Shown: in pieces, positions 1 to 64,000 of the stretch | Layout of the letters: the number at the start of each line of letters is the position of its first letter | Numbering within the stretch: the stretch's first letter is position 1 | Assembly (NCBI GenBank): GCA_015143295.1 | Contig: CM026553.1 | Location: 3,371,912-3,435,911 of the forward strand | DNA from: Tetracentron sinense | Lineage: Eukaryota > Streptophyta > Magnoliopsida > Trochodendrales > Trochodendraceae | DNA length: 64,000 nucleotides | Direction: 5' to 3' | Made by a program: the position numbers and the translations under genes | The notes under the pieces: generated by a model | Told to the model about the DNA's origin: nothing | What the model saw: only the letters and a program-made list of their open reading frames with translations | Databases searched by the model: none

Positions 1-189
1 TGGCAAGGGAGGGTGTCCCTGATGAAAGGTTTTTTTGAAATAAAGGTTGTTAGGCTCAAGGGGCTAACTAGCGAATTTCATTGATTTGGAAAGGTTTACA
101 TTACTAGGGGTAAGGAGGGTGCCAAGGATGGCGTCTTTTCATTTCCCAGAGAATCTATGAGTGCAAAGCGCCTATCAGAACTAGACCCT

Positions 190-1352
190 AAGCTTAATAT
201 CGTTTGACTTTGTCCATGTTTATGAGCTCTAGGAGGTCTTCATTATCTATACGTCCGAGTTGAAGGGCGCCGTCGAAGAACTTTTCTCGGACGATGTGTA
301 GGCCTTCATAGTTGGGGGTGAACTTGCCCCTCGGCCAGGGCGGTTTGGTAACATTTTCTGGAGAACAAGGTCACCGACTTCGATGCTTCAGGGCTTGACT
401 TTCTTGTAAAATGCCCTAACCATGCGCCTTTGGTAGGCCTGAGAATGGTTGATGACTTTTAGTCGCCTCTCTTCTATTAGATTCAACTGATTATACCGGG
501 TCTGCACTCATTCTGCCTCTGAGATTTCTGCTTCCATTAACACCTAGAGTGATTGAATTTCTACTTCAATGGGGAGGACTACTTCCATAACATAAGCCAG
601 AGAAAATGGTGTTGCCCTAGTTGAGGTTTGGATGGACATTCTGTAGACCATGAGTGCATATGAAGCATCTCATGTCAGACAGAGTAACTGGTTATCATCT
701 TTTCTATGATTCTCTTCATGTTTTTGTTAGCTGCTTCAACTGCACCGTTGGTCTGTGGCCTGTATGCAGTGGAATTGTGATGTTGTATCTTGAATTTCTA
801 ACAAAGATCAGTTATCCCCCTGTTGCATAAATTGAGAGCATTGTCTGTTATAATCTCGTACGAGACACCGTATCGGCAAATGATGTCCTTTTTCAAAAAG
901 TACTGAACCACAAAGGCAGTGACATTGGCATAAGAGGTTGCCTCGACTCATGTAGTGAAATAATCGATTGCTACCAAAATGAATCAATGTTCATTAGATG
1001 CTTTTGGGGTTATGGGTCCAATGACGTATGTTGATGCCCTAGGCTGAGAATGGCCAAGGAGAGGTGAGGTTGTGCAGCCTAGTTGGCGGTGCATTGATCA
1101 TATCAGCATAGATTTGGCACTGGTGACATTTTGTACATACTAACCACAGTCAGATTCCCTTGTAGACCAGTAGTAGCCCAATCTGAGTATCTTCTTTGAC
1201 AGCATTAACTCATTCATGTGTGGGCCACAAGTTCCTCCGTGAACTTCTTCGACTACTTGTGCAGCTTCACGAGCATCGAGGCATCTGTGCCAAATCATGT
1301 TCGGCAATATCTTGTATAAAATTCCTCCTGAGAGGATAAACTGAATGGCCAA
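190..1352 (-). pseudogene. Retroviral-type integrase of the Tat/Ogre element
   Basis: The N-terminal part (about 1,150-1,290) shows the H2C2 zinc-binding pattern, with the EEVH-G-CGPHMN block followed by GYYW. The DDE catalytic core follows: first Asp in VAIDYFT (about 960), second Asp in ITDN (about 846), Glu in GAVEAANK (about 736). The enzyme would insert element cDNA into the host chromosome. In the core, at the Trp expected after NEH, there is a TGA, and further stops occur, so no active protein is expected. It follows the RNase H domains, as usual in Ty3/gypsy. Confidence 0.85.
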
Positions 1353-1539
1353 TCTTCTTATTACCCGGTGGTATATTTTGGTGGCATCGAGTGGGAAGGT
1401 CCCATCCTCGAGATATTACTTGATGTCTGCATACCAAGGCTTGTTGTCTAATACCTCTTTCATCTCAGGGCAATAGGCAGGCTAATTCTGTTATTGAATC
1501 TCGATAGGCAAGAGCATGATGCCCTTGGGGATCTGTACC

Positions 1540-1925
1540 ATGGAGGCGAGAGTAGCCAGTGCATTAGCGAATCTATTGTAGGTCCTGGACCTATGGCTGA
1601 AGGTAATTCTTCTGAACTGAGTGAACTACACATTGAGATAGGCTAGGAATGGGCCTAGCCTGTCTTCTCTGATAGCCCAAGATTCATTTGCCTGGCATAT
1701 TACTAAAGATGAGTCACCATAAACGTCTATCTCTTTGATTCTAATTCCCAGGGCCTCTTTTAGTCTGACTATGCAAGTCTCGTATTCTGCTTCATTTTTT
1801 GAGCATCTGGACTTCAGTTTGACTGAAATGGGGAGGTGGGCTCCTTTAGGAGAGATCAGGACTGCTCCTATCCCATGTCCATATCTGTTAACCGCTCCGT
1901 CAAAATATTACTCCTAATCGAGGTA
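1540..1925 (-). pseudogene. Archaeal-type second RNase H domain (aRNH)
   Basis: Conceptual reading gives YFDGAVN (first catalytic Asp, about 1,889-1,909), then KNEAEYE (Glu), then DVYGDSS (Asp, about 1,711-1,728) and a downstream RFANALA block. This is the plant/archaeal RNase H pattern and it is a second copy, separate from the RNase H attached to RT. Its presence between RNase H and integrase is why I place the element in the Tat lineage. A stop just upstream and the general decay of the reading frame show it is inactive. Confidence 0.75.
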
Positions 1926-1999
1926 TTCTTGCTTTGCAGTCTCTATATATAAGATAGCTTCATCTGGGACCTGATCATGTACTGAGACATAGTCCTGTG

Positions 2000-3240
2000 C
2001 TGAACTGTGGGCCAAGCGGTCAGTAATTGCCTACCCTTTGATTGACTTCTGAGTCATGTAGGTGATATCAAATTCAGATAACATCATGAGCCATCAGGCT
2101 GTCCTCCCAGTGGTGGCTAGCTTTTCCAGTAGGTATTTGAGTGGATCCATCCGGAGATCAGGATTGTCAAATAGGAAAGTAAATAGTGCCGCAGACACTG
2201 AGTAGCCCAGACTAGTGCTAAACAAGTCTTTTCAAGAGGACTGTATTTTTCCTCATACTCTAGCAGGCGTTTACTGATGTAGTAGATGGCTTACTCTGTC
2301 CTGCCTGTCTCGTCATGTTGTACCAGGACACACCCCATGGAGGTTTCTTGTACTGAGATGTAGAGTAGCAGTGACCATCCTGGTGTGGGAGGCATAAGTA
2401 CTGGAGGATGGAGAAGATATTGTTTTATCTTGTTAAAGGCTTCTTAGTATTCGTCTATCTAGACTATTGGTACATTTTTTTTTGAGAAGCTTGAAGATTG
2501 GCTCACATATCGGAGTAGCTGAGAGATGAATCGGCTGATGCACAAGAATCCGTAGATTTTCTTTTCAGTTTAGGGAGCTGGCATTTCGATGATAGCTTTG
2601 GCTTTAGCTGGATCGATGTCAATGCCTCTTTTACTGACTATGAAACCAAGGAGTTTTCCTGATGAGGCTCAAATGACACATTTAGTTGGGTTCAGTTTTT
2701 AGGTTGAATTCTCTAAGTCTGTCACATAGTTTCTTCAAGTCTTCAAGATGTTGCCTAGCAGTTGGTGATTTGACGATCATGTCATCTAGATAAACCTTAG
2801 TAGTCTTGTGAATCATATCGTGGAATAATAGTCATCATTGTCCTCTGATAGGTTACCCCTGCATTCTTGAGTCTGAAGGGCATTACTTTATAACAGAATG
2901 TGCCCCTGGGTGTGATAAAGGAATTTTTTTCCATATCTTCTTCTGTCATTTTGATCTGGTTATACTTAGAGAAACCATCCATGAATGAGAGTGTCTTATA
3001 CCCCGCTGTATTATCGACAAGGATATCTATGTGCGGAAGAAGGAAATCATCCTTAGGACTAACCTTGTTTAGATTCCGGTAGTCGATGCACATTCGGACC
3101 TTACCATCCTTCTTGGGTATCGGAATAATGTTAGCTAACCATTCAGGGTAGGTTGCTACTGCCAGGAAGCCTACTTTGATCTGCTTCTCTACTTCTTAAT
3201 TGACTTTCTATAACCATTCGGGCCTCATCCATCTCAATTT
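2000..3240 (-). pseudogene. Reverse transcriptase and first RNase H of the Tat/Ogre element
   Basis: A clear open stretch at 2,797-3,093 carries the RT palm motifs MCIDYRNLNKVSPKDDFLLP, FMDGFSKYNQI and TPRGTFCYKVMPFRLKNAGVT. The catalytic box follows as YLDDMIVKS near 2,775-2,800 (usually YVDD in this family). The part toward 2,000 encodes the thumb/connection and the first RNase H, recognisable from the WWLMMLSEFDI-Y stretch. RT would copy the element RNA into cDNA in the cytoplasm. Stops and frameshifts interrupt the domain, including one close after the YQRTM block. Confidence 0.88.
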
Positions 3241-4075
3241 CTACTTAACTGGTTTCATTTCAGGGTTCAAGGGCAGTCTGTGTACTACCAAAGCTGGGTC
3301 CAGGCCGGGCATGCCTGCATAGGACCAAGCGAAAACGTCACTGTAGCTTTTCAGGAAGCTGATCATGTCTGTTTAGTTCTCAGGGCTCATGGTTGTGCCG
3401 ATCTTGATAAGATAGGGGTTATCTTTGGATCCAAGGTTTATGGTCTTACTGTCCTCAATGTTAGACTGTAATATCCCTTCAGTGTACTCTAGGAGGTCCA
3501 AGATCTCTTGAGGAGGTTCCTCTTTCTGCTCTTCGTTATACTCAATTTTCAAAAGTTCAAGGAAGGTTTTGGGAGTAGTCCTATCGTAGGTGATTTCCTG
3601 ACAAATCATTTAGTTTAGTTTAGCATTTTATTATTTTTGGTGGCTTCAGGACACTAGACCTTCCAAGGGAAGGGTCCGTGTGATTTCGTCATCAACCAAA
3701 TTTGAAATGGTTATACAAAACATAATTTTGAGTCAAAATATCAGATTTTCATTGATAAAACAAATGACTGTTATTTACAAAATGTATAACTCGACAAAAG
3801 AGAGGCCTACAGTGGCCGACTTTGATTTTTCAACGGGAGCAAAGAGAAGATAGAAGGAGAATAGTGGTGTTTGGTCACTGTTTGATCGGACCAACCTGTC
3901 ATGCAACTTGCTTACATTAACCCTGGATGGCCTCAATGATGAGAGCCTCGATTCACCAACAAATCAGTGGTCGGTAACTGGATGATGTTTCGGCACTATT
4001 GGAGAGGGTACAGACCTGCTCTCCCACTAAATCTTCTGCTTTGGTAGCATCTTCGATAGTCAGCTCATCAAACAT

Positions 4076-4885
4076 CTATGTCATGCTGAATACTTCTGGA
4101 TCTAGAATCCCTAAAGACTCGTCATTGGGCTGGGGTTTTAAGATACTAGCAACTGGTACAAGAGGGGTGTCAAGGTAAGCTTTGAAGGTTCCAACTGGGA
4201 AGGTTACAGATATGTAGGGTCGGGGTTTTGGTTTCGTCAACCGACTACTCTTCTTTGTTAGTTTGGAGAGATAGTCCTCGAACTTGGGCATGGACCTCAA
4301 TCCGAATGGTGGTGTGTAGTAAGGAGGTATATATCTCTTCCTGATTCCCTGATTTCTAACTCCTAGGCCTAACCCTAGCTGGTAGTTCATTTTGGCCATC
4401 ATCTTGACAAATTGTGGTACATCCTGCTTATTTTGCTTTTCTATCTGGGAGATAGAACTGATCTGCTTGAACTGGTATGTCATGTATGCAGTTCCTTGGC
4501 CCAGCTCCTGGATGTCTTTGAAAGAACTTGTCAGATCCTCCAATGGGATCACGACCAAGTGATCATCCTGGATAAACTTGATCCTCTGATGGAGAGAGGA
4601 AGGAATGGATCTGACTGCGTGGATCCACGGCCTCCCAAGGAGCTGAGTGAATGAGGCTGGCACATTCACAACTTGAAAGTTTGCTATAAACTGAGCGGGT
4701 TCGACCCTGATGGTCAAGTTGATGTCACTAAGATTCTGCCTGGTAGAGTTATCAAATGCTCTGATGGTCATGGGCCTCTTTTTCACCTGACTGAGGTTCA
4801 AACCCAAGCTTTGTAGTGTAGAAAGTATGCAGATGTTTAGGCCAGAGCCATTGTCAACTAGTACTGCGGATAAAGGTTTGTCCAT
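4076..4885 (-). pseudogene. Retropepsin-like protease segment of the polyprotein
   Basis: This 269-residue open stretch carries the retropepsin active-site motif LVDNGSGLN near its start. Further on it has the family block FQVVNVPASFTQLLGRPWIH, then IPSSLHQRIKF, typical of Tat/Ogre protease regions (DNGS in place of the common DTG/DSG). The protease would cleave the Gag-Pol polyprotein. It is the longest uninterrupted coding stretch of the element, but it lacks connection in frame to gag upstream and RT downstream, so I treat it as part of a dead copy. Confidence 0.82.
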
Positions 4886-5599
4886 GCATTGAACTGCAAT
4901 GTAGATGCCCGGGTGTGATTCCTATCGTCATCCGGTATTTCTTCTTCTATAAAAGAGAAGATTCTCGATTCTAATACTTGCCCCACCATGTGCCCTAGTT
5001 TCTCAGGCATGATACTTGGTGTTACATGGGCGTTGTTAAATACCCGGAGTAGCTGCTTCCGGTGATGCTCGGAAGTCAGGAGAAGACCCATGATAGAGAT
5101 CTGGGCTGGAGTTTTGCTCAACTATTGGGTGATATTGGACTCTTCTACCTTTTCTAAAATTTTCAGCAATGTGGCGGAGTCTGCAGCCTCTTTCTCAGGG
5201 TCTAATATCACATCTTTTTCTTTCTCTTTTCCTTTATCTTTTACCAGCTCAGTCACTGGTGGTTGGTATACCCAACCAAATCGGGTTATGTTGGCTATGC
5301 TTTCACTCTTAAAGATGAGAGAGTAAGGGGCGGGAACACGGTCGAGGTTGAAAGGCAGAGATGGGATGTACGGTATTTTGATAAGGCCAGTGGAGGCTTG
5401 AGCTAGGACCGTGGGCCAATTGATTGGTCAAGGGATAGTAAAGACAATTTGCTCTTCGTCTGGTTCAAAAGCAGAGATCTATACTAGAGATTGGATAGTC
5501 TGGATGTTTAACTGTGGGAGAGGAATGACAATGGGTGGCTGATAGGCTCATCAAATTATCTCTACTGTGGGCATGCTAGGTCTCGACTGTCCTGCCCCA

Positions 5600-7600
5600 A
5601 GCTCTTCCCACTCGATAAAGTTGACTTATCCGTTGTGTGGGGGCAGTGGTGCCTGGTTGATACTAGTGTTCCCTGGGGCCAGTTCAACCTTTTCCTCATC
5701 CAAGAGATCTTGGATGGCATGCTTAAGGCCTATGCAATTGTCAATAGCATGGCCTGGGCCTTGATGAAAGACACAATGGTGATCAGCTTTGTAATTTTGA
5801 CTTTGCTTGTCTGGTGCGAGAAGAAGGGTTGGGCCACTTAGAGTGAGGAGACCCTGCTTGGTTAAAAAGTCTAGGAACTGACTAAGGGTGTAGGGGATAG
5901 GGGTGAAAGTTCGAGGGGGCGTATCCTGTTGATGGACTTGTCCCTGGTTTTATCTGGCTGACCGGGTATTTCTGGGTATTGGTTGTTGTGGCTAAGTGGC
6001 CGGGGCCATTAGTCAGATTGGTGCTACGGGAGCCACCATTTGTGCTTCTTTCTTTCTTCTTTGGTCTCTGGGTTTGTTCCTGCTGACTAGAGCTGCTGTT
6101 CTGGGGGGAGCAAGCCCTAAACTGAAGTGGATAACACCACTCTTAATAGCTGTTTCAATACGGGCACCTGTCTTGACGATAGTGCCAAAGTCTACAACTA
6201 TTAAAGTCACCATCAAAGTGGAGTAAGGCTACTTCAGAGTGCCCATAAACATGCTTGTCAGTTCGTCATTGGGGATCGAAGTTGCGATTCGAGCTATCAT
6301 TTCTCTCCATCAAGTAGCATACTCCAGGAAAGACTCATTGTTACGCAGACTCATCTATTCTAGCTGGCTCCTCTGAGGTCGGAGCTCCTAGTTGAAAGAG
6401 TATTGCTCAACAAAGATGTTCATGGCGTCACGCCAAGTCTTGATCCACTGTTTATCTACTGTCATTCACCACGTTAGGGCTGCTCCCTTCAGACACTTCT
6501 GGAAGTACTGAATTAGAAGAGGCTGGTTCTTGTTATGTTGTAGCATGTCCCCCAGGCACAGTTGTAGGTGTTCCTAAGGGCAACCTGTGTCATCATATTT
6601 GTCAAAGTCAGGCACTTTGAAACCTGGAGGAACAGCATCTTCAGATGAGAAGGTCAGATCTTCTAGAGATATAATGGAACTGGCAGATGCCCATTTCATT
6701 CGTTTCATTTATTCTTTCATCTGTTTAATCTCTTCATGTTAGCCCTTGAGGAATAGCATAGGGTCTGAGGAAGATGGCATATCCTGATTGACCTGAGAAG
6801 CCTTGGGCTACTCTACCCTGTCATATTGTCCAAAGTCTACTTCTCCTCCCCCTGGTATGGGTCCTAGGTTAGAAATGATGATTGGATTAGGCTGAGGCTC
6901 CTGAGTAGATTTTTCAGAGGATTCTCTGGTTGGGTTTCGGGTAGAAGGGTCGTCAGATTGGGCACCAATTAAAATTATCAGGGATTCCAGAACACTGTCA
7001 AGTTTAGTTTGCATGGCTGCAATATCTCGATCGTGAGACTGCAAAATTTCATTTGTCCTCTGCTATTGGTCTGAGGATTCTGCATTGATTCTGACCAACT
7101 TTTAGGTAGGACGGTACTAGTTGGTTCTTCTCTGATTGGTACTTTTGTCAAGACTGCATCTAGGGCAGCTGCTTCTACGACAATTGCAGTTATAAAGCGA
7201 GTCATGGGTCGGCTCATGCAACTGAAAAGAATATAATGGCTAAACATAAATATGCATGATTTACAGGAAAGAGGATGTTAGAAAAGAATTTTCATTGATG
7301 CATGCTTGTGAGTACAGGACTATGTGACTTAAAAAATAAAAAGACTCGATCCTAGGTAGGGCCGTCAGGTATAGCAATGTCAAGTGGCCGGGGCACACCG
7401 TTGAGGTCCATGATTTTTTGTTGGAGGGATGTGACCTCAACCTCCATGTTATCAATTATTTCACCAGCATTGAACATTCGAGATCCGAACTGTCGGATCC
7501 GGGCAGTCATCTCAACCTTTGCATTGTCTAGTTGCTCTTGGTACAAATGTAGTTGGGCTCTGATAACAGCTCTCTTTGGCATCGCCTCTACGTCTCTTCT
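5600..7600 (-). pseudogene. gag region of the Tat/Ogre element
   Basis: Between about 6,640 and 6,190 the minus strand shows the retrotransposon gag core in pieces: a CLKGAALTW block, then WIKTWRDAMNIFVEQY, then the SFLEYA-WREMIARI block. The expected Trp after LTW and others are stops. Toward 7,600 lies an acidic, low-complexity N-terminal part with a short predicted coiled-coil-like stretch (about 7,352-7,582). Gag would form the nucleocapsid particle. No CCHC zinc knuckle was identified with confidence. Boundaries are approximate because the frame changes repeatedly. Confidence 0.65.
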
Positions 7601-7999
7601 GGAGAGATCGGAATGTCTACTCGAGCTGCTCGACTTGTCCCTGCATTGCTTGAAGTTTGCAGTCTCGCTCTGCTTCCTGCTACCTGAACGTCTGTTGGGT
7701 TGTTCTTAGCCTTCTCTCCTTCTCCTGGATCTGTAACTGTCTCTCCAGGAATATGTCTCTCCAGGGAACCACCATCTTAACTATGGGAATGGTTCTTTTT
7801 TATGGTGATGAAACTGGTGTTGGCAGTTCCCTTGGTATGGGCATACTGGATGCAATATCAGGATCTTCCACCCAAATGAGTTATGTTGAATCCGTAGGTG
7901 GTCCTACTATAACCACAAAATCTAGCCATTTGTCTCTCATAGAGCTTCACCAATTTGACTGGAAGCGGCGAGTGAGGCACTCGAAGTGTACAGTGAAGT

Positions 8000-9046
8000 C
8001 AACACAATCATTTCTCAGCTTGTCTATCACAGGGATACGCTGAGGGAGTCCGAACTGGCGAACGACTCAGAGTAGAATATATATTGATGAGCCCGTTAGA
8101 CCAACGAGGATCATGCATCTTCTTCCTATTATGACAACATGAGGTATCTTTTTTAGGATTAGCCACTCGCATTTCCATGTGATCTGCTCCTCTGTCAGGT
8201 TTTGGAGAAGCAGTAGAGAGTTTTGACATTTGTAGACACAATCTGGCCCTGATTCTAAGAAATCTTCTTGGGTAGACTGTAAGCTTCACAGAGGTCGGTA
8301 GGCACTGAGATGATTGAAGGAAGGTGTCCTACTAACCATAGGTGTAACAGTGGTACACTGACATGGAATATGCCCTTTCGGCAGTCTACGGCTCGGCTGA
8401 GAGCCCTGAGAAGCTCTGCGAGGATAACTAGGACAACTGTTCCTGAGCTGCACATGTCTTCGATAATCCTTACCAGTACTGAGTCAACGAGAGTGCGGCA
8501 CTTCGAAAAGACCAACTAAGACATGACTATTAGTGTAAAGGCGTTGAGACCGGGTAGTTCAGCTGTTATGGCATCAGGGTTCCATTTGCAGCTGTACTGA
8601 TCCTTAAGATAGCTTACAGGTATCCGATAGTAAGAGCCATTAAGACTGTGCTTCAAGCAGACAGGCTTGATATGCAAAAACCTTGAGAGGTCTGTCTTGT
8701 ATGTTGTCTTGTAGCATAGTACTATGGTTTCGCCATCCATGGTTAAGCCTAGGATGCGCTGAGTTTCTTCCAATGTTAGACACAACTCGTTCTTATCAAA
8801 ATGGAACACTATGTAGGATGGGTTCCAACACTGGATAGTGGTATTTATGAGGCATCAATCTAGTTTAACCATGGATAGGTCTAAGATTGACCCCATTTTA
8901 TAGTACTGAGCCCAAGTGAAATGCTGACTATGAGTGAGGGGTTCAATTATTTTTTGGAGGTTGTCATCACATGCCGCCTGAGAGGTCAAATGCACGGGCC
9001 GTGACAGTTGAACCATTAACTTAACGATCCCTAAAGGTCCTACCAT
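8000..9046 (-). pseudogene. Extra 5' ORF (ORF1) with plant-mobile-domain-like sequence
   Basis: Two open stretches (8,855-9,046 and 8,516-8,809) read in order as FTWAQYYKMGSILDLS, then VFHFDKNELCLTLEETQRILGL. The pattern of an F-DCEL-PTLEE-ILG type block belongs to the plant mobile-domain-like family often found as the first ORF of Ogre elements, upstream of gag. Its biochemical role is unknown. Frameshifts separate the pieces, and the part from about 8,500 to 8,000 is only loosely recognisable. It could be longer or shorter than given. Confidence 0.55.
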
Positions 9047-9059
9047 CTACCTAGACAAA

Positions 9060-9902
9060 GACAAACATTGTGTAAGTGTACTGTGTATGCAGATGCGAAT
9101 GCAAAGATGTTAATAATGATGATTATATTTTTGATTTTTGATTTTGATTGGGTGAGACAGGGCACATGTGATCCGATAGGGCAGTCAGACAGAGGTCTAG
9201 TATGCTTTACCTAAGTTTTTGGGAATCGAGGGCCTATCAGGTCAAGACTGGGGATAGGTCTTTGTGAAGACATGTTTGCCTGGGATTTGAACCACATATG
9301 CGATGTTGGGACATAGGGTCCGGTGTGTTTTATCAGAAGCACAAGTATGACTCATTACATGCCCCTGGGTGGGTGCTTACCTGGGTAAGAGTGCTTTGAT
9401 AGTTAACCATGATTGGGGGTAGGTATAGGGTGCAAGTAGGTTAGGATTTAGAGCATCCCTCCAGGTGGGCATCTTATAGACTATACCTTAACATATTCTA
9501 TATGTTGAATACTGGGGTTATGCAGGTGTTCTGAGAAGGATTAGGGTTATTTATCACCGTATATACGACTCCCCGGTATAAAACATACCTGAAAAGGGAC
9601 GATTGGTATAAACGGGAGCGTTCAAAATCATTTCCTAAGAATAATCATCCAACAGGCATAATTCCAGGGACCTCCAAGACTTTTAAGCTTCTGACATTGA
9701 GAATAATCATCCAACAGCCGTAAGCGTATTAAGCCTGTTTACTGGGGTTTCATGGGTCATTACACTACTATAATATGTATGATTTGCATAGTATAAAATA
9801 CCCCCAAAGAGATTAAAGAATTAGTATTAGGCTAACCATTTAGGCATTTGAATAATTTTGAAATTTATTTGGCATAAACCTAGGTTCTGGATTAAACCTT
9901 AA
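9060..9902 (-). other. Untranslated leader of the Tat/Ogre element
   Basis: No coding signal was seen here. The stretch lies between the PBS and ORF1 of the minus-strand element and is therefore its long 5' leader. A 15-base phrase (AATAATCATCCAACA) occurs twice, near 9,642 and 9,702, as a small internal duplication. Confidence 0.5.
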
Positions 9903-9926
9903 AGAGTCTCAAGCGGAGTCACCAGA
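9903..9926 (-). other. Primer-binding site of the Tat/Ogre element
   Basis: On the minus strand the sequence reads TGGTGACTCCGCTTGAGA, close to the arginine-tRNA-type PBS (TGGCGACTCCGCT...) typical of Ogre/Tat elements. It lies immediately inside an LTR end that finishes in GTGCTCACAG. One or two mismatches to the usual site are present. Confidence 0.6.
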
Positions 9927-10540
9927 GCTGTGAGCACAGATTTTTTTAACTCACTGGTTTTCGATTAGGAGTCGTCACTTATTAATTCTGAGGGATAAGT
10001 CCCGGATATGGATAAGTTCTTATGGTCTACATTAAAGTCTAAGTAAGAGGTTCAATTAAGTCTCAGGGAAGGTGTTAGGCACCCTAGGACCCTCATTTTT
10101 CAATGGTTACCTACTCCCTAGTTATAAGCCGAATTAATGTCAAAGTTTTATTCAAATGCCTAAGTTTTAGAGTATACTAATCCAAGAAAAGAGAAAACCT
10201 AACTAGGGTCGAACCCGGGTAGGGTTTTCTACGTACTCACACGGGGTGAGATCAGACTGAGCGTAGTTCTGACATATAAGCCCATGTCGAGGCTGGGGGA
10301 GTGTGTGTGTGCATCGAAGTGGCTAAGGCTTAGTCCAAGGACTAAAGTTTGATTCACTAGGTTGGTCATGTGGATGGTTTAGAGTTTGGCCCCGGAGTCC
10401 AAGGTTTAAGCCCGGAGACTTGGGATTGGGCCCGGAGGCCAAGGGTTGAGCCCGGAGGCTAAAGATTGGGCTCGGAGGCCTAGGTTTGAGCCCAGAGGCT
10501 TGTATATAGGCCCGGAGGTCAAAGGTTGAGCCCGGAGGCT
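9927..10540 (-). mobile_element. Partial LTR (U5/R side) of the Tat/Ogre element
   Basis: Next to the PBS, this segment carries the block GGTGCCTAACACCTTCCCTG (minus strand), which is widespread in plant Tat LTRs near the RNA end, and a TGACGACTCCTAATCGAAAA block. No LTR start was found: the sequence changes at 10,540 directly into the internal tail of another element. About 160 bp of the LTR is a GC-rich minisatellite. Confidence 0.6.
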
Positions 10541-10543
10541 AAT
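10381..10543. repeat. 20-bp GC-rich minisatellite
   Basis: About eight imperfect units of roughly 20 bp, consensus close to GAGCCCGGAGGCTAAGGGTT, sit at the right end of the partial LTR. The block is much richer in G and C than its surroundings. A single unit of the same repeat also appears 45 bp away inside the neighbouring element. Confidence 0.85.
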
Positions 10544-10658
10544 CCATAGATAAATGAAATCAATTTAACAAATCATATAAGAAATCTCGGAGGCCTAGAT
10601 TTGATACAGATGAGTATGTCTTAATTTCGAGGACGAAATTGTTTTAAGGTGGGTAGTT
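10541..10658 (+). other. Truncated internal tail and polypurine tract before LTR1
   Basis: This matches the last 118 bp or so of the internal stubs, including the pol-end phrase and the polypurine tract, but all sequence from the PBS to the middle is missing. Relative to stubs 1 and 2, about 40 bp near 10,586 has been replaced by one unit of the adjacent minisatellite. Confidence 0.8.
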
Positions 10659-12146
10659 TGTAATATCCTGAACCAAAAAAAATATGGGTCTAAGGTGAAA
10701 AAACCATGGGCCAAAAGCCCATCATTTATTTAAAATTTAAATTAAGGAGATAGAGATTAGTTTAGATAAGGTTAGTTTAGATTAGATCTCTTTTAAAGTC
10801 TTTCAAATCTCTTTAAATTTTAAAAAGAACTAAATATAAGAGAGAGAAAGAGAGAGAGAACATAGGAAAAAAAGAAAGAAATGAGAAATAAGAATTATGG
10901 AGAAGCATAGATCAAACCCGAGAAAACGAGTGAAAAGTTCGAGTCGAAAGTTTTTGGAAGGAAATCAATAATCGAGAAAAAAATCCAGGTAGGTTTTTGC
11001 CATTCTTTTTGTTATAATTAATTTGTAATAAAAAAAATCAAATAAATTTTTGATAGTGATGAAATTGTTACAAAAAATTCTAATTAGATAATTACATGTT
11101 ATTTGAGATTTTCAGAATTATATTAGCATGCATTAATTTTTATTTGCTTATTATTGCACAAATAAAGTAGAAATCTATAACATTAGATTTGTTAATAGAT
11201 GAAAAATATGTATTACAATGATTGTTAAGTTGTAAATAGCATGTTATGCATGATCGATGCATTAAGGACGGTTATATGATGCCGTGGGTGAGAGCCCCTA
11301 AAATGATGAGCAAGCCAGGATCGTGGATCCTTGGGTGAAATGTCCTAAAGCCCTTGAGAAAGATCCCTTGCTTGGGATAGTCAGTTTGACCGAACTGGTA
11401 ATAAAATCAGTGATGATATTAAGGCCGAGCTGGTGTGAAAATCGAGCCATCATACTTGCATGACTCATAATATTAATTTATATTTTTGTTAAGGTATTTA
11501 TATTGCATATCTTTTTATTATAAATTAACTGTAAGAAAATGAGTGAATTTTTCCTACTGGGATTCATAGCTCATTAGACATTTCATGTCAATATTTCAGG
11601 TATGGAGTAAGGGATGCTTAGAAATGAAGAAGAAACATGAAGACTTCTCTCGTTATGTAGTGTATTTGTTTATTTAATTGAATTTAGTAAATGATGTGTG
11701 AACTTTGGAAGTAAATTTATTATTTAGAATAAGGATTGGTTTCATTTATATATATATCTTAGAAAGACATGATAGGTATAGAAACCAAATTTTAGTTTTA
11801 AATAAAAGTAATGCGACATTGTTGTTTTCTTAAAATTTTAAGTTTAGTTTCGGAAAAATATTTACAGAATATCTTCCCATTGTCGGAAAATTCTGAAATT
11901 TTATACGTAGTTCACAAACTTATAGAAGTATGTCCCTGTAAAATTTCAGGTCAAAATAATTTCATTTACTATTTATTTCATAATTATTTATATGAAAAAT
12001 GAACCCTTAAAAAAAACTAAATTAATATACTTAAAATACCAATTATAAATTAAATTATTAATAATTCTCACCCCCGAATTCTAGATCTCAGGCCGGACCA
12101 TAGATAATGGGCTGAGTTGTGAGTTTTTATAAATCGGGGCGTGACA
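10659..12146 (+). mobile_element. LTR1 of the tandem array
   Basis: 1,488 bp, beginning TGTAATATCC and ending GGGGCGTGACA. It contains an inverted pair CATGGGCCAAAAGCCCAT near its start and a GA-rich stretch. The three LTRs differ by scattered substitutions and a few one- to four-base indels, so the array is not brand new. Confidence 0.88.
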
Positions 12147-12571
12147 AAATGGTATCAGAGCATCAGTTAGTAAATCCAAGGGGTTTAAAAAAAATGTGTG
12201 AGTAGTCATGATCAATCCAAAAATAAAAAATTTGAGTACCTATATTTTTTATTATGTACTTAGGAACATCTATAAGACATGATTAAGGCATTAATGGAAC
12301 AAAAGTGGTGTCCAAGAATGAATTTTTGAATAATTCATAATTACTCAAATGATGTGTTATGTGGTATTTATTATTTTTTTTATGACATATGAACATTACA
12401 TTGATGACACTAGCAGACATAATCCATAGATAAATGAAATCAGTTGAACAAATCATATAAGAAATGTATTTCCCTGAAGTAATTAGAAACTAGACGATGC
12501 GAGGTTCGTAGATTTGATACAGATGAGTATGTCTTAATTTCGAGAACGAAATTATTTTAAGGTGGGTAGTT
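12147..12571 (+). other. Internal stub 1 with PBS (12,150-12,161) and polypurine tract
   Basis: 425 bp between LTR1 and LTR2. TGGTATCAGAGC directly after the LTR is the classical initiator-Met tRNA primer site. No coding sequence is seen except the degenerate last codons of pol before AAGGTGGGTAG. An element this short would depend on another element for all proteins. Confidence 0.88.
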
Positions 12572-14061
12572 TGTAATATCCTGAACAAGAAAAAAATATG
12601 GGTCGAAGGTGAAAAACCCATGGGCCAAAAGCCCATCATTCATTTAAAATTTAAATTAAAGAGATCGAGATTAGTTTACATAAGGTTAGTTTAGATTAGA
12701 TCTCTTTTAAAGTCTTTTAAATCTCTTTAAATTTTAAAAAGAACTAAATACAAGAGAGAGAAAGAGAGAGAGAACGCAAGAAAAAAAGAAAGAAATGAGA
12801 AATAAGAATTATGGAGAAGCATAGATCAAGTCTGAGAAAACAAGTGAAAAGTTCGAGTCGAAAGTTTTTGGAAGGAAATCAATAATCGAGAAAAAAAATC
12901 CAGGTAGGTTTTTGCCATTCTTTTTGTTATAATTAATTTATAGTAAAAAAAAATCAAATAAATGTTTGATAGTGATGAAATTTTTGCAAAAAATTCTAAT
13001 TAGATAATGACAAGTTATTTGAGATTTTCAGAATAATATTAGCATGCATTAATTTTTATTTGTTTATTATTACACAAATAAAGTAGAAATCTATAACATG
13101 AGATTTGTGAATAGATGAAAAATATGTAATACAATGATTGTTATGTTGTAAATAGCATGTTATGCATGATTGATGCATTAAGGACGGTTATATGATGCCG
13201 TGGGTGAGAGCCCCTAAAATGATGAGCAAGCCATGATCGTGGATCCTTGGGTGAAAGGCCCTAAAGCCCTCGAGAAAGATCCCTTGCTTGCGATAGTCAG
13301 TTTGACCGAATTGGTACTAAAATCGGTGATGATAGTAAGACCGAGCTGGTGTGAAAATCGAGCCATCATACTTGCATGACTCATAATATTAATTTATATT
13401 TTTGTTAAGGTATTTATATTGCATATCTTTTTATTGTAAATTAATTGTAAGAAAATGAGTGGATTTTTCCTATTGGGCTTCATAGCTCATTAGATATTTC
13501 ATGTCAATATTTTCAGGTATGGAGTAAGGGATGCGTAGAAGTGAAGAAGAAACATGAAGACTTCTCTCGTTATGTAGTGTATTTGTTTATTTTATTGAAT
13601 TTAGTGAATGATGTGTGAACTTTGGAAGTAAATTTATTATTTAGAATAAGGATTGGTTTCATTTATATATATCTTAGAAAGACATGATAGGTATAGAGAC
13701 CAAATTTTAGTTTTAAATAAAAATAATGCGACATTGTTGTTTTCTTGAAATTTTAAGTTTAGTTTCGGAAAAATATTTACAGAATATTTTTCCTTTATCA
13801 GAAAATTCTGAAATTTTAGACGTAGTTCACAAACTTATAGAAGTATGTCCCTGTAAAATTTCAGGTCAAAATAATTTCATTTACTATTTATTTCATAATT
13901 ATTTATATGAAAAATGAACCCTTAAAAAAAACTAAATTAATATACTTGAAATACGAATTATAAATCAAATTATTAATAATTCTCACCCCCGAATTCTAGA
14001 TCTCAGGTTGGACCATAGAAAATGGGCTGAGTTGTGAGTTTTTATAAATCGAGGCGTGACA
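12572..14061 (+). mobile_element. LTR2 of the tandem array
   Basis: 1,490 bp, same TG...CA ends as LTR1. It serves both as 3' LTR of the left unit and 5' LTR of the right unit. It shares with LTR3 several variants absent from LTR1, for example the form of the short tract after CTTAGAAAGACATG. Confidence 0.88.
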
Positions 14062-14487
14062 AAATGGTATCAGAGCATCAGTTAGTAAATCCAAGGGGTT
14101 TAAAAAAATGTGAGTACTCATGATCAATCCAAAAATAAAAAAATAGAAAATTTGAAGACCTATATTTTTTTATAATGTATTTAGGAACATCTATAAGACA
14201 TGATTAAGGCATTAATGGCACAAAAGTGGTGTCCAAGAATGAATTTTTGAACAATTCGTAATTACTCAAATGATGTGTTATGTGGTATTTATTATTTTTT
14301 TATGACATATGAACATTACATTAATGACACTAGTATACATAATCCATAGATAAATGAAATCAGTTTAACAAATCATATAAGAAATTTCCCTGAAGTAATT
14401 AGAAACCAGACGATGCGAGGTTTACAGATTTGATACAGATGAGTATGTCTTAATTTCGAGGCTGAAATTATTTTAAGGTGGGTAGTT
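14062..14487 (+). other. Internal stub 2 with PBS (14,065-14,076) and polypurine tract
   Basis: 426 bp, collinear with stub 1 and differing by scattered changes and a few small indels. It has the same PBS, the same pol-end phrase (here GAGGCTGAAATT) and the same purine tract. Confidence 0.88.
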
Positions 14488-15976
14488 TGTAATATCCTGA
14501 ACAAAAAAAAATATGTGTCTAAGGTGAAAAATCCATGGGCCAAAAGCCCATCATTTATTTAAAATTTAAATTAAGGAGATAGAGATTAGTTTAGATAAGG
14601 TTAGTTTAGATTAGATCCCTTTTAAAATCTTTTAAGTCTCTTGAAATTTTAAAAAGAACTAAATACAAGAGAGAGAAAGAGAGAGAGAGAACGCAGGAAA
14701 AAAAGGAAGAAATGAGAAATAAGAATTATGGAGAAGCATAGATCAAGCCCGAGAAAACGAGTGAAAAGTTCGAGTCGAAAGTTTTTGGAAGGAAATCAAT
14801 AATCGAGAAAAAAATCCAAGTAGGTTTTTGCCTTTCTTTTTGTTATAATTAATTTGTAGTAAAAAAAAATCAAATAAATGTTTGATAGTGATGAAATTGT
14901 TACAAGAAATTCTAATTAGATTATGACATGTTATTTGAGATTTTCAGAATTATAATAGCATGCATTAATTTTCATTTGTTTATTATTGCATAAATAAAGT
15001 AGAAATTTATAACATGAGATTTGTAAATAGATGAAAAATATGTAATACAATGATTGTTATGTTGTAAATAGCATGTTATGCATGATTGATGCATTAAGGA
15101 CAGTTATATGATGCCGTGGGTGAGAGCCCCTTAAATGATGAGCAAGCCAGGATCGTGGATCCTTGGGTGAAATGCCCTAAAGACCTCGAGGAAGATCCCT
15201 TGCTTGGGATAGTCAGTTTGACCGAACTGGTACTAAAATCGGTGATGATAGTAAGGCCGAGCTGGTGCGAAAATCGAGCCATCATACTTGCATGACTCAT
15301 AATATTAATTTATATTTTTGTTAAGGTATTTATATTGCATATCTTTTTATTGTAAATTAATTGTAAGAAAATGAGTGGATTTTTCCTATCACTTCATAGC
15401 TCATTAGATATTTCATGTCAATATTTTCAGGTATGGAGTAAGGAATTCTTAGAAGTGAAAAAGAAACATGAAGACTTCTCTCGTTATGTAGTGTATTTGT
15501 TTATTTTATTGAATTTAGTGAATGATGTGTGAACTTTGCAAGTAAATTTATTATTTAGAATAAGGATTGGTTTCATTTATATATATCTTAGAAAGACATG
15601 ATAGGTATGGGGACCAAATTTTAGTTTTAAATAAAAGTAATGCGGCATTGTTGTTTTCTTGAAATTTTAAGTTTAGTTTCGGAAAAATATTTACAGAATA
15701 TTTTCCCATTATCAAAAAATTCTGAAATTTCATACATAGTTCATAAACTTATAGAAGTATGTCCCTGTAAAATTTCAGGTCAAAATAATTCGATTACTAT
15801 TTATTTCATAATTATTTATATGAAAAATGAACCCTTAAAAAAAAACTAAATTAATATACTTAAAATACCAATTATAAATTAAATTATTAATAATTCTCAC
15901 CCCCCGAATTCTAGATCTCAGGTCGGACCATAGATAATGGGCTGAGTTCTGAGTTTTTAGAAATCGGGGCGTGACA
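14488..15976 (+). mobile_element. LTR3 of the tandem array
   Basis: 1,489 bp, ending GGGGCGTGACA. It is followed not by a PBS but by unrelated sequence (GGCTCACAAG), so it is the outer right end of the array. Because the left end is truncated, no matching target-site duplication can be tested. Confidence 0.88.
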
Positions 15977-16896
15977 GGCTCACAAGCTTTTTACAAGAGA
16001 AAAGAGGGGTAGGGGAAGACCCTACCCTGCCAATGTGCTCTGGGCAGTGGTGGAGGTGGCTATGGTGGTGTTGCATGATTGGGAGGGACCTAGAATTGTC
16101 CCAGGAATCTTCTGGTCCTACCCTTGGACTAAAGTCTTAGTGGAGACAAGCTTCTGCTGCTTTCCTTCGGATTCTACAGAGTTTCACCAAGGTGATTTTC
16201 GAATGGGGGAGAAGGGTGGAGGGGTTGCTTGGATTTATAGGAGAGTGGACTAGGGACTTAAAAGGGATTAGGACAAGGGTTAGCGAAGGCCTCAGAGGCG
16301 TAAAGGATGACCAGAAGGCTTGCTTGGTGCACTGGGGTTTGAAGGGTTAGGGTTGGACTAGGGCTAGTTAGGGTTTGACTAGAGTTCACCAAGGGTTTAA
16401 CTATGGTTAACCTAGGATTGACTTAGGATGGACCTCGGGTTAACCTAGGGTTTACCTATGATTTGACTAGACTTGACTAGGGTTATACTAAGGTTTTGAC
16501 TAGGGTTAGACCTAGGGTTGACTTAGGGTGGACCTATGGTTTACCTAGGGTTTGATTAGAGTTGACTAGGATGGACCTCGGGTTGACCTAGGGTTTACCT
16601 ATGGTTTGACTAGAGTTGACTAGGATGGACCTAGGGTTAGACCTGGGGTTGACTTAGGGTTGACCATGGTTTACCTAGGATTTGACTAAAGTTGACTAGG
16701 ATGGACCTAGGGTTAGACCTGGGGTTGACTTAGGGTTGAAAATGTTTAAATTTCTTAACCATGGTTAAGGGGGATGTAAAAATTGGGTGCTTACAGAGAC
16801 CATTGATCTTAATCTAAACCTAGGTCCTATTTCCCTCAAATAAATAGGTGGTGACTCTCAGTCAAACCAGTGAGTGAAAATCCGTGCTCACAGGGT
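15977..16896 (+). mobile_element. Tat-like LTR remnant in plus orientation
   Basis: The right end (about 16,780-16,895) carries GGTGGTGACTCTCAG, AAACCAGTGAGTGAAAAT and ends CCGTGCTCACAG, matching the U5 end of the minus-strand LTR at 9,927 but in the opposite orientation. A TATA-like TTTATAGGAG lies near 16,225. The centre is a GGTTGACC-type minisatellite. The short open frame at its start is not convincing. The left boundary is the junction with LTR3, so the remnant is probably truncated. Confidence 0.5.
16330..16745. repeat. Minisatellite of CTAGGGTTGAC-type units
   Basis: Dozens of imperfect 10- to 11-bp units (variants of CTAGGGTTGAC, CTATGGTTTAC, CTAGGATGGAC) fill this stretch. They are organised into higher-order blocks: the phrase GTTGACTAGGATGGACCT recurs at about 16,561, 16,615 and 16,691. 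Confidence 0.85.
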
Positions 16897-17041
16897 TACA
16901 GAATCATGAGAGAGATTCTTGTTCGACGTGGATGAGCGTCCCATATATTGGTGATGCAGTATTCTATCTAGGAGATTTGCTTAGTGATTAGCAAGTCGGT
17001 TCTCTTAGTTTTGATCGTTACATTCGTTATAAGGTCGAGGT

Positions 17042-17670
17042 TGTTGTGGCATGGCTTGAAGTGTTCCTCAAGGTGGAGTTGTTGAAGATGTGTGGATCAA
17101 ACTAGAGGAATCGGTTGACAAGAATTGCAAACCGGTCGGCCGTTGTCAGACAAAGCGCACGAGCAACAATTCCAGTAGCCACAGCATTCTAGTCGGTTGA
17201 ACAATTTCCAAGGTCGGCCGACTAGTTTTTGTAGAACAGGGTTGTTTAACCCGGATATGGTAAGTTGCGCGAATTGGAGACTTTCTAATTGTTTAGGAAT
17301 CTGATGTAAGCCTATAAATATGTGCTTATAGGTTTAGGGTTTCAATGTGGAGAAAAAAGAAAGGGATTAAGCACTCTAGGATTTAGAGCTAGAAAGGTTT
17401 AAGGGGAAGGAGATAGGGATTCTTCTTCCGGTTCATAAAGAAGGTGACTTGAGGGGGATGAACAAGGGTCTCTGGGCTTGGGTTGAGATTTAATATGAGA
17501 GGAGAGAGTGTTTTTGTACTAGTTTCTCAAGGTTTCTCCGAATAAGGAAGAAGTAATCGGATCTTGGCCCATGGGTACGTAGGCAAGTCATTGCCGAACC
17601 ATGTAAATTCTCTTGTTTTTCTGATGTGTGTGGTTGTTTATCTTTTCCGTCGGATCTATGATCCCCAACA
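17042..17670 (+). mobile_element. Probable solo Ty1/copia LTR
   Basis: The right part contains ACGTAGGCAA followed by TTGCCGAACCATGTAAATTC, a block characteristic of plant copia LTRs near their 3' end, and finishes in CCCCAACA. A TATA box with start region lies near 17,312 (CCTATAAATATG). TGTTG at 17,042 gives matching TGTTG/CAACA ends of a 629-bp LTR, with imperfect flanks GAGGT and CAGGT. No coding region or PBS follows. The left boundary is tentative. Confidence 0.6.
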
Positions 17671-17852
17671 CAGGTAACACTGGTTTGGAGTCATATAGAT
17701 TGAACTCCTATAATATACCCCACAACTACTTCAGTTTATTTCCTCATTGCTCGGATCTATTATCCTCAACACAGGTAACATTGGTTTGGAGTCATATAGA
17801 TTGGACTCCTATGATGTACCCCACAACTACTTCAATTTATTTCCTTATTGCC
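17651..17852 (+). repeat. 101-bp direct tandem duplication across the copia LTR end
   Basis: Two copies offset by 101 bp begin at CGGATCTATGATCC (17,651) and CGGATCTATTATCC (17,752) and run to TTTATTTCC-CATTGC. The first copy includes the last 20 bp of the probable copia LTR, so the duplication arose after that insertion or copied its edge. Confidence 0.9.
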
Positions 17853-18759
17853 GGCTACAAATCCAAAGTGTGTTTCTTGTTCCACCTCTACACAAGAAAC
17901 CTCCTCTCTCTCTCTCTCTCTCTCCATGTTGCTCGCAAAACCCAAATACTGGAGAAATCCATCTCCATCGGGTTAGATTACATTATAACTGTTACAAGTT
18001 TTATATTATACTTGATGTTCATTTTTCTGTTCTTTAAGAGAACAGCACATCTTTCACCTATCTTTACTGTTGCTTCTTTTGTGTATATTTTGACTTCTAA
18101 TTTCAGTTTTTACAAGTACTGATGCAGGAAATTTCAGTTTTTCTTTCTCTCATATATATATATATATTAGTGTCACTCATATATCTCTCTATCTTTTTTC
18201 CTGTTTTCTTAAAGAAGTTTACTTATTTCAGTATGTATCAGGAGTACTGATGCTAGGAAATCATTGTCTAAATCAGTTTCTTTCTCTCACTTTTTCTTGT
18301 TTCATGGTTTGTTCTTTGTTTCCTTGGAATGTCACGTTGTTCATATATCCCTTGATATTTTTTACTGCTTCCTTAAAGAAGGTCACCATGTTTTAATACT
18401 ATAAATGTTTTGGATCTCTGTCTTCTGAAGCAGTTAACTATCATAAAACCCATTTGATAGTTCCTTTGTTTGCTTAATTGTCATAGTTATATTCATTCTT
18501 CTTTGGATTCTGTTTTTTACATTAGAGCACTTAATGATAGTATTCTCAATGTGGAGTGGTTGGGTGTTTTTCGGCAAATACAATGTACTATCATACTAAT
18601 GATATACTCTTGTTTTCCTAAAGCAGATTTGGGTCTTGGCCTACAGATGGTTGGAAGAGCGAAAAGTGCTGTCTGGTAAGCTAATTCCTTCTTGTCATTA
18701 GTGTATCAAAGACTGAACTATGTATGTAAGCATCAATAGTGAGTTGAATCAAATTGCAG
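17853..18759. other. Upstream region of the kaurene-synthase-like pseudogene
   Basis: This stretch is T-rich and non-coding by eye. It contains a (CT)n tract around 17,900-17,925 and a (TA)n tract near 18,155-18,168. A possible small exon with good splice signals (AAGCAG before and GTAAGC after, about 18,626-18,675) precedes the recognised gene but encodes nothing I can match to the family. Confidence 0.4.
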
Positions 18760-21700
18760 TGCACCAAAGGGCCAGAGGCAAGAATCAGGGAGATGTTCTC
18801 CAAGGTCGAGCTCTCTGTTTCTTCCTATGAGACTGCATGGGTTGCTATGGTCCCTTCTCCAGATTACCCTCACCAACCCTGTTTTCCAGAATGTTTGAAC
18901 TGGTTGTTGGAGAATCAGCATCCTGACGGCTCATGGGGCCTTTCTCCACGCCATCCCTTGCTAATTAAGGACTATCTCGCATCCACACTGGTGTGTGTAA
19001 TTGTACTCGGGCGGTGGAAAGTAGGCAAAGAACAAGTGAAAAAAGGTAGGTCTGTCGTGTCCATTACTTGGGTTCCACATTTCCTATTTGTAACAGATCA
19101 TTCTAAGCGAGTTTTTGTTCTCCTCACAGGGATTGACTTCCTTGGGTCTAATTTTGGGGCTGCCACAGATGAGAAGCAGTACTCTCCAATTGGGTTTGAC
19201 ATTATATTTCCTGGTATGCTCGAATATGCCAAGGAATTGGATTATACCCTCTGACCCCAACTTCAGTTACTGCGATGCTTCAAAAGCGAGATTTGGAAAT
19301 TGAAATGTATAGTTTCTTACTTTATTGGATGGATCAAGCATTTCAAGTTTTTATCTCTGAGCAGTAAGAGCAATAAAAGTCTCTAGAGTAACAAATTCAT
19401 GTCAGATTACAATTGACCACTTCACACTTCAATTCTTCATCTGACTTTCAGTTAATGTGAAAATATCTCAAACGTATTTAAGGATTCGGTATAGGTGGAC
19501 TGTTACTAATTGTGGTGTTTGAAACACATTCTGCCTTCTCTTATTTAGATGCTCCAGAAGCAACTGAAAAGACAGGTTTGGAAGGAAGTTATATATGAAA
19601 TATCAAAGAAAGAATGGGTCTCTTTTGAATTCACCATCCACCACAGCAGCTGCTCTGACTCACCTTCATGACGATAAGTGCTTTGAGTACTTGCACTCGC
19701 TGTTAAAACGATTTGGCAATGCAGGTAACTCTTCCCACGGGTGTTTCCCTATAATTATTGATTTGGGTATCTCCATTTTGATATTGAAGGAATTCAATTT
19801 TCCAACTTTGTTGTCCTTTCCAGTTCCCACAGTTTATCCTCAAGATATATATACTGGTCTATGTAAGATTGACAGTCTTGAGCGGTTGGGAATAGATCGA
19901 CATTTTAAGAATGAAATAAAAAATGTTTTGAACCAAACATTCAGGTATACCCCAGATATTAGTTTTTTTATCAGTAAGCTTTCTAAGTAAAAATAATAAT
20001 AAAAAAAAAAGACGATTCTCCCACGACAGATGCTGGCAGCAGGGGGATGAAGAGATATTTTCAGACATTACTACCTGTGCCATGGCCTTTCGCCTCTTAA
20101 GGATGAATGGATATGATGTTTCTGAAGGTATTTTCTAACTAAGAGAATATGGTTTTTGAAGACCTCTTTATGAAGTTTCTCTGTTTTTTTGTTGATGGAG
20201 GATGAATCAGTTTAACATATGGTATAGATGCCTTGTCTGAATTCAATGAAGAAGAACAGTTCTTCAATCTTGCTAGAGGATTCCTTAAAGTTACAGACAT
20301 GATTCTGGAGTTATACAGGGCGTCACAATGCATGATATTCCTAAGAGAAACAGTTCTGGAGAAACTTAATTCTTGGACAAGTCGTTTTCTGAAACAGGAA
20401 TTGTCCGACAATGCACTGAATGAAAAATTACATGAAGAGGTGTAAACACTGTATTACTCTACTACTCTCAAACTTTGGTTTCAGAATTCAGCATCCAGGA
20501 ATTATATTGAAGTTTGAACAGTTCAGCCGAGACAATTGTTGGCAGGTTATAATCTCAACATTGTCCCATTTCAGGTTGATTGTGCCCTGAAGTATCCTTA
20601 TGCTAGTTTGGAACGCCTAGAAAATAAGAGAAATATTGAGCATTACAATGTAGAAAATTTTCGGGTTCTTAAAACATCATATAGGTAATCTTCTGGTGAT
20701 GTAGGTTTTTCTTTTTCCATTATAATCAAGTAGTGTTGCACACAACTTTAAATGGAACTAATCCGTTCACCCCCTCCAACCCTGCTTCCCCTACTCCCAC
20801 TGCATCAGGTGTTTCAATATTGAGAAGAGAGATTTCTTAGAGTTGGCAGTGGAAGATTTTAATATGTGTCAAGACATACACAGAAAAGAACTTGAACATC
20901 TAAAGAGGTACATATGTATATTATTTATTTCTTGAAAAAAGAACCTTTGTTTTATCTAATTGTATTAATCATTTTTCCATGTAAAACAGGTGGGTCAAAG
21001 AAAACAGATTGGATCAGCTAAAGTTTGCAAGGCAGAAGCTTACGTACGCCTATTTTTCTGTTAGTTCCATCCTTTTCTCTCCTGAACTATCTGCTGCTCG
21101 CATGTCATGGACCAAAAATGTCGTTCTGACAACTGTGATCGATGACTTCTTTGATGTTGGAGGTTCTAGAGAAGAACTTGTAAACCTTATCAAATTGGTT
21201 GAGGAGTACGTTTTCTTTTCTTGTTATGCCATTTGAGTTCTTTGGTACTTACAACCATAGTTACCAAGTTGGGGTTCAGGAACTATTTGGCTAAGGAAAA
21301 AAATCAGCAAAGAAAATTTTGGAAAAATGTTGGTCAAGAGATTAATAAATAACGAATAAGCTTTTTAATTATGAAAAATTATAAGAAATATATTTCATAT
21401 ATTAGATATTTATTCAGAAAATTTTCAAAAAGTCGTGAATAATTTGCATTTAATTCACAAAATTTACAAAATTTTCAAGAAATTGCAATTTATTGAAAGA
21501 GTCGTGAATTAATCGTTTAACGAAAAAGTCGCGACATTTTCAGGATTTTTGGAAAAAATCAGAGAACTTTATTACTATGCTTGCAACCTCACACGGCTAC
21601 ATTGTCACGTAAAAAACTGATGGTGGAATGTGATAATCCATAGATGGGATGGAAACTCAGCTACCAAGTGTTGCTCTGGTCAAGTTGAGATCATATTCTC

Positions 21701-22560
21701 CTCACTTTACAACACAATTAATGAGCTTGGAGCCAAGGCATCCACACAGCAAGGACGAAGTGTCACAGCCCACCTACTTGAATTAGTGAGATCAAATTTA
21801 ATAACATCTTATCCTTAGTAATATCTCAGTTCGAGAGAGATTGACATAGGTTCTGTGTATGTCGCAGTGGCGTACTTTGATCAAATCAATGGTGGTAGAG
21901 GAGGAATGGGTGAGAAACAAGTCAGTTCCCCTACTGGATGAATATATGTCAACTGCATGTACATCATTTGCATTAGGACCCCGTCGTTCTCATAACTCTG
22001 TATTTTCTCGGGCATGAGCTGACAGAGGAGGTTGTTAGAAGTCCAGAGTACAATAGTTTACTCAAGCATATGAACATTTGTGGGCGACTTCTCAACGATG
22101 TACAAGGCTTCGAGGTCAGATTCTGTTATGGGAATAGCATGGTAATTGCTTTTTTGTTTTGTTTTGTTTTTTTTTGACTTAAAACAATGCTGTTGCAGAG
22201 AGAAGGTAAGGAAGGGAAAATGAATAGCGTGCTGTTGTACATGATTCACGAAGGCGGTGACGTGACTGAGGAAGACGCCGTGAGGGAGTTGAGGGGGATG
22301 ATTGAGAGGAGTAGGAGAGAAGTGCTGAGACTGGTGGTGCAAAGAAAGGGAAGTATGGTTCCGAAAGCTTGCAAGGATCTGTTTTGGAGACATGTCGAGT
22401 ACTTCATCTATTTTACATGAGCAATGATGGGTTCACATCTCCTAGCGAAATGGTTGGTGCTGTGAAAGCAGTCATTCATGACCCGCTTAACCTTCCTTCT
22501 TTAAGTTGGTGGATAAGGATGCACATGTCATTGTTTCAACAAACTTTAATTCAATCTTGC
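18760..22560 (+). pseudogene. ent-Kaurene synthase-like class I diterpene synthase, pseudogene
   Basis: At least twelve exons with canonical splice sites follow the plant KS gene plan. Approximate exons: 18,760-19,045; 19,130-19,310; 19,549-19,724; 19,824-19,944; 20,030-20,127; 20,228-20,439; 20,575-20,684; 20,809-20,907; 20,990-21,205; 21,644-21,785; 21,868-22,114; 22,199-22,560. KS makes ent-kaurene from ent-copalyl diphosphate in plastids, the second cyclisation of gibberellin synthesis. Seen here: [51 protein letters not shown], the Mg-binding DDFFD (about 21,140), and the second metal site region GRLLND-QGF. Defects: no transit peptide exon, a frameshift near 19,250 (before [14 protein letters not shown]), loss of the LAYVSEG-type stretch in the third exon, a frameshift near 21,981 after SFALGP, and another near 22,388 after CKDLFW. 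It could instead descend from a KS-like paralogue for specialised diterpenes. Confidence 0.9.
21256..21579 (+). mobile_element. 324-bp hAT-type MITE in a KS intron
   Basis: The ends are CATAGTTAC on the left and, reverse-complemented, CATAGTAAT on the right. The flanks CTTACAAC and CTTGCAAC look like an 8-bp target-site duplication with one change. The interior is AT-rich with GTCGTGAATAATT-type subrepeats. A related copy lies at 49,244-49,556 in the opposite orientation. It sits between the DDFFD exon and the next exon of the pseudogene. Confidence 0.65.
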
Positions 22561-22599
22561 AAATCTGATACAGTTTCCAAAACTGGGTATTGTTTAGCA

Positions 22600-23177
22600 T
22601 TCTGCTGGTAATAATTATTCGAACATCTATCCACAGCAAATGCAGATGGCCATAAGTCAGGACCATCTGAGAAATAGACTAAATTGATCATATTAATTGG
22701 ATGATCCTAATCTCTGATCAGTTCCTCCATTTAGCTTCATCTGACCAACGCATATTTCTGACATTGTGAGATTGAATGGCATCTGCATCTTTGAGATGGT
22801 CCTCTAAGTTTATACAATACCTTATTCTGTATTGAACTTTTACAGAGATTCATTCCTCATCAAAGTTTCAGACAGAAAATAAATGAAATAGTATCTTTAT
22901 TTGAATTCCATCTGGTAACCAGTTTTTATTTTTTTAGGAAATCCTGTTTTAAATAATTGAACACCATTATAGGTGCATTTAACATGCAATGCTCTACTCC
23001 ACATCTTTAAATCCTCATACCAATCTGGGAAATTGAAACTGTAAGCCCACATTGGGTGAACCACAGCATAGGATTTAATTTTGCTGTTCACTTTAACTTA
23101 TCAGTATGAGGTAGACTCTGAGTAGGCAGGGACCTGTTTCACCCTACCACTCCATGGGTATAAGCTTTCCAAGGAAT
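22600..23177. other. 3' flank of the KS-like pseudogene
   Basis: No coding or RNA signal was recognised. Ordinary AT-rich sequence runs up to the target site of the solo LTR. Confidence 0.4.
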
Positions 23178-23182
23178 ATTGT

Positions 23183-25596
23183 TGTAGGGACCCAAAATTA
23201 ATTCATCGGCATTCGTGTCATTTATATGAATTTCCTAGGATATGGGTCTAATTTTAAAATACGTGTGTTTCCTATGGGAATTAATGTGGAATGCCTAGAT
23301 ATAGTAACTCCTTATATAATAATGGTCATCAACTTATTATTATTATTAAATTAAAAGTTCCGGGTCTACGGGATCATCCGGTTACCTATAATAGGTTAAC
23401 ATATTTATTTTCTAACTTCTTGGAGTCTAGGGTTCCAACCTTGGGTTTTCGGTTCTAACCCAATTATTTTGAGGCCCTCTCTCATTCATTCAAATTGAGA
23501 TGGGGCATTTTGACCTCTAAGAACCTAAAATTGGGACTTATCTATTAGACAGGAAATTGTTCCCCTTTGAATTTTGAGTCCAACGCAAGTTGAATCGTCC
23601 AATTCCGATAACTAAGTCAAACGTTACGGGTAAAATACCGAGGACAGTTCCGGGTTTTTAAAAAAAAAAAAGGTGTGATCGATTGCCCACCATTGACGAT
23701 CGATCGCCCAGAACATGATTTTTTGCCGAGAAACGCGAATTTTTGACTTTTTGACCTTTCCTAGGGTTCCCAACTCTATAAATATCTCCTTAACTCGTGA
23801 ATTAAGCTTCCAAGAGCCTCCTAAACCTAAAAAAGAGAGAAAATAAAGTTTTCTAAAAGATTCAAAGAGAGAAACTAGAGATTTCAAATATTCAACCAAA
23901 GAAGAAGGAAAGAGCCTTGAAGGTCAAGATCGAGGCTTATTCGTAAGCAATAGATCATAGGGAAGCGATCAAGTGAGGTAAATAACGAACTTAGTTTTTC
24001 ATATCTTGAATATTAGTCTAAAGGAAGAATTAAAAGAGATAAATCTAAATAAGAACGTAAAGATAAGTAAGATTTATGAATTGTTATTGTTCTTAGTTTA
24101 TCGTTCCGTGAATCGTTAAATTAAGATGTGAATAACCATGTTTATATTTCGTTTATGCTTCAAGAAGGAGATTGGAAATTTATAATGAATGTATGTGAAT
24201 ATATGATGAGGACGGGATGAATGTATGAAGTTGAATGGAATGTATGAAAGAATTGAAGGATTAATGCAGACTCTTTGTGAGATTAGGGTTACATTTTAGT
24301 ATGTTTTTGTGGATATATTATGTGAGAATTATGATCAATAAATTATGTGGTATAACTATGATATTGATCCTGATTTAAAAATGGAGTTTTTGATATTTAA
24401 ATTAGATTGTGACTTATGCTTATTGCAAATAAACTATGATTAAAGCTTTGTTAAAAAAAAAAATTTATTGGAAATATGAAAGTTGTTATGTGTATTTTAT
24501 GTTTTTATACGTGAAATATAATTGGGTAAAGGAACTTTTGATGAGAGTCAAGCTTGCCTAGGTCTGGTTAACATAGTGGAATAGGACGCTATGATGAGAT
24601 TTCCTATAGCCCTTCACTGTTAGTCTAGGTATAATTTAACCAAGAGTATATCACTGTGCACTTACCAATGAAAAATATGCACATGTATGAAGATGAAATT
24701 AAGGACACTAATAAAATTACAAGTAAGACCAAAAGTAAAGCAAGTAAGTAAGACACACGAATGCGATAATGCATGTTTATGTTTTGCACCACCGAATACT
24801 ATCAAAAAGGCAATAAGTATGCCAAAATAAATAAGTCGTCGTACTGGATAATGTATTAAGCCGTCCGTGCCGGATAATGTACGAAGGGTGGTATCTCGGC
24901 AAAGTATAGTAACCACTTTCTATATAAGGTAAAGCGGTATTTTAATTTATTACTCGCTGCATGTCTATGTATTTTTCATAAAATGATAAAGTAAGAAAGT
25001 ATGAAATGTAAGAAAAGTAAGAAAATAAAGAAAGTAAATGACATAATGTACATATTCGCTTTTTCGCACTTTGATTTATGTATGTGAACTGAAGTTGAAC
25101 TGTTAAATGCATGTAAGTTAATGTTTAAGATATTGCTTACTATTGTTTGTTATATACGTGGAGTAATTGTTACTCAACCAATAACTTTGTTGTTGACAAG
25201 TTCTGGTTTTGATATTTGTGCACCCGGACTGTAGGAAGAAAAGGAATACATAGAGGAACCTGAAAGTGATCATCCCGAAGACAAACGAGATATCGATAGA
25301 TGGCCTTATTATTGAATTTGTTTTATTATTCGTTGTTGATTTAATAAGAAATTGTAATTGGAGTTATTCTGGATTTATATTTAGTTTAGTTTGATGATTT
25401 AGGACCACGATGGATGATCAGGATTTTATTATTTTCAATTGCAATTATAGATCATGGATTTATTTATGTTATTAATTGAAGAAATTTTCAGGTTCAGAAT
25501 TTAAATTGCCTTAAATGCTTCTAACATGAGGGTGTGATAAGTAAGTCACATGTCAAAGATCTCACATTCTCATAGGGGGTATTTTGGGGTATGACA
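23183..25596 (+). mobile_element. Complete solo LTR (2,414 bp) with perfect TSD
   Basis: It begins TGTAGGGACCC and ends GGGGTATGACA. The five bases before it (ATTGT, 23,178-23,182) are repeated exactly after it (25,597-25,601). There is no PBS, internal region or second LTR, so this is a solo LTR left by LTR-LTR recombination. A TATA box (CTCTATAAATATC) is at about 23,774. Upstream of it are CGATCGATCGC-type palindromic motifs. The superfamily is probably Ty3/gypsy from the end sequences; the lineage is unknown. Confidence 0.92.
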
Positions 25597-25786
25597 ATTG
25601 TAATAATGAATCTAGTGATCCAAACCATTTACACACTATCCGGAATGAGCTACCAACAAATGATTGTGTTGACTGAAGAGCAACCACCTGAGTTACTAAT
25701 TACTTTATTTGCTCTTGATGGTTTTTCTCAACCACAAGTAATTGTCTATACTACTCTTCTCTTTGCTTAACCCTTTCTTTCAATGT

Positions 25787-26880
25787 TTACACTTGAGATT
25801 TGAGTTTTTGAATTTCATGCATATATTCTGAGAATTTGGTGCATTTGGGGATATGTCTTGGGGACAACAAGTGTCTCGTTGCCCTAACACAGCCTGTATG
25901 TTTTAGACCTAACACCATCGCAAGGATATCAAATTTCCTATCAGTAAGCATGCTCCTTACACCCTCAGCATATTGTTGCTCTAATAATTCTTGCATAAGA
26001 AGCAATCAGCTAATCAGAGAATATGCCATTAAAGAAACATGCATAAGAAAGAAACTAATAATCAAACAAGCACTTTCAATTTCTGTACACTTTTTTCTAG
26101 TCTCATTTGAAGTGTATTGGTCATACTTTACTTGTCGGGCTTTAACCCACAAAGTATGTCTCTCCAGTTTCTCAATTGGCCGCTCTTGAGAAGTGGATTC
26201 AGCCATCTATTAAATATTAAAGATTAGTATTTAGGCTATTAATTAGTATAATAATTACATAATCTTAAATTCTAGGAATGTAAACGCTCACAATTTTTCT
26301 TTCAATTCCATCATAACACCAGTGTTCAGGCCTAATATGTACATACTCTACAGGAAACTTTATTTGGTCGACATCCCCACTGTCGATAAATGAATGAATT
26401 TAATTCTTCTAAAGGTACTTCTTGAATGTCTTCCAAGACAAATTAGCATTTTTTAAATAATTTTTCTTGTTTATTTCCTCAAATTCAAAGAGTTGCTACA
26501 ATAAGGCATACAGACAAAGTTAGTGTAAACATATATTTTCTAAGTGTTTCTTCAATTTCAAAGAATTGCATATATACAGACAAAAAAATTTATGAATATT
26601 ATATATGCAATGATTCTTACAGTCAATTGATCTCAAAATTTGTCTTTGACCTCATCTGAAACTTGTTTAAATGTCCTATAATGAATTTGAAATTGCACGT
26701 GAAAGTACACTAATGGAAGAACTCAAATGTTTTGCATTTTCACCCGTTGACATTCTAGAATTCAATTTGATGATTACTGGTGTTATTTTGCCCCAGACGT
26801 TTACACGTGGTGGGCCTCTGAATTGTTTTTCAAGGTAGGACCACTAGTACTTGGCTCTAAGTCATAATGGTGTGTTCCTG
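25787..26880 (-). pseudogene. CACTA-associated plant transposase (Transposase_24-like), pseudogene
   Basis: Minus-strand pieces read in the order expected for the Ptta/En/Spm plant transposase family. First a block NAKHLSSSISVLSRA (about 26,720-26,690), then FKQVSDEVKDKF with a stop where Trp is expected (about 26,660-26,615). Then come segments around 26,450-26,330, then LERHTLWVKARQVKYDQYTS (26,150 region), then the LG-KH-GCVRA block (about 25,900), equivalent to the family's LGTPEH-GRVRG motif. The family is found next to CACTA transposases and probably acts in element mobility. Stops and a frame change near 26,005 show it is inactive. Confidence 0.72.
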
Positions 26881-27156
26881 GTATGGCTATTATGAACAAA
26901 TGCATAACAATCAGTTTAAAATACTAATATTTATTCAAATTATGAAAGTATAGAAAAGTATTTTGTATTTTAAGTCGAAAGCATAAATTTGTCATTGGAA
27001 ACTTGCTCTACTAAATTTTTAATTTGAGAAGAAAAATATTTAGTGATTCCCAATAAGAATGAGAATTTTTTTAAGTAATCTAGTTCAATATGTTCTGAGC
27101 ATTTGTTTAATCATTTGGGTGAAAATAAATGAAATGAGATAGAAAAAAAAAACATA

Positions 27157-28755
27157 CCTGATGAAAGGAGGGAACAACGGATGTCGAAGGTTGAACAGGA
27201 CAGATGTTGGAGGTTAAACGGAATGGAACCTTTACGGGAGAGAATAATACAGTGGTTGCTAGAAGAACAGAGAGGGCTAGGGATTATGTTCAAAATATGA
27301 GCGCAAAGAGAGATGAAGTGACTTTTTTCATCTAAAGAGTAGAGTTTCAATCATGGTTTCTAACTCTTAATGTGACCTATTTTAAAATATCATCAATATT
27401 TTTATTGTAACAGTGATCGTAACTCTAAAATAATTAACAAAAATTTATATATTTGTAGTTGACATGACACCCTTACAATCACAGTCACTAATAAACCGTA
27501 TCATTTCTTTTATAGAATCACGGTTATTTTAATTACCAGGATCGTAACCGAAAAATAATTAACTAAAGTTTATAAGTAGTTGACGATAGTTCTTACAATC
27601 ACTGTTTCGAATAAACGGTGATTGTTACTTACAAGAATCACGGTTAGTTAAATAAATGAAAAAAAGATAGAAAAAAAAACATACCTGATGAAAGGAGGGA
27701 ACAGTTGTCAGAGGTTGAACGAAACTGATGTCGGAGGTTGAACCGAACGGAACCTTTGCGGGAGAGAATAATACAGTGGTTGTTAGAATAAGAACAAAGA
27801 GAGTTAGGGATTATGTTCAAAATATGTGCTCAAAGAGAGATGAAGTGACTTTTTTTCGTCTAAAAAAGTAGAGTTTCGATCTCGGTTTCTAACTCTCAAT
27901 GTGATCCTTTTTTAAAATATCATCAATATTTTTATTGTAACCATGATCGTAACTCTAAAATAATAAACAAAAGGTTACATACTTGTAGTTGACATGACAT
28001 CCCTTACAATCACGGTCTCTAATAAACCGTAATAATTTCTTATACAGAATCATGGTATTTTAATTACCAGGATCATAACTGAAAAATTATTAACTAAAGT
28101 TTATTTATGAGTAGTTGAAACAACAGTTCTTACAATCACGGTTTCTAATAAACAGTGATTGTTAATTATAAGAATCACGGTTAGTTAAATAAATGAAAGA
28201 AAAGATAGAAAAAATATATACCTGATGAAAGGAGGGAACAATTGATGGAGGTTCAACGAAACAGATGTCGGAGGTTGAATGGAACGGAACCTTTGCGGGA
28301 GAGAATAATATAGTGTTTGCTAGAACATGAAACAGAGAGGGTTTGAGATTATGTTCAAAATATGCGCGCCAAGAGAGAGATGAAGTGACTTTTTTTCATC
28401 TAAAGAAGTAGAGTTTCGATCACGGTTTCCAACTCTCAATGTGATCCTTTTAAAAATATCATCAATATTTTAATTGTAACCATGATTGTAACTCTAAAAT
28501 AATTAACAAAAATTTATATAGTTGTAGTTGACATGACATCCCTTACAATCATGGTCTCTAATAAACCGTAATTGTTTCTTTTACAAAATCACGGTTATTT
28601 TAATTAACGTGATCGTAATCGTAACTAAAAAATAATTAACTAAATTTTATTTATGAGTAGTTGAAACGATAGTTATTACAATCACAGTTTCTAATAAACG
28701 GTGATTGTTACTTACAAGAATCACGGTTTATTAAATAACCGTGATCGTTGTACAC
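27157..28755 (-). repeat. Three tandem units of about 530 bp in the CACTA leader
   Basis: The phrase CCTGATGAAAGGAGGGAACA begins units at 27,157, 27,684 and 28,221, so periods are 527 and 537 bp. On the minus strand each unit ends in CCTTTCATCAG followed by GTAT, a good splice donor, preceded by a C/T-rich leader (CTCTCCCGCAAAGGTTCCG type) and by an array of ATCACGGTT inverted repeats. This looks like promoter, untranslated first exon and subterminal repeats amplified as one block. Confidence 0.85.
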
Positions 28756-28779
28756 ACTAGTCATTTGTGATGTTGTAAT

Positions 28780-29215
28780 TCTGCTCTCAGATCAAGATTT
28801 TCCCAAGTATTTGAGGCAGTCAGCCTGGTACTGAAATGTGTTGATGTGACACAGTCAAGAGAAAAATTACACAACATAGAGGACCAGCCTTCTCTTGAAT
28901 CAAGTACTCCACTTTCAGTAGAACTCATTTCTCTAAAATATCCACGCAAGAAATTTTTAGAGTGCACACTAGTAATATGTGTTCCTGTAACTCTACTCCT
29001 GGATGCAACAACACACATGCAATACAACCTCAAAAGCTTATGGAAATAACATCAGGATTTTCCACAAGTATTTGAGGATGTTCAATCTGATGCTGCAGTG
29101 TGTTGATGTAACACTTTGAAATATGCAATAGTAGAATTACAGCAACACACAGGATCAGCCTTCTCTGGAGTCCAACTCAGTTCTCTAAATTATCGACTTC
29201 TTGTAGATATTTATA
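28780..29215 (+). repeat. Imperfect direct duplication of about 160 bp inside the CACTA remnant
   Basis: Two related segments, starting near 28,794 (GATTTTCCCAAGTATTTGAGG) and 29,054 (GATTTTCCACAAGTATTTGAGG), share AGTGTGTTGATGT and GGA-CAGCCTTCTCT in the same order. No protein was recognised. They lie between the triplicated leader units and the CACTA terminus. Confidence 0.7.
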
Positions 29216-29620
29216 GAGCCAACCATCGATCATGTTTGTTTATAAGTTGTGATTGGACATTAAAATAATTAAATTAATAGATTTTCATCAGAATATGAAA
29301 GTTTGTCAAAATTATTAGTTTACATTGATAACTCAAGTTATTGAAAGGATATTAGATCATCGTTATGTTAAGAATCGTGATCTATTTATTAAACAATGAT
29401 CTATCAAAATAGTTATAGTCATGGTTAGATATTAATGGTGATCTTATATTTCTTGCAACAAATATTGATCACGGTTTCTATCTTAATCGTGATGGAAACT
29501 CTCATAATACAATTATACAACCTCTCCAACGATTTATAAGGGATTCTATCATAGTTCCCATGAACACCATCATTGTTTTTAGAAATGCAACTGTGATTAA
29601 TAAGCATATTTGTAGTAGTG

Positions 29621-29976
29621 ATCATGGTTGTCAAGGCAACCAGGTGACCTGAGGCGGTAGACTTCTTGAGCACCTGAGGCATTTCATGATGAACAATTTG
29701 TTGTGAATATTCTCCCTCTCCCAATATGAACTTCAATTTTGTATCATCTTCTATTCAAGGTTGTTATGCATTTTAATTGTTATATAAACCTAAAAGAACT
29801 AATTAATGCACATATATATTAATAAATAATGAATAAGTCATCTCATAAATGAAATTTAGCTTCTAAGCCCACTATATAAACATGAAGTTTTGAAATTAGT
29901 AACATAAACATTACCAAAATACGGTAAAAAAAATATAAAGTAAAAGACTATAAGTCATCAATCCTCCATTTAGTAT
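29621..29976. other. Spacer between CACTA terminus and second solo LTR
   Basis: AT-rich sequence with no feature I can support. Confidence 0.4.
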
Positions 29977-32204
29977 TGTAGAGACCCGCATTTATTTTTA
30001 TGTCATTATTGTAATTGATGAGGGTAAATATGTCAATTATTACTTTAATATGTGTTTAAATATTAATTAATGCTTAGGAAATGTTTAAAAATAGTTTAAA
30101 TGAAGAAACAAGGAAGAAATATGAAAAATAAGAGAAAAACAGGGGGACTGTTCGAAAAATCCCAAGACCGCTCGAATGGTGCCAGTGGATCTGGTTTCCG
30201 AATGCAAAATTGTTCGAACGATCCCCAGACCATTCGAATGGTGTCAGTCAGAAACTGTTCAGTGGGTTCCTGAAGGTAGCATCATTTGAATGATCCTCAG
30301 ACTATTCAAATGATGGTTGAGGAAAAAGCCCAAAACTGAAGTCCTTAGGTACAACTGTTCGAATAAACCAAGACCGTTCGAATGATGCCGTAACCATTCG
30401 AACAGTCATGCGCAGTTAAGTCGGGAAAAATCCCTAAGTTTTGGGATTTTAAGGTTTTGAACCCTCCACTACTATAAATAGGCCTTATTTTGAGGGTTTA
30501 ACCTTATCTAAATGTTTTTAACCTAATTTGGCAAAAGGAGAGACAGAACCCTAGGTTTTAAGGGAGATTGCTTGGGGAAGAAGAAGAGAGCTTGGAGATC
30601 GCTCCAAAGTCATCCTCGAGCTAATTGGATCGTAGGAAGACGATCTCAAAGGTTGATATACTATCTAATTAACCTAACTCTATTATGTATCTTGCATGTC
30701 TAAAACATGATTGGATAAAGATTATTAGATGTTTTTCATGATTAAGGGTAGATTATTATTTATGAAGTATGAAATGGGGTTTTGCATGTGTATGGGGAGT
30801 CTATTGATTATGATTTAACTATTATGATGTTGAAGTTGATGTTTAATTGTATGGATGTGTGAAATGGAGGATGAAAAATGATTGTGGATGTATTTGGGTG
30901 GATTTGTATGGTTTATGAATGATTGTGAATGGAGGATGGGTTGATAAAATGGAGGAACAGTGTTTTTTATGAATAAATGCAAGTGGAATGGGTTTAATGC
31001 TTATGAATTGTGTTATGAAAATGATGAAATTATGATAACGTATTGTTTAAGATTGCTATGGTAAATTATGTCATATGTATCTTATATGGTGATCGATATT
31101 CGGATAAGCAAGAACTTAGGAGGAAAGTCTTTCAGACCGAGATCTCTCTAACCATGTGGAATGGGACGCTTTGGTAGAGTTTCCATGGTAGAGGATCGGA
31201 ATCTAAGGGATGGCCTATTCAAATGTTAACTATGACACTCAAGCACACACTCTTGCATGGTAAGCATATAAATCTCATGAGTCCACAAGCCCCACAAGCA
31301 TGCATGCATGCATGGTTACAGGAGCATTGACTCTCCCGCGCATGGTTACTAGATACAAGAACAAGTTACTTGAGCATTGACTCACCCGCACAAGGGCATT
31401 GACATATGAGCAATGACTTAATGGTTACTAGATACAAGAATAAGTTACTTGAGCATTGACTTACCCGCGCAGGGGCATTGCACATATGAGCAATGACTCG
31501 CCCGCACATGGTTACTGGATACAAGAACAAGTTGCAGGAGCATTGACTCACCCGTGCAGGGGCATTGCACATATAAGCAATGACTCGCTTGAACATGCAT
31601 CACGTAAGATCAAGTATAAGGGTATCACAAGTACATGAGTCAAAGTGATGGAATAATGTGTTCACATGCTTTCCACACTCTGATTAAATAAATACGCATT
31701 GAATTATGATATTAGTTATGTACAAGTGATATTATGTTGTTAGCTAGACTTTATATACACTGAATACTTCTTGTACTCAGTCGAACTGTTGTTTTCGGTA
31801 GGTCTAGAGCCGGAGCGAGTGGCAGAGCCATGGGTCAAGGAGGCATACTTGGAAAAGGAAGAAGAAGGTGATCTTCCCGAGGGAGTTCGGGACCTTGAAT
31901 GGTTCCCTTATTATTAGACTTTTGTTATTTGGTTAAAAGGGGTTGTAATAGATCTTTTAGATACTTGTCTCATTTGGATCATGATGTTGTTCAGGTTTAC
32001 ATTTTATATTGGGTATCAGGCAAATGACTTTATAGTGGTCAAGATTATACAGGATGGTTTGTTTATCTTATCGAAATTTTATTATCGTCATTTTTATAGA
32101 CCCGTGTTTTAGTGTTGTCTTATTTACTATGGAGTTAAGTAGGTTTAAGCAGTGTCACGGCCCAAGGTCTCATTAGGCCAAGGGTAGGATTTTGGGGAAC
32201 GACA
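29977..32204 (+). mobile_element. Second solo LTR of the same superfamily (2,228 bp)
   Basis: It begins TGTAGAGACCC and ends TTTGGGGAACGACA, parallel to the LTR at 23,183. It shares the overall plan: palindromic motif cluster (here GTTCGAA/CATTCGAATGG at 30,150-30,415), TATA box TACTATAAATAGG near 30,470, a run of simple sequence, and a shared 3' portion with CCTTATTATT. Flanks are AGTAT and GGTGT, a degenerate TSD at best. No internal domain follows; the hAT pseudogene begins directly. Confidence 0.75.
31341..31597 (+). repeat. Tandem repeat of about 80-87 bp inside the second solo LTR
   Basis: Three units start with CATGGTTACTAGATACAAGA-type sequence at 31,341, 31,420 and 31,507. Each continues through GAGCATTGACTCACCCG, then a GCATTG-CACATATGAGCAATG inverted motif. 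A partial unit precedes them at about 31,311. Small open frames on both strands here are by-products of the repeat. Confidence 0.88.
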
Positions 32205-34660
32205 GGTGTGAAGTCTATATTTGTGTCTAATATAGTAAAGGTCATGCAAGTCCATCACCAACTACTAACTCGCCACCAAAATTTTCATTATACTCATTAT
32301 CTTCTTCAACAAAAACTTTGTCCTCTAACTCTGACTCATCAAAATCTTCTCATAGTGTTTCGAGTGATTCTTCGGGTAGTAGGGTTTCATCAACATCTTT
32401 CACAAGGCCTATGCTCTTAGTTTTACTCTTAGAGGTTCTGTTTTTTCTTTGTAAATGTGAGGTATTCCGTCTTAGCCTTTGATAATGTGATGCCTCTAAT
32501 TAATGCAGCATCAACATCAAGCCATCTAATTCATCCCCTTCATGTACTCCTTCTTCGGATGAGTCTTTTCCTATCACCCACTCACAACTTTCATATATTT
32601 TACCAAAATAATTTGGATCATAGTCTTGTGGATTTTTCTTCCTTGTCAAGAACCTCTCTCGAAGGTGTTGGTTGTATTGAACGAAGACAAGATCGTTTAA
32701 CCTCTTTTGTTCAAGCCTAATTCTCTTTTTGTATGAACCTTGATGTACAAAAAAAATCAAGGACAAAAAAATATTCAGTTATTTGAATTAAAATAAGTAT
32801 GCTAAAGGTATCATGCTATATTTACTAATTGCTACTCACAAGTGCTCCAATTGCGCTCACAACGGGAAGAAGTGTATGTAAGCCCGAGAATGCAAAGTGC
32901 AATCTTTTGAAGGTCTGGAGTCTGAGCCCCAAATAAATCCCACCATTCAATTGTAATATAAAATATTGATATTAAATATAGAAAGTTTAAAAAAATATAG
33001 TACTATCAAATCCAAGTATTATATTAACTTATTTGGTTGCTTTGTTTTTCATTGCCTAGTAGTCATGTTTTTGCTAAAGAGAAGTCAACTATTTTATATG
33101 CATCCATTTGAGATGATATTTTATCTTGGACTATTGAGTCACTAACCATTATCTCAACACAATCAATAAAAATCACCAACCTCTTGTCCAAGAATTATTT
33201 TTTACTCATAGTAAAGAGTTGAGTTAAGAAAGAACACGATGGCATGCAATGGTTGTCCAAGTTGGTTCACCCATTTCTTATCCACTATGTCGATAATTGG
33301 CTTATAATCATTCTCATTGTTGGCAAAGAATATTTTAATATTTTCATTAGCTTGTGGTGTTGATTCATAAATGTAACTCATAGCGGGTTCTCATCTCCAT
33401 CAACCAAACACAATACTTCAACTAAATGTGCGGCAGCCCTAAGACAATAAAGAACCTCTCTCCAAAATGTAATAGATGTTATGGTATTTTCAACATTTTT
33501 ACTCTCCTGCTTATTTACCCATTTACCCTCAGTCCAACTTTGAGACACAAACAATGCTCTAAGACTCATCTTGTGAGTATGAATGTTCTGAAGTGTTAAG
33601 AAGGTTGTGGCAAATATTGTCACTGCAGTTCTAACCAAATCTCTACAACCAGTTTTGGTCCGCATGTGATTAAGTAGGCGGGGATGCTTGTAAATAAATG
33701 TTGTGACTACACTCCGTTTAGTGAGTGTTCGCTTTGGCCCTACAAGCTTGCCAATATCTTCTAACATAAGATCCAAACAGTGGCCAGCACACGAAGTCCA
33801 AAACAAATGTGATCTTCTAATTATCGACTTTTTCCCCCATTGAGACATAAGTTGCATGGTTATCAGTGACTATCTGAATAACATATTCTTCTCCAATTTC
33901 TTCAATCAAACTAGCAGTCTTCTCAAATAAGTATTGTGCATCATGTATCATACTATATGCATCAACGGACTTGAGAAAGTCTCTATAGGATTATTCACCA
34001 AAAAAACTATTATGTTGCTTCCTCTTTTATCCGTCCAACCATCAAACATGATGGTGCATCCATTCTTGTGTCATGTTGTTTTGAAGAATTCACAAAGCTT
34101 CTTCTTTGTATTAACTTGGGCTTTCCGACAAGGATCTCTTAGCTAATGGTATGATGGTGGTTTTAATCCCGGCCCGAACTACCCAATTGATTCTACTGCT
34201 ACTTGAAAACTTCTCAACTTAGTAGTATTAAGTTGATAGAACTACCTAGCAACATTTGAACCTATTTCCAATCTTCTTTTTTATAATGATCCTCTATTGT
34301 GGTATGTTGCTTTCTTCCTTTTGATCTAGAAGCAACTACATCTTTCGGGTTTGATCTCATATAAGCATCCAAATGACCTTTATTATGAGGTTTTTTGCTT
34401 GATGTAGCATCAACTTTTGTTGTAGAACCCTTCTTTTTTGACGATCCTATCACCATTGCCTCATCCTCATTGTCCATTCTATTTCTTGAGTGAGGTGGTC
34501 TCATGGATCTCTAATTATACTTTCTTCTTCCCCTCTATCTACCTTCTCTATTTTGGTATCATTCATAAAATCTCGAATTTCATTCATAATTGCAACTGTT
34601 ACTGTCGACACAAAATTTCAAGGAACAAAATAATGGAGGATCAAATAATAATTTATTTTT
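32205..34660 (-). pseudogene. hAT-family transposase, pseudogene
   Basis: The minus strand reads from N to C terminus as follows. At about 34,600 there is an MNEIRDFMN block of the kind that follows the BED zinc finger. Then KKPHNKGHLDAYM and RKQHTTIEDHYKKE (34,262-34,504). At 33,378-33,857 comes the conserved core with HLFWTSCAGHCLDLMLEDIG, DLVRTAVTIFATTFLTLQN, QSWTEGKWV and LRAAAHLVEVLCLVDGD. At 32,500-32,766 come KRLNDLVFVQYN and an acidic tail that runs to about 32,230. hAT transposases cut and paste elements with 8-bp target duplications. The middle (33,900-34,250) and the stretch between core and dimerisation block are interrupted by stops. No terminal inverted repeats were found. Confidence 0.85.
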
Positions 34661-36800
34661 AAAAATGGTACACTCTCAATGAACCCTCTGATTAACAGTT
34701 AGAGTATTAAAGATTAAGGAAATTCGATGACAAGAACAAAGGGCGATGGGCATGTTCCTCGCTCTTGAAGAAGTTGTGTAACTCTCTTCTCTTTGGTAAG
34801 GATTGGGTTTTGGCTTTGGCTTGATTTTCTTTGGAGATTGTAGTAGTTTTCTCCTTCCTTCCATGTTTAGCACGTCATCGGCTAGGGAGGTGCTTTTCTC
34901 TTTGGAATATTTGCTTTAGCTTTGGCTTGATTCCTCTTTGGAGAGATTTGAATCCTTTCTTTGATCTTTTTCTTCTCTTCTCGAGTCCTTGTCTCTTCTT
35001 TGATTTCTCTTTTGAGGTCTTATTCTGATTGTCTATGAATGATCTTCCTTGGCTTGAGAATCTTATTTATAGACTCTTAAGATGGAGAACATGTGGGTCC
35101 CATTTCATTAGCGATTTTAAACCCATAAAGACTTTGATGTTGGCGGGCCGACCCATTTGGTGGGTTTATGGCTTCTTCATGGACAAACCCATTTTAGTGG
35201 GTGTTAGGCCTATTTTAACTTTGACTTTGGATTGTGGGTTTTCTTCTTCGTACCCAAAACCTGGGCCGTCGGAGACCCATTTGGTCTTGATCTTGGGGTT
35301 TGGGCTTTCTACTTTGTGCTCAAACTCGGGCCACGGGAGGCCCATTTCCTGTCATTGGGCCCAATTAATTGTGCAGAACCATTTTAATGGGTCTTAAGGA
35401 TCCTTTCCCAACTTTACGGCATGTAAGGCCCTTCTTGTAAAGTTGACAGTTTTTAAGGTTCTACTGCATTTTTTTGCATTCTCATACCAACCAACCAAAT
35501 GCTCATTTTGACGCATTATTCCCCCCTTAGTCTGTTTACCACATAATCCACACTCAACACAATTCTAATCATTTTGATTCGGCCAAAATGAATACTTCCA
35601 AGCAAATCAATAGACCTTACTTGCCACTTTTCGATGCTAGCTTGAGACAACATCTACGCAAGAGAGCATAATAAGAAAAAATAGTAAGCATTAACAACAT
35701 GAAAAAATAGATTATGAGTTCAAGCCGTTATTTTTGTGCATTTTTTTTTATTACTCAGGGTGTCCCCCGCCCATTTGGATCGAAACTAATACCCGAGGAT
35801 GCGCTTAATATTCAAAAATCTTCAAATGAAGATCTGAAAAGAGTAAATCGTTTTCCCATCCCGCGAATAAGTCTCGCAATCTATGTTTTCAACCATTGGA
35901 GACTAACACCTTCCAGGAAGAGTCATTCTACTCAGTAAAAGCTATGATAGTAGCTCATGCCACCAAGGAGTGACAATTCTAAGCACAATGCCATTGAATA
36001 TGCAAATGGAGCTGTTATCGGTTCAATTTGTATTGGACCTTGTACCCTAAACTGTCACATGGTTATAGTCTTCGGTAAATTGAATTCCCCCTCTATCTTT
36101 CTTACTTGGGACTGTCTTCTCTATTTCAGTCGGAGATGAATCCACCAAGAGGTTTGGTGTATCCTGTTCAGTTTCTTGAAATTGTTTTGGTCAACATTAG
36201 CTTAGGTTTTTTTCTTTGGGGAGGAACAGAGAATAGGGGGTTCTTATTGATGGTGAATTTCAAGATTTTTTTTACAAAAAATATTCAAAATATAGATTGT
36301 ATTTTCTCGGCCAAAATAAATAAATGTGTATGGCAATTGGGAATTTATGGCTCTAATTTAAGATATAACTCTTGATAGACTAGAATAGCATAACAGAGTG
36401 GACCCTAAGGTCATGCTCAATCCTTATCCGAGATCAGGATACTTCCCTACTGTCAAACTCACCCAAAACAATATTCTTTGAATTTGCCAATTATGGAGAA
36501 CTTTCAGTTTCAGAGGTTGGAATTCCATTTGATTGGCTTCATCTCTTTACAATATCTATTTGATTGGGAAAGAGAAAAAGAAACTTTCTCGGGACATTGT
36601 TTCAGTCCAGGACAATCCATCAACTGCTAAATCACAGTTTTCAGGTCGGACAGAATATTTCCCATACAGGAGATCTACACCAAGATTAACACAAGTGGAG
36701 AACTTTTTTTTTTGGGTTAAGGAGGTACACGAATTCAAGTATATTTGACAGATTCCATACTTAAATCTATTATGATAACAGTAATAATGAGAAATCATTA
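34661..36800. other. Unassigned region with weak open stretches
   Basis: The first half (34,700-35,520) is rich in GGGCCCAT/ACCCATTT-like words and has a GC content above the local average, perhaps an LTR fragment. The second half has open plus-strand stretches of 60-89 codons (35,714-35,938; 36,106-36,375; 36,533-36,748) that I could not match to any family. I assign no gene here. Confidence 0.3.
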
Positions 36801-38359
36801 TTAATTTATCGTTTGCTCGAGTATAGTATTCCAAAAGAAAGAAAGAAAAATTTGGAGGTATGGCATTCTCAGGCTTGGGCAAAAATAATATATAGAGAAA
36901 AGGGGTATCCACTGGGATGAACATTGCTGGCATTTAGCGGTGAGCATCATCGACCATGTAGACCTTGTTTACTCTCAACGTTATGTTAAGTATCAAATTG
37001 AACTGGAAAGAGATTGAAAGCAGCTTGATCACGAGCCTTAAAATCTCAGAAAGATTTCTTCTCATAGAATACCAAATCATGCACCCCACCTTCAACTTGT
37101 GCTGCTCCTGTACGAACCTGTATAATTTGAAGGGAGTGCAGTGAAACCATATTAACCCAACATTAGCCAAGCCATAAGGGATATGGACAGTATTCTCGAT
37201 CCAAATTATGAAGACAATGCAATCATAAGGATAAGTGTAAGTGTTATTTCTTCAATGAAATTACAGTAATACATGCTTTCAGTGTCTATCTTCAACATGC
37301 TTACAAGGACACAAGAAAAAAGAAAAGACAGGAAGCTAATTATGATTACACTGGTGATTTCAGGAACATGTGTTTGGAATTAATTTAAGGGATAGAAACT
37401 TCAGTTTATAATAGACTTTAACATGTCATGATCAACATCATCATCATTTACTGCTATGCTCTCCTATTACATTTGTATTACAATGTGTAAATTAAAACAA
37501 CTGAGTATGTTAATAGCATATGTTATTAATCGATGCAATAATAATTTTCCAAAACTAGTACGACAAGCACTAAATTAACTCCTTTTTTTGTTGTTTATTT
37601 CCTTTTACCGGAAAAGACCGATAATGCCATCCACAAGTTATGATTCTTATGAACAAAGATCTGCTCAGCTGAGAAGGAGAAATATACTTATGCTACTAAG
37701 GAAAAACATTCAGATGTCTGATAAGTACAGTAACTAGCCAATTCCAATGAAAGATCAAGTATTAACCTGATGCTACATAGGGTGATGAAAATAATTTTTA
37801 TGGGCCTTTGTAGAAGGTGATGCATACTGATTTTCAAATACAGTATATCTCCATGTAGAGATTAATATCTGCAAAATCCTTTGCATAAAAATAAGATTAA
37901 GAGGTAGAGTCTAATGTTAAAACTTGCTCAAGATAACAACTATCTGAATATTGCAAGAGGTAATATATTACATTTCCTATTTTTGTGAAATTTGCACTCT
38001 TCTAAGTTTGCAAAGAAAGTATAAAAAGAACCACATCACACTCGTTCTACTATTGCTTCACTACTAATTACCATCGATAAGCTGTAACCTCAGAAGAGCC
38101 ATTTAAATGACAAAGCATAAATGCTTAGATTAAGTTAAGGACATGCAACAATAATGCCATAGAAGTTGTCATTATGAGAAATAAATAAAAGGATTGTCTG
38201 AAAGTTACTTTCACAAAGCAAAATTAAATATGAAAACGGATTTGGATTAATGTGGCTGGTCACAAGGATGAATGGCACGAAATAGGAAGTGTTGGTAGAC
38301 ATAACTAGAAAACTCTTTCCCTAAAATTGTTCTACCACTACTTTCTTGGATCTCTTTGC
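36801..38359. other. AT-rich non-coding region
   Basis: No coding, RNA or repeat feature was recognised in this stretch downstream of the IMPDH pseudogene. Confidence 0.4.
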
Positions 38360-38368
38360 ATGTAGCAC

Positions 38369-38834
38369 CTCTGTATTAAAATTTGGCGAGTCAACCCGAA
38401 ACCCGGTCAGGTTTCAGGTCGAGTTTGAGGTAAAACTCGAAAGTGACGCTGAAAACAAAGTTAACTCACCCCGACCCGCTCTGACTCGCCCGAGTTATGT
38501 ACTTTTTTTGTTATGACAAAAAATCGAGTAAAAGCGGCCTACCCGAGTGAACAAATTATGTTTTTTATTTTATTTTAACACACTCCACCCACTCTTAGTA
38601 TAATTACAAAACAAAAGGGAAGTGTTTAGTATATATTAAATTATATATCTCATTTTAGGCATGTTTTTATCATTAATTTTAAATTTATACCATATATATA
38701 GTATTAGAAAGATATTATATATGTTCGAGTTTTAGGTGTCATTACTCGGATGAGTTTTGTCCGAGTTTCCAAGTTGACTCTACTCAGCAAGGTTCCGAGT
38801 CAAGTCGAGTTGAGTTTTCGGGTTTTAAAACACT
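38369..38834. mobile_element. 466-bp non-autonomous DNA element with 9-bp TSD
   Basis: The nine bases ATGTAGCAC occur directly before (38,360-38,368) and after (38,835-38,843). The termini are loosely inverted: CTGTATTAAAATTTGG on the left, and GTGTTTTAAAACCCG from the reverse complement of the right. The interior is rich in CGAGT/ACTCG words near both ends (AAACTCG, GAGTCAAGTCGAGTTGAG). A 9-bp TSD suggests a Mutator-type element; an 8-bp hAT reading is also possible. Confidence 0.72.
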
Positions 38835-38849
38835 ATGTAGCACAATCCA

Positions 38850-39592
38850 TATGTGCAGAATCCCAAAATATAGTTGATGCAAAGTCAGAATAGTACTATT
38901 TGGTTTTTGTTCCTGTCTAAATGACTCCTTCATTCATGTCATAACAGAAGCAGAAGTTGGACCTGCAATAACAATTTCAGATATTAATAGCACTGCATTT
39001 CTACAGCTACAAAAGATATCATTACTGGCTAATGTCAGGTTTAGCAATCCTGCACAAAAAGGATTCTCCTTTTTGTTACAACTGTGAGCCAGGATACCCC
39101 CATTTGAGAACTGTGTTAATTGCTTTTTTTCTGGCCAGCGCACGCTCGTCATTCACTCTTCCGCTAGATTCACATCTTACATAAAATTTTGCTCAATTGC
39201 TGGCCTAAAACTTCTCCCTTTGATACAAACTCTAATCCACCGGAGACTGGTGGCCCTTGGCTTTTTCATATTGAATTTTAAATAATGAGAGGTGAGCTTT
39301 TTGTCAACTCAAATTCCAGTAGTTTGCTAAATTCCCATGCGAAATTTCTTTTTAGTTCAGAAGATAGAATATCGCATTTGTAATGCGATGGTCATTGGTT
39401 TGACCATCCTTCATTTTTTGGCCAAGACACTAGACTTCTTCTTGGAAGAGCTTCATCTTTTTTGCAGACAGAGCCATGACGTATTTCTTAATATAAATAC
39501 TATATGTATGCACATTGTTATAGCAGTAACAAACAGCAAAATTATGCTCATAGCTTAGTTAAACGTAAAATAACATTAAATCTAAGCCATAC
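38850..39592. other. Expected place of the last IMPDH exon; none found
   Basis: The final IMPDH exon should encode about 25 residues ending near SYEKKSF. A minus-strand stretch at 39,060-39,150 shows only a vague resemblance (NGG, KKENPF) and I do not call it. The donor after exon 3 is intact, so the exon was lost or has decayed. Confidence 0.4.
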
Positions 39593-39850
39593 CTCTAGCC
39601 TCAGTACCCTTGATCTTAAGAGATTGTGAGCAGACTCAAGAGAGGATGCACCAAGATCCTGGAATCCTTGCTTGACTGCTTGCATCGTGTAAGGAATAAA
39701 TTTTAACACAGAACCTTTGTCTGCCACTGCTCCTACAACTCCCTGAGCAACCTTTAGCTTAGCTGCATCACCCAAGTATCGGACATCACTCCCCTTTGTC
39801 ATTGCTTCTAGGGAGCCCATGCCTCTATACTTTTTAATTCTACGACCACC
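39593..39850 (-). pseudogene. IMPDH pseudogene, third visible exon (flap to C-terminal helices)
   Basis: 258 bp, 86 codons, after acceptor GCTTTACCAG and before donor GTATGG. It encodes GGRRIKKYRGMGSLEAMTKG (mobile flap Arg/Tyr region), then DVRYLGDAAKLKVAQGVVGA, KGSVLKFIPYTMQAVKQGFQ and SAHNLLRSRVLRLE. The frame is open and the sequence is very close to the plant consensus, in contrast to the broken middle exon. Confidence 0.92.
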
Positions 39851-40567
39851 CTGGTAAAGCAAAAATGTTAGGAGAAATAATGCAAAAAATTAAGTCACTA
39901 AAGGACAGGCATGTAGCACACTTCAGTGGGGAAAAGGGAAAAACTCAATGGTATGAAAGAACTCTAAGCATAAGGACTTTGCCTATTAAAAAATGGGAAA
40001 ATAAGAGATCAATGATTTTATGCAAATACATACAGGGGAATGCTACCCTTCCCAACTAAAAGAATAGGTTAGCATCGTCCACATTTTACTTAACTTAAAT
40101 TATCCTTTAGACTCTCTCGGCTATCTCAAATTTTTCTCGCAGGTTCCTATCATGGAAAACTCCTCTGAACAAAAGAACGGAGAAGAGGGAACCCATCTCC
40201 TTCCCTCCCTCTCTCAAAAGAACAAGCTGAAAATAGGCATCTCCGATGATTAAGGTTCAATAATGAAGCTTCGTTCTTGAATTAGAAAGAAAAGCAGTTC
40301 CAGGGGGTTAAGAATCAAATAAAACAAGGGTTCAGAGAATGGGGGAGTTGAAGGGTGATATTAATGGCACAGAAAAATTATTGCATTGGAAAAAAGAAAG
40401 CTCACGGGTTTGGAATTACTTAAAGAATAAATCCTAGAACTGGGATATACTGGATTGATGATTTATCATCAATCCTGAAAACTCTTGTTATATTCCTTGA
40501 AGAGTCGATCATGATAATTGGATTTCATTGTTGATTGATTAATCATTTTTATGTTTTCGTGTAATTG
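39851..40567. other. IMPDH intron sequence
   Basis: Intron between the middle and third exons; no separate feature was recognised before the LINE fragment. Confidence 0.4.
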
Positions 40568-41333
40568 CTTTTTTTTTTATTGATAAAAAGATAAACTATA
40601 TCAGAAATTAGAGGAATATATAAGAGAATGTTCAACAAGAAGTGAACCTGCCAGACAAAGGAGCCAAAACTAGAAAGGCCATACAAAGACAAACAAGAAA
40701 GAACCCACCCAATGCCAAGCAAAGATAATAATCCAAACTCCTCTCAATCCCCCCCAATCCGAAACAGAGACAAAATGACTTTTTTGAGATGATAGATATA
40801 ATATACTCGACCGGCTTAGATCTATCCTTAAAAAAAACCCAAATATTTCAGTCATCCCAAAAACACCAACAAACAGTGTCTGGGATCAGCCTCCAATGAA
40901 AGATATAATGTACTTGACTGGCTTAGATCTGTCCTAAAAAAAGCCAACTATTTCTCTCACCCCAGAGACACCAACTAACAGCGCCTAGGATGAGCCTCCA
41001 CAAGACAACCCATGGGTATGTCCACATTTCGCAAGATCCAACTGGCAATGAAGTCCCTGAAGCAAAGGGGAAAGACCCACTAAACCCCTAGACAAGATAG
41101 GAAATGCTCCCATACCATCTACCAAAGGAGCAGTAGAACAAATGATCAATCCGTTCATGCACAACCAAGCAAAACAAGCACCTATTTGCTAATCTCCAGC
41201 CTCTCTTTTTCAAGTGATCCAGTGCAATGATCTTGACCAAAGCTGCAGTCCAGAGGAAGAACGAAAACTTTAATTGAATACCAGGATTCTGGAAGACTGA
41301 GTAATACCTACTAGAACCATTTATTCCTTTCAT
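40568..41333 (-). mobile_element. 5'-truncated LINE (L1-type) 3' end
   Basis: The minus strand has an open stretch (41,088-41,333) with KFSFFLWTAALVKI, LKKRGWRLANRCLFC and ERIDHLFYCSFGR. This is the zf-RVT cysteine/histidine domain found at the C-terminus of plant LINE ORF2. About 500 bp of 3' untranslated sequence follow, ending in a poly(A) tract (poly-T at about 40,568-40,579 on the plus strand). The 5' side is truncated, as is common for LINEs. No TSD was identified. Confidence 0.8.
40790..41005 (-). repeat. Direct duplication of about 109 bp in the LINE 3' UTR
   Basis: Two copies (40,790-40,895 and 40,899-41,005) share GATATAAT-TACT-GAC-GGCTTAGATCT and end with GGATCAGCCTCCA / GGATGAGCCTCCA. 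They are diverged, so the duplication is old or was inherited from the source LINE. Confidence 0.8.
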
Positions 41334-41339
41334 TTATCT

Positions 41340-42236
41340 CTTGCCTTCTATTCTCTTAGGGTTTTAATGAGGATATCTCTGAATACTCAAAGTTTCATAT
41401 TTGAGACGAGTTACCAAGAAACTGCTCGAATTTTAGCAAAAGACTTGAATTAGCAGTTTTTGACCACTCTAACCCCGCTCTTGATCGAATGTGGAGACAA
41501 GGAATCTTTGTTATTCCCTTCATGACTCTTATAGGCATAACGAATTCATGGGACAAGGAATTCTGTGAGGAAAAGGAAGGGCGGATGTGTCTCTAAGATC
41601 TGACTGAGAACCGAGGCTTGTCATCTCAAAGTCTGCCATTTCTAATTAGGATTATTGGGATTAACAGAACCAAGGCGAGCCAAAGCCTAATGTAATCATC
41701 CAATTCCCAATCATTCAGGAATCTTAATTGAAATGAGCTATCTAAGCTCGTGAAATTAATAAAATTTTACTCTACTGATCAAATTAAAGAAAAAAATTAA
41801 TAAATTCAAATTTAAGATTTAGGGTCAATGAGGGGGTCCTGAAGAAGCACCTTGCCATTGGATAGCACCAAAGAATACTAAACGGTTACAGTCTGGGGCA
41901 TAACTCTCTAAACTGCTTAGTCCAAAGCCCAGAAAATCTCATCTGAAGTCTGGCTCTTCAGTCTGGAGCAAATTCGGAGTAAAATTAATTTGAAAAAATG
42001 GGGTATAAAAGCCGTCTAGAATTTCAATCCCTAGAAACACTGTTCTGCAATCTTAGAAGCTCAATGAAGTGATTGATCTTAATCATCTACTTCGTGGCCA
42101 ATGAATATCAAAATATAAACCACAACTATCCAGCTAATGGCTCTTGTCATGGAGAAAAGTATTGAAGTACAGAGAGCTAACAAAGAAATGTGTCCATCTA
42201 CTTGGTGATGGAAAGAAGACATTTGGTTCATAAATG
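41340..42236. other. IMPDH intron sequence
   Basis: No supported feature was recognised; ordinary AT-rich intron sequence. Confidence 0.35.
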
Positions 42237-42475
42237 GAGTCGGGCAGGGTAAGGGGGGGCTAGTGCCCCCCTGAACTTTTGAGGGAAAAAACAACTAAGT
42301 TTATACTTATATAGTTATATTATATAATTTAAGAAGGCATAGGCATGGGGTGATGGGGGACAGCAGCCCCCATGAACTTCTGAAAAAAAAAAACCAAGTT
42401 TTATACTATATTACTTAATTTAAGAGGGCATAGCCATGGCCAAGGGGGCAGCTGCCACCTAACTTATAAAATAAA
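42237..42475. repeat. Tandem repeat of about 90-100 bp with G/C-rich hairpin core
   Basis: Two and a half units, each with a GGGGGCTAGTGCCCCCC-type hairpin, the phrase CATGAACTTCTGA or CTGAACTTTTGA, and an AAGTTTATACT-ATATAATTTAAG tail followed by AGGCATAG-CATGG. They lie in an IMPDH intron. Possibly the end region of a decayed DNA transposon. Confidence 0.7.
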
Positions 42476-42479
42476 ATAA

Positions 42480-45397
42480 AAATTACAATGGACACAAACG
42501 GACGAGATGGCCCACACAAAAAAAAAAATTGGTGGTGGACCAAGAATATTTCGTACCCATCTAATCATTCTTCGCAAACCCATCAATAATGATTACTACC
42601 ATTATCAATCAACCATTGATTGCCCCTCTACAAGAAAACCCTTGCTACGCCCCTGAATGGAATCTATGTAGGTCAACCACAGGTCCATAACACTTATGAA
42701 AAGCGAATGAGAAATGACTTATGCCTACCTTCCAAATGCTACAGTTACTATTCAAGCAAAATTGGTGACCCCAACTGCTGTTTCTTCCAGTTTTGTTCAA
42801 GTTTGGGGCCCAGTAATGTCAAGTTGTATCCATTCCTTGAGGACATAGTATTTGGTGTTGTTCCCCCGATAGATAATTCAAGTGGGTCCAACTTGGGAAA
42901 CTATGGGAAGCCCAATAGTCACAATTGAATGGAGTTATTTGCTTCAGTTAAACACAACATACGCCAAAATGTAGTTTTATGAACGGGCTTCCTGAAAAAC
43001 TTAGAATAGAGATCCAAGATCACTAGAAACATTCGACCTAGATCGAGCTGCATGTCTTGTTGGTAAACATATACACACATGTAGCAAACATATAAGCACA
43101 CAGATTTGGAGGGCCATAAATCAATGGTTCTACATAGGAGTGTATACACAGAGCATAGAGCACGCACGTGCATACGTATGTGGATTGCAGAGGACCCTAG
43201 ACTGAAACTATTTTATGGGTCACATACACAAGCACATGCACACTCAGACACGAATATATAATTGTACACACGTATAGACCCACAATATTTCATGGGTCCC
43301 CCATAGGAGCTCTCCTAATTCAAAAATCAATAAGATTTTTCTCAATCAACAAATCCAATGTATTCTTCCTAACAATCATAAGACGATATAATGGTAAAAA
43401 AGAATGTAGAAATTTTGCATTTTCCAACCTTTTGGGTTCGAATTGGAAAAAAAAAATTGTAGATCCACGAAATATGAAAGGCATTTGAATTGCAAAGCTG
43501 TAACTACATCGAGCTGCATGACGATTTTAAACTTACCTTGAAATGCGTAACTTTCATTCAAATGTCCCGAATTTCCACCTCAAAGAAACAAGAGCCAAGG
43601 GAATTCCAAAAGTTAAAATATCGGCCGAGATTTAACACTTCGCATGACAATTCATATTATGAGTTATGACTGTTCTGTTTTGAAATTACAATTTATCCAA
43701 AATCTTGATATAAAAAATTATTTTTTGACCGAATAAGTGAATAACCAATTGATGTAATCCCAGTAAATCCCTTTTCGTTCTTTCTTTCTTTCGTTCTTTT
43801 TTTTTCTTTTGTGTGGTTTGGTAGTGTTATTTAATGAGAATCAACCATTTCAGAAATGGTCAATCAAATCTAAAAAATATGGGAGAAATCAATAGCATAT
43901 GGTAGTTTTCAACCCACTATTTCTTTCTTTGAGTTTTCTTCTCATTATGCTGTTTTGCGGCTTTTGCCATAAAATTTAACATCTATTAACTTCATTATGA
44001 CTAAATGCATAAGATGTATGGATCTATGATGCACTATCACTAAATTTGAGGACGATTTGTCAAAGCTATATTACTAATGTTTACATCTTAAATCATTATC
44101 CATAAACATATGCATGACCACCATGTTTTTTGCAAGAAAGATAAATCTTTCATTCTTATTTAATTATAATAGAAACTAATTTTGAAAAGTATGTGCACAA
44201 AAAAAATAGATCAACAGACATTAGTAGGCCATTAAATATTTCAGCCAAAATGCCGAATATTTTGGTACATCAAATTTGTAAAGTAAAATTATTTTTATAC
44301 AAGGAAAAATTATAAAACCTGATTAATTAGGATACATGTTATTGTATTATTTGAGTTCATTTACTAAGGTTATATGGCACTGAATATGTTAGTTGCAAAC
44401 AATGCTTGAATGTAATTTAGATGTTCAAGGACCATATATGTCAATCGACGAGTATTTTTGCCCTCTAAGCTTGTCTTACTTATTGCACATGATTGTTTTT
44501 CTCAGTATTTTGACTTTTGAATGTATAATCATGTCTCCTTTGGCATTTCATGTATTAGAACAGAGAGTTCCAATGAATTTCATGTCTTCCCCAATTTTTC
44601 TCACAACTGCAAAAATATTACACCAAATCCTGAAACTTTCTCGTGAAATATCCCATTTCCTCAGTGCAAAATCTTCCATTAAATTGACGTTAAAAAACAT
44701 GGCTGCATGTTCTCTTACTAAGCACGGAAACACACACTCAAAAAAATATAAAATAAAATTAACGACTCTAGAGCAACAACACCGATAAAACACACAAAGA
44801 ATGACCTGAATGTATATCATCTTCTGTAAGTTCCTCACCAGTTATTGGAGAAATCTTATTTACATGTTAATCTGTTAAAGCCGAAAAATTATAAAACTTG
44901 CTAAGAAACACCATCAATGGATTCTTCAAACTCCCACAAGGGCAGGCTGCCATTCAAGGTAGAAAGCTAAAACGACGCAGGGGCACCCTAGCAACATCAT
45001 TTTTTTCTCTAAGCTTCACTCAGACCTAGAGTACCCTAAGCGGAACTTGCAGCACAGCTTGGAGGCAACTTCAAATATTAATTCTACAATCAAGAAACCT
45101 ATGCCAGAATGTTCTTTGCTTCCAAATATTCCCATTGACATCCATATTAGGGGAAAACAGCTGAAGTGCACATGAAAAAAGATATGTAAAAATAACGAAA
45201 GAAACAACTTCAGAATGCAATATAAATAATAATACCAACTAGAGTTAACAGGTATATGTTTCTAACTTTAGTTATAACATAATTAACATAAGAAACAGGA
45301 ACTCACTATTGAGGTGCACTAGGAAGGAATAATTCAATTATTGGCATGATCAACACATTTATTATTAGTACCACTGTTCTTCATAGGGCTAATGTAC
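42480..45397. other. Long IMPDH intron, no gene seen
   Basis: Open stretches of 60-131 codons occur on both strands (for example 44,393-44,788 plus and 44,548-44,838 minus, which overlap each other), but none resembles a known family and they lack gene-like context. I see nothing further to support. Confidence 0.35.
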
Positions 45398-45577
45398 CTG
45401 ATATTCGTAAATTCAAGGAGCCTCATTACTGCCAGCTAAGAAGCTCCCCATCATAACGGTAGATGCCCCAAGTACCAAAGCCTTGACAATGTGTCCAGAG
45501 TTTGCAATACCACCATCAGCAATAACAGGCACACCACTTTGCTCAGCAATAGATGAAACCTTGTAAACAGCTGTCGC
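45398..45577 (-). pseudogene. IMPDH pseudogene, middle exon with premature stop
   Basis: 180 bp, 60 codons, phase 0 at both ends. Acceptor CACTAG and donor GTACAT are canonical. It encodes [20 protein letters not shown], then [20 protein letters not shown], then [13 protein letters not shown], followed by TGA and IYEYQ. The stop replaces the Gly codon (GGA to TGA) and removes the NAD/flap region and C-terminus from any translation product. Confidence 0.92.
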
Positions 45578-46499
45578 CTAGTGTTAAAAGGAAGAATAAT
45601 GTTTAGATTCTATAATGGAGTATACAATCCTCACAAATGAAAGAAACCTTCAGGTCATATCATCAACAATTTCTTATGGTAATAATCTACAAGAGATATT
45701 CTAGACTCTAGAAACATAAATAACATAATATGCATAGTTTTAATGCATTGATCGAGGATAAGAAATGTCCGCATAAAAGTTAATATATTAATAAACATGT
45801 GCATCTTTACATTAATATCCACAAGAATTACAATTGTTCTTGATTTTATCAGATTGAAATGAGAATGCACCCATAGAGAATTGTACATGAGCCCAGAATA
45901 TATGCAATAAAATAAGATGTGCAATTTGCTCAGTAAGAATCGAAATACAAATAAAAATGGAACTATGAAAAAAATAATTTAAGAAACATCATGGCAGCTG
46001 CACTGATAAAGGTCATTTGGGCACAAAGGTAATGTAGGCAAATTTTAGTAAGTATGGAAGGACCAGAATAGAATGAGATTATTAGAAATTGAATCTACCA
46101 AACTTTAGAGCATTTTGGTCTTAGTTGAAACAAGAAAATTTTTGTGTTGGTGTAAAATAGATAAAAACAAGGGGAGGGATAATGATTTTATTCGGACTGG
46201 ATCCGAATTGGATTCTAATCTTACACAATAACATAACTAAAGGTGTCGAACTCAGATTGAGGAGTTCAAAGTCCTTGATCTTGAATAAAACCTGGATCTA
46301 CCAGATATTTAATCGAATCACATTTGAAATTAGGGCCAGGGCCAAATCCAATCTGAATAGGTTTGGATTACAGCCCTAATATCAACTTACCGTCGATAAT
46401 GTTTTGGCAATGCAATCAAACTTGCTTCGCCAGTTAACTGTTTTAGTATTTACCACTGCACTCCGATAAAAAGCTACAATCTATATCTATAAGATGATG
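45578..46499. other. IMPDH intron between middle exon and decayed exon copy
   Basis: No feature was recognised. Confidence 0.35.
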
Positions 46500-46875
46500 A
46501 TGATAATATGTGACCTGCCCTCTTCCCTCCTGCGTGGTGCAAATGGACCATCCCAACCCTCAAACCAGAATCTGATTTTGTGCCTCATTGCCACCAATCA
46601 TCTCTATCTGATCAACTTCCCTTGTGAACTCTCTAGAACCACCACATTCGCTCCTGCCTTCACTAGATGCTCCAACCTCTCCTTATCATGTTCCCTCGTC
46701 CCCATGGCCGCTCCCACCATGAATTCACCATCCGTCCCAAGCCACGGAAGCCCTAGTTTCGGAAACCCATGAATCCTCTCCATTATCAAATTTACAACCT
46801 CACCATCTCGCTCACTTGCTAAAGGTATGTAATCAAGCTTCTTCCCAGCTATTGCTCAAGCAAATAGCTTGACAG
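46500..46875 (-). pseudogene. Second, decayed copy of the large IMPDH exon
   Basis: The minus strand matches the 50,250-50,880 exon in the same orientation over its 3' two thirds, including [20 protein letters not shown] and [20 protein letters not shown]. Several short segments of about 8-40 bp are missing, for example the part encoding the EVCAA end and the TYPELDVIGG part. It ends abruptly near 46,875, so the 5' part including most of the CBS-like region is absent. It lies within the first visible intron of the other copy, 3.7 kb downstream, so it is a tandem duplicate of part of the gene that has since decayed. Confidence 0.88.
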
Positions 46876-47241
46876 AGCCGCATGTGTGCTGTCTGCAGCT
46901 GGAACATTTAGTAGACTGTAAATATGGTCCAGTGGCACAGCAAGAGTGGCTGGTTGGTGGACACAAATATGGTTCGGTGTCGCAGCAAGAGAGGTTGTGT
47001 AGAACATTGGTGTGGTCTATAGTCGCAGCATGATGAGTGATGGCTTCTTGTGGGCCAATTAGAAGGTGCAACGCGTCCCCACAGCAGGAGTCTCAAAACT
47101 CGAGTAGGCCCTCTCATGTGTGATCAGATCAAAAGATCTGATGTGATCGATGGGTGGTTGTACACATAGTTAGTATATCCGCGTATTATACGCGAACAAT
47201 ACGTATAATTCATAATCCATCCAATTCGTCTGTATTATTCA
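46876..47241. other. Intron sequence with a 48-bp imperfect duplication
   Basis: The phrase AATATGGT followed by GTG-C-CAGCAAGAG occurs at about 46,920 and 46,968. Nothing else was recognised. Confidence 0.35.
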
Positions 47242-47249
47242 AATATACG

Positions 47250-48369
47250 CATGGTTCAAAATATCAGTATCAGGTGCAGTATCAGTAAGTCCAAAACAAG
47301 ATACGTATCGACGTATTGGATGGATATGGTGGAAAAAACCGGGATACGCTATGAAACACTTGGATATGCAAGGAAAAACTTGGATACCTTGCATAAAACT
47401 TCTTTCAATGCAAATATAAGCTAAAAACAAACGAAATAAAGGCATCCAACTCCTTTCAGGGTTTGGAATTAAGTCCTTATGTGTGTAGGAGGATTCTTTC
47501 CAGGTGTGACCAGCCACTTCCCTTGTATAGTGCGGCTGGTTAGTCTTGGGTTTGCTTTCATAAAAAAAAAAACTATGTTTATTACCATACATATGAGAGT
47601 TAAAAATTGTATAAGTTAAAAAAGGCGTCTTGCTAATAAAAATGTATGAAAATACAAATTAGAATCACTTAACTAAGTATCAGAAAAACGATTTAGATTT
47701 TAAAACCATACAATCAACTAGTTAAATAAGAATGTATTGAATTACACACATAAATTTTAAGCTTAATATAAGTCTTTTTATGCTCAATTGTTATAATGTT
47801 AATAACTTTTTAACCCTATAGATAAAAATATTTTTTAAGACTAAAATATGAGATGTTTTTGTTAGACTTTGGGTTTTGGTAATTTTTGATATAATAGAAT
47901 TTATGAAATTTTAAAATCTGAGGAATTTCATTTGAAAGTTAAAATTTTAACCCAATCGCTAAAAGATGTTAAAAAAATAATTTTGTTCTTGAACCGTAAA
48001 GTTGACTTTTTATTCTTCAGGAATTTGGATGCAGGATAATTTTTATTGAATGAATATGAGGATAACCTTATTTACATATTAATAACTTAAATAATTGAAA
48101 GTAAAATTAATTTAAAATCATTTTTTTAAATGATATTTTATATAAATTAGTTGTGCGTATCGGGTTTGTGTTGTGGATCCTAGTGTAAATGGAAGGAAGG
48201 AAAAAAATTAACTAAAAAATCCCCCGTATCGGGCATTTCGGACCTGTATCAGTTCTATATCAACTCGATATGCCCGATACGAGAAATTTTTTTTTCCAGC
48301 ATATCAATATATCGGATAGCTCCAAATAGGATACATATCGGTTAATACGTATCGAAATTTTAAATCATG
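47250..48369. mobile_element. 1.12-kb hAT-like non-autonomous element with perfect 8-bp TSD
   Basis: AATATACG occurs immediately before (47,242-47,249) and after (48,370-48,377). The ends form an inverted repeat: CATGGTTCAAAATATC on the left, CATGATTTAAAATTTC from the right. CGTATCGG/CCGATACG words cluster near both ends (GATACGTATCGACGTATTGG; ATGCCCGATACGAG), forming subterminal palindromes. No transposase is visible; open stretches near the left end (47,239-47,592) are not convincing. It lies in the IMPDH intron. Confidence 0.78.
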
Positions 48370-48379
48370 AATATACGGA

Positions 48380-49243
48380 AAATTTTGCGAAATTTTTAAG
48401 TAAGACAAATCATTCGTGATTTATTCATTAAGCGTTCGCGACTGATTTGTGAATAATACATATAAGATATTTTTTTTTAATCTAAACCCATAAGTTCAAT
48501 CCCTAAATCATCTATCTTCTTTCTTGCATTCGCATGTAACTTCTTTACTCTTGATTTCCTTACCCCACTCAATCTGTAACATTAAGTCCATATCTCATCG
48601 GCCACAGCGCCACTGAAAGTCATCAACCACCAATCCTAAAGCACTCACCGGCCACCACACAATCCCTCATTTTCTCTCGATCTCTTTCTCTCCCTAAATC
48701 TCTAACCCTAACTATTTCACAATCGTCACTGCTAATTACCGGCATTCGAGGACCGAGTCTCTGAGTATACAATCTTTTCAACGCCATCAACCGCCACCTC
48801 TCAATCTCCCTTCCAAGCGCAACTCTCTCTATCTTTCTCTCTTGCTCTCTCTTCAATTGCACTTCTTTTTTCTTCATTTTCTATAATGTGAGGCTAAATA
48901 TTTAACAGCCTCTTAGAAATTTCATATATGCAATTTTATATGTTTACCTGATTTTTTCAACGAATTATTGAGTGTTGGTCCAAATTATACTCGGATTATT
49001 TTTGTACCGATTTTGTAAACAAACTATTGAATGACTATTCTGGATTATATTTGAAGAATTCTTGTACTGAATTTTTACTGTATGCCAAATTACTAACTAT
49101 GGTTGTATCCACTAATCAGGTGGCACTATGGCAAACCAATCAGATTGATTTGATTGGTGGTAGGTAGCCCTATCCTATTTATGGAGAGGTTGTGAGAGAG
49201 ATCTACGTAGTACATGTTAGGAATCGCGCAACAAACCCACAAC
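48380..49243. other. Intron sequence, partly C/T-rich
   Basis: A CT-rich stretch at 48,640-48,860 resembles a plant 5' leader but no gene follows it. Nothing else was recognised. Confidence 0.35.
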
Positions 49244-49556
49244 CTCTATAACAGAAACTCTGTTTATTTCAAAAATTCACGAATTATTCACGCATTTTTG
49301 GGTTGCCAAATTATTGGATTCTCGAATTATTCGCGAATTTCCCGAATTATTTTCTAATATTTCAAATTTGTCCTGAATTTTCTGAGTTATTCCCAAACTG
49401 TTTTCTCAAATTTGGCAAAAAACTAGTTATTTTGTATATTTTTAATCAAATTGTTTGATATATCTTTATATTTATTAATTTAATTTTTTATTTTCCCGAT
49501 TTTTTCCGAACTTAATCCTTGCCGAATTATTCCCGAACCCCAATTTTGTCACTATG
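49244..49556 (-). mobile_element. 313-bp hAT-type MITE, relative of the one at 21,256
   Basis: Read on the minus strand it begins CATAGTGACAAAATTGGGGT and contains GAATAATTCG subrepeats, like the element at 21,256-21,579 (CATAGTTACCAAGTTGGGGT). Flanks CCCACAAC (49,236-49,243) and CACACAAC (49,557-49,564) form an 8-bp TSD with one mismatch. Sizes agree (313 and 324 bp). Confidence 0.65.
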
Positions 49557-49564
49557 CACACAAC

Positions 49565-50249
49565 ACGATAACCAGAAAAATAAGAACAAAATAACACAAG
49601 ATATTACATGAATCAGCTAATGATGTCTACGTCCACAAATCCACACTTCACTATGCTGAAAGGCAAAAAAAAAAATCGAAGCAATACAAGTTCTCACTCT
49701 CTCTTAAGGAAAACCTCTCTTGGTGGCAACAATAGCTTTTCACAGACTATTGGGACACCAAAACCCTAATCCCAAATTACTTTAAATACTAAGGCCAAAA
49801 CGGGCTTTAGTAGGAGAATTCTGAGTTTGTGAAGCTTGAGGAGATATCAACCAGGGATATTCTGAAGCCTCAAGATAAGAATGTGCAGCTAGGGCCGCAC
49901 ACACCAGTACCCGAGAGGTGATCATCTAGAACAATTAGAACTCCTACTCGATATTCACCTTCTCTACATTATCTACTGTTAACAGATAATGGTGAACCAG
50001 AAAGCTATTAGGAAGCACTGCAAATGAAAACTAAGGTTAAGTGAGAGTTTGCTATGGATGATGAGATGGACTCCCAAAAACTATACGTATAACCCGTTTT
50101 GTATTGGTTTCGGCGATTTTTATTTCCATGGATTTTACTATTTAATGGAATAACCATTATATGCAAGGATAATAAATTGAAAATTATAAATATATAATTT
50201 GGAAATATTTTTCTATAATCAAGATAATATTTCAACAAGAATATGTTAC
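49565..50249. other. IMPDH intron sequence next to the first visible exon
   Basis: No feature was recognised. Confidence 0.35.
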
Positions 50250-50880
50250 CTGCCCTCTTCCAGCTGCACAAACCTCCTGCGTGGTGCAAATGGACCCAGA
50301 ACCCATCCCAACCCTCAAACCATCGGCGCCAGCCTGTATCAGATTTTGTGCCTGATAAGCTGTGACAACATTGCCACCAATAACATCCAACTCAGGGTAA
50401 GTCCTCTTGACATACTTGATCATATCGATCTGATAAATCGAGTTCCCTTGTGAACTATCCAGCACCACCACATTAGCTCCTGCCTTCACCAGATGCTCCA
50501 ACCTCTCCTTATCCTGTTCCCTCGTCCCCATGGCAGCTCCCACCATGAACTCCCCATCCTTCCCAAACGACGGAAGCCCTAGTTTCGGCAACCCACGCAT
50601 CCTCTCCACATCAGCAGTTGTAATCAGATCCACAACCTCGCCATCTCGCTCGCTCACTAAAGGTATGTAATCAAGCTTCTTCCCAGCTAAAAATGCAGAA
50701 GCTTGCTCAAACGAATAGCTTGACGGAGCTGAAACGGGCGACCCTAACATATAATGAGAAACCGGAGCATCCTTTTCCGTTAAACTCTGCCAATCGGATT
50801 TTGCAACAACGCCCAACAGCTTCAATTTAGCGTTCCTGGACTCGGTAGACGGTCGATGGATGAAAATGTGGATATTCGTG
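50250..50880 (-). pseudogene. IMPDH pseudogene, first visible exon (CBS region to catalytic Cys loop)
   Basis: The exon starts after a good acceptor (CTGTTTGCTTCATAG) in phase 1, so an upstream exon must have existed; an ATG at 50,891 lies in the intron and is not the real start. It encodes KLKLLGVVAKSDW, the CBS-like PVSAPSSYSFEQASAFLAGK and [13 protein letters not shown], then barrel segments [31 protein letters not shown] and the active-site loop GMGSGSICTTQEVCAAGRGQ, whose Cys forms the covalent XMP adduct. It ends at CAG with donor GTAACA (50,248-50,249 side). Open throughout. Confidence 0.92.
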
Positions 50881-51420
50881 CTATGAAGCAAACAGAAGGG
50901 GAAATGCTTTTGTCGCTCGTGCTGTCATGCAGACGTAAGATTCAAAAGTGATGAATTTGAATTTTGAACACGTGATGAAGGTTTAAAAACACGAATGGGG
51001 CATTTGGATTGGATTTTTTAGGCCAAAAATCAATTTTGATAAAATTGATTGTGTAGAAATTAAAGGTCAAATAATCATTTTTTCAAATAATAGTGTTCGG
51101 AGAATACGTAGGTGAGTCTCTCAACTTCATATTCTCCGAACACTATTATTTGAAAAAATGATTATTCGATCATGAATTTCTACACAATCAATTTTATCAT
51201 AATTGATTTTTGGCCAAAAAAATCCAATCCAAACACCACCGAAATTTATGTCAATATCACATTCGACCCGGAAATGATTTTTTTCGAATTTTGGACGGAA
51301 TTTCCAGTAAAAGCTTTTTTTAATAGTTTTTTTTTTTTTTTAGAAATCGAGATTTCGCTTAAATTTTTTTGTTTTTTCATATTATCATTGATTATTTTAT
51401 AATTTTAGATATTTTAAAAT
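50848..51420 (+). repeat. Left outer direct repeat (IMPDH exon edge plus intron)
   Basis: Apart from one inserted element (50,997-51,239), this segment matches 62,655-63,058 in the same orientation. It starts with GTAGACGGTC and GGATATTCGTGCTA (the acceptor-side edge of the IMPDH exon) and runs through GAAGGGGAAATGCT and CATGCAGACGTAAGATTC to the T-rich end ...TTTTAGATATTTTAAAAT. The match stops sharply at 51,420, where sequence related to the inverted repeats begins. Confidence 0.88.
50997..51239. mobile_element. Hairpin MITE of about 243 bp
   Basis: Two arms of about 108 bp are near-perfect reverse complements around a short loop (CGTAGGTGAGTCTC region). The outer ends are GGGGCATTTGGATTGG and its partner CCAATCCAAACACC. 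The related segment at 62,880 lacks it, which defines the insertion. The direct-repeat flanks are short and uncertain (CGAA on both sides), so superfamily assignment is open; the GG-TTTGG ends resemble Tourist/Harbinger-type MITEs. Confidence 0.85.
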
Positions 51421-51496
51421 AGGCCTCAGATTGCCTCTGGCAAAGCCAGAAACCCCTCTCGGGGTTCCATACATTGTGCGATAGCTGGCGTAAAAT
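51421..51496 (+). repeat. Extra partial copy of the inverted-repeat end sequence
   Basis: TTGCCTCTGGCAAAGCCAGA followed by CTCGGGGTTCCATA matches 51,604-51,650 (TTGTCTCTGGCGAAGCCAGA ... CTCGGGGTTCCATA) in the same orientation, about 175 bp away. It joins the left outer direct repeat directly. Confidence 0.8.
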
Positions 51497-51497
51497 G

Positions 51498-51543
51498 GGG
51501 GAGAAGTCATTTTATTTTCTCCCAATAATTTTGACTTCTCCCC
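51498..51543. repeat. Small hairpin at the outer end of the left arm
   Basis: GGGGAGAAGTCA and TGACTTCTCCCC are exact reverse complements separated by 22 bp. With one bulged G the pairing extends to AAAT/ATTT outside. The corresponding place on the right arm has a related but longer hairpin. Confidence 0.8.
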
Positions 51544-52838
51544 ATTTGATATCTCTCTCCCTTATTCTCCCACACTTATCATCACATGTCTTACTAGGCT
51601 TTGGATTGTCTCTGGCGAAGCCAGAAAGCTTATCTCGGGGTTCCATAGAGCGTGTGACGTGTGGCATGGATTTGGGTGGCAAACCGAAAATGGTGGACGG
51701 GAGTTTTCTCCATTAACATTTAACAAAATAATATTTTATGACTTTTCGGAAACAGTGTTGGTCAGAACGCTCAGTTTGAACTAAGTGCATTTGGGGCCTT
51801 TCCTCTTTAGCTTTGCTTGCTGTTTGGGTTTGGATGGTTACAGACCTTTCTTCTTCGGCTCACCTCCGGCAACCAAGGTTTTTTGCGAGTCTCTTTCAAC
51901 GCATCACTGATTCCATTGGGGGTTTTACGAGTGGAGCGTGTGACGTTCTCTCTCTGGCAACCAGTTCGTGACTGCCGGACTGGCGACTAGCTGAGCCTCG
52001 GAATTTTTTGGGGTTTTGAGATTTCCAGAGACCACCATCTCTTTCTTGCCGGCGACAACGAAGGTATCATTCTTCTCCTCCCAGTAATCCTTCATTCTTT
52101 TCTATTTGGGGTTTGATTTGGTTTTTTTTTCCCCCCTTTGGTCCCCCAGATTATTTGGGGGTTTTGATTTGGGGAAAAACTAGAGGCTTCAAACGAGTAA
52201 AATTCCTAGTATTGCGCACCATCAACTGAACTTTGTTGAAATCCCCATTTTTTCCAAAATCCCCAACTTGGTTTTCAGTTACATATATATGAGCCATTCA
52301 CTTGTTAAATTCTTCCAATGCAAACCCATTTCAGAATTTGCTTGTAGTATATCAAGATTAGAACAAACCCATTTCAGAATTTGCTTGTTGTATATCAAGA
52401 TAATACTTGAGTTGCTTGAAACTGCAGTCTGAATATAACTTTGATCTTGTTTTTCTCGCCCCGCCATCTCGCCGACTTGAACATCTCTGGTTGCTTCTTC
52501 AGTTTGACATAACTCCCAGTTTTTCAGCTAGTAATCCTCATCATAACTCGACTATTTAATGCTGGAAAGTAACTATTATGATCTCTAACGTATTTTAACT
52601 GAATTAAAATTTAAACTAAATAAGGTTCAAACCATCTTCATCTGTGAAGTATAAAAACCAGTTTAAAATACTAAAGTTCTCTCTGTTTAATCTCATTTGA
52701 ATGAGAAGGTGAATTGGAAGGTAGGGAAAAAAAAGAGTAAGCAGATCTAAGTAGTTGTTTATGTTCTATATTTCGTTGGACTTATGTAAATGAGCTAAGG
52801 TAGATTTGATGGACAAGAAGTATAAGATTGCTCACCAC
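51544..52838. repeat. Left arm of a large inverted repeat (about 1.3 kb)
   Basis: This segment matches the reverse complement of 61,133-62,398 nearly base for base, with a few indels at the outer end. On its minus strand it contains a short open first-exon-like stretch (MAGREKQDQSY..., 52,279-52,467) followed by a GTATTAT donor-like site, which recurs in the right arm. A 43-bp internal duplication (CAGAATTTGCTTGTAGTATA twice, 52,330-52,400) is also present in both arms, so it predates the arm duplication. The inner edge joins the beta-galactosidase exon. Confidence 0.92.
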
Positions 52839-52985
52839 CACTGTCTCTCGGGCGTCATCTTCCTTGCACATCACCCATGGGACTCCTGTACCCAATTCTC
52901 GGGTGGCGATATTTGCTGCCCAAGTCATGTATGCATGTCCAGTTGCTCCAAATGCCTTACCTTCTGGTCCATGCTCATTCTCAAT
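52837..52985 (-). pseudogene. Single beta-galactosidase (GH35) exon
   Basis: The minus strand has acceptor TTTGTATATGCAG, an open exon encoding [20 protein letters not shown] and then [15 protein letters not shown], and donor GTGAGC. This is the plant BGAL exon carrying the Glu of the (Q)IENEYG catalytic block. BGALs remove terminal galactose from cell-wall polymers in the apoplast. No other BGAL exon was found on either side. The end of the exon is altered (ARETVV where APDPV is usual), and [13 protein letters not shown] is one residue longer than common. The intron beyond the donor is the inner end of the left inverted-repeat arm, so exon and arm are joined in what looks like native gene order. 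Confidence 0.85.
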
Positions 52986-52989
52986 CTGC

Positions 52990-53460
52990 ATATACAAAAT
53001 GTAATTGAGTCAACATTGTAAACTAGTTTAATGTATATGCATATTGATGACTTATTATTAATGTATTAATTAATGTATTAAATATAATTAAGATCCATTG
53101 CAAGTACCTAATTCCTTTGCTTACTCTGATATCTTCTGAGCATTCCGATGGTGAAACATACTTGGTATGATCTTTCAACTGTGGGGGAAGCCTAACTATA
53201 TAATGGCTAGGGGGTTCAATTTGTGATCCTTAATATGATTGTGGTTGCCATAATTTAGTTTTTTTAAATACATACTTGTGATTTATTTGTTTCATATATG
53301 TATGAGTTCATTCTACATGTCAATATCTACTATATCTAATATGATCTTAACAGAGTCTCAAGTTCAGGGAAGAGCACAATACGCATTTCAGAAAGGCCGA
53401 ATTAGTAACAGGGCTGCAGGCATTTATTTCTAGTGGGGTGATTCACATTGTAATACATTG
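52990..53460. other. Spacer before the FAR1-like pseudogene
   Basis: AT-rich sequence; it may include promoter or 5' leader of the FAR1-like gene. No specific site can be supported. Confidence 0.35.
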
Positions 53461-53462
53461 AT

Positions 53463-56073
53463 ATGGATCATAGTGTATTGGGTAATCCTTGTGAAGAAGA
53501 TAATAGTGGATTACAAATATCACGCAGGTTATCATTTGAGACAACAGATGATGACTGTAACTATGCTAGTGGATCTGAGTACAACAAAAAAGGTTTGACA
53601 AATGAAGATGGTACACCAAATCCAGAAATTGGAATGGAATTTGAGTCAAAGGATCAGGCATATGATTTCTATAATGAATATGGAAGAAAGGCTGGCTTTA
53701 GTATTCAAAAGGATTGGAAAAATAAAGATAAAGCTAGTGTCGTGAGTCATAGAAAACTTTGTTGTTCGCGAGAAGGTCTTAAAAAAGAAGATAAACGAAA
53801 AAACATTAAGACCAGCGAGATCCTACTAGATGTGATTGTAAGGCTCACATTATAATTGCTCTGCAACCAAATGAACATTATAAGATAATTCAGAGTGAAT
53901 TAGAGCACAACCATCATTGTACACCAATGAAGTCTTACATGTTTAGGTCACGGAGGAGAGTAGCCAAGGCTCAAGCTATTGAAGTGAATATGGCAAGTAG
54001 TGTTGGTATAAACTCGAAGAAGACATATGACCTTATGACCGCAGAAGTGGGAGGGCCCGAAAATGTTGGTTTTTTGCACATGGACATTAAAATTATATTC
54101 GTTCCAGACGGATGAGGTCAATGGAAATGGGAGATGCAGGAGCAATATTACAGTATTTTCAACTGATGGTTGTAGAAGATCTAGGGTTTGTATATTCCTT
54201 ACGACTTGATGCCGAAGATCAAATAACTAACTTTTTTTAGGTTGACTCTAGAATGGTAAATGACTACAATGCATTTGGTGATGTGCATGTTTTTTATACA
54301 ACTTATAGGACAAATAATCAGGCAAGGCCATTTGCACCATTTGTAGGAGTTAATCATCATAAGCAGTCAATTTTATTTAGAGCGACATTAATGTATAATG
54401 AAACAACTGCATCTTTCAAGTGAGTGTTTAGGGCTTTTTTGGCTGCAATGTCTGATAAACAACCGAAAACCATTCTTACAGATCAAGACAAGGCAATGGC
54501 CAATGCAATTTGTTCAGTTTTACCAGATACTCATCATCGCATCTGTGTGTGGCATATGTACCAGAATGCAAGAAAGCATCTTAGTCATGCATTTAGTAGT
54601 TCAAAGTCTTTCGTTGCAGATTTCAACAAGTTGATATATGACTATGATGATGAAGAAGATTTTTTGAACGGGTGGGAGAACATGTTAGAAACATACAGTC
54701 TAAGAGGGAATACATGGTTACAAAAGTTGTTTAGTGAAAATGAAAAATGGGCTTTGGTGTATGGAAGGAGTACATTTTGCACGGATATGAAAAGCACCCA
54801 AAGAAGTGAAAGTGTGAATAGTGTATTGAGACGTATTTAAATAGCACTCATTAGTTGTTGGAATTTTTTGAACATTTCGAGAGGGTAGTAATTGAGAGAA
54901 GGAATGCGGAATTGCGAGCGACTTCAAGATGACACAAAGTGAAGTAGAAGTTTTTGCGAATATTCCATTGTTGATTCGTGCAAGAAATTTCTACAGCCCT
55001 AAAATATTTAAATTGTTTCAAAAGGAAAATCGTATGGGAATGACTTATCGTGTCAAATTGTCTGTCCAGTGTGATGCCACAAACACATTTATAGTAAAAT
55101 GCCCGGAGAAAAAAAGAGAATACACAGTTACATGTGACAAAAGTGGATTCACTATCCATTGTAGCTGTAAAAAATTTGAATTCACTGGAATTTTGTGTGG
55201 TCATGCATTGCAAGTATTGTTCAGAATGGAAGTGGAGGAAATCCCAAATCAATACATGTTTAAGAGATGGAGTAAACATGCAAAGGATGCATGTATTGGC
55301 ACTAGAAGTTCATTATTTGTGGGGGATGTAACATTGTCAAAGCGTTATAAGGTCTTAAGTCGCATGTCTATGAAATTTAACACTAGGGCTGCTGAAAATG
55401 AACAATCCTTTAAAATTGCTATGGAAGGTTTAAGTGCAACAACGTCGAATGTTGATAATTTTTTCAGTAAATTATCCATAAATGAGACTCAAAACCTTGA
55501 ATCAGAAGAGATGGTTAATGAAGCACCCAAGGAAAATGATGACAATGAGATATCCAATCGGATGAAGGGACTAGCAAAAAATGATCAAGGACATAAGGGA
55601 AGAGCGAGGATCCCGGGTTGTTTAGAGAAGAGGAAAAAAACAAGAGGGTCATCTAAGGTGCCTCACTACACCTTGCCACCCACTGGTCCCATTATACGTT
55701 CCATGCCGACATGTCCGAGTGATCAAGGAATGCAGGTACTTAAATTTGGTTTGCATTATAAATCAAAGTTTATTTATTGCCAAGTTTAAGTTTTCACTAG
55801 TTTTAATTTTGATGTGCTAAATAGGGGTTCCAACAGAATGTTGGACCAAGTCAAATTATGAACCAACAAGAGCTAAGTTTAAATCAAGTAAACCCATACA
55901 TGTACCAACAAGCTCAGCTGAATCAAGTGAACCCTTACATGTACCAACAAGCTCAGCTGAATCAAATGAACCCGTACATGCACCAACAAGCCCAGTTGAA
56001 TCAAGTTCCACCATATACGTACCAACAGTTTCAAGGCCCTCCAATGTCTTCTTTAATGTATGGGCAGCCATAA
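53463..56073 (+). pseudogene. FAR1/FRS-like (MULE-transposase-derived) gene, pseudogene
   Basis: Reading N to C: FAR1 DNA-binding zinc finger with GMEFESKDQAYDFYNEYGRK (about 53,630-53,690), C-S-REG and RCDCKAH, closing with EHNHH. Then the MULE-type transposase core with YNAFGD, RPFAPFVGVNHHKQS, TDQDKAMA, CVWHMYQNARKH and STQRSESVN. Then the SWIM zinc finger CSCKKFEFTGILCGHAL (about 55,160-55,210), and a second exon (55,825-56,073) after donor at 55,734. FAR1/FRS proteins are transcription factors domesticated from Mutator-like transposases. Disablements: frameshifts near 53,817, 54,085, 54,835 and 54,927; TAG at 54,238-54,240 and TGA at 54,421-54,423, both at Trp positions; another TAG near 54,850. 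It is the only transposase-like gene within the inverted repeat, so an actual MULE transposase is an alternative. Confidence 0.88.
55882..56034 (+). repeat. 39-bp coding tandem repeat in the FAR1-like second exon
   Basis: Three full copies and one partial copy of a 39-bp unit start at 55,882, 55,921, 55,960 and 55,999 and encode NQVNPYMYQQAQL. The copies differ mainly at third positions and a few residues (M for V, H for Y). They form a Gln/Tyr/Pro-rich C-terminal tail. Confidence 0.92.
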
Positions 56074-56079
56074 CTATAC

Positions 56080-59000
56080 CAAAACCAGACCATGTATCAG
56101 CATTTGCAACAATCCATCTATGGGTCATCTCAATAACTATTACTGAATTATGTTGATCAGTGTGTGTTGCAATATTTAGGATTAGAAATAAGTTTTGCAC
56201 CTTCTATTAGTAGACAATTTATCCATATGTGTGTTGTTTAGTAATTTTTGCAAACAAGTTATTAAGTATGGAAGGACTAGCAAAATCTTCAGCTTCTATT
56301 GGTTTACAATCTCCAAAGTGTGCGTAGTACCGGGCATGGGGTTTTGGGTTTTAGCTGGCATTATAGAAAGAACAAAACAAATAAATAGCTAATCCACCAA
56401 CACAATATTGGGGGAACACAATTTCTACAAGTATTTATTGCAAACAATGCCAACAATATTAAAGTCAGCCTTTCACTAACCTGTATAAGGTCTTTTGATG
56501 TTTTCTTCACAATTCTTTTTTCTATATTTTGATTTCCTAGTTACCCTTCCATTTTGTATGAGTATTTGCAGTCATTGGTAGTACGAGTAGTATTGACTTT
56601 GCTAAAACTACCAAATTGCACACTTTGCAAAATTGATGTCTTTCAACTTCAGCTTAACTCTTTCAACTTCAGTGGTCAACAATATAAGATACAGTGTATA
56701 GTGGGTCAGTTAACTCTTTTAACTTCAGCTTTGTCAATAGTTCGTTCTAGATGATGTTCAAATTTGAGAGGACATTGGCTGTATGAAATTTGTTGAGAAT
56801 TTGACTAACATTAGAAGCTGCAAATGAAGTTTATAAATGGTAGAGATTTTACATTGGATAGCAAATTGTAATACTTAGTTCACTAATGTACCCTGCAACA
56901 TCTCTGAATATAAATGATGACTATGGTTCCAATGAGGCAATGATAATTCAAATGTGTCATCCTGATCCTGACAGTGATTCTGATGTTATTATGGGGAGTT
57001 ACCCAATCTGATTTTCTTGTGGATTTGGATTAGAACATCCTGTTGATTCTGTCAGTCTTGGTTTATGGTCTACTCTCTTGGTAGCTATAGTTAAAAAGAT
57101 GATGGCACTTGCCCTGAATAAGATAAAGATGAGCATTTAGGTATTGATAATTGGGGTTTATTCGGACTGAAGTAATCAGTTGTCAAACTATCTGGATAAG
57201 ATGATGGCACTTGACCTGCAAAGTAACCACCATTGTATTATTTGACTTTTTTGTGGACATAATTGATGGACTTTGGGTATAGTTTTTGGAGGTCATGTGT
57301 ATTGGCGACGGCGGCTCCACGAAATAGTAAATTATTATTTTTGAGTGTTAGCGATTGTGGGTGTATGGGCCCACTACTGTAGCATAACCAAAAGGGACTA
57401 TTCCCCCCATAGGGTTGAGCCCAAGCTCTCTTCTTTATGGGTCCTTGAAAGGCAGGTAAAGCATGTGAATCTCCTATTTTATTTGAGTGTTAAACCATTG
57501 TTGGAAAATAGAAACTCTTCCGAAGGATGGTGGTGTTTTTATTAGCACTGTCTAGGCTCGTTAGTCAGTTGTAATAGTGTTTGACATGATTACAAATGAG
57601 GATATTTAGCTTTTAAATATACATTCTATTGTGTTGGTGGATTAGCTATTTATCTGCAATAAATATTTGTAGAAATTGTGTTCCCCCAATATTGTTGATG
57701 CCATAGGAATTGCATTTCTGCTGCTGCATACATGTTCATGTCATTGTAACAGAGTCATTTTTTTCTTATAATCATTACCAAATATGTTCATGTCGTTGTA
57801 CCAGAGCCATTTAGTCATCTCCTTATATGTTGTCTCTATATGTTACAGGAATCGCCACTTGGTGTGGGGAATAGCTCACAAGGAGACTGTCAAGACCTTA
57901 CCCCTCAAATGACGGATAGGTATCCAGACCTCATATTTATTTTTAATTAATATATGAAAACCCCTTTATTTGATGTTTTGAAGTAATCATAGTGAAAATT
58001 TACAGTGACAGCTATGTTGCATGTTTGTGGTTTTGCAGTTATGATAATTGAACTATTGCTCAAAGAAATAGCTAGTAAGCCAGCTGTATCCAGGGCTATG
58101 GCATGGGAGAAGGATTATGAGTTTGGAGCTGAGTCTGCCGAAGGGGAGGGGAGGAAGATGAATGTGATGAGTACTAGGTAGATGTGGTATGGGTTTTCAG
58201 GTTTTTGGTCTTTTGCAGGGCATCTGAATGAATCTGACATTGCTACAGATTAACCTTGTAAAGTGTTAGTCCTAGTTTTGAAACTTACACATTTACTCAT
58301 GGTTTATTTATTGTCAGAATTCTTCAAACTGATGTGAGTGACAGGGAAAAAAAATGGAAGTTCAGGTGTTCTTGGGTTTATGAACATGCATGTTTTATTT
58401 GTGAGCTTTAGAGTTTATGAACATGCCAAATATGGAGAAAATGTTCTTCACCAATACATTGCATGAGTTGAGAATTAAGTGTCAAAATTCCAGCAAATGA
58501 AGGTGTTGGGGCAGCTTAGTAAATTTTCTTTGATCATAGCTGAGAATGCAAGCTTACGGTAGCAATTAGGCAACGGAGGCACCTATTCGCCACCTCCGGG
58601 CATTTATCCACATCCCTTCCCAGTATAAGTATATTATGAATGCAGCTTTGAGAGAATAAAACTGGAAGTGTAAACTAAAGGTGTTATACTCAGCCTTGTA
58701 TATTGAAACACAAAACATCATCCCATGGACTATTCAAGGCAGGTGGAACCGTGGAAGTGGAGGAACACCAATGTTCCATATGCTCGAGTGCTCGACCAGA
58801 ATTCACTAGAGATCTTTGTATAATTCTTTAGAAGAAGCAAAACCAAGTCCCAGAATTTGAGTTATGGTAAACGGGATTAAAAGATACTGAATAATTAGAG
58901 CTTACATGCACTCTCTTGTCTGTTTTCACATCCCCTTTTACTTAGGAACTTGTCTTCTACTCTTTTTATAGACTTCTAAAAGGGAAATGGGTAACACTAG

Positions 59001-59555
59001 TTGTTACCATGCACCTTGCGTCAATGACTGCGGCTAGCATTTCTGTCCCAACAATTCCAAAAAAAAATGACACTCAAATGGGAGACATATTTCCAAGTGG
59101 CAAAACCCATCATCAACGAAAGGGAGGATTGTGTTTCCACAACACTATCCTACAATAAATCTATGATGAATTACAACAAATTTATTATAAAATTTCTCCC
59201 ATTTTGTTACACTAAAAACACAAACACCAAGATCACAACCGAGAGAAAGAGAGAGGCAAAACTCTAGTAACATGAGAGATTAAATATGAAGGCATCCAAA
59301 ATCGCCACCGTCGCCAATATGAAGAGCTCTCTAGCAACTGGCAGCCGAAGAACGCGTCACTAAACTAAAACCATATATATATATATATATATAAGCTTTG
59401 CATATATATTATGTGGATACAATTATCTATATATACGTTATCAGATCATCAACAACATATCATCACAACAAAAGAATCAAAGGAATAATCATCATCAACA
59501 ACAACAAAATGTCTCTCTTCCCTTCTGATCATCACAATCACAATCACAGTCCAAC
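56080..59555. other. Region between FAR1-like gene and gene fragments
   Basis: No gene was recognised. It holds a pair of inverted, order-swapped segments at 56,381-56,442 and 57,631-57,693, a small repeated phrase AAGATGATGGCACTTG (about 57,095 and 57,198), and a (TA)n tract at 59,374-59,392. Some 3' untranslated sequence of the FAR1-like gene is likely at the start. Confidence 0.4.
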
Positions 59556-59559
59556 CAAT

Positions 59560-59796
59560 CTAAATTTCTATAGAGTTAAAGACATCACATTTGCGCCTCC
59601 CCTCTCCCTTCCGTCCTATCTTGATCCCATAAATGCTAAGCTTCTCCATTGCATGTGAAAATGCCTCAAAGAATGATGTCAGGTTCGCAGCATACATTTC
59701 CACGTAAGGCTTCTTCCTTGGATCAACAAGCATCGCGTGATCCGAAGCCAAAAGCCCCAACCCTCTCGGTAGATTCTTGAAATACATGGAAAACAT
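59560..59796 (-). pseudogene. Class III peroxidase, C-terminal fragment
   Basis: The minus strand encodes YFKNLPRGLGLLASDHAMLV, then DPRKKPYVEMYA, FFEAFSHAMEKL and a C-terminus GIKIGRKGEGRRKCDVFN followed by a short extension and stop. This is the last part of a secreted plant peroxidase (PRX41/65-like wording of the LPRGLGLLASDH block), including the final disulphide Cys. Haem-binding and catalytic residues lie upstream and are absent. Homology starts abruptly at about 59,796, not at a known intron site, which indicates a broken fragment. The next 30 bp lead into an unrelated fragment on the other strand. Confidence 0.88.
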
Positions 59797-59826
59797 ATGA
59801 AGGAAATAATATTCACCAGTGAAACA

Positions 59827-60132
59827 ATGGCGATACATCTCTATGTGACTACCATCCACAAGAGAACTCCCCTCTTGCCTGTACCATTTGTTCTAGACCT
59901 TAATGGCCTGTTCTTATGGGTTAATTGCAAGCATCAGTACTTGTCATCGACCTACCGCGCTCCCCGTTGTCACTCGGCGCAATGCTCAATTGCCAATACT
60001 CACCAATGCCCCACATGTCCTTCTCCGGCTAGGCCCGGGTGCCATAACAATACATGTAGCCTAGTACCTATAAACCCTGTTACAAATAAGAGTGGGAATG
60101 GGGAGCTTGCACAAGATGTCCTCTCAATACAA
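59827..60132 (+). pseudogene. EDGP / basic 7S globulin-like (TAXI-type) fragment
   Basis: The plus strand encodes IHKRTPLLPVPFVLDLNGLF followed by LWVNC, then YLSSTYRAPRCHSAQCSIA, a Cys-rich stretch CPTCPSPARPGCHNNTC, and GELAQDVLSIQ. This is the N-terminal part of the extracellular dermal glycoprotein / xylanase-inhibitor-like branch of pepsin-fold proteins (the first catalytic Asp position is in DLNG). These are secreted, usually inactive proteases. Only about 100 residues are present, without signal peptide or C-terminal lobe. It starts about 30 bp from the divergent peroxidase fragment. Confidence 0.85.
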
Positions 60133-60139
60133 TTAATAG

Positions 60140-61130
60140 ACAGGTTTGGCTGGCAATTTTACTTCAGCATCAGTTGTTTCTAAAGATGGAAATAATGGAG
60201 AAAGGCATCATCAGTTGCCCAACTGAACGGCAAAAATCACTTGCATCTGGTTCTAAAAACACTTTCAAGGAGAATTCAGTCTACTGCAATTGATGGTACA
60301 CTACAAAAATGGTTCCATGAAGCATAATAATTACAATTGTCATAAGATAGTGTAATTTACATAACAAAAGTGCGTTCGGATGTCCCAAATTATATGTTGT
60401 ATGTCTTACTTTAGAAGCATAATAATTACAATTGTCCAAATAACCATTAAAAATCCCATGATTATACATAGTAGACTACATCCACAGGCCGCACAAAAGA
60501 AAAGCTGGCGATCTCTTTTGCATGTATTGAATAATTGTTGTACTGTAGGATCTATTTCACCTTTAGTGGAATGAGGTTCTTCATTGTCATCCACCCAAAT
60601 GAATGAATTGTGATGATCCTAATGAAATTTAAATATTATTAGTTCATGATTTTTGATATAATAATGAGATATTATACATATTAATTAACACATAATATAC
60701 CTATACCTAACCAAGTGGGCACCGGAAAAACCAACGGCCGTAGTTTTTTTTCGTTTTAGCCATGAATAATTTCATGTATTCCCTATTACAAAAACATATG
60801 GGAGCTTGTGTATTTCCTGTCATGCCTGAAAATAATATTTAAAAACATCAATTCTTTCTTTCAATTAGCTGTAAATAAAAAAGTATGTAAAATGATAACA
60901 ATGTATATCAAAATCACACACAAAGCTGACTTTGTCATATTTTGACTTTAGAACCATAAAACAGGATCAAAACAAGACTAGTGTTACTTAATTATGGAGG
61001 TAATATTCTCTATGTTTTCGGTGGCATTGGCAAGACTAGTGTTGAATTTTCCTCAAGGTACTATCACTCAAAACAAAATAAACAGATAAAGTGGACCCAA
61101 ATTCAGTTTGGGCTATAGAACATAAACAAC
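60140..61130. other. Spacer before the right inverted-repeat arm
   Basis: No gene was recognised. The phrase GAAGCATAATAATTACAATTGTC occurs twice (about 60,318 and 60,414) as a local duplication. Confidence 0.4.
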
Positions 61131-61132
61131 TA

Positions 61133-62398
61133 GTGGTGAGCAATCTCATACTTCTTGTCCATCAAATCTACCTTAGCTCATTTACATAAGTCCAACGATA
61201 TAGAAATAAACAACTACTTAGATCTGCTTACTCTTTTTTTCCCTACCTTCCAATTCACCTTCTCATTCAAATGAGATTAAACAGAGAGAACTTTAGTATT
61301 TTAAACTGGTTTTTATACTTCACAGATGAAGATGGTTTGAACCTTATTTAGTTTAAATTTTAATTCAGTTAAAATAAGTTAGAGATCATAATAGTTACTT
61401 TCCAGCATTAAATAGTCGAGTTATGATGAGGATTACTAGCTGAAAAACTGGGAGCTATGTCGAACTGAAGAAGCAACCAGAGATGTTCAAGTCGGCGAGA
61501 TGGCGGGGCGAGAAAAACAAGATCAAAGTTATATTCAGACTGCAGTTTCAAGCAACTCAGGTATTATCTTGATATACAACAAGCAAATTCTGAGATGGGT
61601 TTGTTCTAATCTTGATATACTACAAGCAAATTCTGAAATGGGTTTGCATTGGAAGCATTTAACAAGTGAATGGCTCATATATATATAACTGAAAACCAAG
61701 TTGGGGATTTCGGAAAAAATGGGGATTTCAACAAAGTTCAGTTGATGGTGCGCAATACTAGGAATTTTACTCGTTTGAAGCCTCTAGTTTTTTCCCAAAT
61801 CAAAACCCCCAAATAATCTGGGGGACCAAAGGGGGGAAAAAAAAACCAAATCAAACCCCAAATAGAAAAGAATGAAGGATTACTGGGAGGAGAAGAATGA
61901 TACCTTCGTTGTCGCCGGCAAGAAAGAGATGGTGGTCGCCGGAAATCTCAAAACCCCAAAACATTCCGAGGCTCAGCTAGTCGCCAGTCCGGCAGTCACG
62001 AACTGGTTGCTAGAGAGAGAACGTCACACGCTCCACTCGTAGAACCCCCAATGGAATCAGTGATGTGTTGAAAGAGACTCGCAAAAAACCTTGGTTGCCG
62101 GAGGTGAGCCAAAGAAGAAAGGTCTGTAACCATCCAAACCCAAACAGCAAGCAAAGCTAAAAAGGAAAGGCCCCAAATGCACTCAGTTCAAACTGAGCGT
62201 TCTGACTAGCACTGTTTCCGAAAAATCATAAAATATTATTTTGTTAAACGTTTAACAAACGTTAACGAAGAAAACTCCCGTCCACCATTTTCAGTTTGCC
62301 GCCCAAATCCATGCCACGAGTCATACGCTCTATGGAACCTCGAGATAAGCTTTCTGGCTTCGCCAAAGACAATCCAAAGCCGTCTTACTATGTGTGGG
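61133..62398. repeat. Right arm of the large inverted repeat
   Basis: Reverse complement of the left arm. It contains the same exon-like stretch (61,500-61,688 on the plus strand), the same 43-bp internal duplication and the same outer phrase CTTTCTGGCTTCGCCAAAGA. The inner end stops at TAGTGGTGAGC, exactly at the beta-galactosidase intron donor, so the right arm lacks the exon that the left arm abuts. Confidence 0.92.
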
Positions 62399-62433
62399 GA
62401 AGTCAAAATCATGGGCCCCATGATTTTGACTTC
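62399..62433. repeat. Perfect 35-nt hairpin at the outer end of the right arm
   Basis: Two 17-base arms (GAAGTCAAAATCATGGG and its exact reverse complement) are separated by one base. It occupies the same place as the smaller hairpin on the left arm and shares GAAGTCA/TGACTTC. Confidence 0.9.
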
Positions 62434-62436
62434 TCC

Positions 62437-62654
62437 ACCACTTGTCCCCTATTCTAGGAAACCAGCAGGGTATGCCGCTGCAGATTTCGAATCGTCGGCG
62501 CCGTTTGTGTTGTTTAGGGTTTTTGGAGGGAGAGATTAAAATATGGAGGGAAAAAAAGTCTCAATTCTCTACATCCGATGGCATAATAATTCACTACTTC
62601 CCATATTTTTCTTAAAACAGGTGGGGGTAGTGGGACCCAAATTGTTACTAAGAC
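62437..62654. other. Unique spacer between right arm and right direct repeat
   Basis: 218 bp with no counterpart on the left side; nothing was recognised. Confidence 0.4.
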
Positions 62655-63058
62655 CACGTAGACGGTCAATAATATGGATATTCGTGCTACGAAGCAAACA
62701 GAAGGGGAAATGCTTTGAGCAGTGATTAGCATACCTGGGAAATCCAGCCTTGGATTTTAAAATCCTTTTCCCAGGTACGTTAACTATTTCCCAAATGCTT
62801 TTGTCGCTCGTGTTGTCATGCAGACGTAAGATTCAAAAGTGGTGGATTTGAATTTTGAACACGTGATAAAGGTTTAAAAATACAAAATTTCAGTCAATAT
62901 CAGATGTTCGACCCAGAAACGATTTTTTTCGAATTTTGGACAGAATTTAGAGCAGAAGCTTTTTTTAATTTTTTTTTTTTTAAGAAATCGAGATTTTGTT
63001 TGAATTTTTTTTTTTCATATTATCATTGATTATTTTATAATTTTAGATATTTTAAAAT
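62655..63058 (+). repeat. Right outer direct repeat
   Basis: Matches 50,848-51,420 in the same orientation after removal of the two different insertions (hairpin MITE on the left, 76-bp element here). It begins CGTAGACGGTC, including the edge of the IMPDH exon, and ends TTTTAGATATTTTAAAAT. Confidence 0.88.
62717..62792. mobile_element. 76-bp MITE with 9-bp TSD, probably Mutator-type
   Basis: The left direct repeat reads AAATGCTTTTGTCG without interruption. Here the same place has AAATGCTTT, 76 extra bases, then AAATGCTTT again (62,708-62,716 and 62,793-62,801). The insert contains the exact inverted pair TACCTGGGAAA / TTTCCCAGGTA and looser outer termini beginning with G. The 9-bp duplication fits Mutator-like elements. 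Confidence 0.8.
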
Positions 63059-63193
63059 ATACTATATATTGTGGGGGGAATTCTCGGAGCTCCAACTGTC
63101 TCTGGTTTACTGGTTGAATGATGAAAAATGAAAGTCTGGTCTTAAATTGCTGAGCCTTTCGCCCTGTCATATACACTCCGAAGTTTAAGTTAG

Positions 63194-64000
63194 TACTAAC
63201 GACCCGAATTTATTTGAATTAATTTTCTAGATAAATAATTCTGATTTTTTTATACATTATTCCTATGGAAATTAATGTTTGAAATCTTAAATTAGAAATC
63301 TTAAATTAGAAAACTCATTTATTTCGTTCATTTTAGCTCGTTTTAATGAATAAATTGCATAACATCGAAAATAAATAAAAAGTAACAAAAGACTTATATA
63401 TATATCGATCACCGATACAAATGTACGAACGATCGCAAGGAGCGATCGGTCACCGGTACAAATGTACGATCGATCACAATGAAACCCTAATGATTCCCAA
63501 AAATTTGTTTGAGTTGCGATCGATCGCAGTAGGGGTGTCAATCGGGCCGAATTCGGGCTTCAAAGCCTCTTGAAAATATGTCGGGCTCGGGCCGGGCCTA
63601 TTCAAATATCACCAAAATGCAAGCCCAAGCCCGGCCCATTGACACCCCTAATCGCAGCAAATGTATGATCGATCGCAGGTTCCATCCGGAAACATGAAAA
63701 GTCGTGATTTTTAGCAGTTTTAAGATACTACAATTCTAAAACCTATATAAACTCTCTATTTCGTCAATCATAAGTTATAAAAATATTATAAGCTTTTCAA
63801 ATGAACAAAAAGAGGGAAAAACCTAGGATTTGGAAGGGCTTTCACTTGGAGAAGAAGGAACGCCCAGAAATCGAAATGCAGAGCATTCTCAAGCGTAAGA
63901 TCGTAAGAAAGTGATCAAGAAAGGTAAATAACGATCCCTAGTTCTCAATTTCTTGAATATTAATCTAAAAAAAGAGTTTAAAAGGATAAATCTAAGTAAG
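63194..64000 (+). mobile_element. Third LTR of the solo-LTR superfamily, cut by window end
   Basis: From about 63,194 (TACTAACGACCCGAATTT) the sequence runs parallel to the LTR at 23,183: the TTCCTATGG-AATTAATGT block, CGATCGATCGC motifs, TATA box CCTATATAAACTC near 63,744, and GTAAATAACGA...CTTGAATATTA-TCTAAA near the end. Whether it is a solo LTR or part of a full element cannot be seen. Confidence 0.75.
63530..63650. mobile_element. 121-bp hAT-type MITE inside the third LTR
   Basis: Termini TAGGGGTGTCAAT and ATTGACACCCCTA are exact inverted repeats. ATCGCAG (63,523-63,529 and 63,651-63,657) forms a 7-bp duplication. The interior is GC-rich with GGGCCGGGC/GCCCGGCCC palindromes. This terminal form is common among hAT MITEs. 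Confidence 0.85.

Follow-up and report, generated by a model that had tools for sequence, protein, structure and literature searches.

What arrangement of events could place two direct repeats outside a pair of long inverted arms, and pieces of several unrelated genes between those arms? The question is raised by a stretch of 64,000 nucleotides of Tetracentron sinense DNA (the window), for which an earlier sequence-only reading had offered two possibilities, an unusually large Mutator-like element (MULE) with acquired genes or a composite rearrangement. Our analysis supports the first for the interior and the second for the outer layer, a separate structure that is probably the older of the two. 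We propose that an older outer rearrangement was followed by the entry of a MULE into a MITE, the MULE carrying host fragments and its own transposase gene; to this explanation as a whole we assign a probability of about 90%. The odd nested structure would then resolve into ordinary steps.

A large MULE within a MITE

The MULE measures 10,785 bp (51597-62381). Its ends, its backbone and the sequence around it are arranged as follows.

51422-51596, minus strand: left part of the target MULE-MITE, including the target-site duplication (TSD) copy 51588-51596; aligns to intact MITE copies, e.g., L012
51588-51596, plus strand: left 9-bp TSD GTCTTACTA of the large MULE, identical to 62382-62390
51597-52838, plus strand: left terminal inverted repeat (TIR) of the MULE, 1,242 bp; last ~49 bp match a beta-galactosidase gene
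60248-61117, plus strand: element backbone common to other family members, by comparison with these
61133-62381, minus strand: right TIR of the MULE, 1,249 bp
62382-62390, plus strand: right 9-bp TSD GTCTTACTA of the large MULE, 9/9 match to the left copy
62391-62463, minus strand: right part of the target MITE, ~43 bp of the terminus missing, by alignment to MITE copies

The inverted arms of about 1.3 kb described earlier are real, with 96.3% identity by BLAST and 35 substitutions over 1,237 aligned sites, but they stop at 51597 and 62381. An exact match of nine bases at the two predicted flanks has a chance of approximately four in a million (4^-9, assuming simple base composition). MULEs produce TSDs of 8-11 bp; the 9-bp TSD falls within this range and is accompanied by long TIRs and a MULE/Mutator transposase domain. 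Helitrons have neither TSDs nor TIRs, and a Helitron identity was rejected on the presence of the 9-bp TSD and the 1.2-kb TIRs.

The MULE inserted into the middle of a ~290-bp MULE-type MITE with the same type of ends. When the two halves are rejoined the insertion site reads through in 40 of 40 scored genome copies of the MITE, these being the best 40 of 3,578 first-look candidates ranked against the uninterrupted query, a ranking in which interrupted copies would stand lower. The hairpins that had been taken for the outward ends of the arms (e.g., the self-complementary 62394-62438) fall in the two halves of this MITE and are no part of the arms. MITE copies L009, L012 and L013 have ends beginning GGCYTTGG... 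and 9-bp TSDs with 0-1 mismatch. In its length of ~290 bp and its GGCYTTGG... ends the MITE in the window resembles these MULE-derived MITEs; it differs in that a large family member inserted into it and in lacking its right end.

In L009, L010 and L011 family members are also nested at or near MITE positions 164-174, cases that came from a query favouring that arrangement. A pattern test found 10 junctions after CACATGTC versus four after GATATCTC, with reversed-pattern controls giving 0 for both. We do not claim that the MITE centre is a hot spot for insertion, given the biased query and the several of the 10 CACATGTC junctions which do not resemble MITE centres.

The outer direct repeats and the broken IMPDH copy

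Outside the MITE lie the direct repeats, here called X and X', which proved to be real.

50238-50847, minus strand: truncated IMPDH exon, broken at 50845-50847; Pfam model positions 89-194 only
50845-51421, plus strand: left outer direct repeat X, with a foldback MITE at ~51003-51233; by alignment to 62658-63059
62464-62657, no strand assigned: joint sequence for which the genome search gave no second match; probably repair filler or the original left-hand flank of X'
62658-63059, plus strand: right outer direct repeat X', containing a 76-bp insert (62717-62792) that has AAATGCTTT on either side

The repeats had been read as an IMPDH exon edge with adjoining intron. IMPDH intron 1 was rejected as their source, since the C2 IMPDH paralogue carries model positions 1-194 in one exon. 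This paralogue matches the window up to 50847 and then diverges; IMPDH homology stops 3 bp into X, with an overlap of 3 bp (GTA) common to both sides of the joint. The missing 5' part of IMPDH was not found in ~108 kb downstream, and none of the six IMPDH matches in a Pfam search of the genome lies right of the break on C3. Elsewhere, no ORF of 120 aa or more was found in the 10.6-16 kb tandem array.

X begins at the IMPDH exon break and ends where the MITE starts, while X' runs uninterrupted past the MITE insertion point, beyond the TTTAAAATA at which X meets the MITE. The second TSD copy of the MITE, a TTTAAAATA after its right end, is missing; we infer an insertion of the MITE into X from the continuity of X' together with the intact left terminus. 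The MULE is separated from the left repeat by 175 bp of MITE (51422-51596) and from the right repeat by 276 bp (62382-62657) made up of TSD copy, MITE and joint. Since the repeats do not abut the element ends, and since a 9-bp TSD of the MULE is already present within the MITE, a giant TSD of the MULE was rejected as an explanation.

After removal of later inserts, X and X' differ by 23 substitutions over 312 sites, against 35 over 1,237 for the arms; because of this difference the outer layer is probably older than the MULE arms, a comparison that covers only 312 repeat sites and takes the rates to be equal and the two arms to have been identical when the element inserted. The repeats resemble what would remain of an older duplication or of illegitimate repair. 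In the oldest step an IMPDH copy would have been broken in its exon and joined at the 3-bp overlap GTA to the non-IMPDH segment X. The MITE would next have inserted at the end of X, after which a duplication or illegitimate joining may have left the second copy X' alongside, with loss of the far end of the MITE. The last step, the entry of the 10.8-kb MULE into the middle of the MITE with duplication of 9 bp, is shown by the sequence.

The strongest competitor for the outer layer, although we consider it rather unlikely, is that the repeats arose as a ~330-bp duplication at a double-strand break, with the overhangs filled in and with filler of MITE DNA and other sequence taken up between the copies (patch-mediated repair, Vaughn and Bennetzen). 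Direct copies around foreign sequence, the 3-bp overlap at one joint and the 194-bp joint without other match all speak for such a repair, and repair insertions of this kind are summarised for rice, with sizes of 10-1000 bp, in a passage of PMC7407515. It would however need the intact MITE terminus to lie exactly at the end of X by chance, whereas X followed by TTTAAAATA and a family-type MITE end resembles an ordinary MITE insertion that has lost its other end. The locus shares with double-strand-break tandem duplications with filler in plants the direct copies, a few hundred bp long, that enclose foreign sequence and the short microhomology at a joint; it differs in that one boundary resembles a MITE insertion, later receiving a 10.8-kb MULE. 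Much less probable is that the large MULE itself produced the outer repeats by transposing in an aberrant or alternative way: these do bracket the element, but its perfect 9-bp TSD lies in the MITE, its insertion explains nothing outside 51588-62390, and the repeats look older than the arms.

Transposase gene and captured host pieces

The interior of the MULE contains the following pieces.

52790-53035, minus strand: captured beta-galactosidase (GH35) exon and adjoining sequence; 90% to C5 (L058), Pfam GH35 E 3e-4
53351-55786, plus strand: FAR1-MULE-SWIM transposase gene, assigned to the element itself and broken by several frame changes; from Pfam, DNA identity to four large elements, and tblastn
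56402-56442, within 56402-57729 (plus strand): 41-bp inverted copy of part of the far end of the next segment; the two form a 41-bp inverted pair
56443-57729, plus strand: captured segment derived from C8, not identified as a gene; 91-97% to C8:23234227-23235700
59031-59788, minus strand: captured class III peroxidase 3' end and downstream sequence; 92% to C10:31592894-31593644
59829-60145, plus strand: captured 5' coding part of an EDGP/TAXi-like gene; 96% to C20:8075817-8076133

Judged from sequence comparison, the FAR1/MULE gene is the element's own transposase gene and not a captured fragment, because it is common, near full length, to four other large family members at 92-95% DNA identity. 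The pieces in the window match PF10551 (E 1.4e-13), PF00872 (E 2.4e-7), FAR1 (PF03101, E 1.7e-9) and SWIM (PF04434, E 8.4e-7). A relative on C15, with arms of 1,525 bp at 99.2% identity, has an open copy encoding 800 aa, to which the window gene aligns in six tblastn pieces. PF10551 is found in that protein at E 3.3e-32; a SWIM match at E 0.01 and an exact CxC...CxH match are both absent from it. A captured host FAR1/FRS gene is a very improbable alternative: domesticated FAR1/FHY3-type genes show a comparable three-domain order, according to a passage in PMC2528002, but the gene sits between family TIRs in the four other large elements, three of which (C15, C23 and C1:45.78M) carry 9-bp TSDs. 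To judge from its family, the MULE would once have moved by cut-and-paste, with MULE transposase acting on the long TIRs; with its transposase broken, the window copy could move only if the transposase of a relative acted on it.

Four unrelated gene fragments had been recognised earlier. All four similarities are present, but the FAR1/MULE gene has to be taken from the list of captured pieces, and the C8-derived segment at 56443-57729, which had been missed, has to be added. The beta-galactosidase, peroxidase and EDGP/TAXi pieces have parent loci at 90-96% DNA identity, and the EDGP/TAXi match on C20 falls within an open frame of 472 codons. In Pfam TAXi_N scored E 5e-18, while GH35 (E 3e-4) and peroxidase (E 1e-4) were both below curated cut-offs. 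Gene fragments in plants can mark decayed neighbouring genes, but it is hardly credible that these pieces are remnants of ordinary neighbours or an assembly error, with parent loci on different contigs (C5, C10, C20 and, in the case of the non-assigned piece, C8) and outer repeats that are ~7% different, each with its own private inserts. The segment 56402-57695 is not supported as a separate TIR transposon: the C8 relative continues beyond the right end of the segment, and no TSD could be seen.

The host fragments lie next to the element's own FAR1-MULE transposase gene, and the likely route of capture would be copying during repair synthesis, i.e., template switching or gap filling. The C15 element retains 38 bp that match within the EDGP fragment, attached to the downstream backbone that the window MULE also has, so this capture, and with it at least one capture, probably predates the split of the window MULE from its C15 relative. 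The identifiable donors open the capture joints to study.

The family and known types of MULE

Other copies with the same ends, for which a search had been suggested and whose absence would have told against the reading, were found in the genome. Among 10 other TIR pairs of more than 1 kb that were tested, six had a 9-bp TSD with no more than one mismatch and four had no clean TSD; the count excludes L028 and L036-L044, loci that had a single end or whose ends were not paired. These copies, the TSD, the long TIRs, the transposase gene and the parents of the fragments bear out the proposal of an unusually large MULE with acquired genes. What is documented is a MULE family with its own transposase gene, several host pieces of identifiable parentage and arms of 0.8-1.9 kb.

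By its FAR1 DNA-binding, MULE transposase and SWIM domains, its TIRs and a TSD within 8-11 bp the element resembles Jittery/FAR1-type MULEs, a likeness by domains. It differs in the length of its arms, ~1.24 kb versus 39-292 bp for the plant subgroup in the data given in PMC6446971, and in its 9-bp TSD versus 8 bp for the plant Jittery subgroup in the same source, whose text gives TIRs of 14-500 bp for the MULEs analysed there and whose table has one red-alga group reaching 640 bp. Like Pack-MULEs, the element encloses pieces of several host genes between MULE TIRs, the parents being present in the genome. It retains a transposase gene, though a broken one, and in this departs from Pack-MULEs, which PMC3310237 defines as non-autonomous. 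MULEs that bear a transposase and have captured host sequence are known, e.g., the ULP-carrying MULEs of grapevine mentioned in PMC2528002, and the origin of Pack-MULEs is termed perplexing in a passage of PMC8277862.

Each layer of the locus is of a known type; least usual are arms of 0.8-1.9 kb on FAR1-type MULEs and the inclusion of captured DNA in these arms. The arms of five measured relatives range from ~0.84 to 1.87 kb. In the window MULE the inner ends of both arms match the beta-galactosidase gene (~49 bp), and in a relative on C20 the beta-galactosidase piece lies in both arms. We raise tentatively, as an idea more likely wrong than right, that this FAR1-type, transposase-coding family keeps enlarging its arms by absorbing captured host DNA; the opposite direction, with long arms shrinking, fits the observations equally. 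If arms do grow in this way, capture and arm growth would be one process of repair synthesis.

The large Mutator-like element and its relatives

The large element is another Mutator-like element (MULE) inside a multi-step nested locus, notable for its long arms and traceable captures. Self-comparison of the window gave inverted arms that are 96.3% identical (35 of 1,237 sites differ, K 0.029). Directly outside both arms stand two identical copies of GTCTTACTA, and the element therefore spans 10,785 bp, as follows.

51588-51596 and 62382-62390: target-site duplication (TSD), GTCTTACTA
51597-62381: large element
51597-52838 and 61133-62381: left and right arms

The sequence-only reading, which had proposed a Mutator-like element as one option, was right on this point and mostly right as a whole, the exceptions being the hairpins, the outer repeats, and the FAR1/MULE-type gene taken for an unrelated fragment. 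PMC6446971 gives TSDs of 8-11 bp for MULEs and, in its text, terminal inverted repeats (TIRs) of 14-500 bp for those analyzed, and its table lists 39-292 bp in the plant Jittery/FAR1 subgroup, with one red-alga group reaching 640 bp; typical values in PMC3310237, where Pack-MULEs are described as non-autonomous, are 100-500 bp with TSDs of 9-11 bp.

A search of the genome (1.16 Gb, 1,479 contigs) found more copies of the element's ends, several of them as inverted pairs, among the 40 scored of 1,033 first-look candidates. Every pair of terminus-like sites at each locus was tested for TSDs, and six of the 10 other TIR pairs above 1 kb tested had a 9-bp TSD, perfect in C23, C1:45.78M, C4:38.97M, C2, and C9 and with a single mismatch in C15, a count which sets aside loci L028 and L036-L044. 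C11, C20, C16:28.85M, and C4:35.24M showed none with one mismatch or fewer. Two inner site pairs with one mismatch (C15, C4:38.97M) are mirrored spots inside the arms, where near-palindromic words match trivially.

Arms of relatives, named by contig (length, identity)
C15 (L015, L032 and L016; C15:25200451-25210910): 1,525 bp, 99.2%
C23: 1,064 bp, 97.2%
C1:45.78M: about 840 bp, 94.2%
C20: about 1,380 bp and a further inner stretch, 93.6%
C2: 1,870 bp, 99.0%

Transposase gene and captured DNA

Pieces of the window match the Pfam families FAR1, MULE, Transposase_mut, and SWIM. This gene is present near full length (92-95% identity) in the C15, C23, C11, and C1:45.78M elements and partly in those of C20, C4:38.97M, and C16:4.5M; the window copy matches the C15 protein as six pieces with changing frames, and is thus the element's own gene, now broken. 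The C15 copy has an 800-codon open frame with strong MULE and FAR1 matches and no SWIM match at E 0.01; together with its near-identical arms this suggests that the family moved recently.

Four captured pieces could be matched elsewhere in the genome.

52790-53035: beta-galactosidase piece; parent on C5, 90%
56443-57729: piece matching C8 at 91-97%, whose left joint bears a 41-bp inverted copy
59031-59788: peroxidase piece; parent on C10, 92%
59829-60145: EDGP/TAXi piece; parent on C20, 96%, inside a 472-codon open frame

The open frames on C10 (at least 271 codons, ending within the captured part) and C20 point to these loci as parents rather than other copies, as does exon context for C5; the C8 locus is a candidate parent. 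Beyond the peroxidase parent gene lies a MITE-like match (L056, about 2154-2383) of the same family as the target MITE described below. The beta-galactosidase piece is also present in the C20 and C16:4.5M members; the C23 element has only the adjoining 53047-53326 in common. The EDGP capture is probably older than the split of the window and C15 elements, because the latter retains a 38-bp match inside this piece next to the same downstream backbone. The innermost ~49 bp of each arm match the beta-galactosidase gene, and in the C20 element the piece lies on both sides, in inverted order, within the arms; arms can therefore contain captured DNA, and one possible reading would be that they grow through it. 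In grapevine MULEs, PMC2528002 describes captured sequence from ULP, located downstream of the transposase frame, as well as one family with cellulose synthase sequence; for capture in animals, gap filling and fork switching are proposed in PMC8277862.

Target MITE and outer direct repeats

When the flanks of the large element are rejoined, the resulting sequence starts GGCCTCAG and aligns with intact MULE-type MITEs of ~290 bp (e.g., L012), and the insertion point is read through in all 40 scored genome copies (90-95% identity); these being the best 40 of 3,578 first-look candidates for an uninterrupted query, the count establishes that many uninterrupted copies exist but does not measure how frequent interruption is. 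The large element thus inserted into a MITE whose ends are of the same type as its own; from the right terminus of this MITE, about 43 bp are missing. The hairpins formerly taken as arm ends are instead the inverted repeats of this MITE. In L009, L010, and L011 a same-family MITE is nested in a MITE at a near-identical central position (about MITE 164-174) with 9-bp TSDs (0-1 mismatch), an arrangement which the query used favoured.

The outer direct repeats, X (50845-51421) and X' (62658-63059) by gapped alignment, appear as three pieces in self-comparison and differ at 23 of 312 sites (K 0.079) once later inserts are removed. A foldback MITE is carried by X only and a 76-bp insert flanked by AAATGCTTT by X' only, so both probably postdate the duplication. 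X stops exactly at the start of the target MITE, after TTTAAAATA, and X' continues past TTTAAAATA into TACTATA. The stretch between the target MITE and X', 62464-62657, matched nothing else in the genome search, and so may represent repair filler or else the sequence that originally stood to the left of X'. The outer layer was likely rearranged by end joining; as to the exact route, we infer that the MITE would have inserted into X first, and that its far end was then lost in the same event that brought X' alongside. Rice duplications have been ascribed to nick-induced breaks, as summarized in PMC7407515.

The IMPDH copy and other repeats

The gene content of the window (C3:3371912-3435911) comprises IMPDH with long introns, a class III peroxidase, EDGP/TAXi, and FAR1, a set that points to a flowering plant. 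The outer repeats had been read as IMPDH exon edge and intron, a view at odds with the C2 paralogue, in which Pfam positions 1-194 lie within one 378-aa open frame. The window (C3) copy covers positions 89-194 only, a later piece of it contains TGA, and its homology to C2 runs through GGTA at 50847 and then diverges; X starts with that same GTA, at 50845. A protein query did not recover the 5' part within about 108 kb downstream, and neither did Pfam beyond six listed matches. Hence C3 carries IMPDH as a broken copy, and the outer repeats do not represent an intron of this gene. Part of the exon recurs in a second, degraded form (46597-46851 versus 50419-50689, 85% identity), whose tblastn match shows a stop and gaps. 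Two tandem arrays were also seen: one at 10596-15976 has about three units of ~1.9 kb (about 94.5% identity) and no stop-to-stop ORF of at least 120 aa, and the other, at 27123-28738, has about three units of ~530 bp (86-88% identity).
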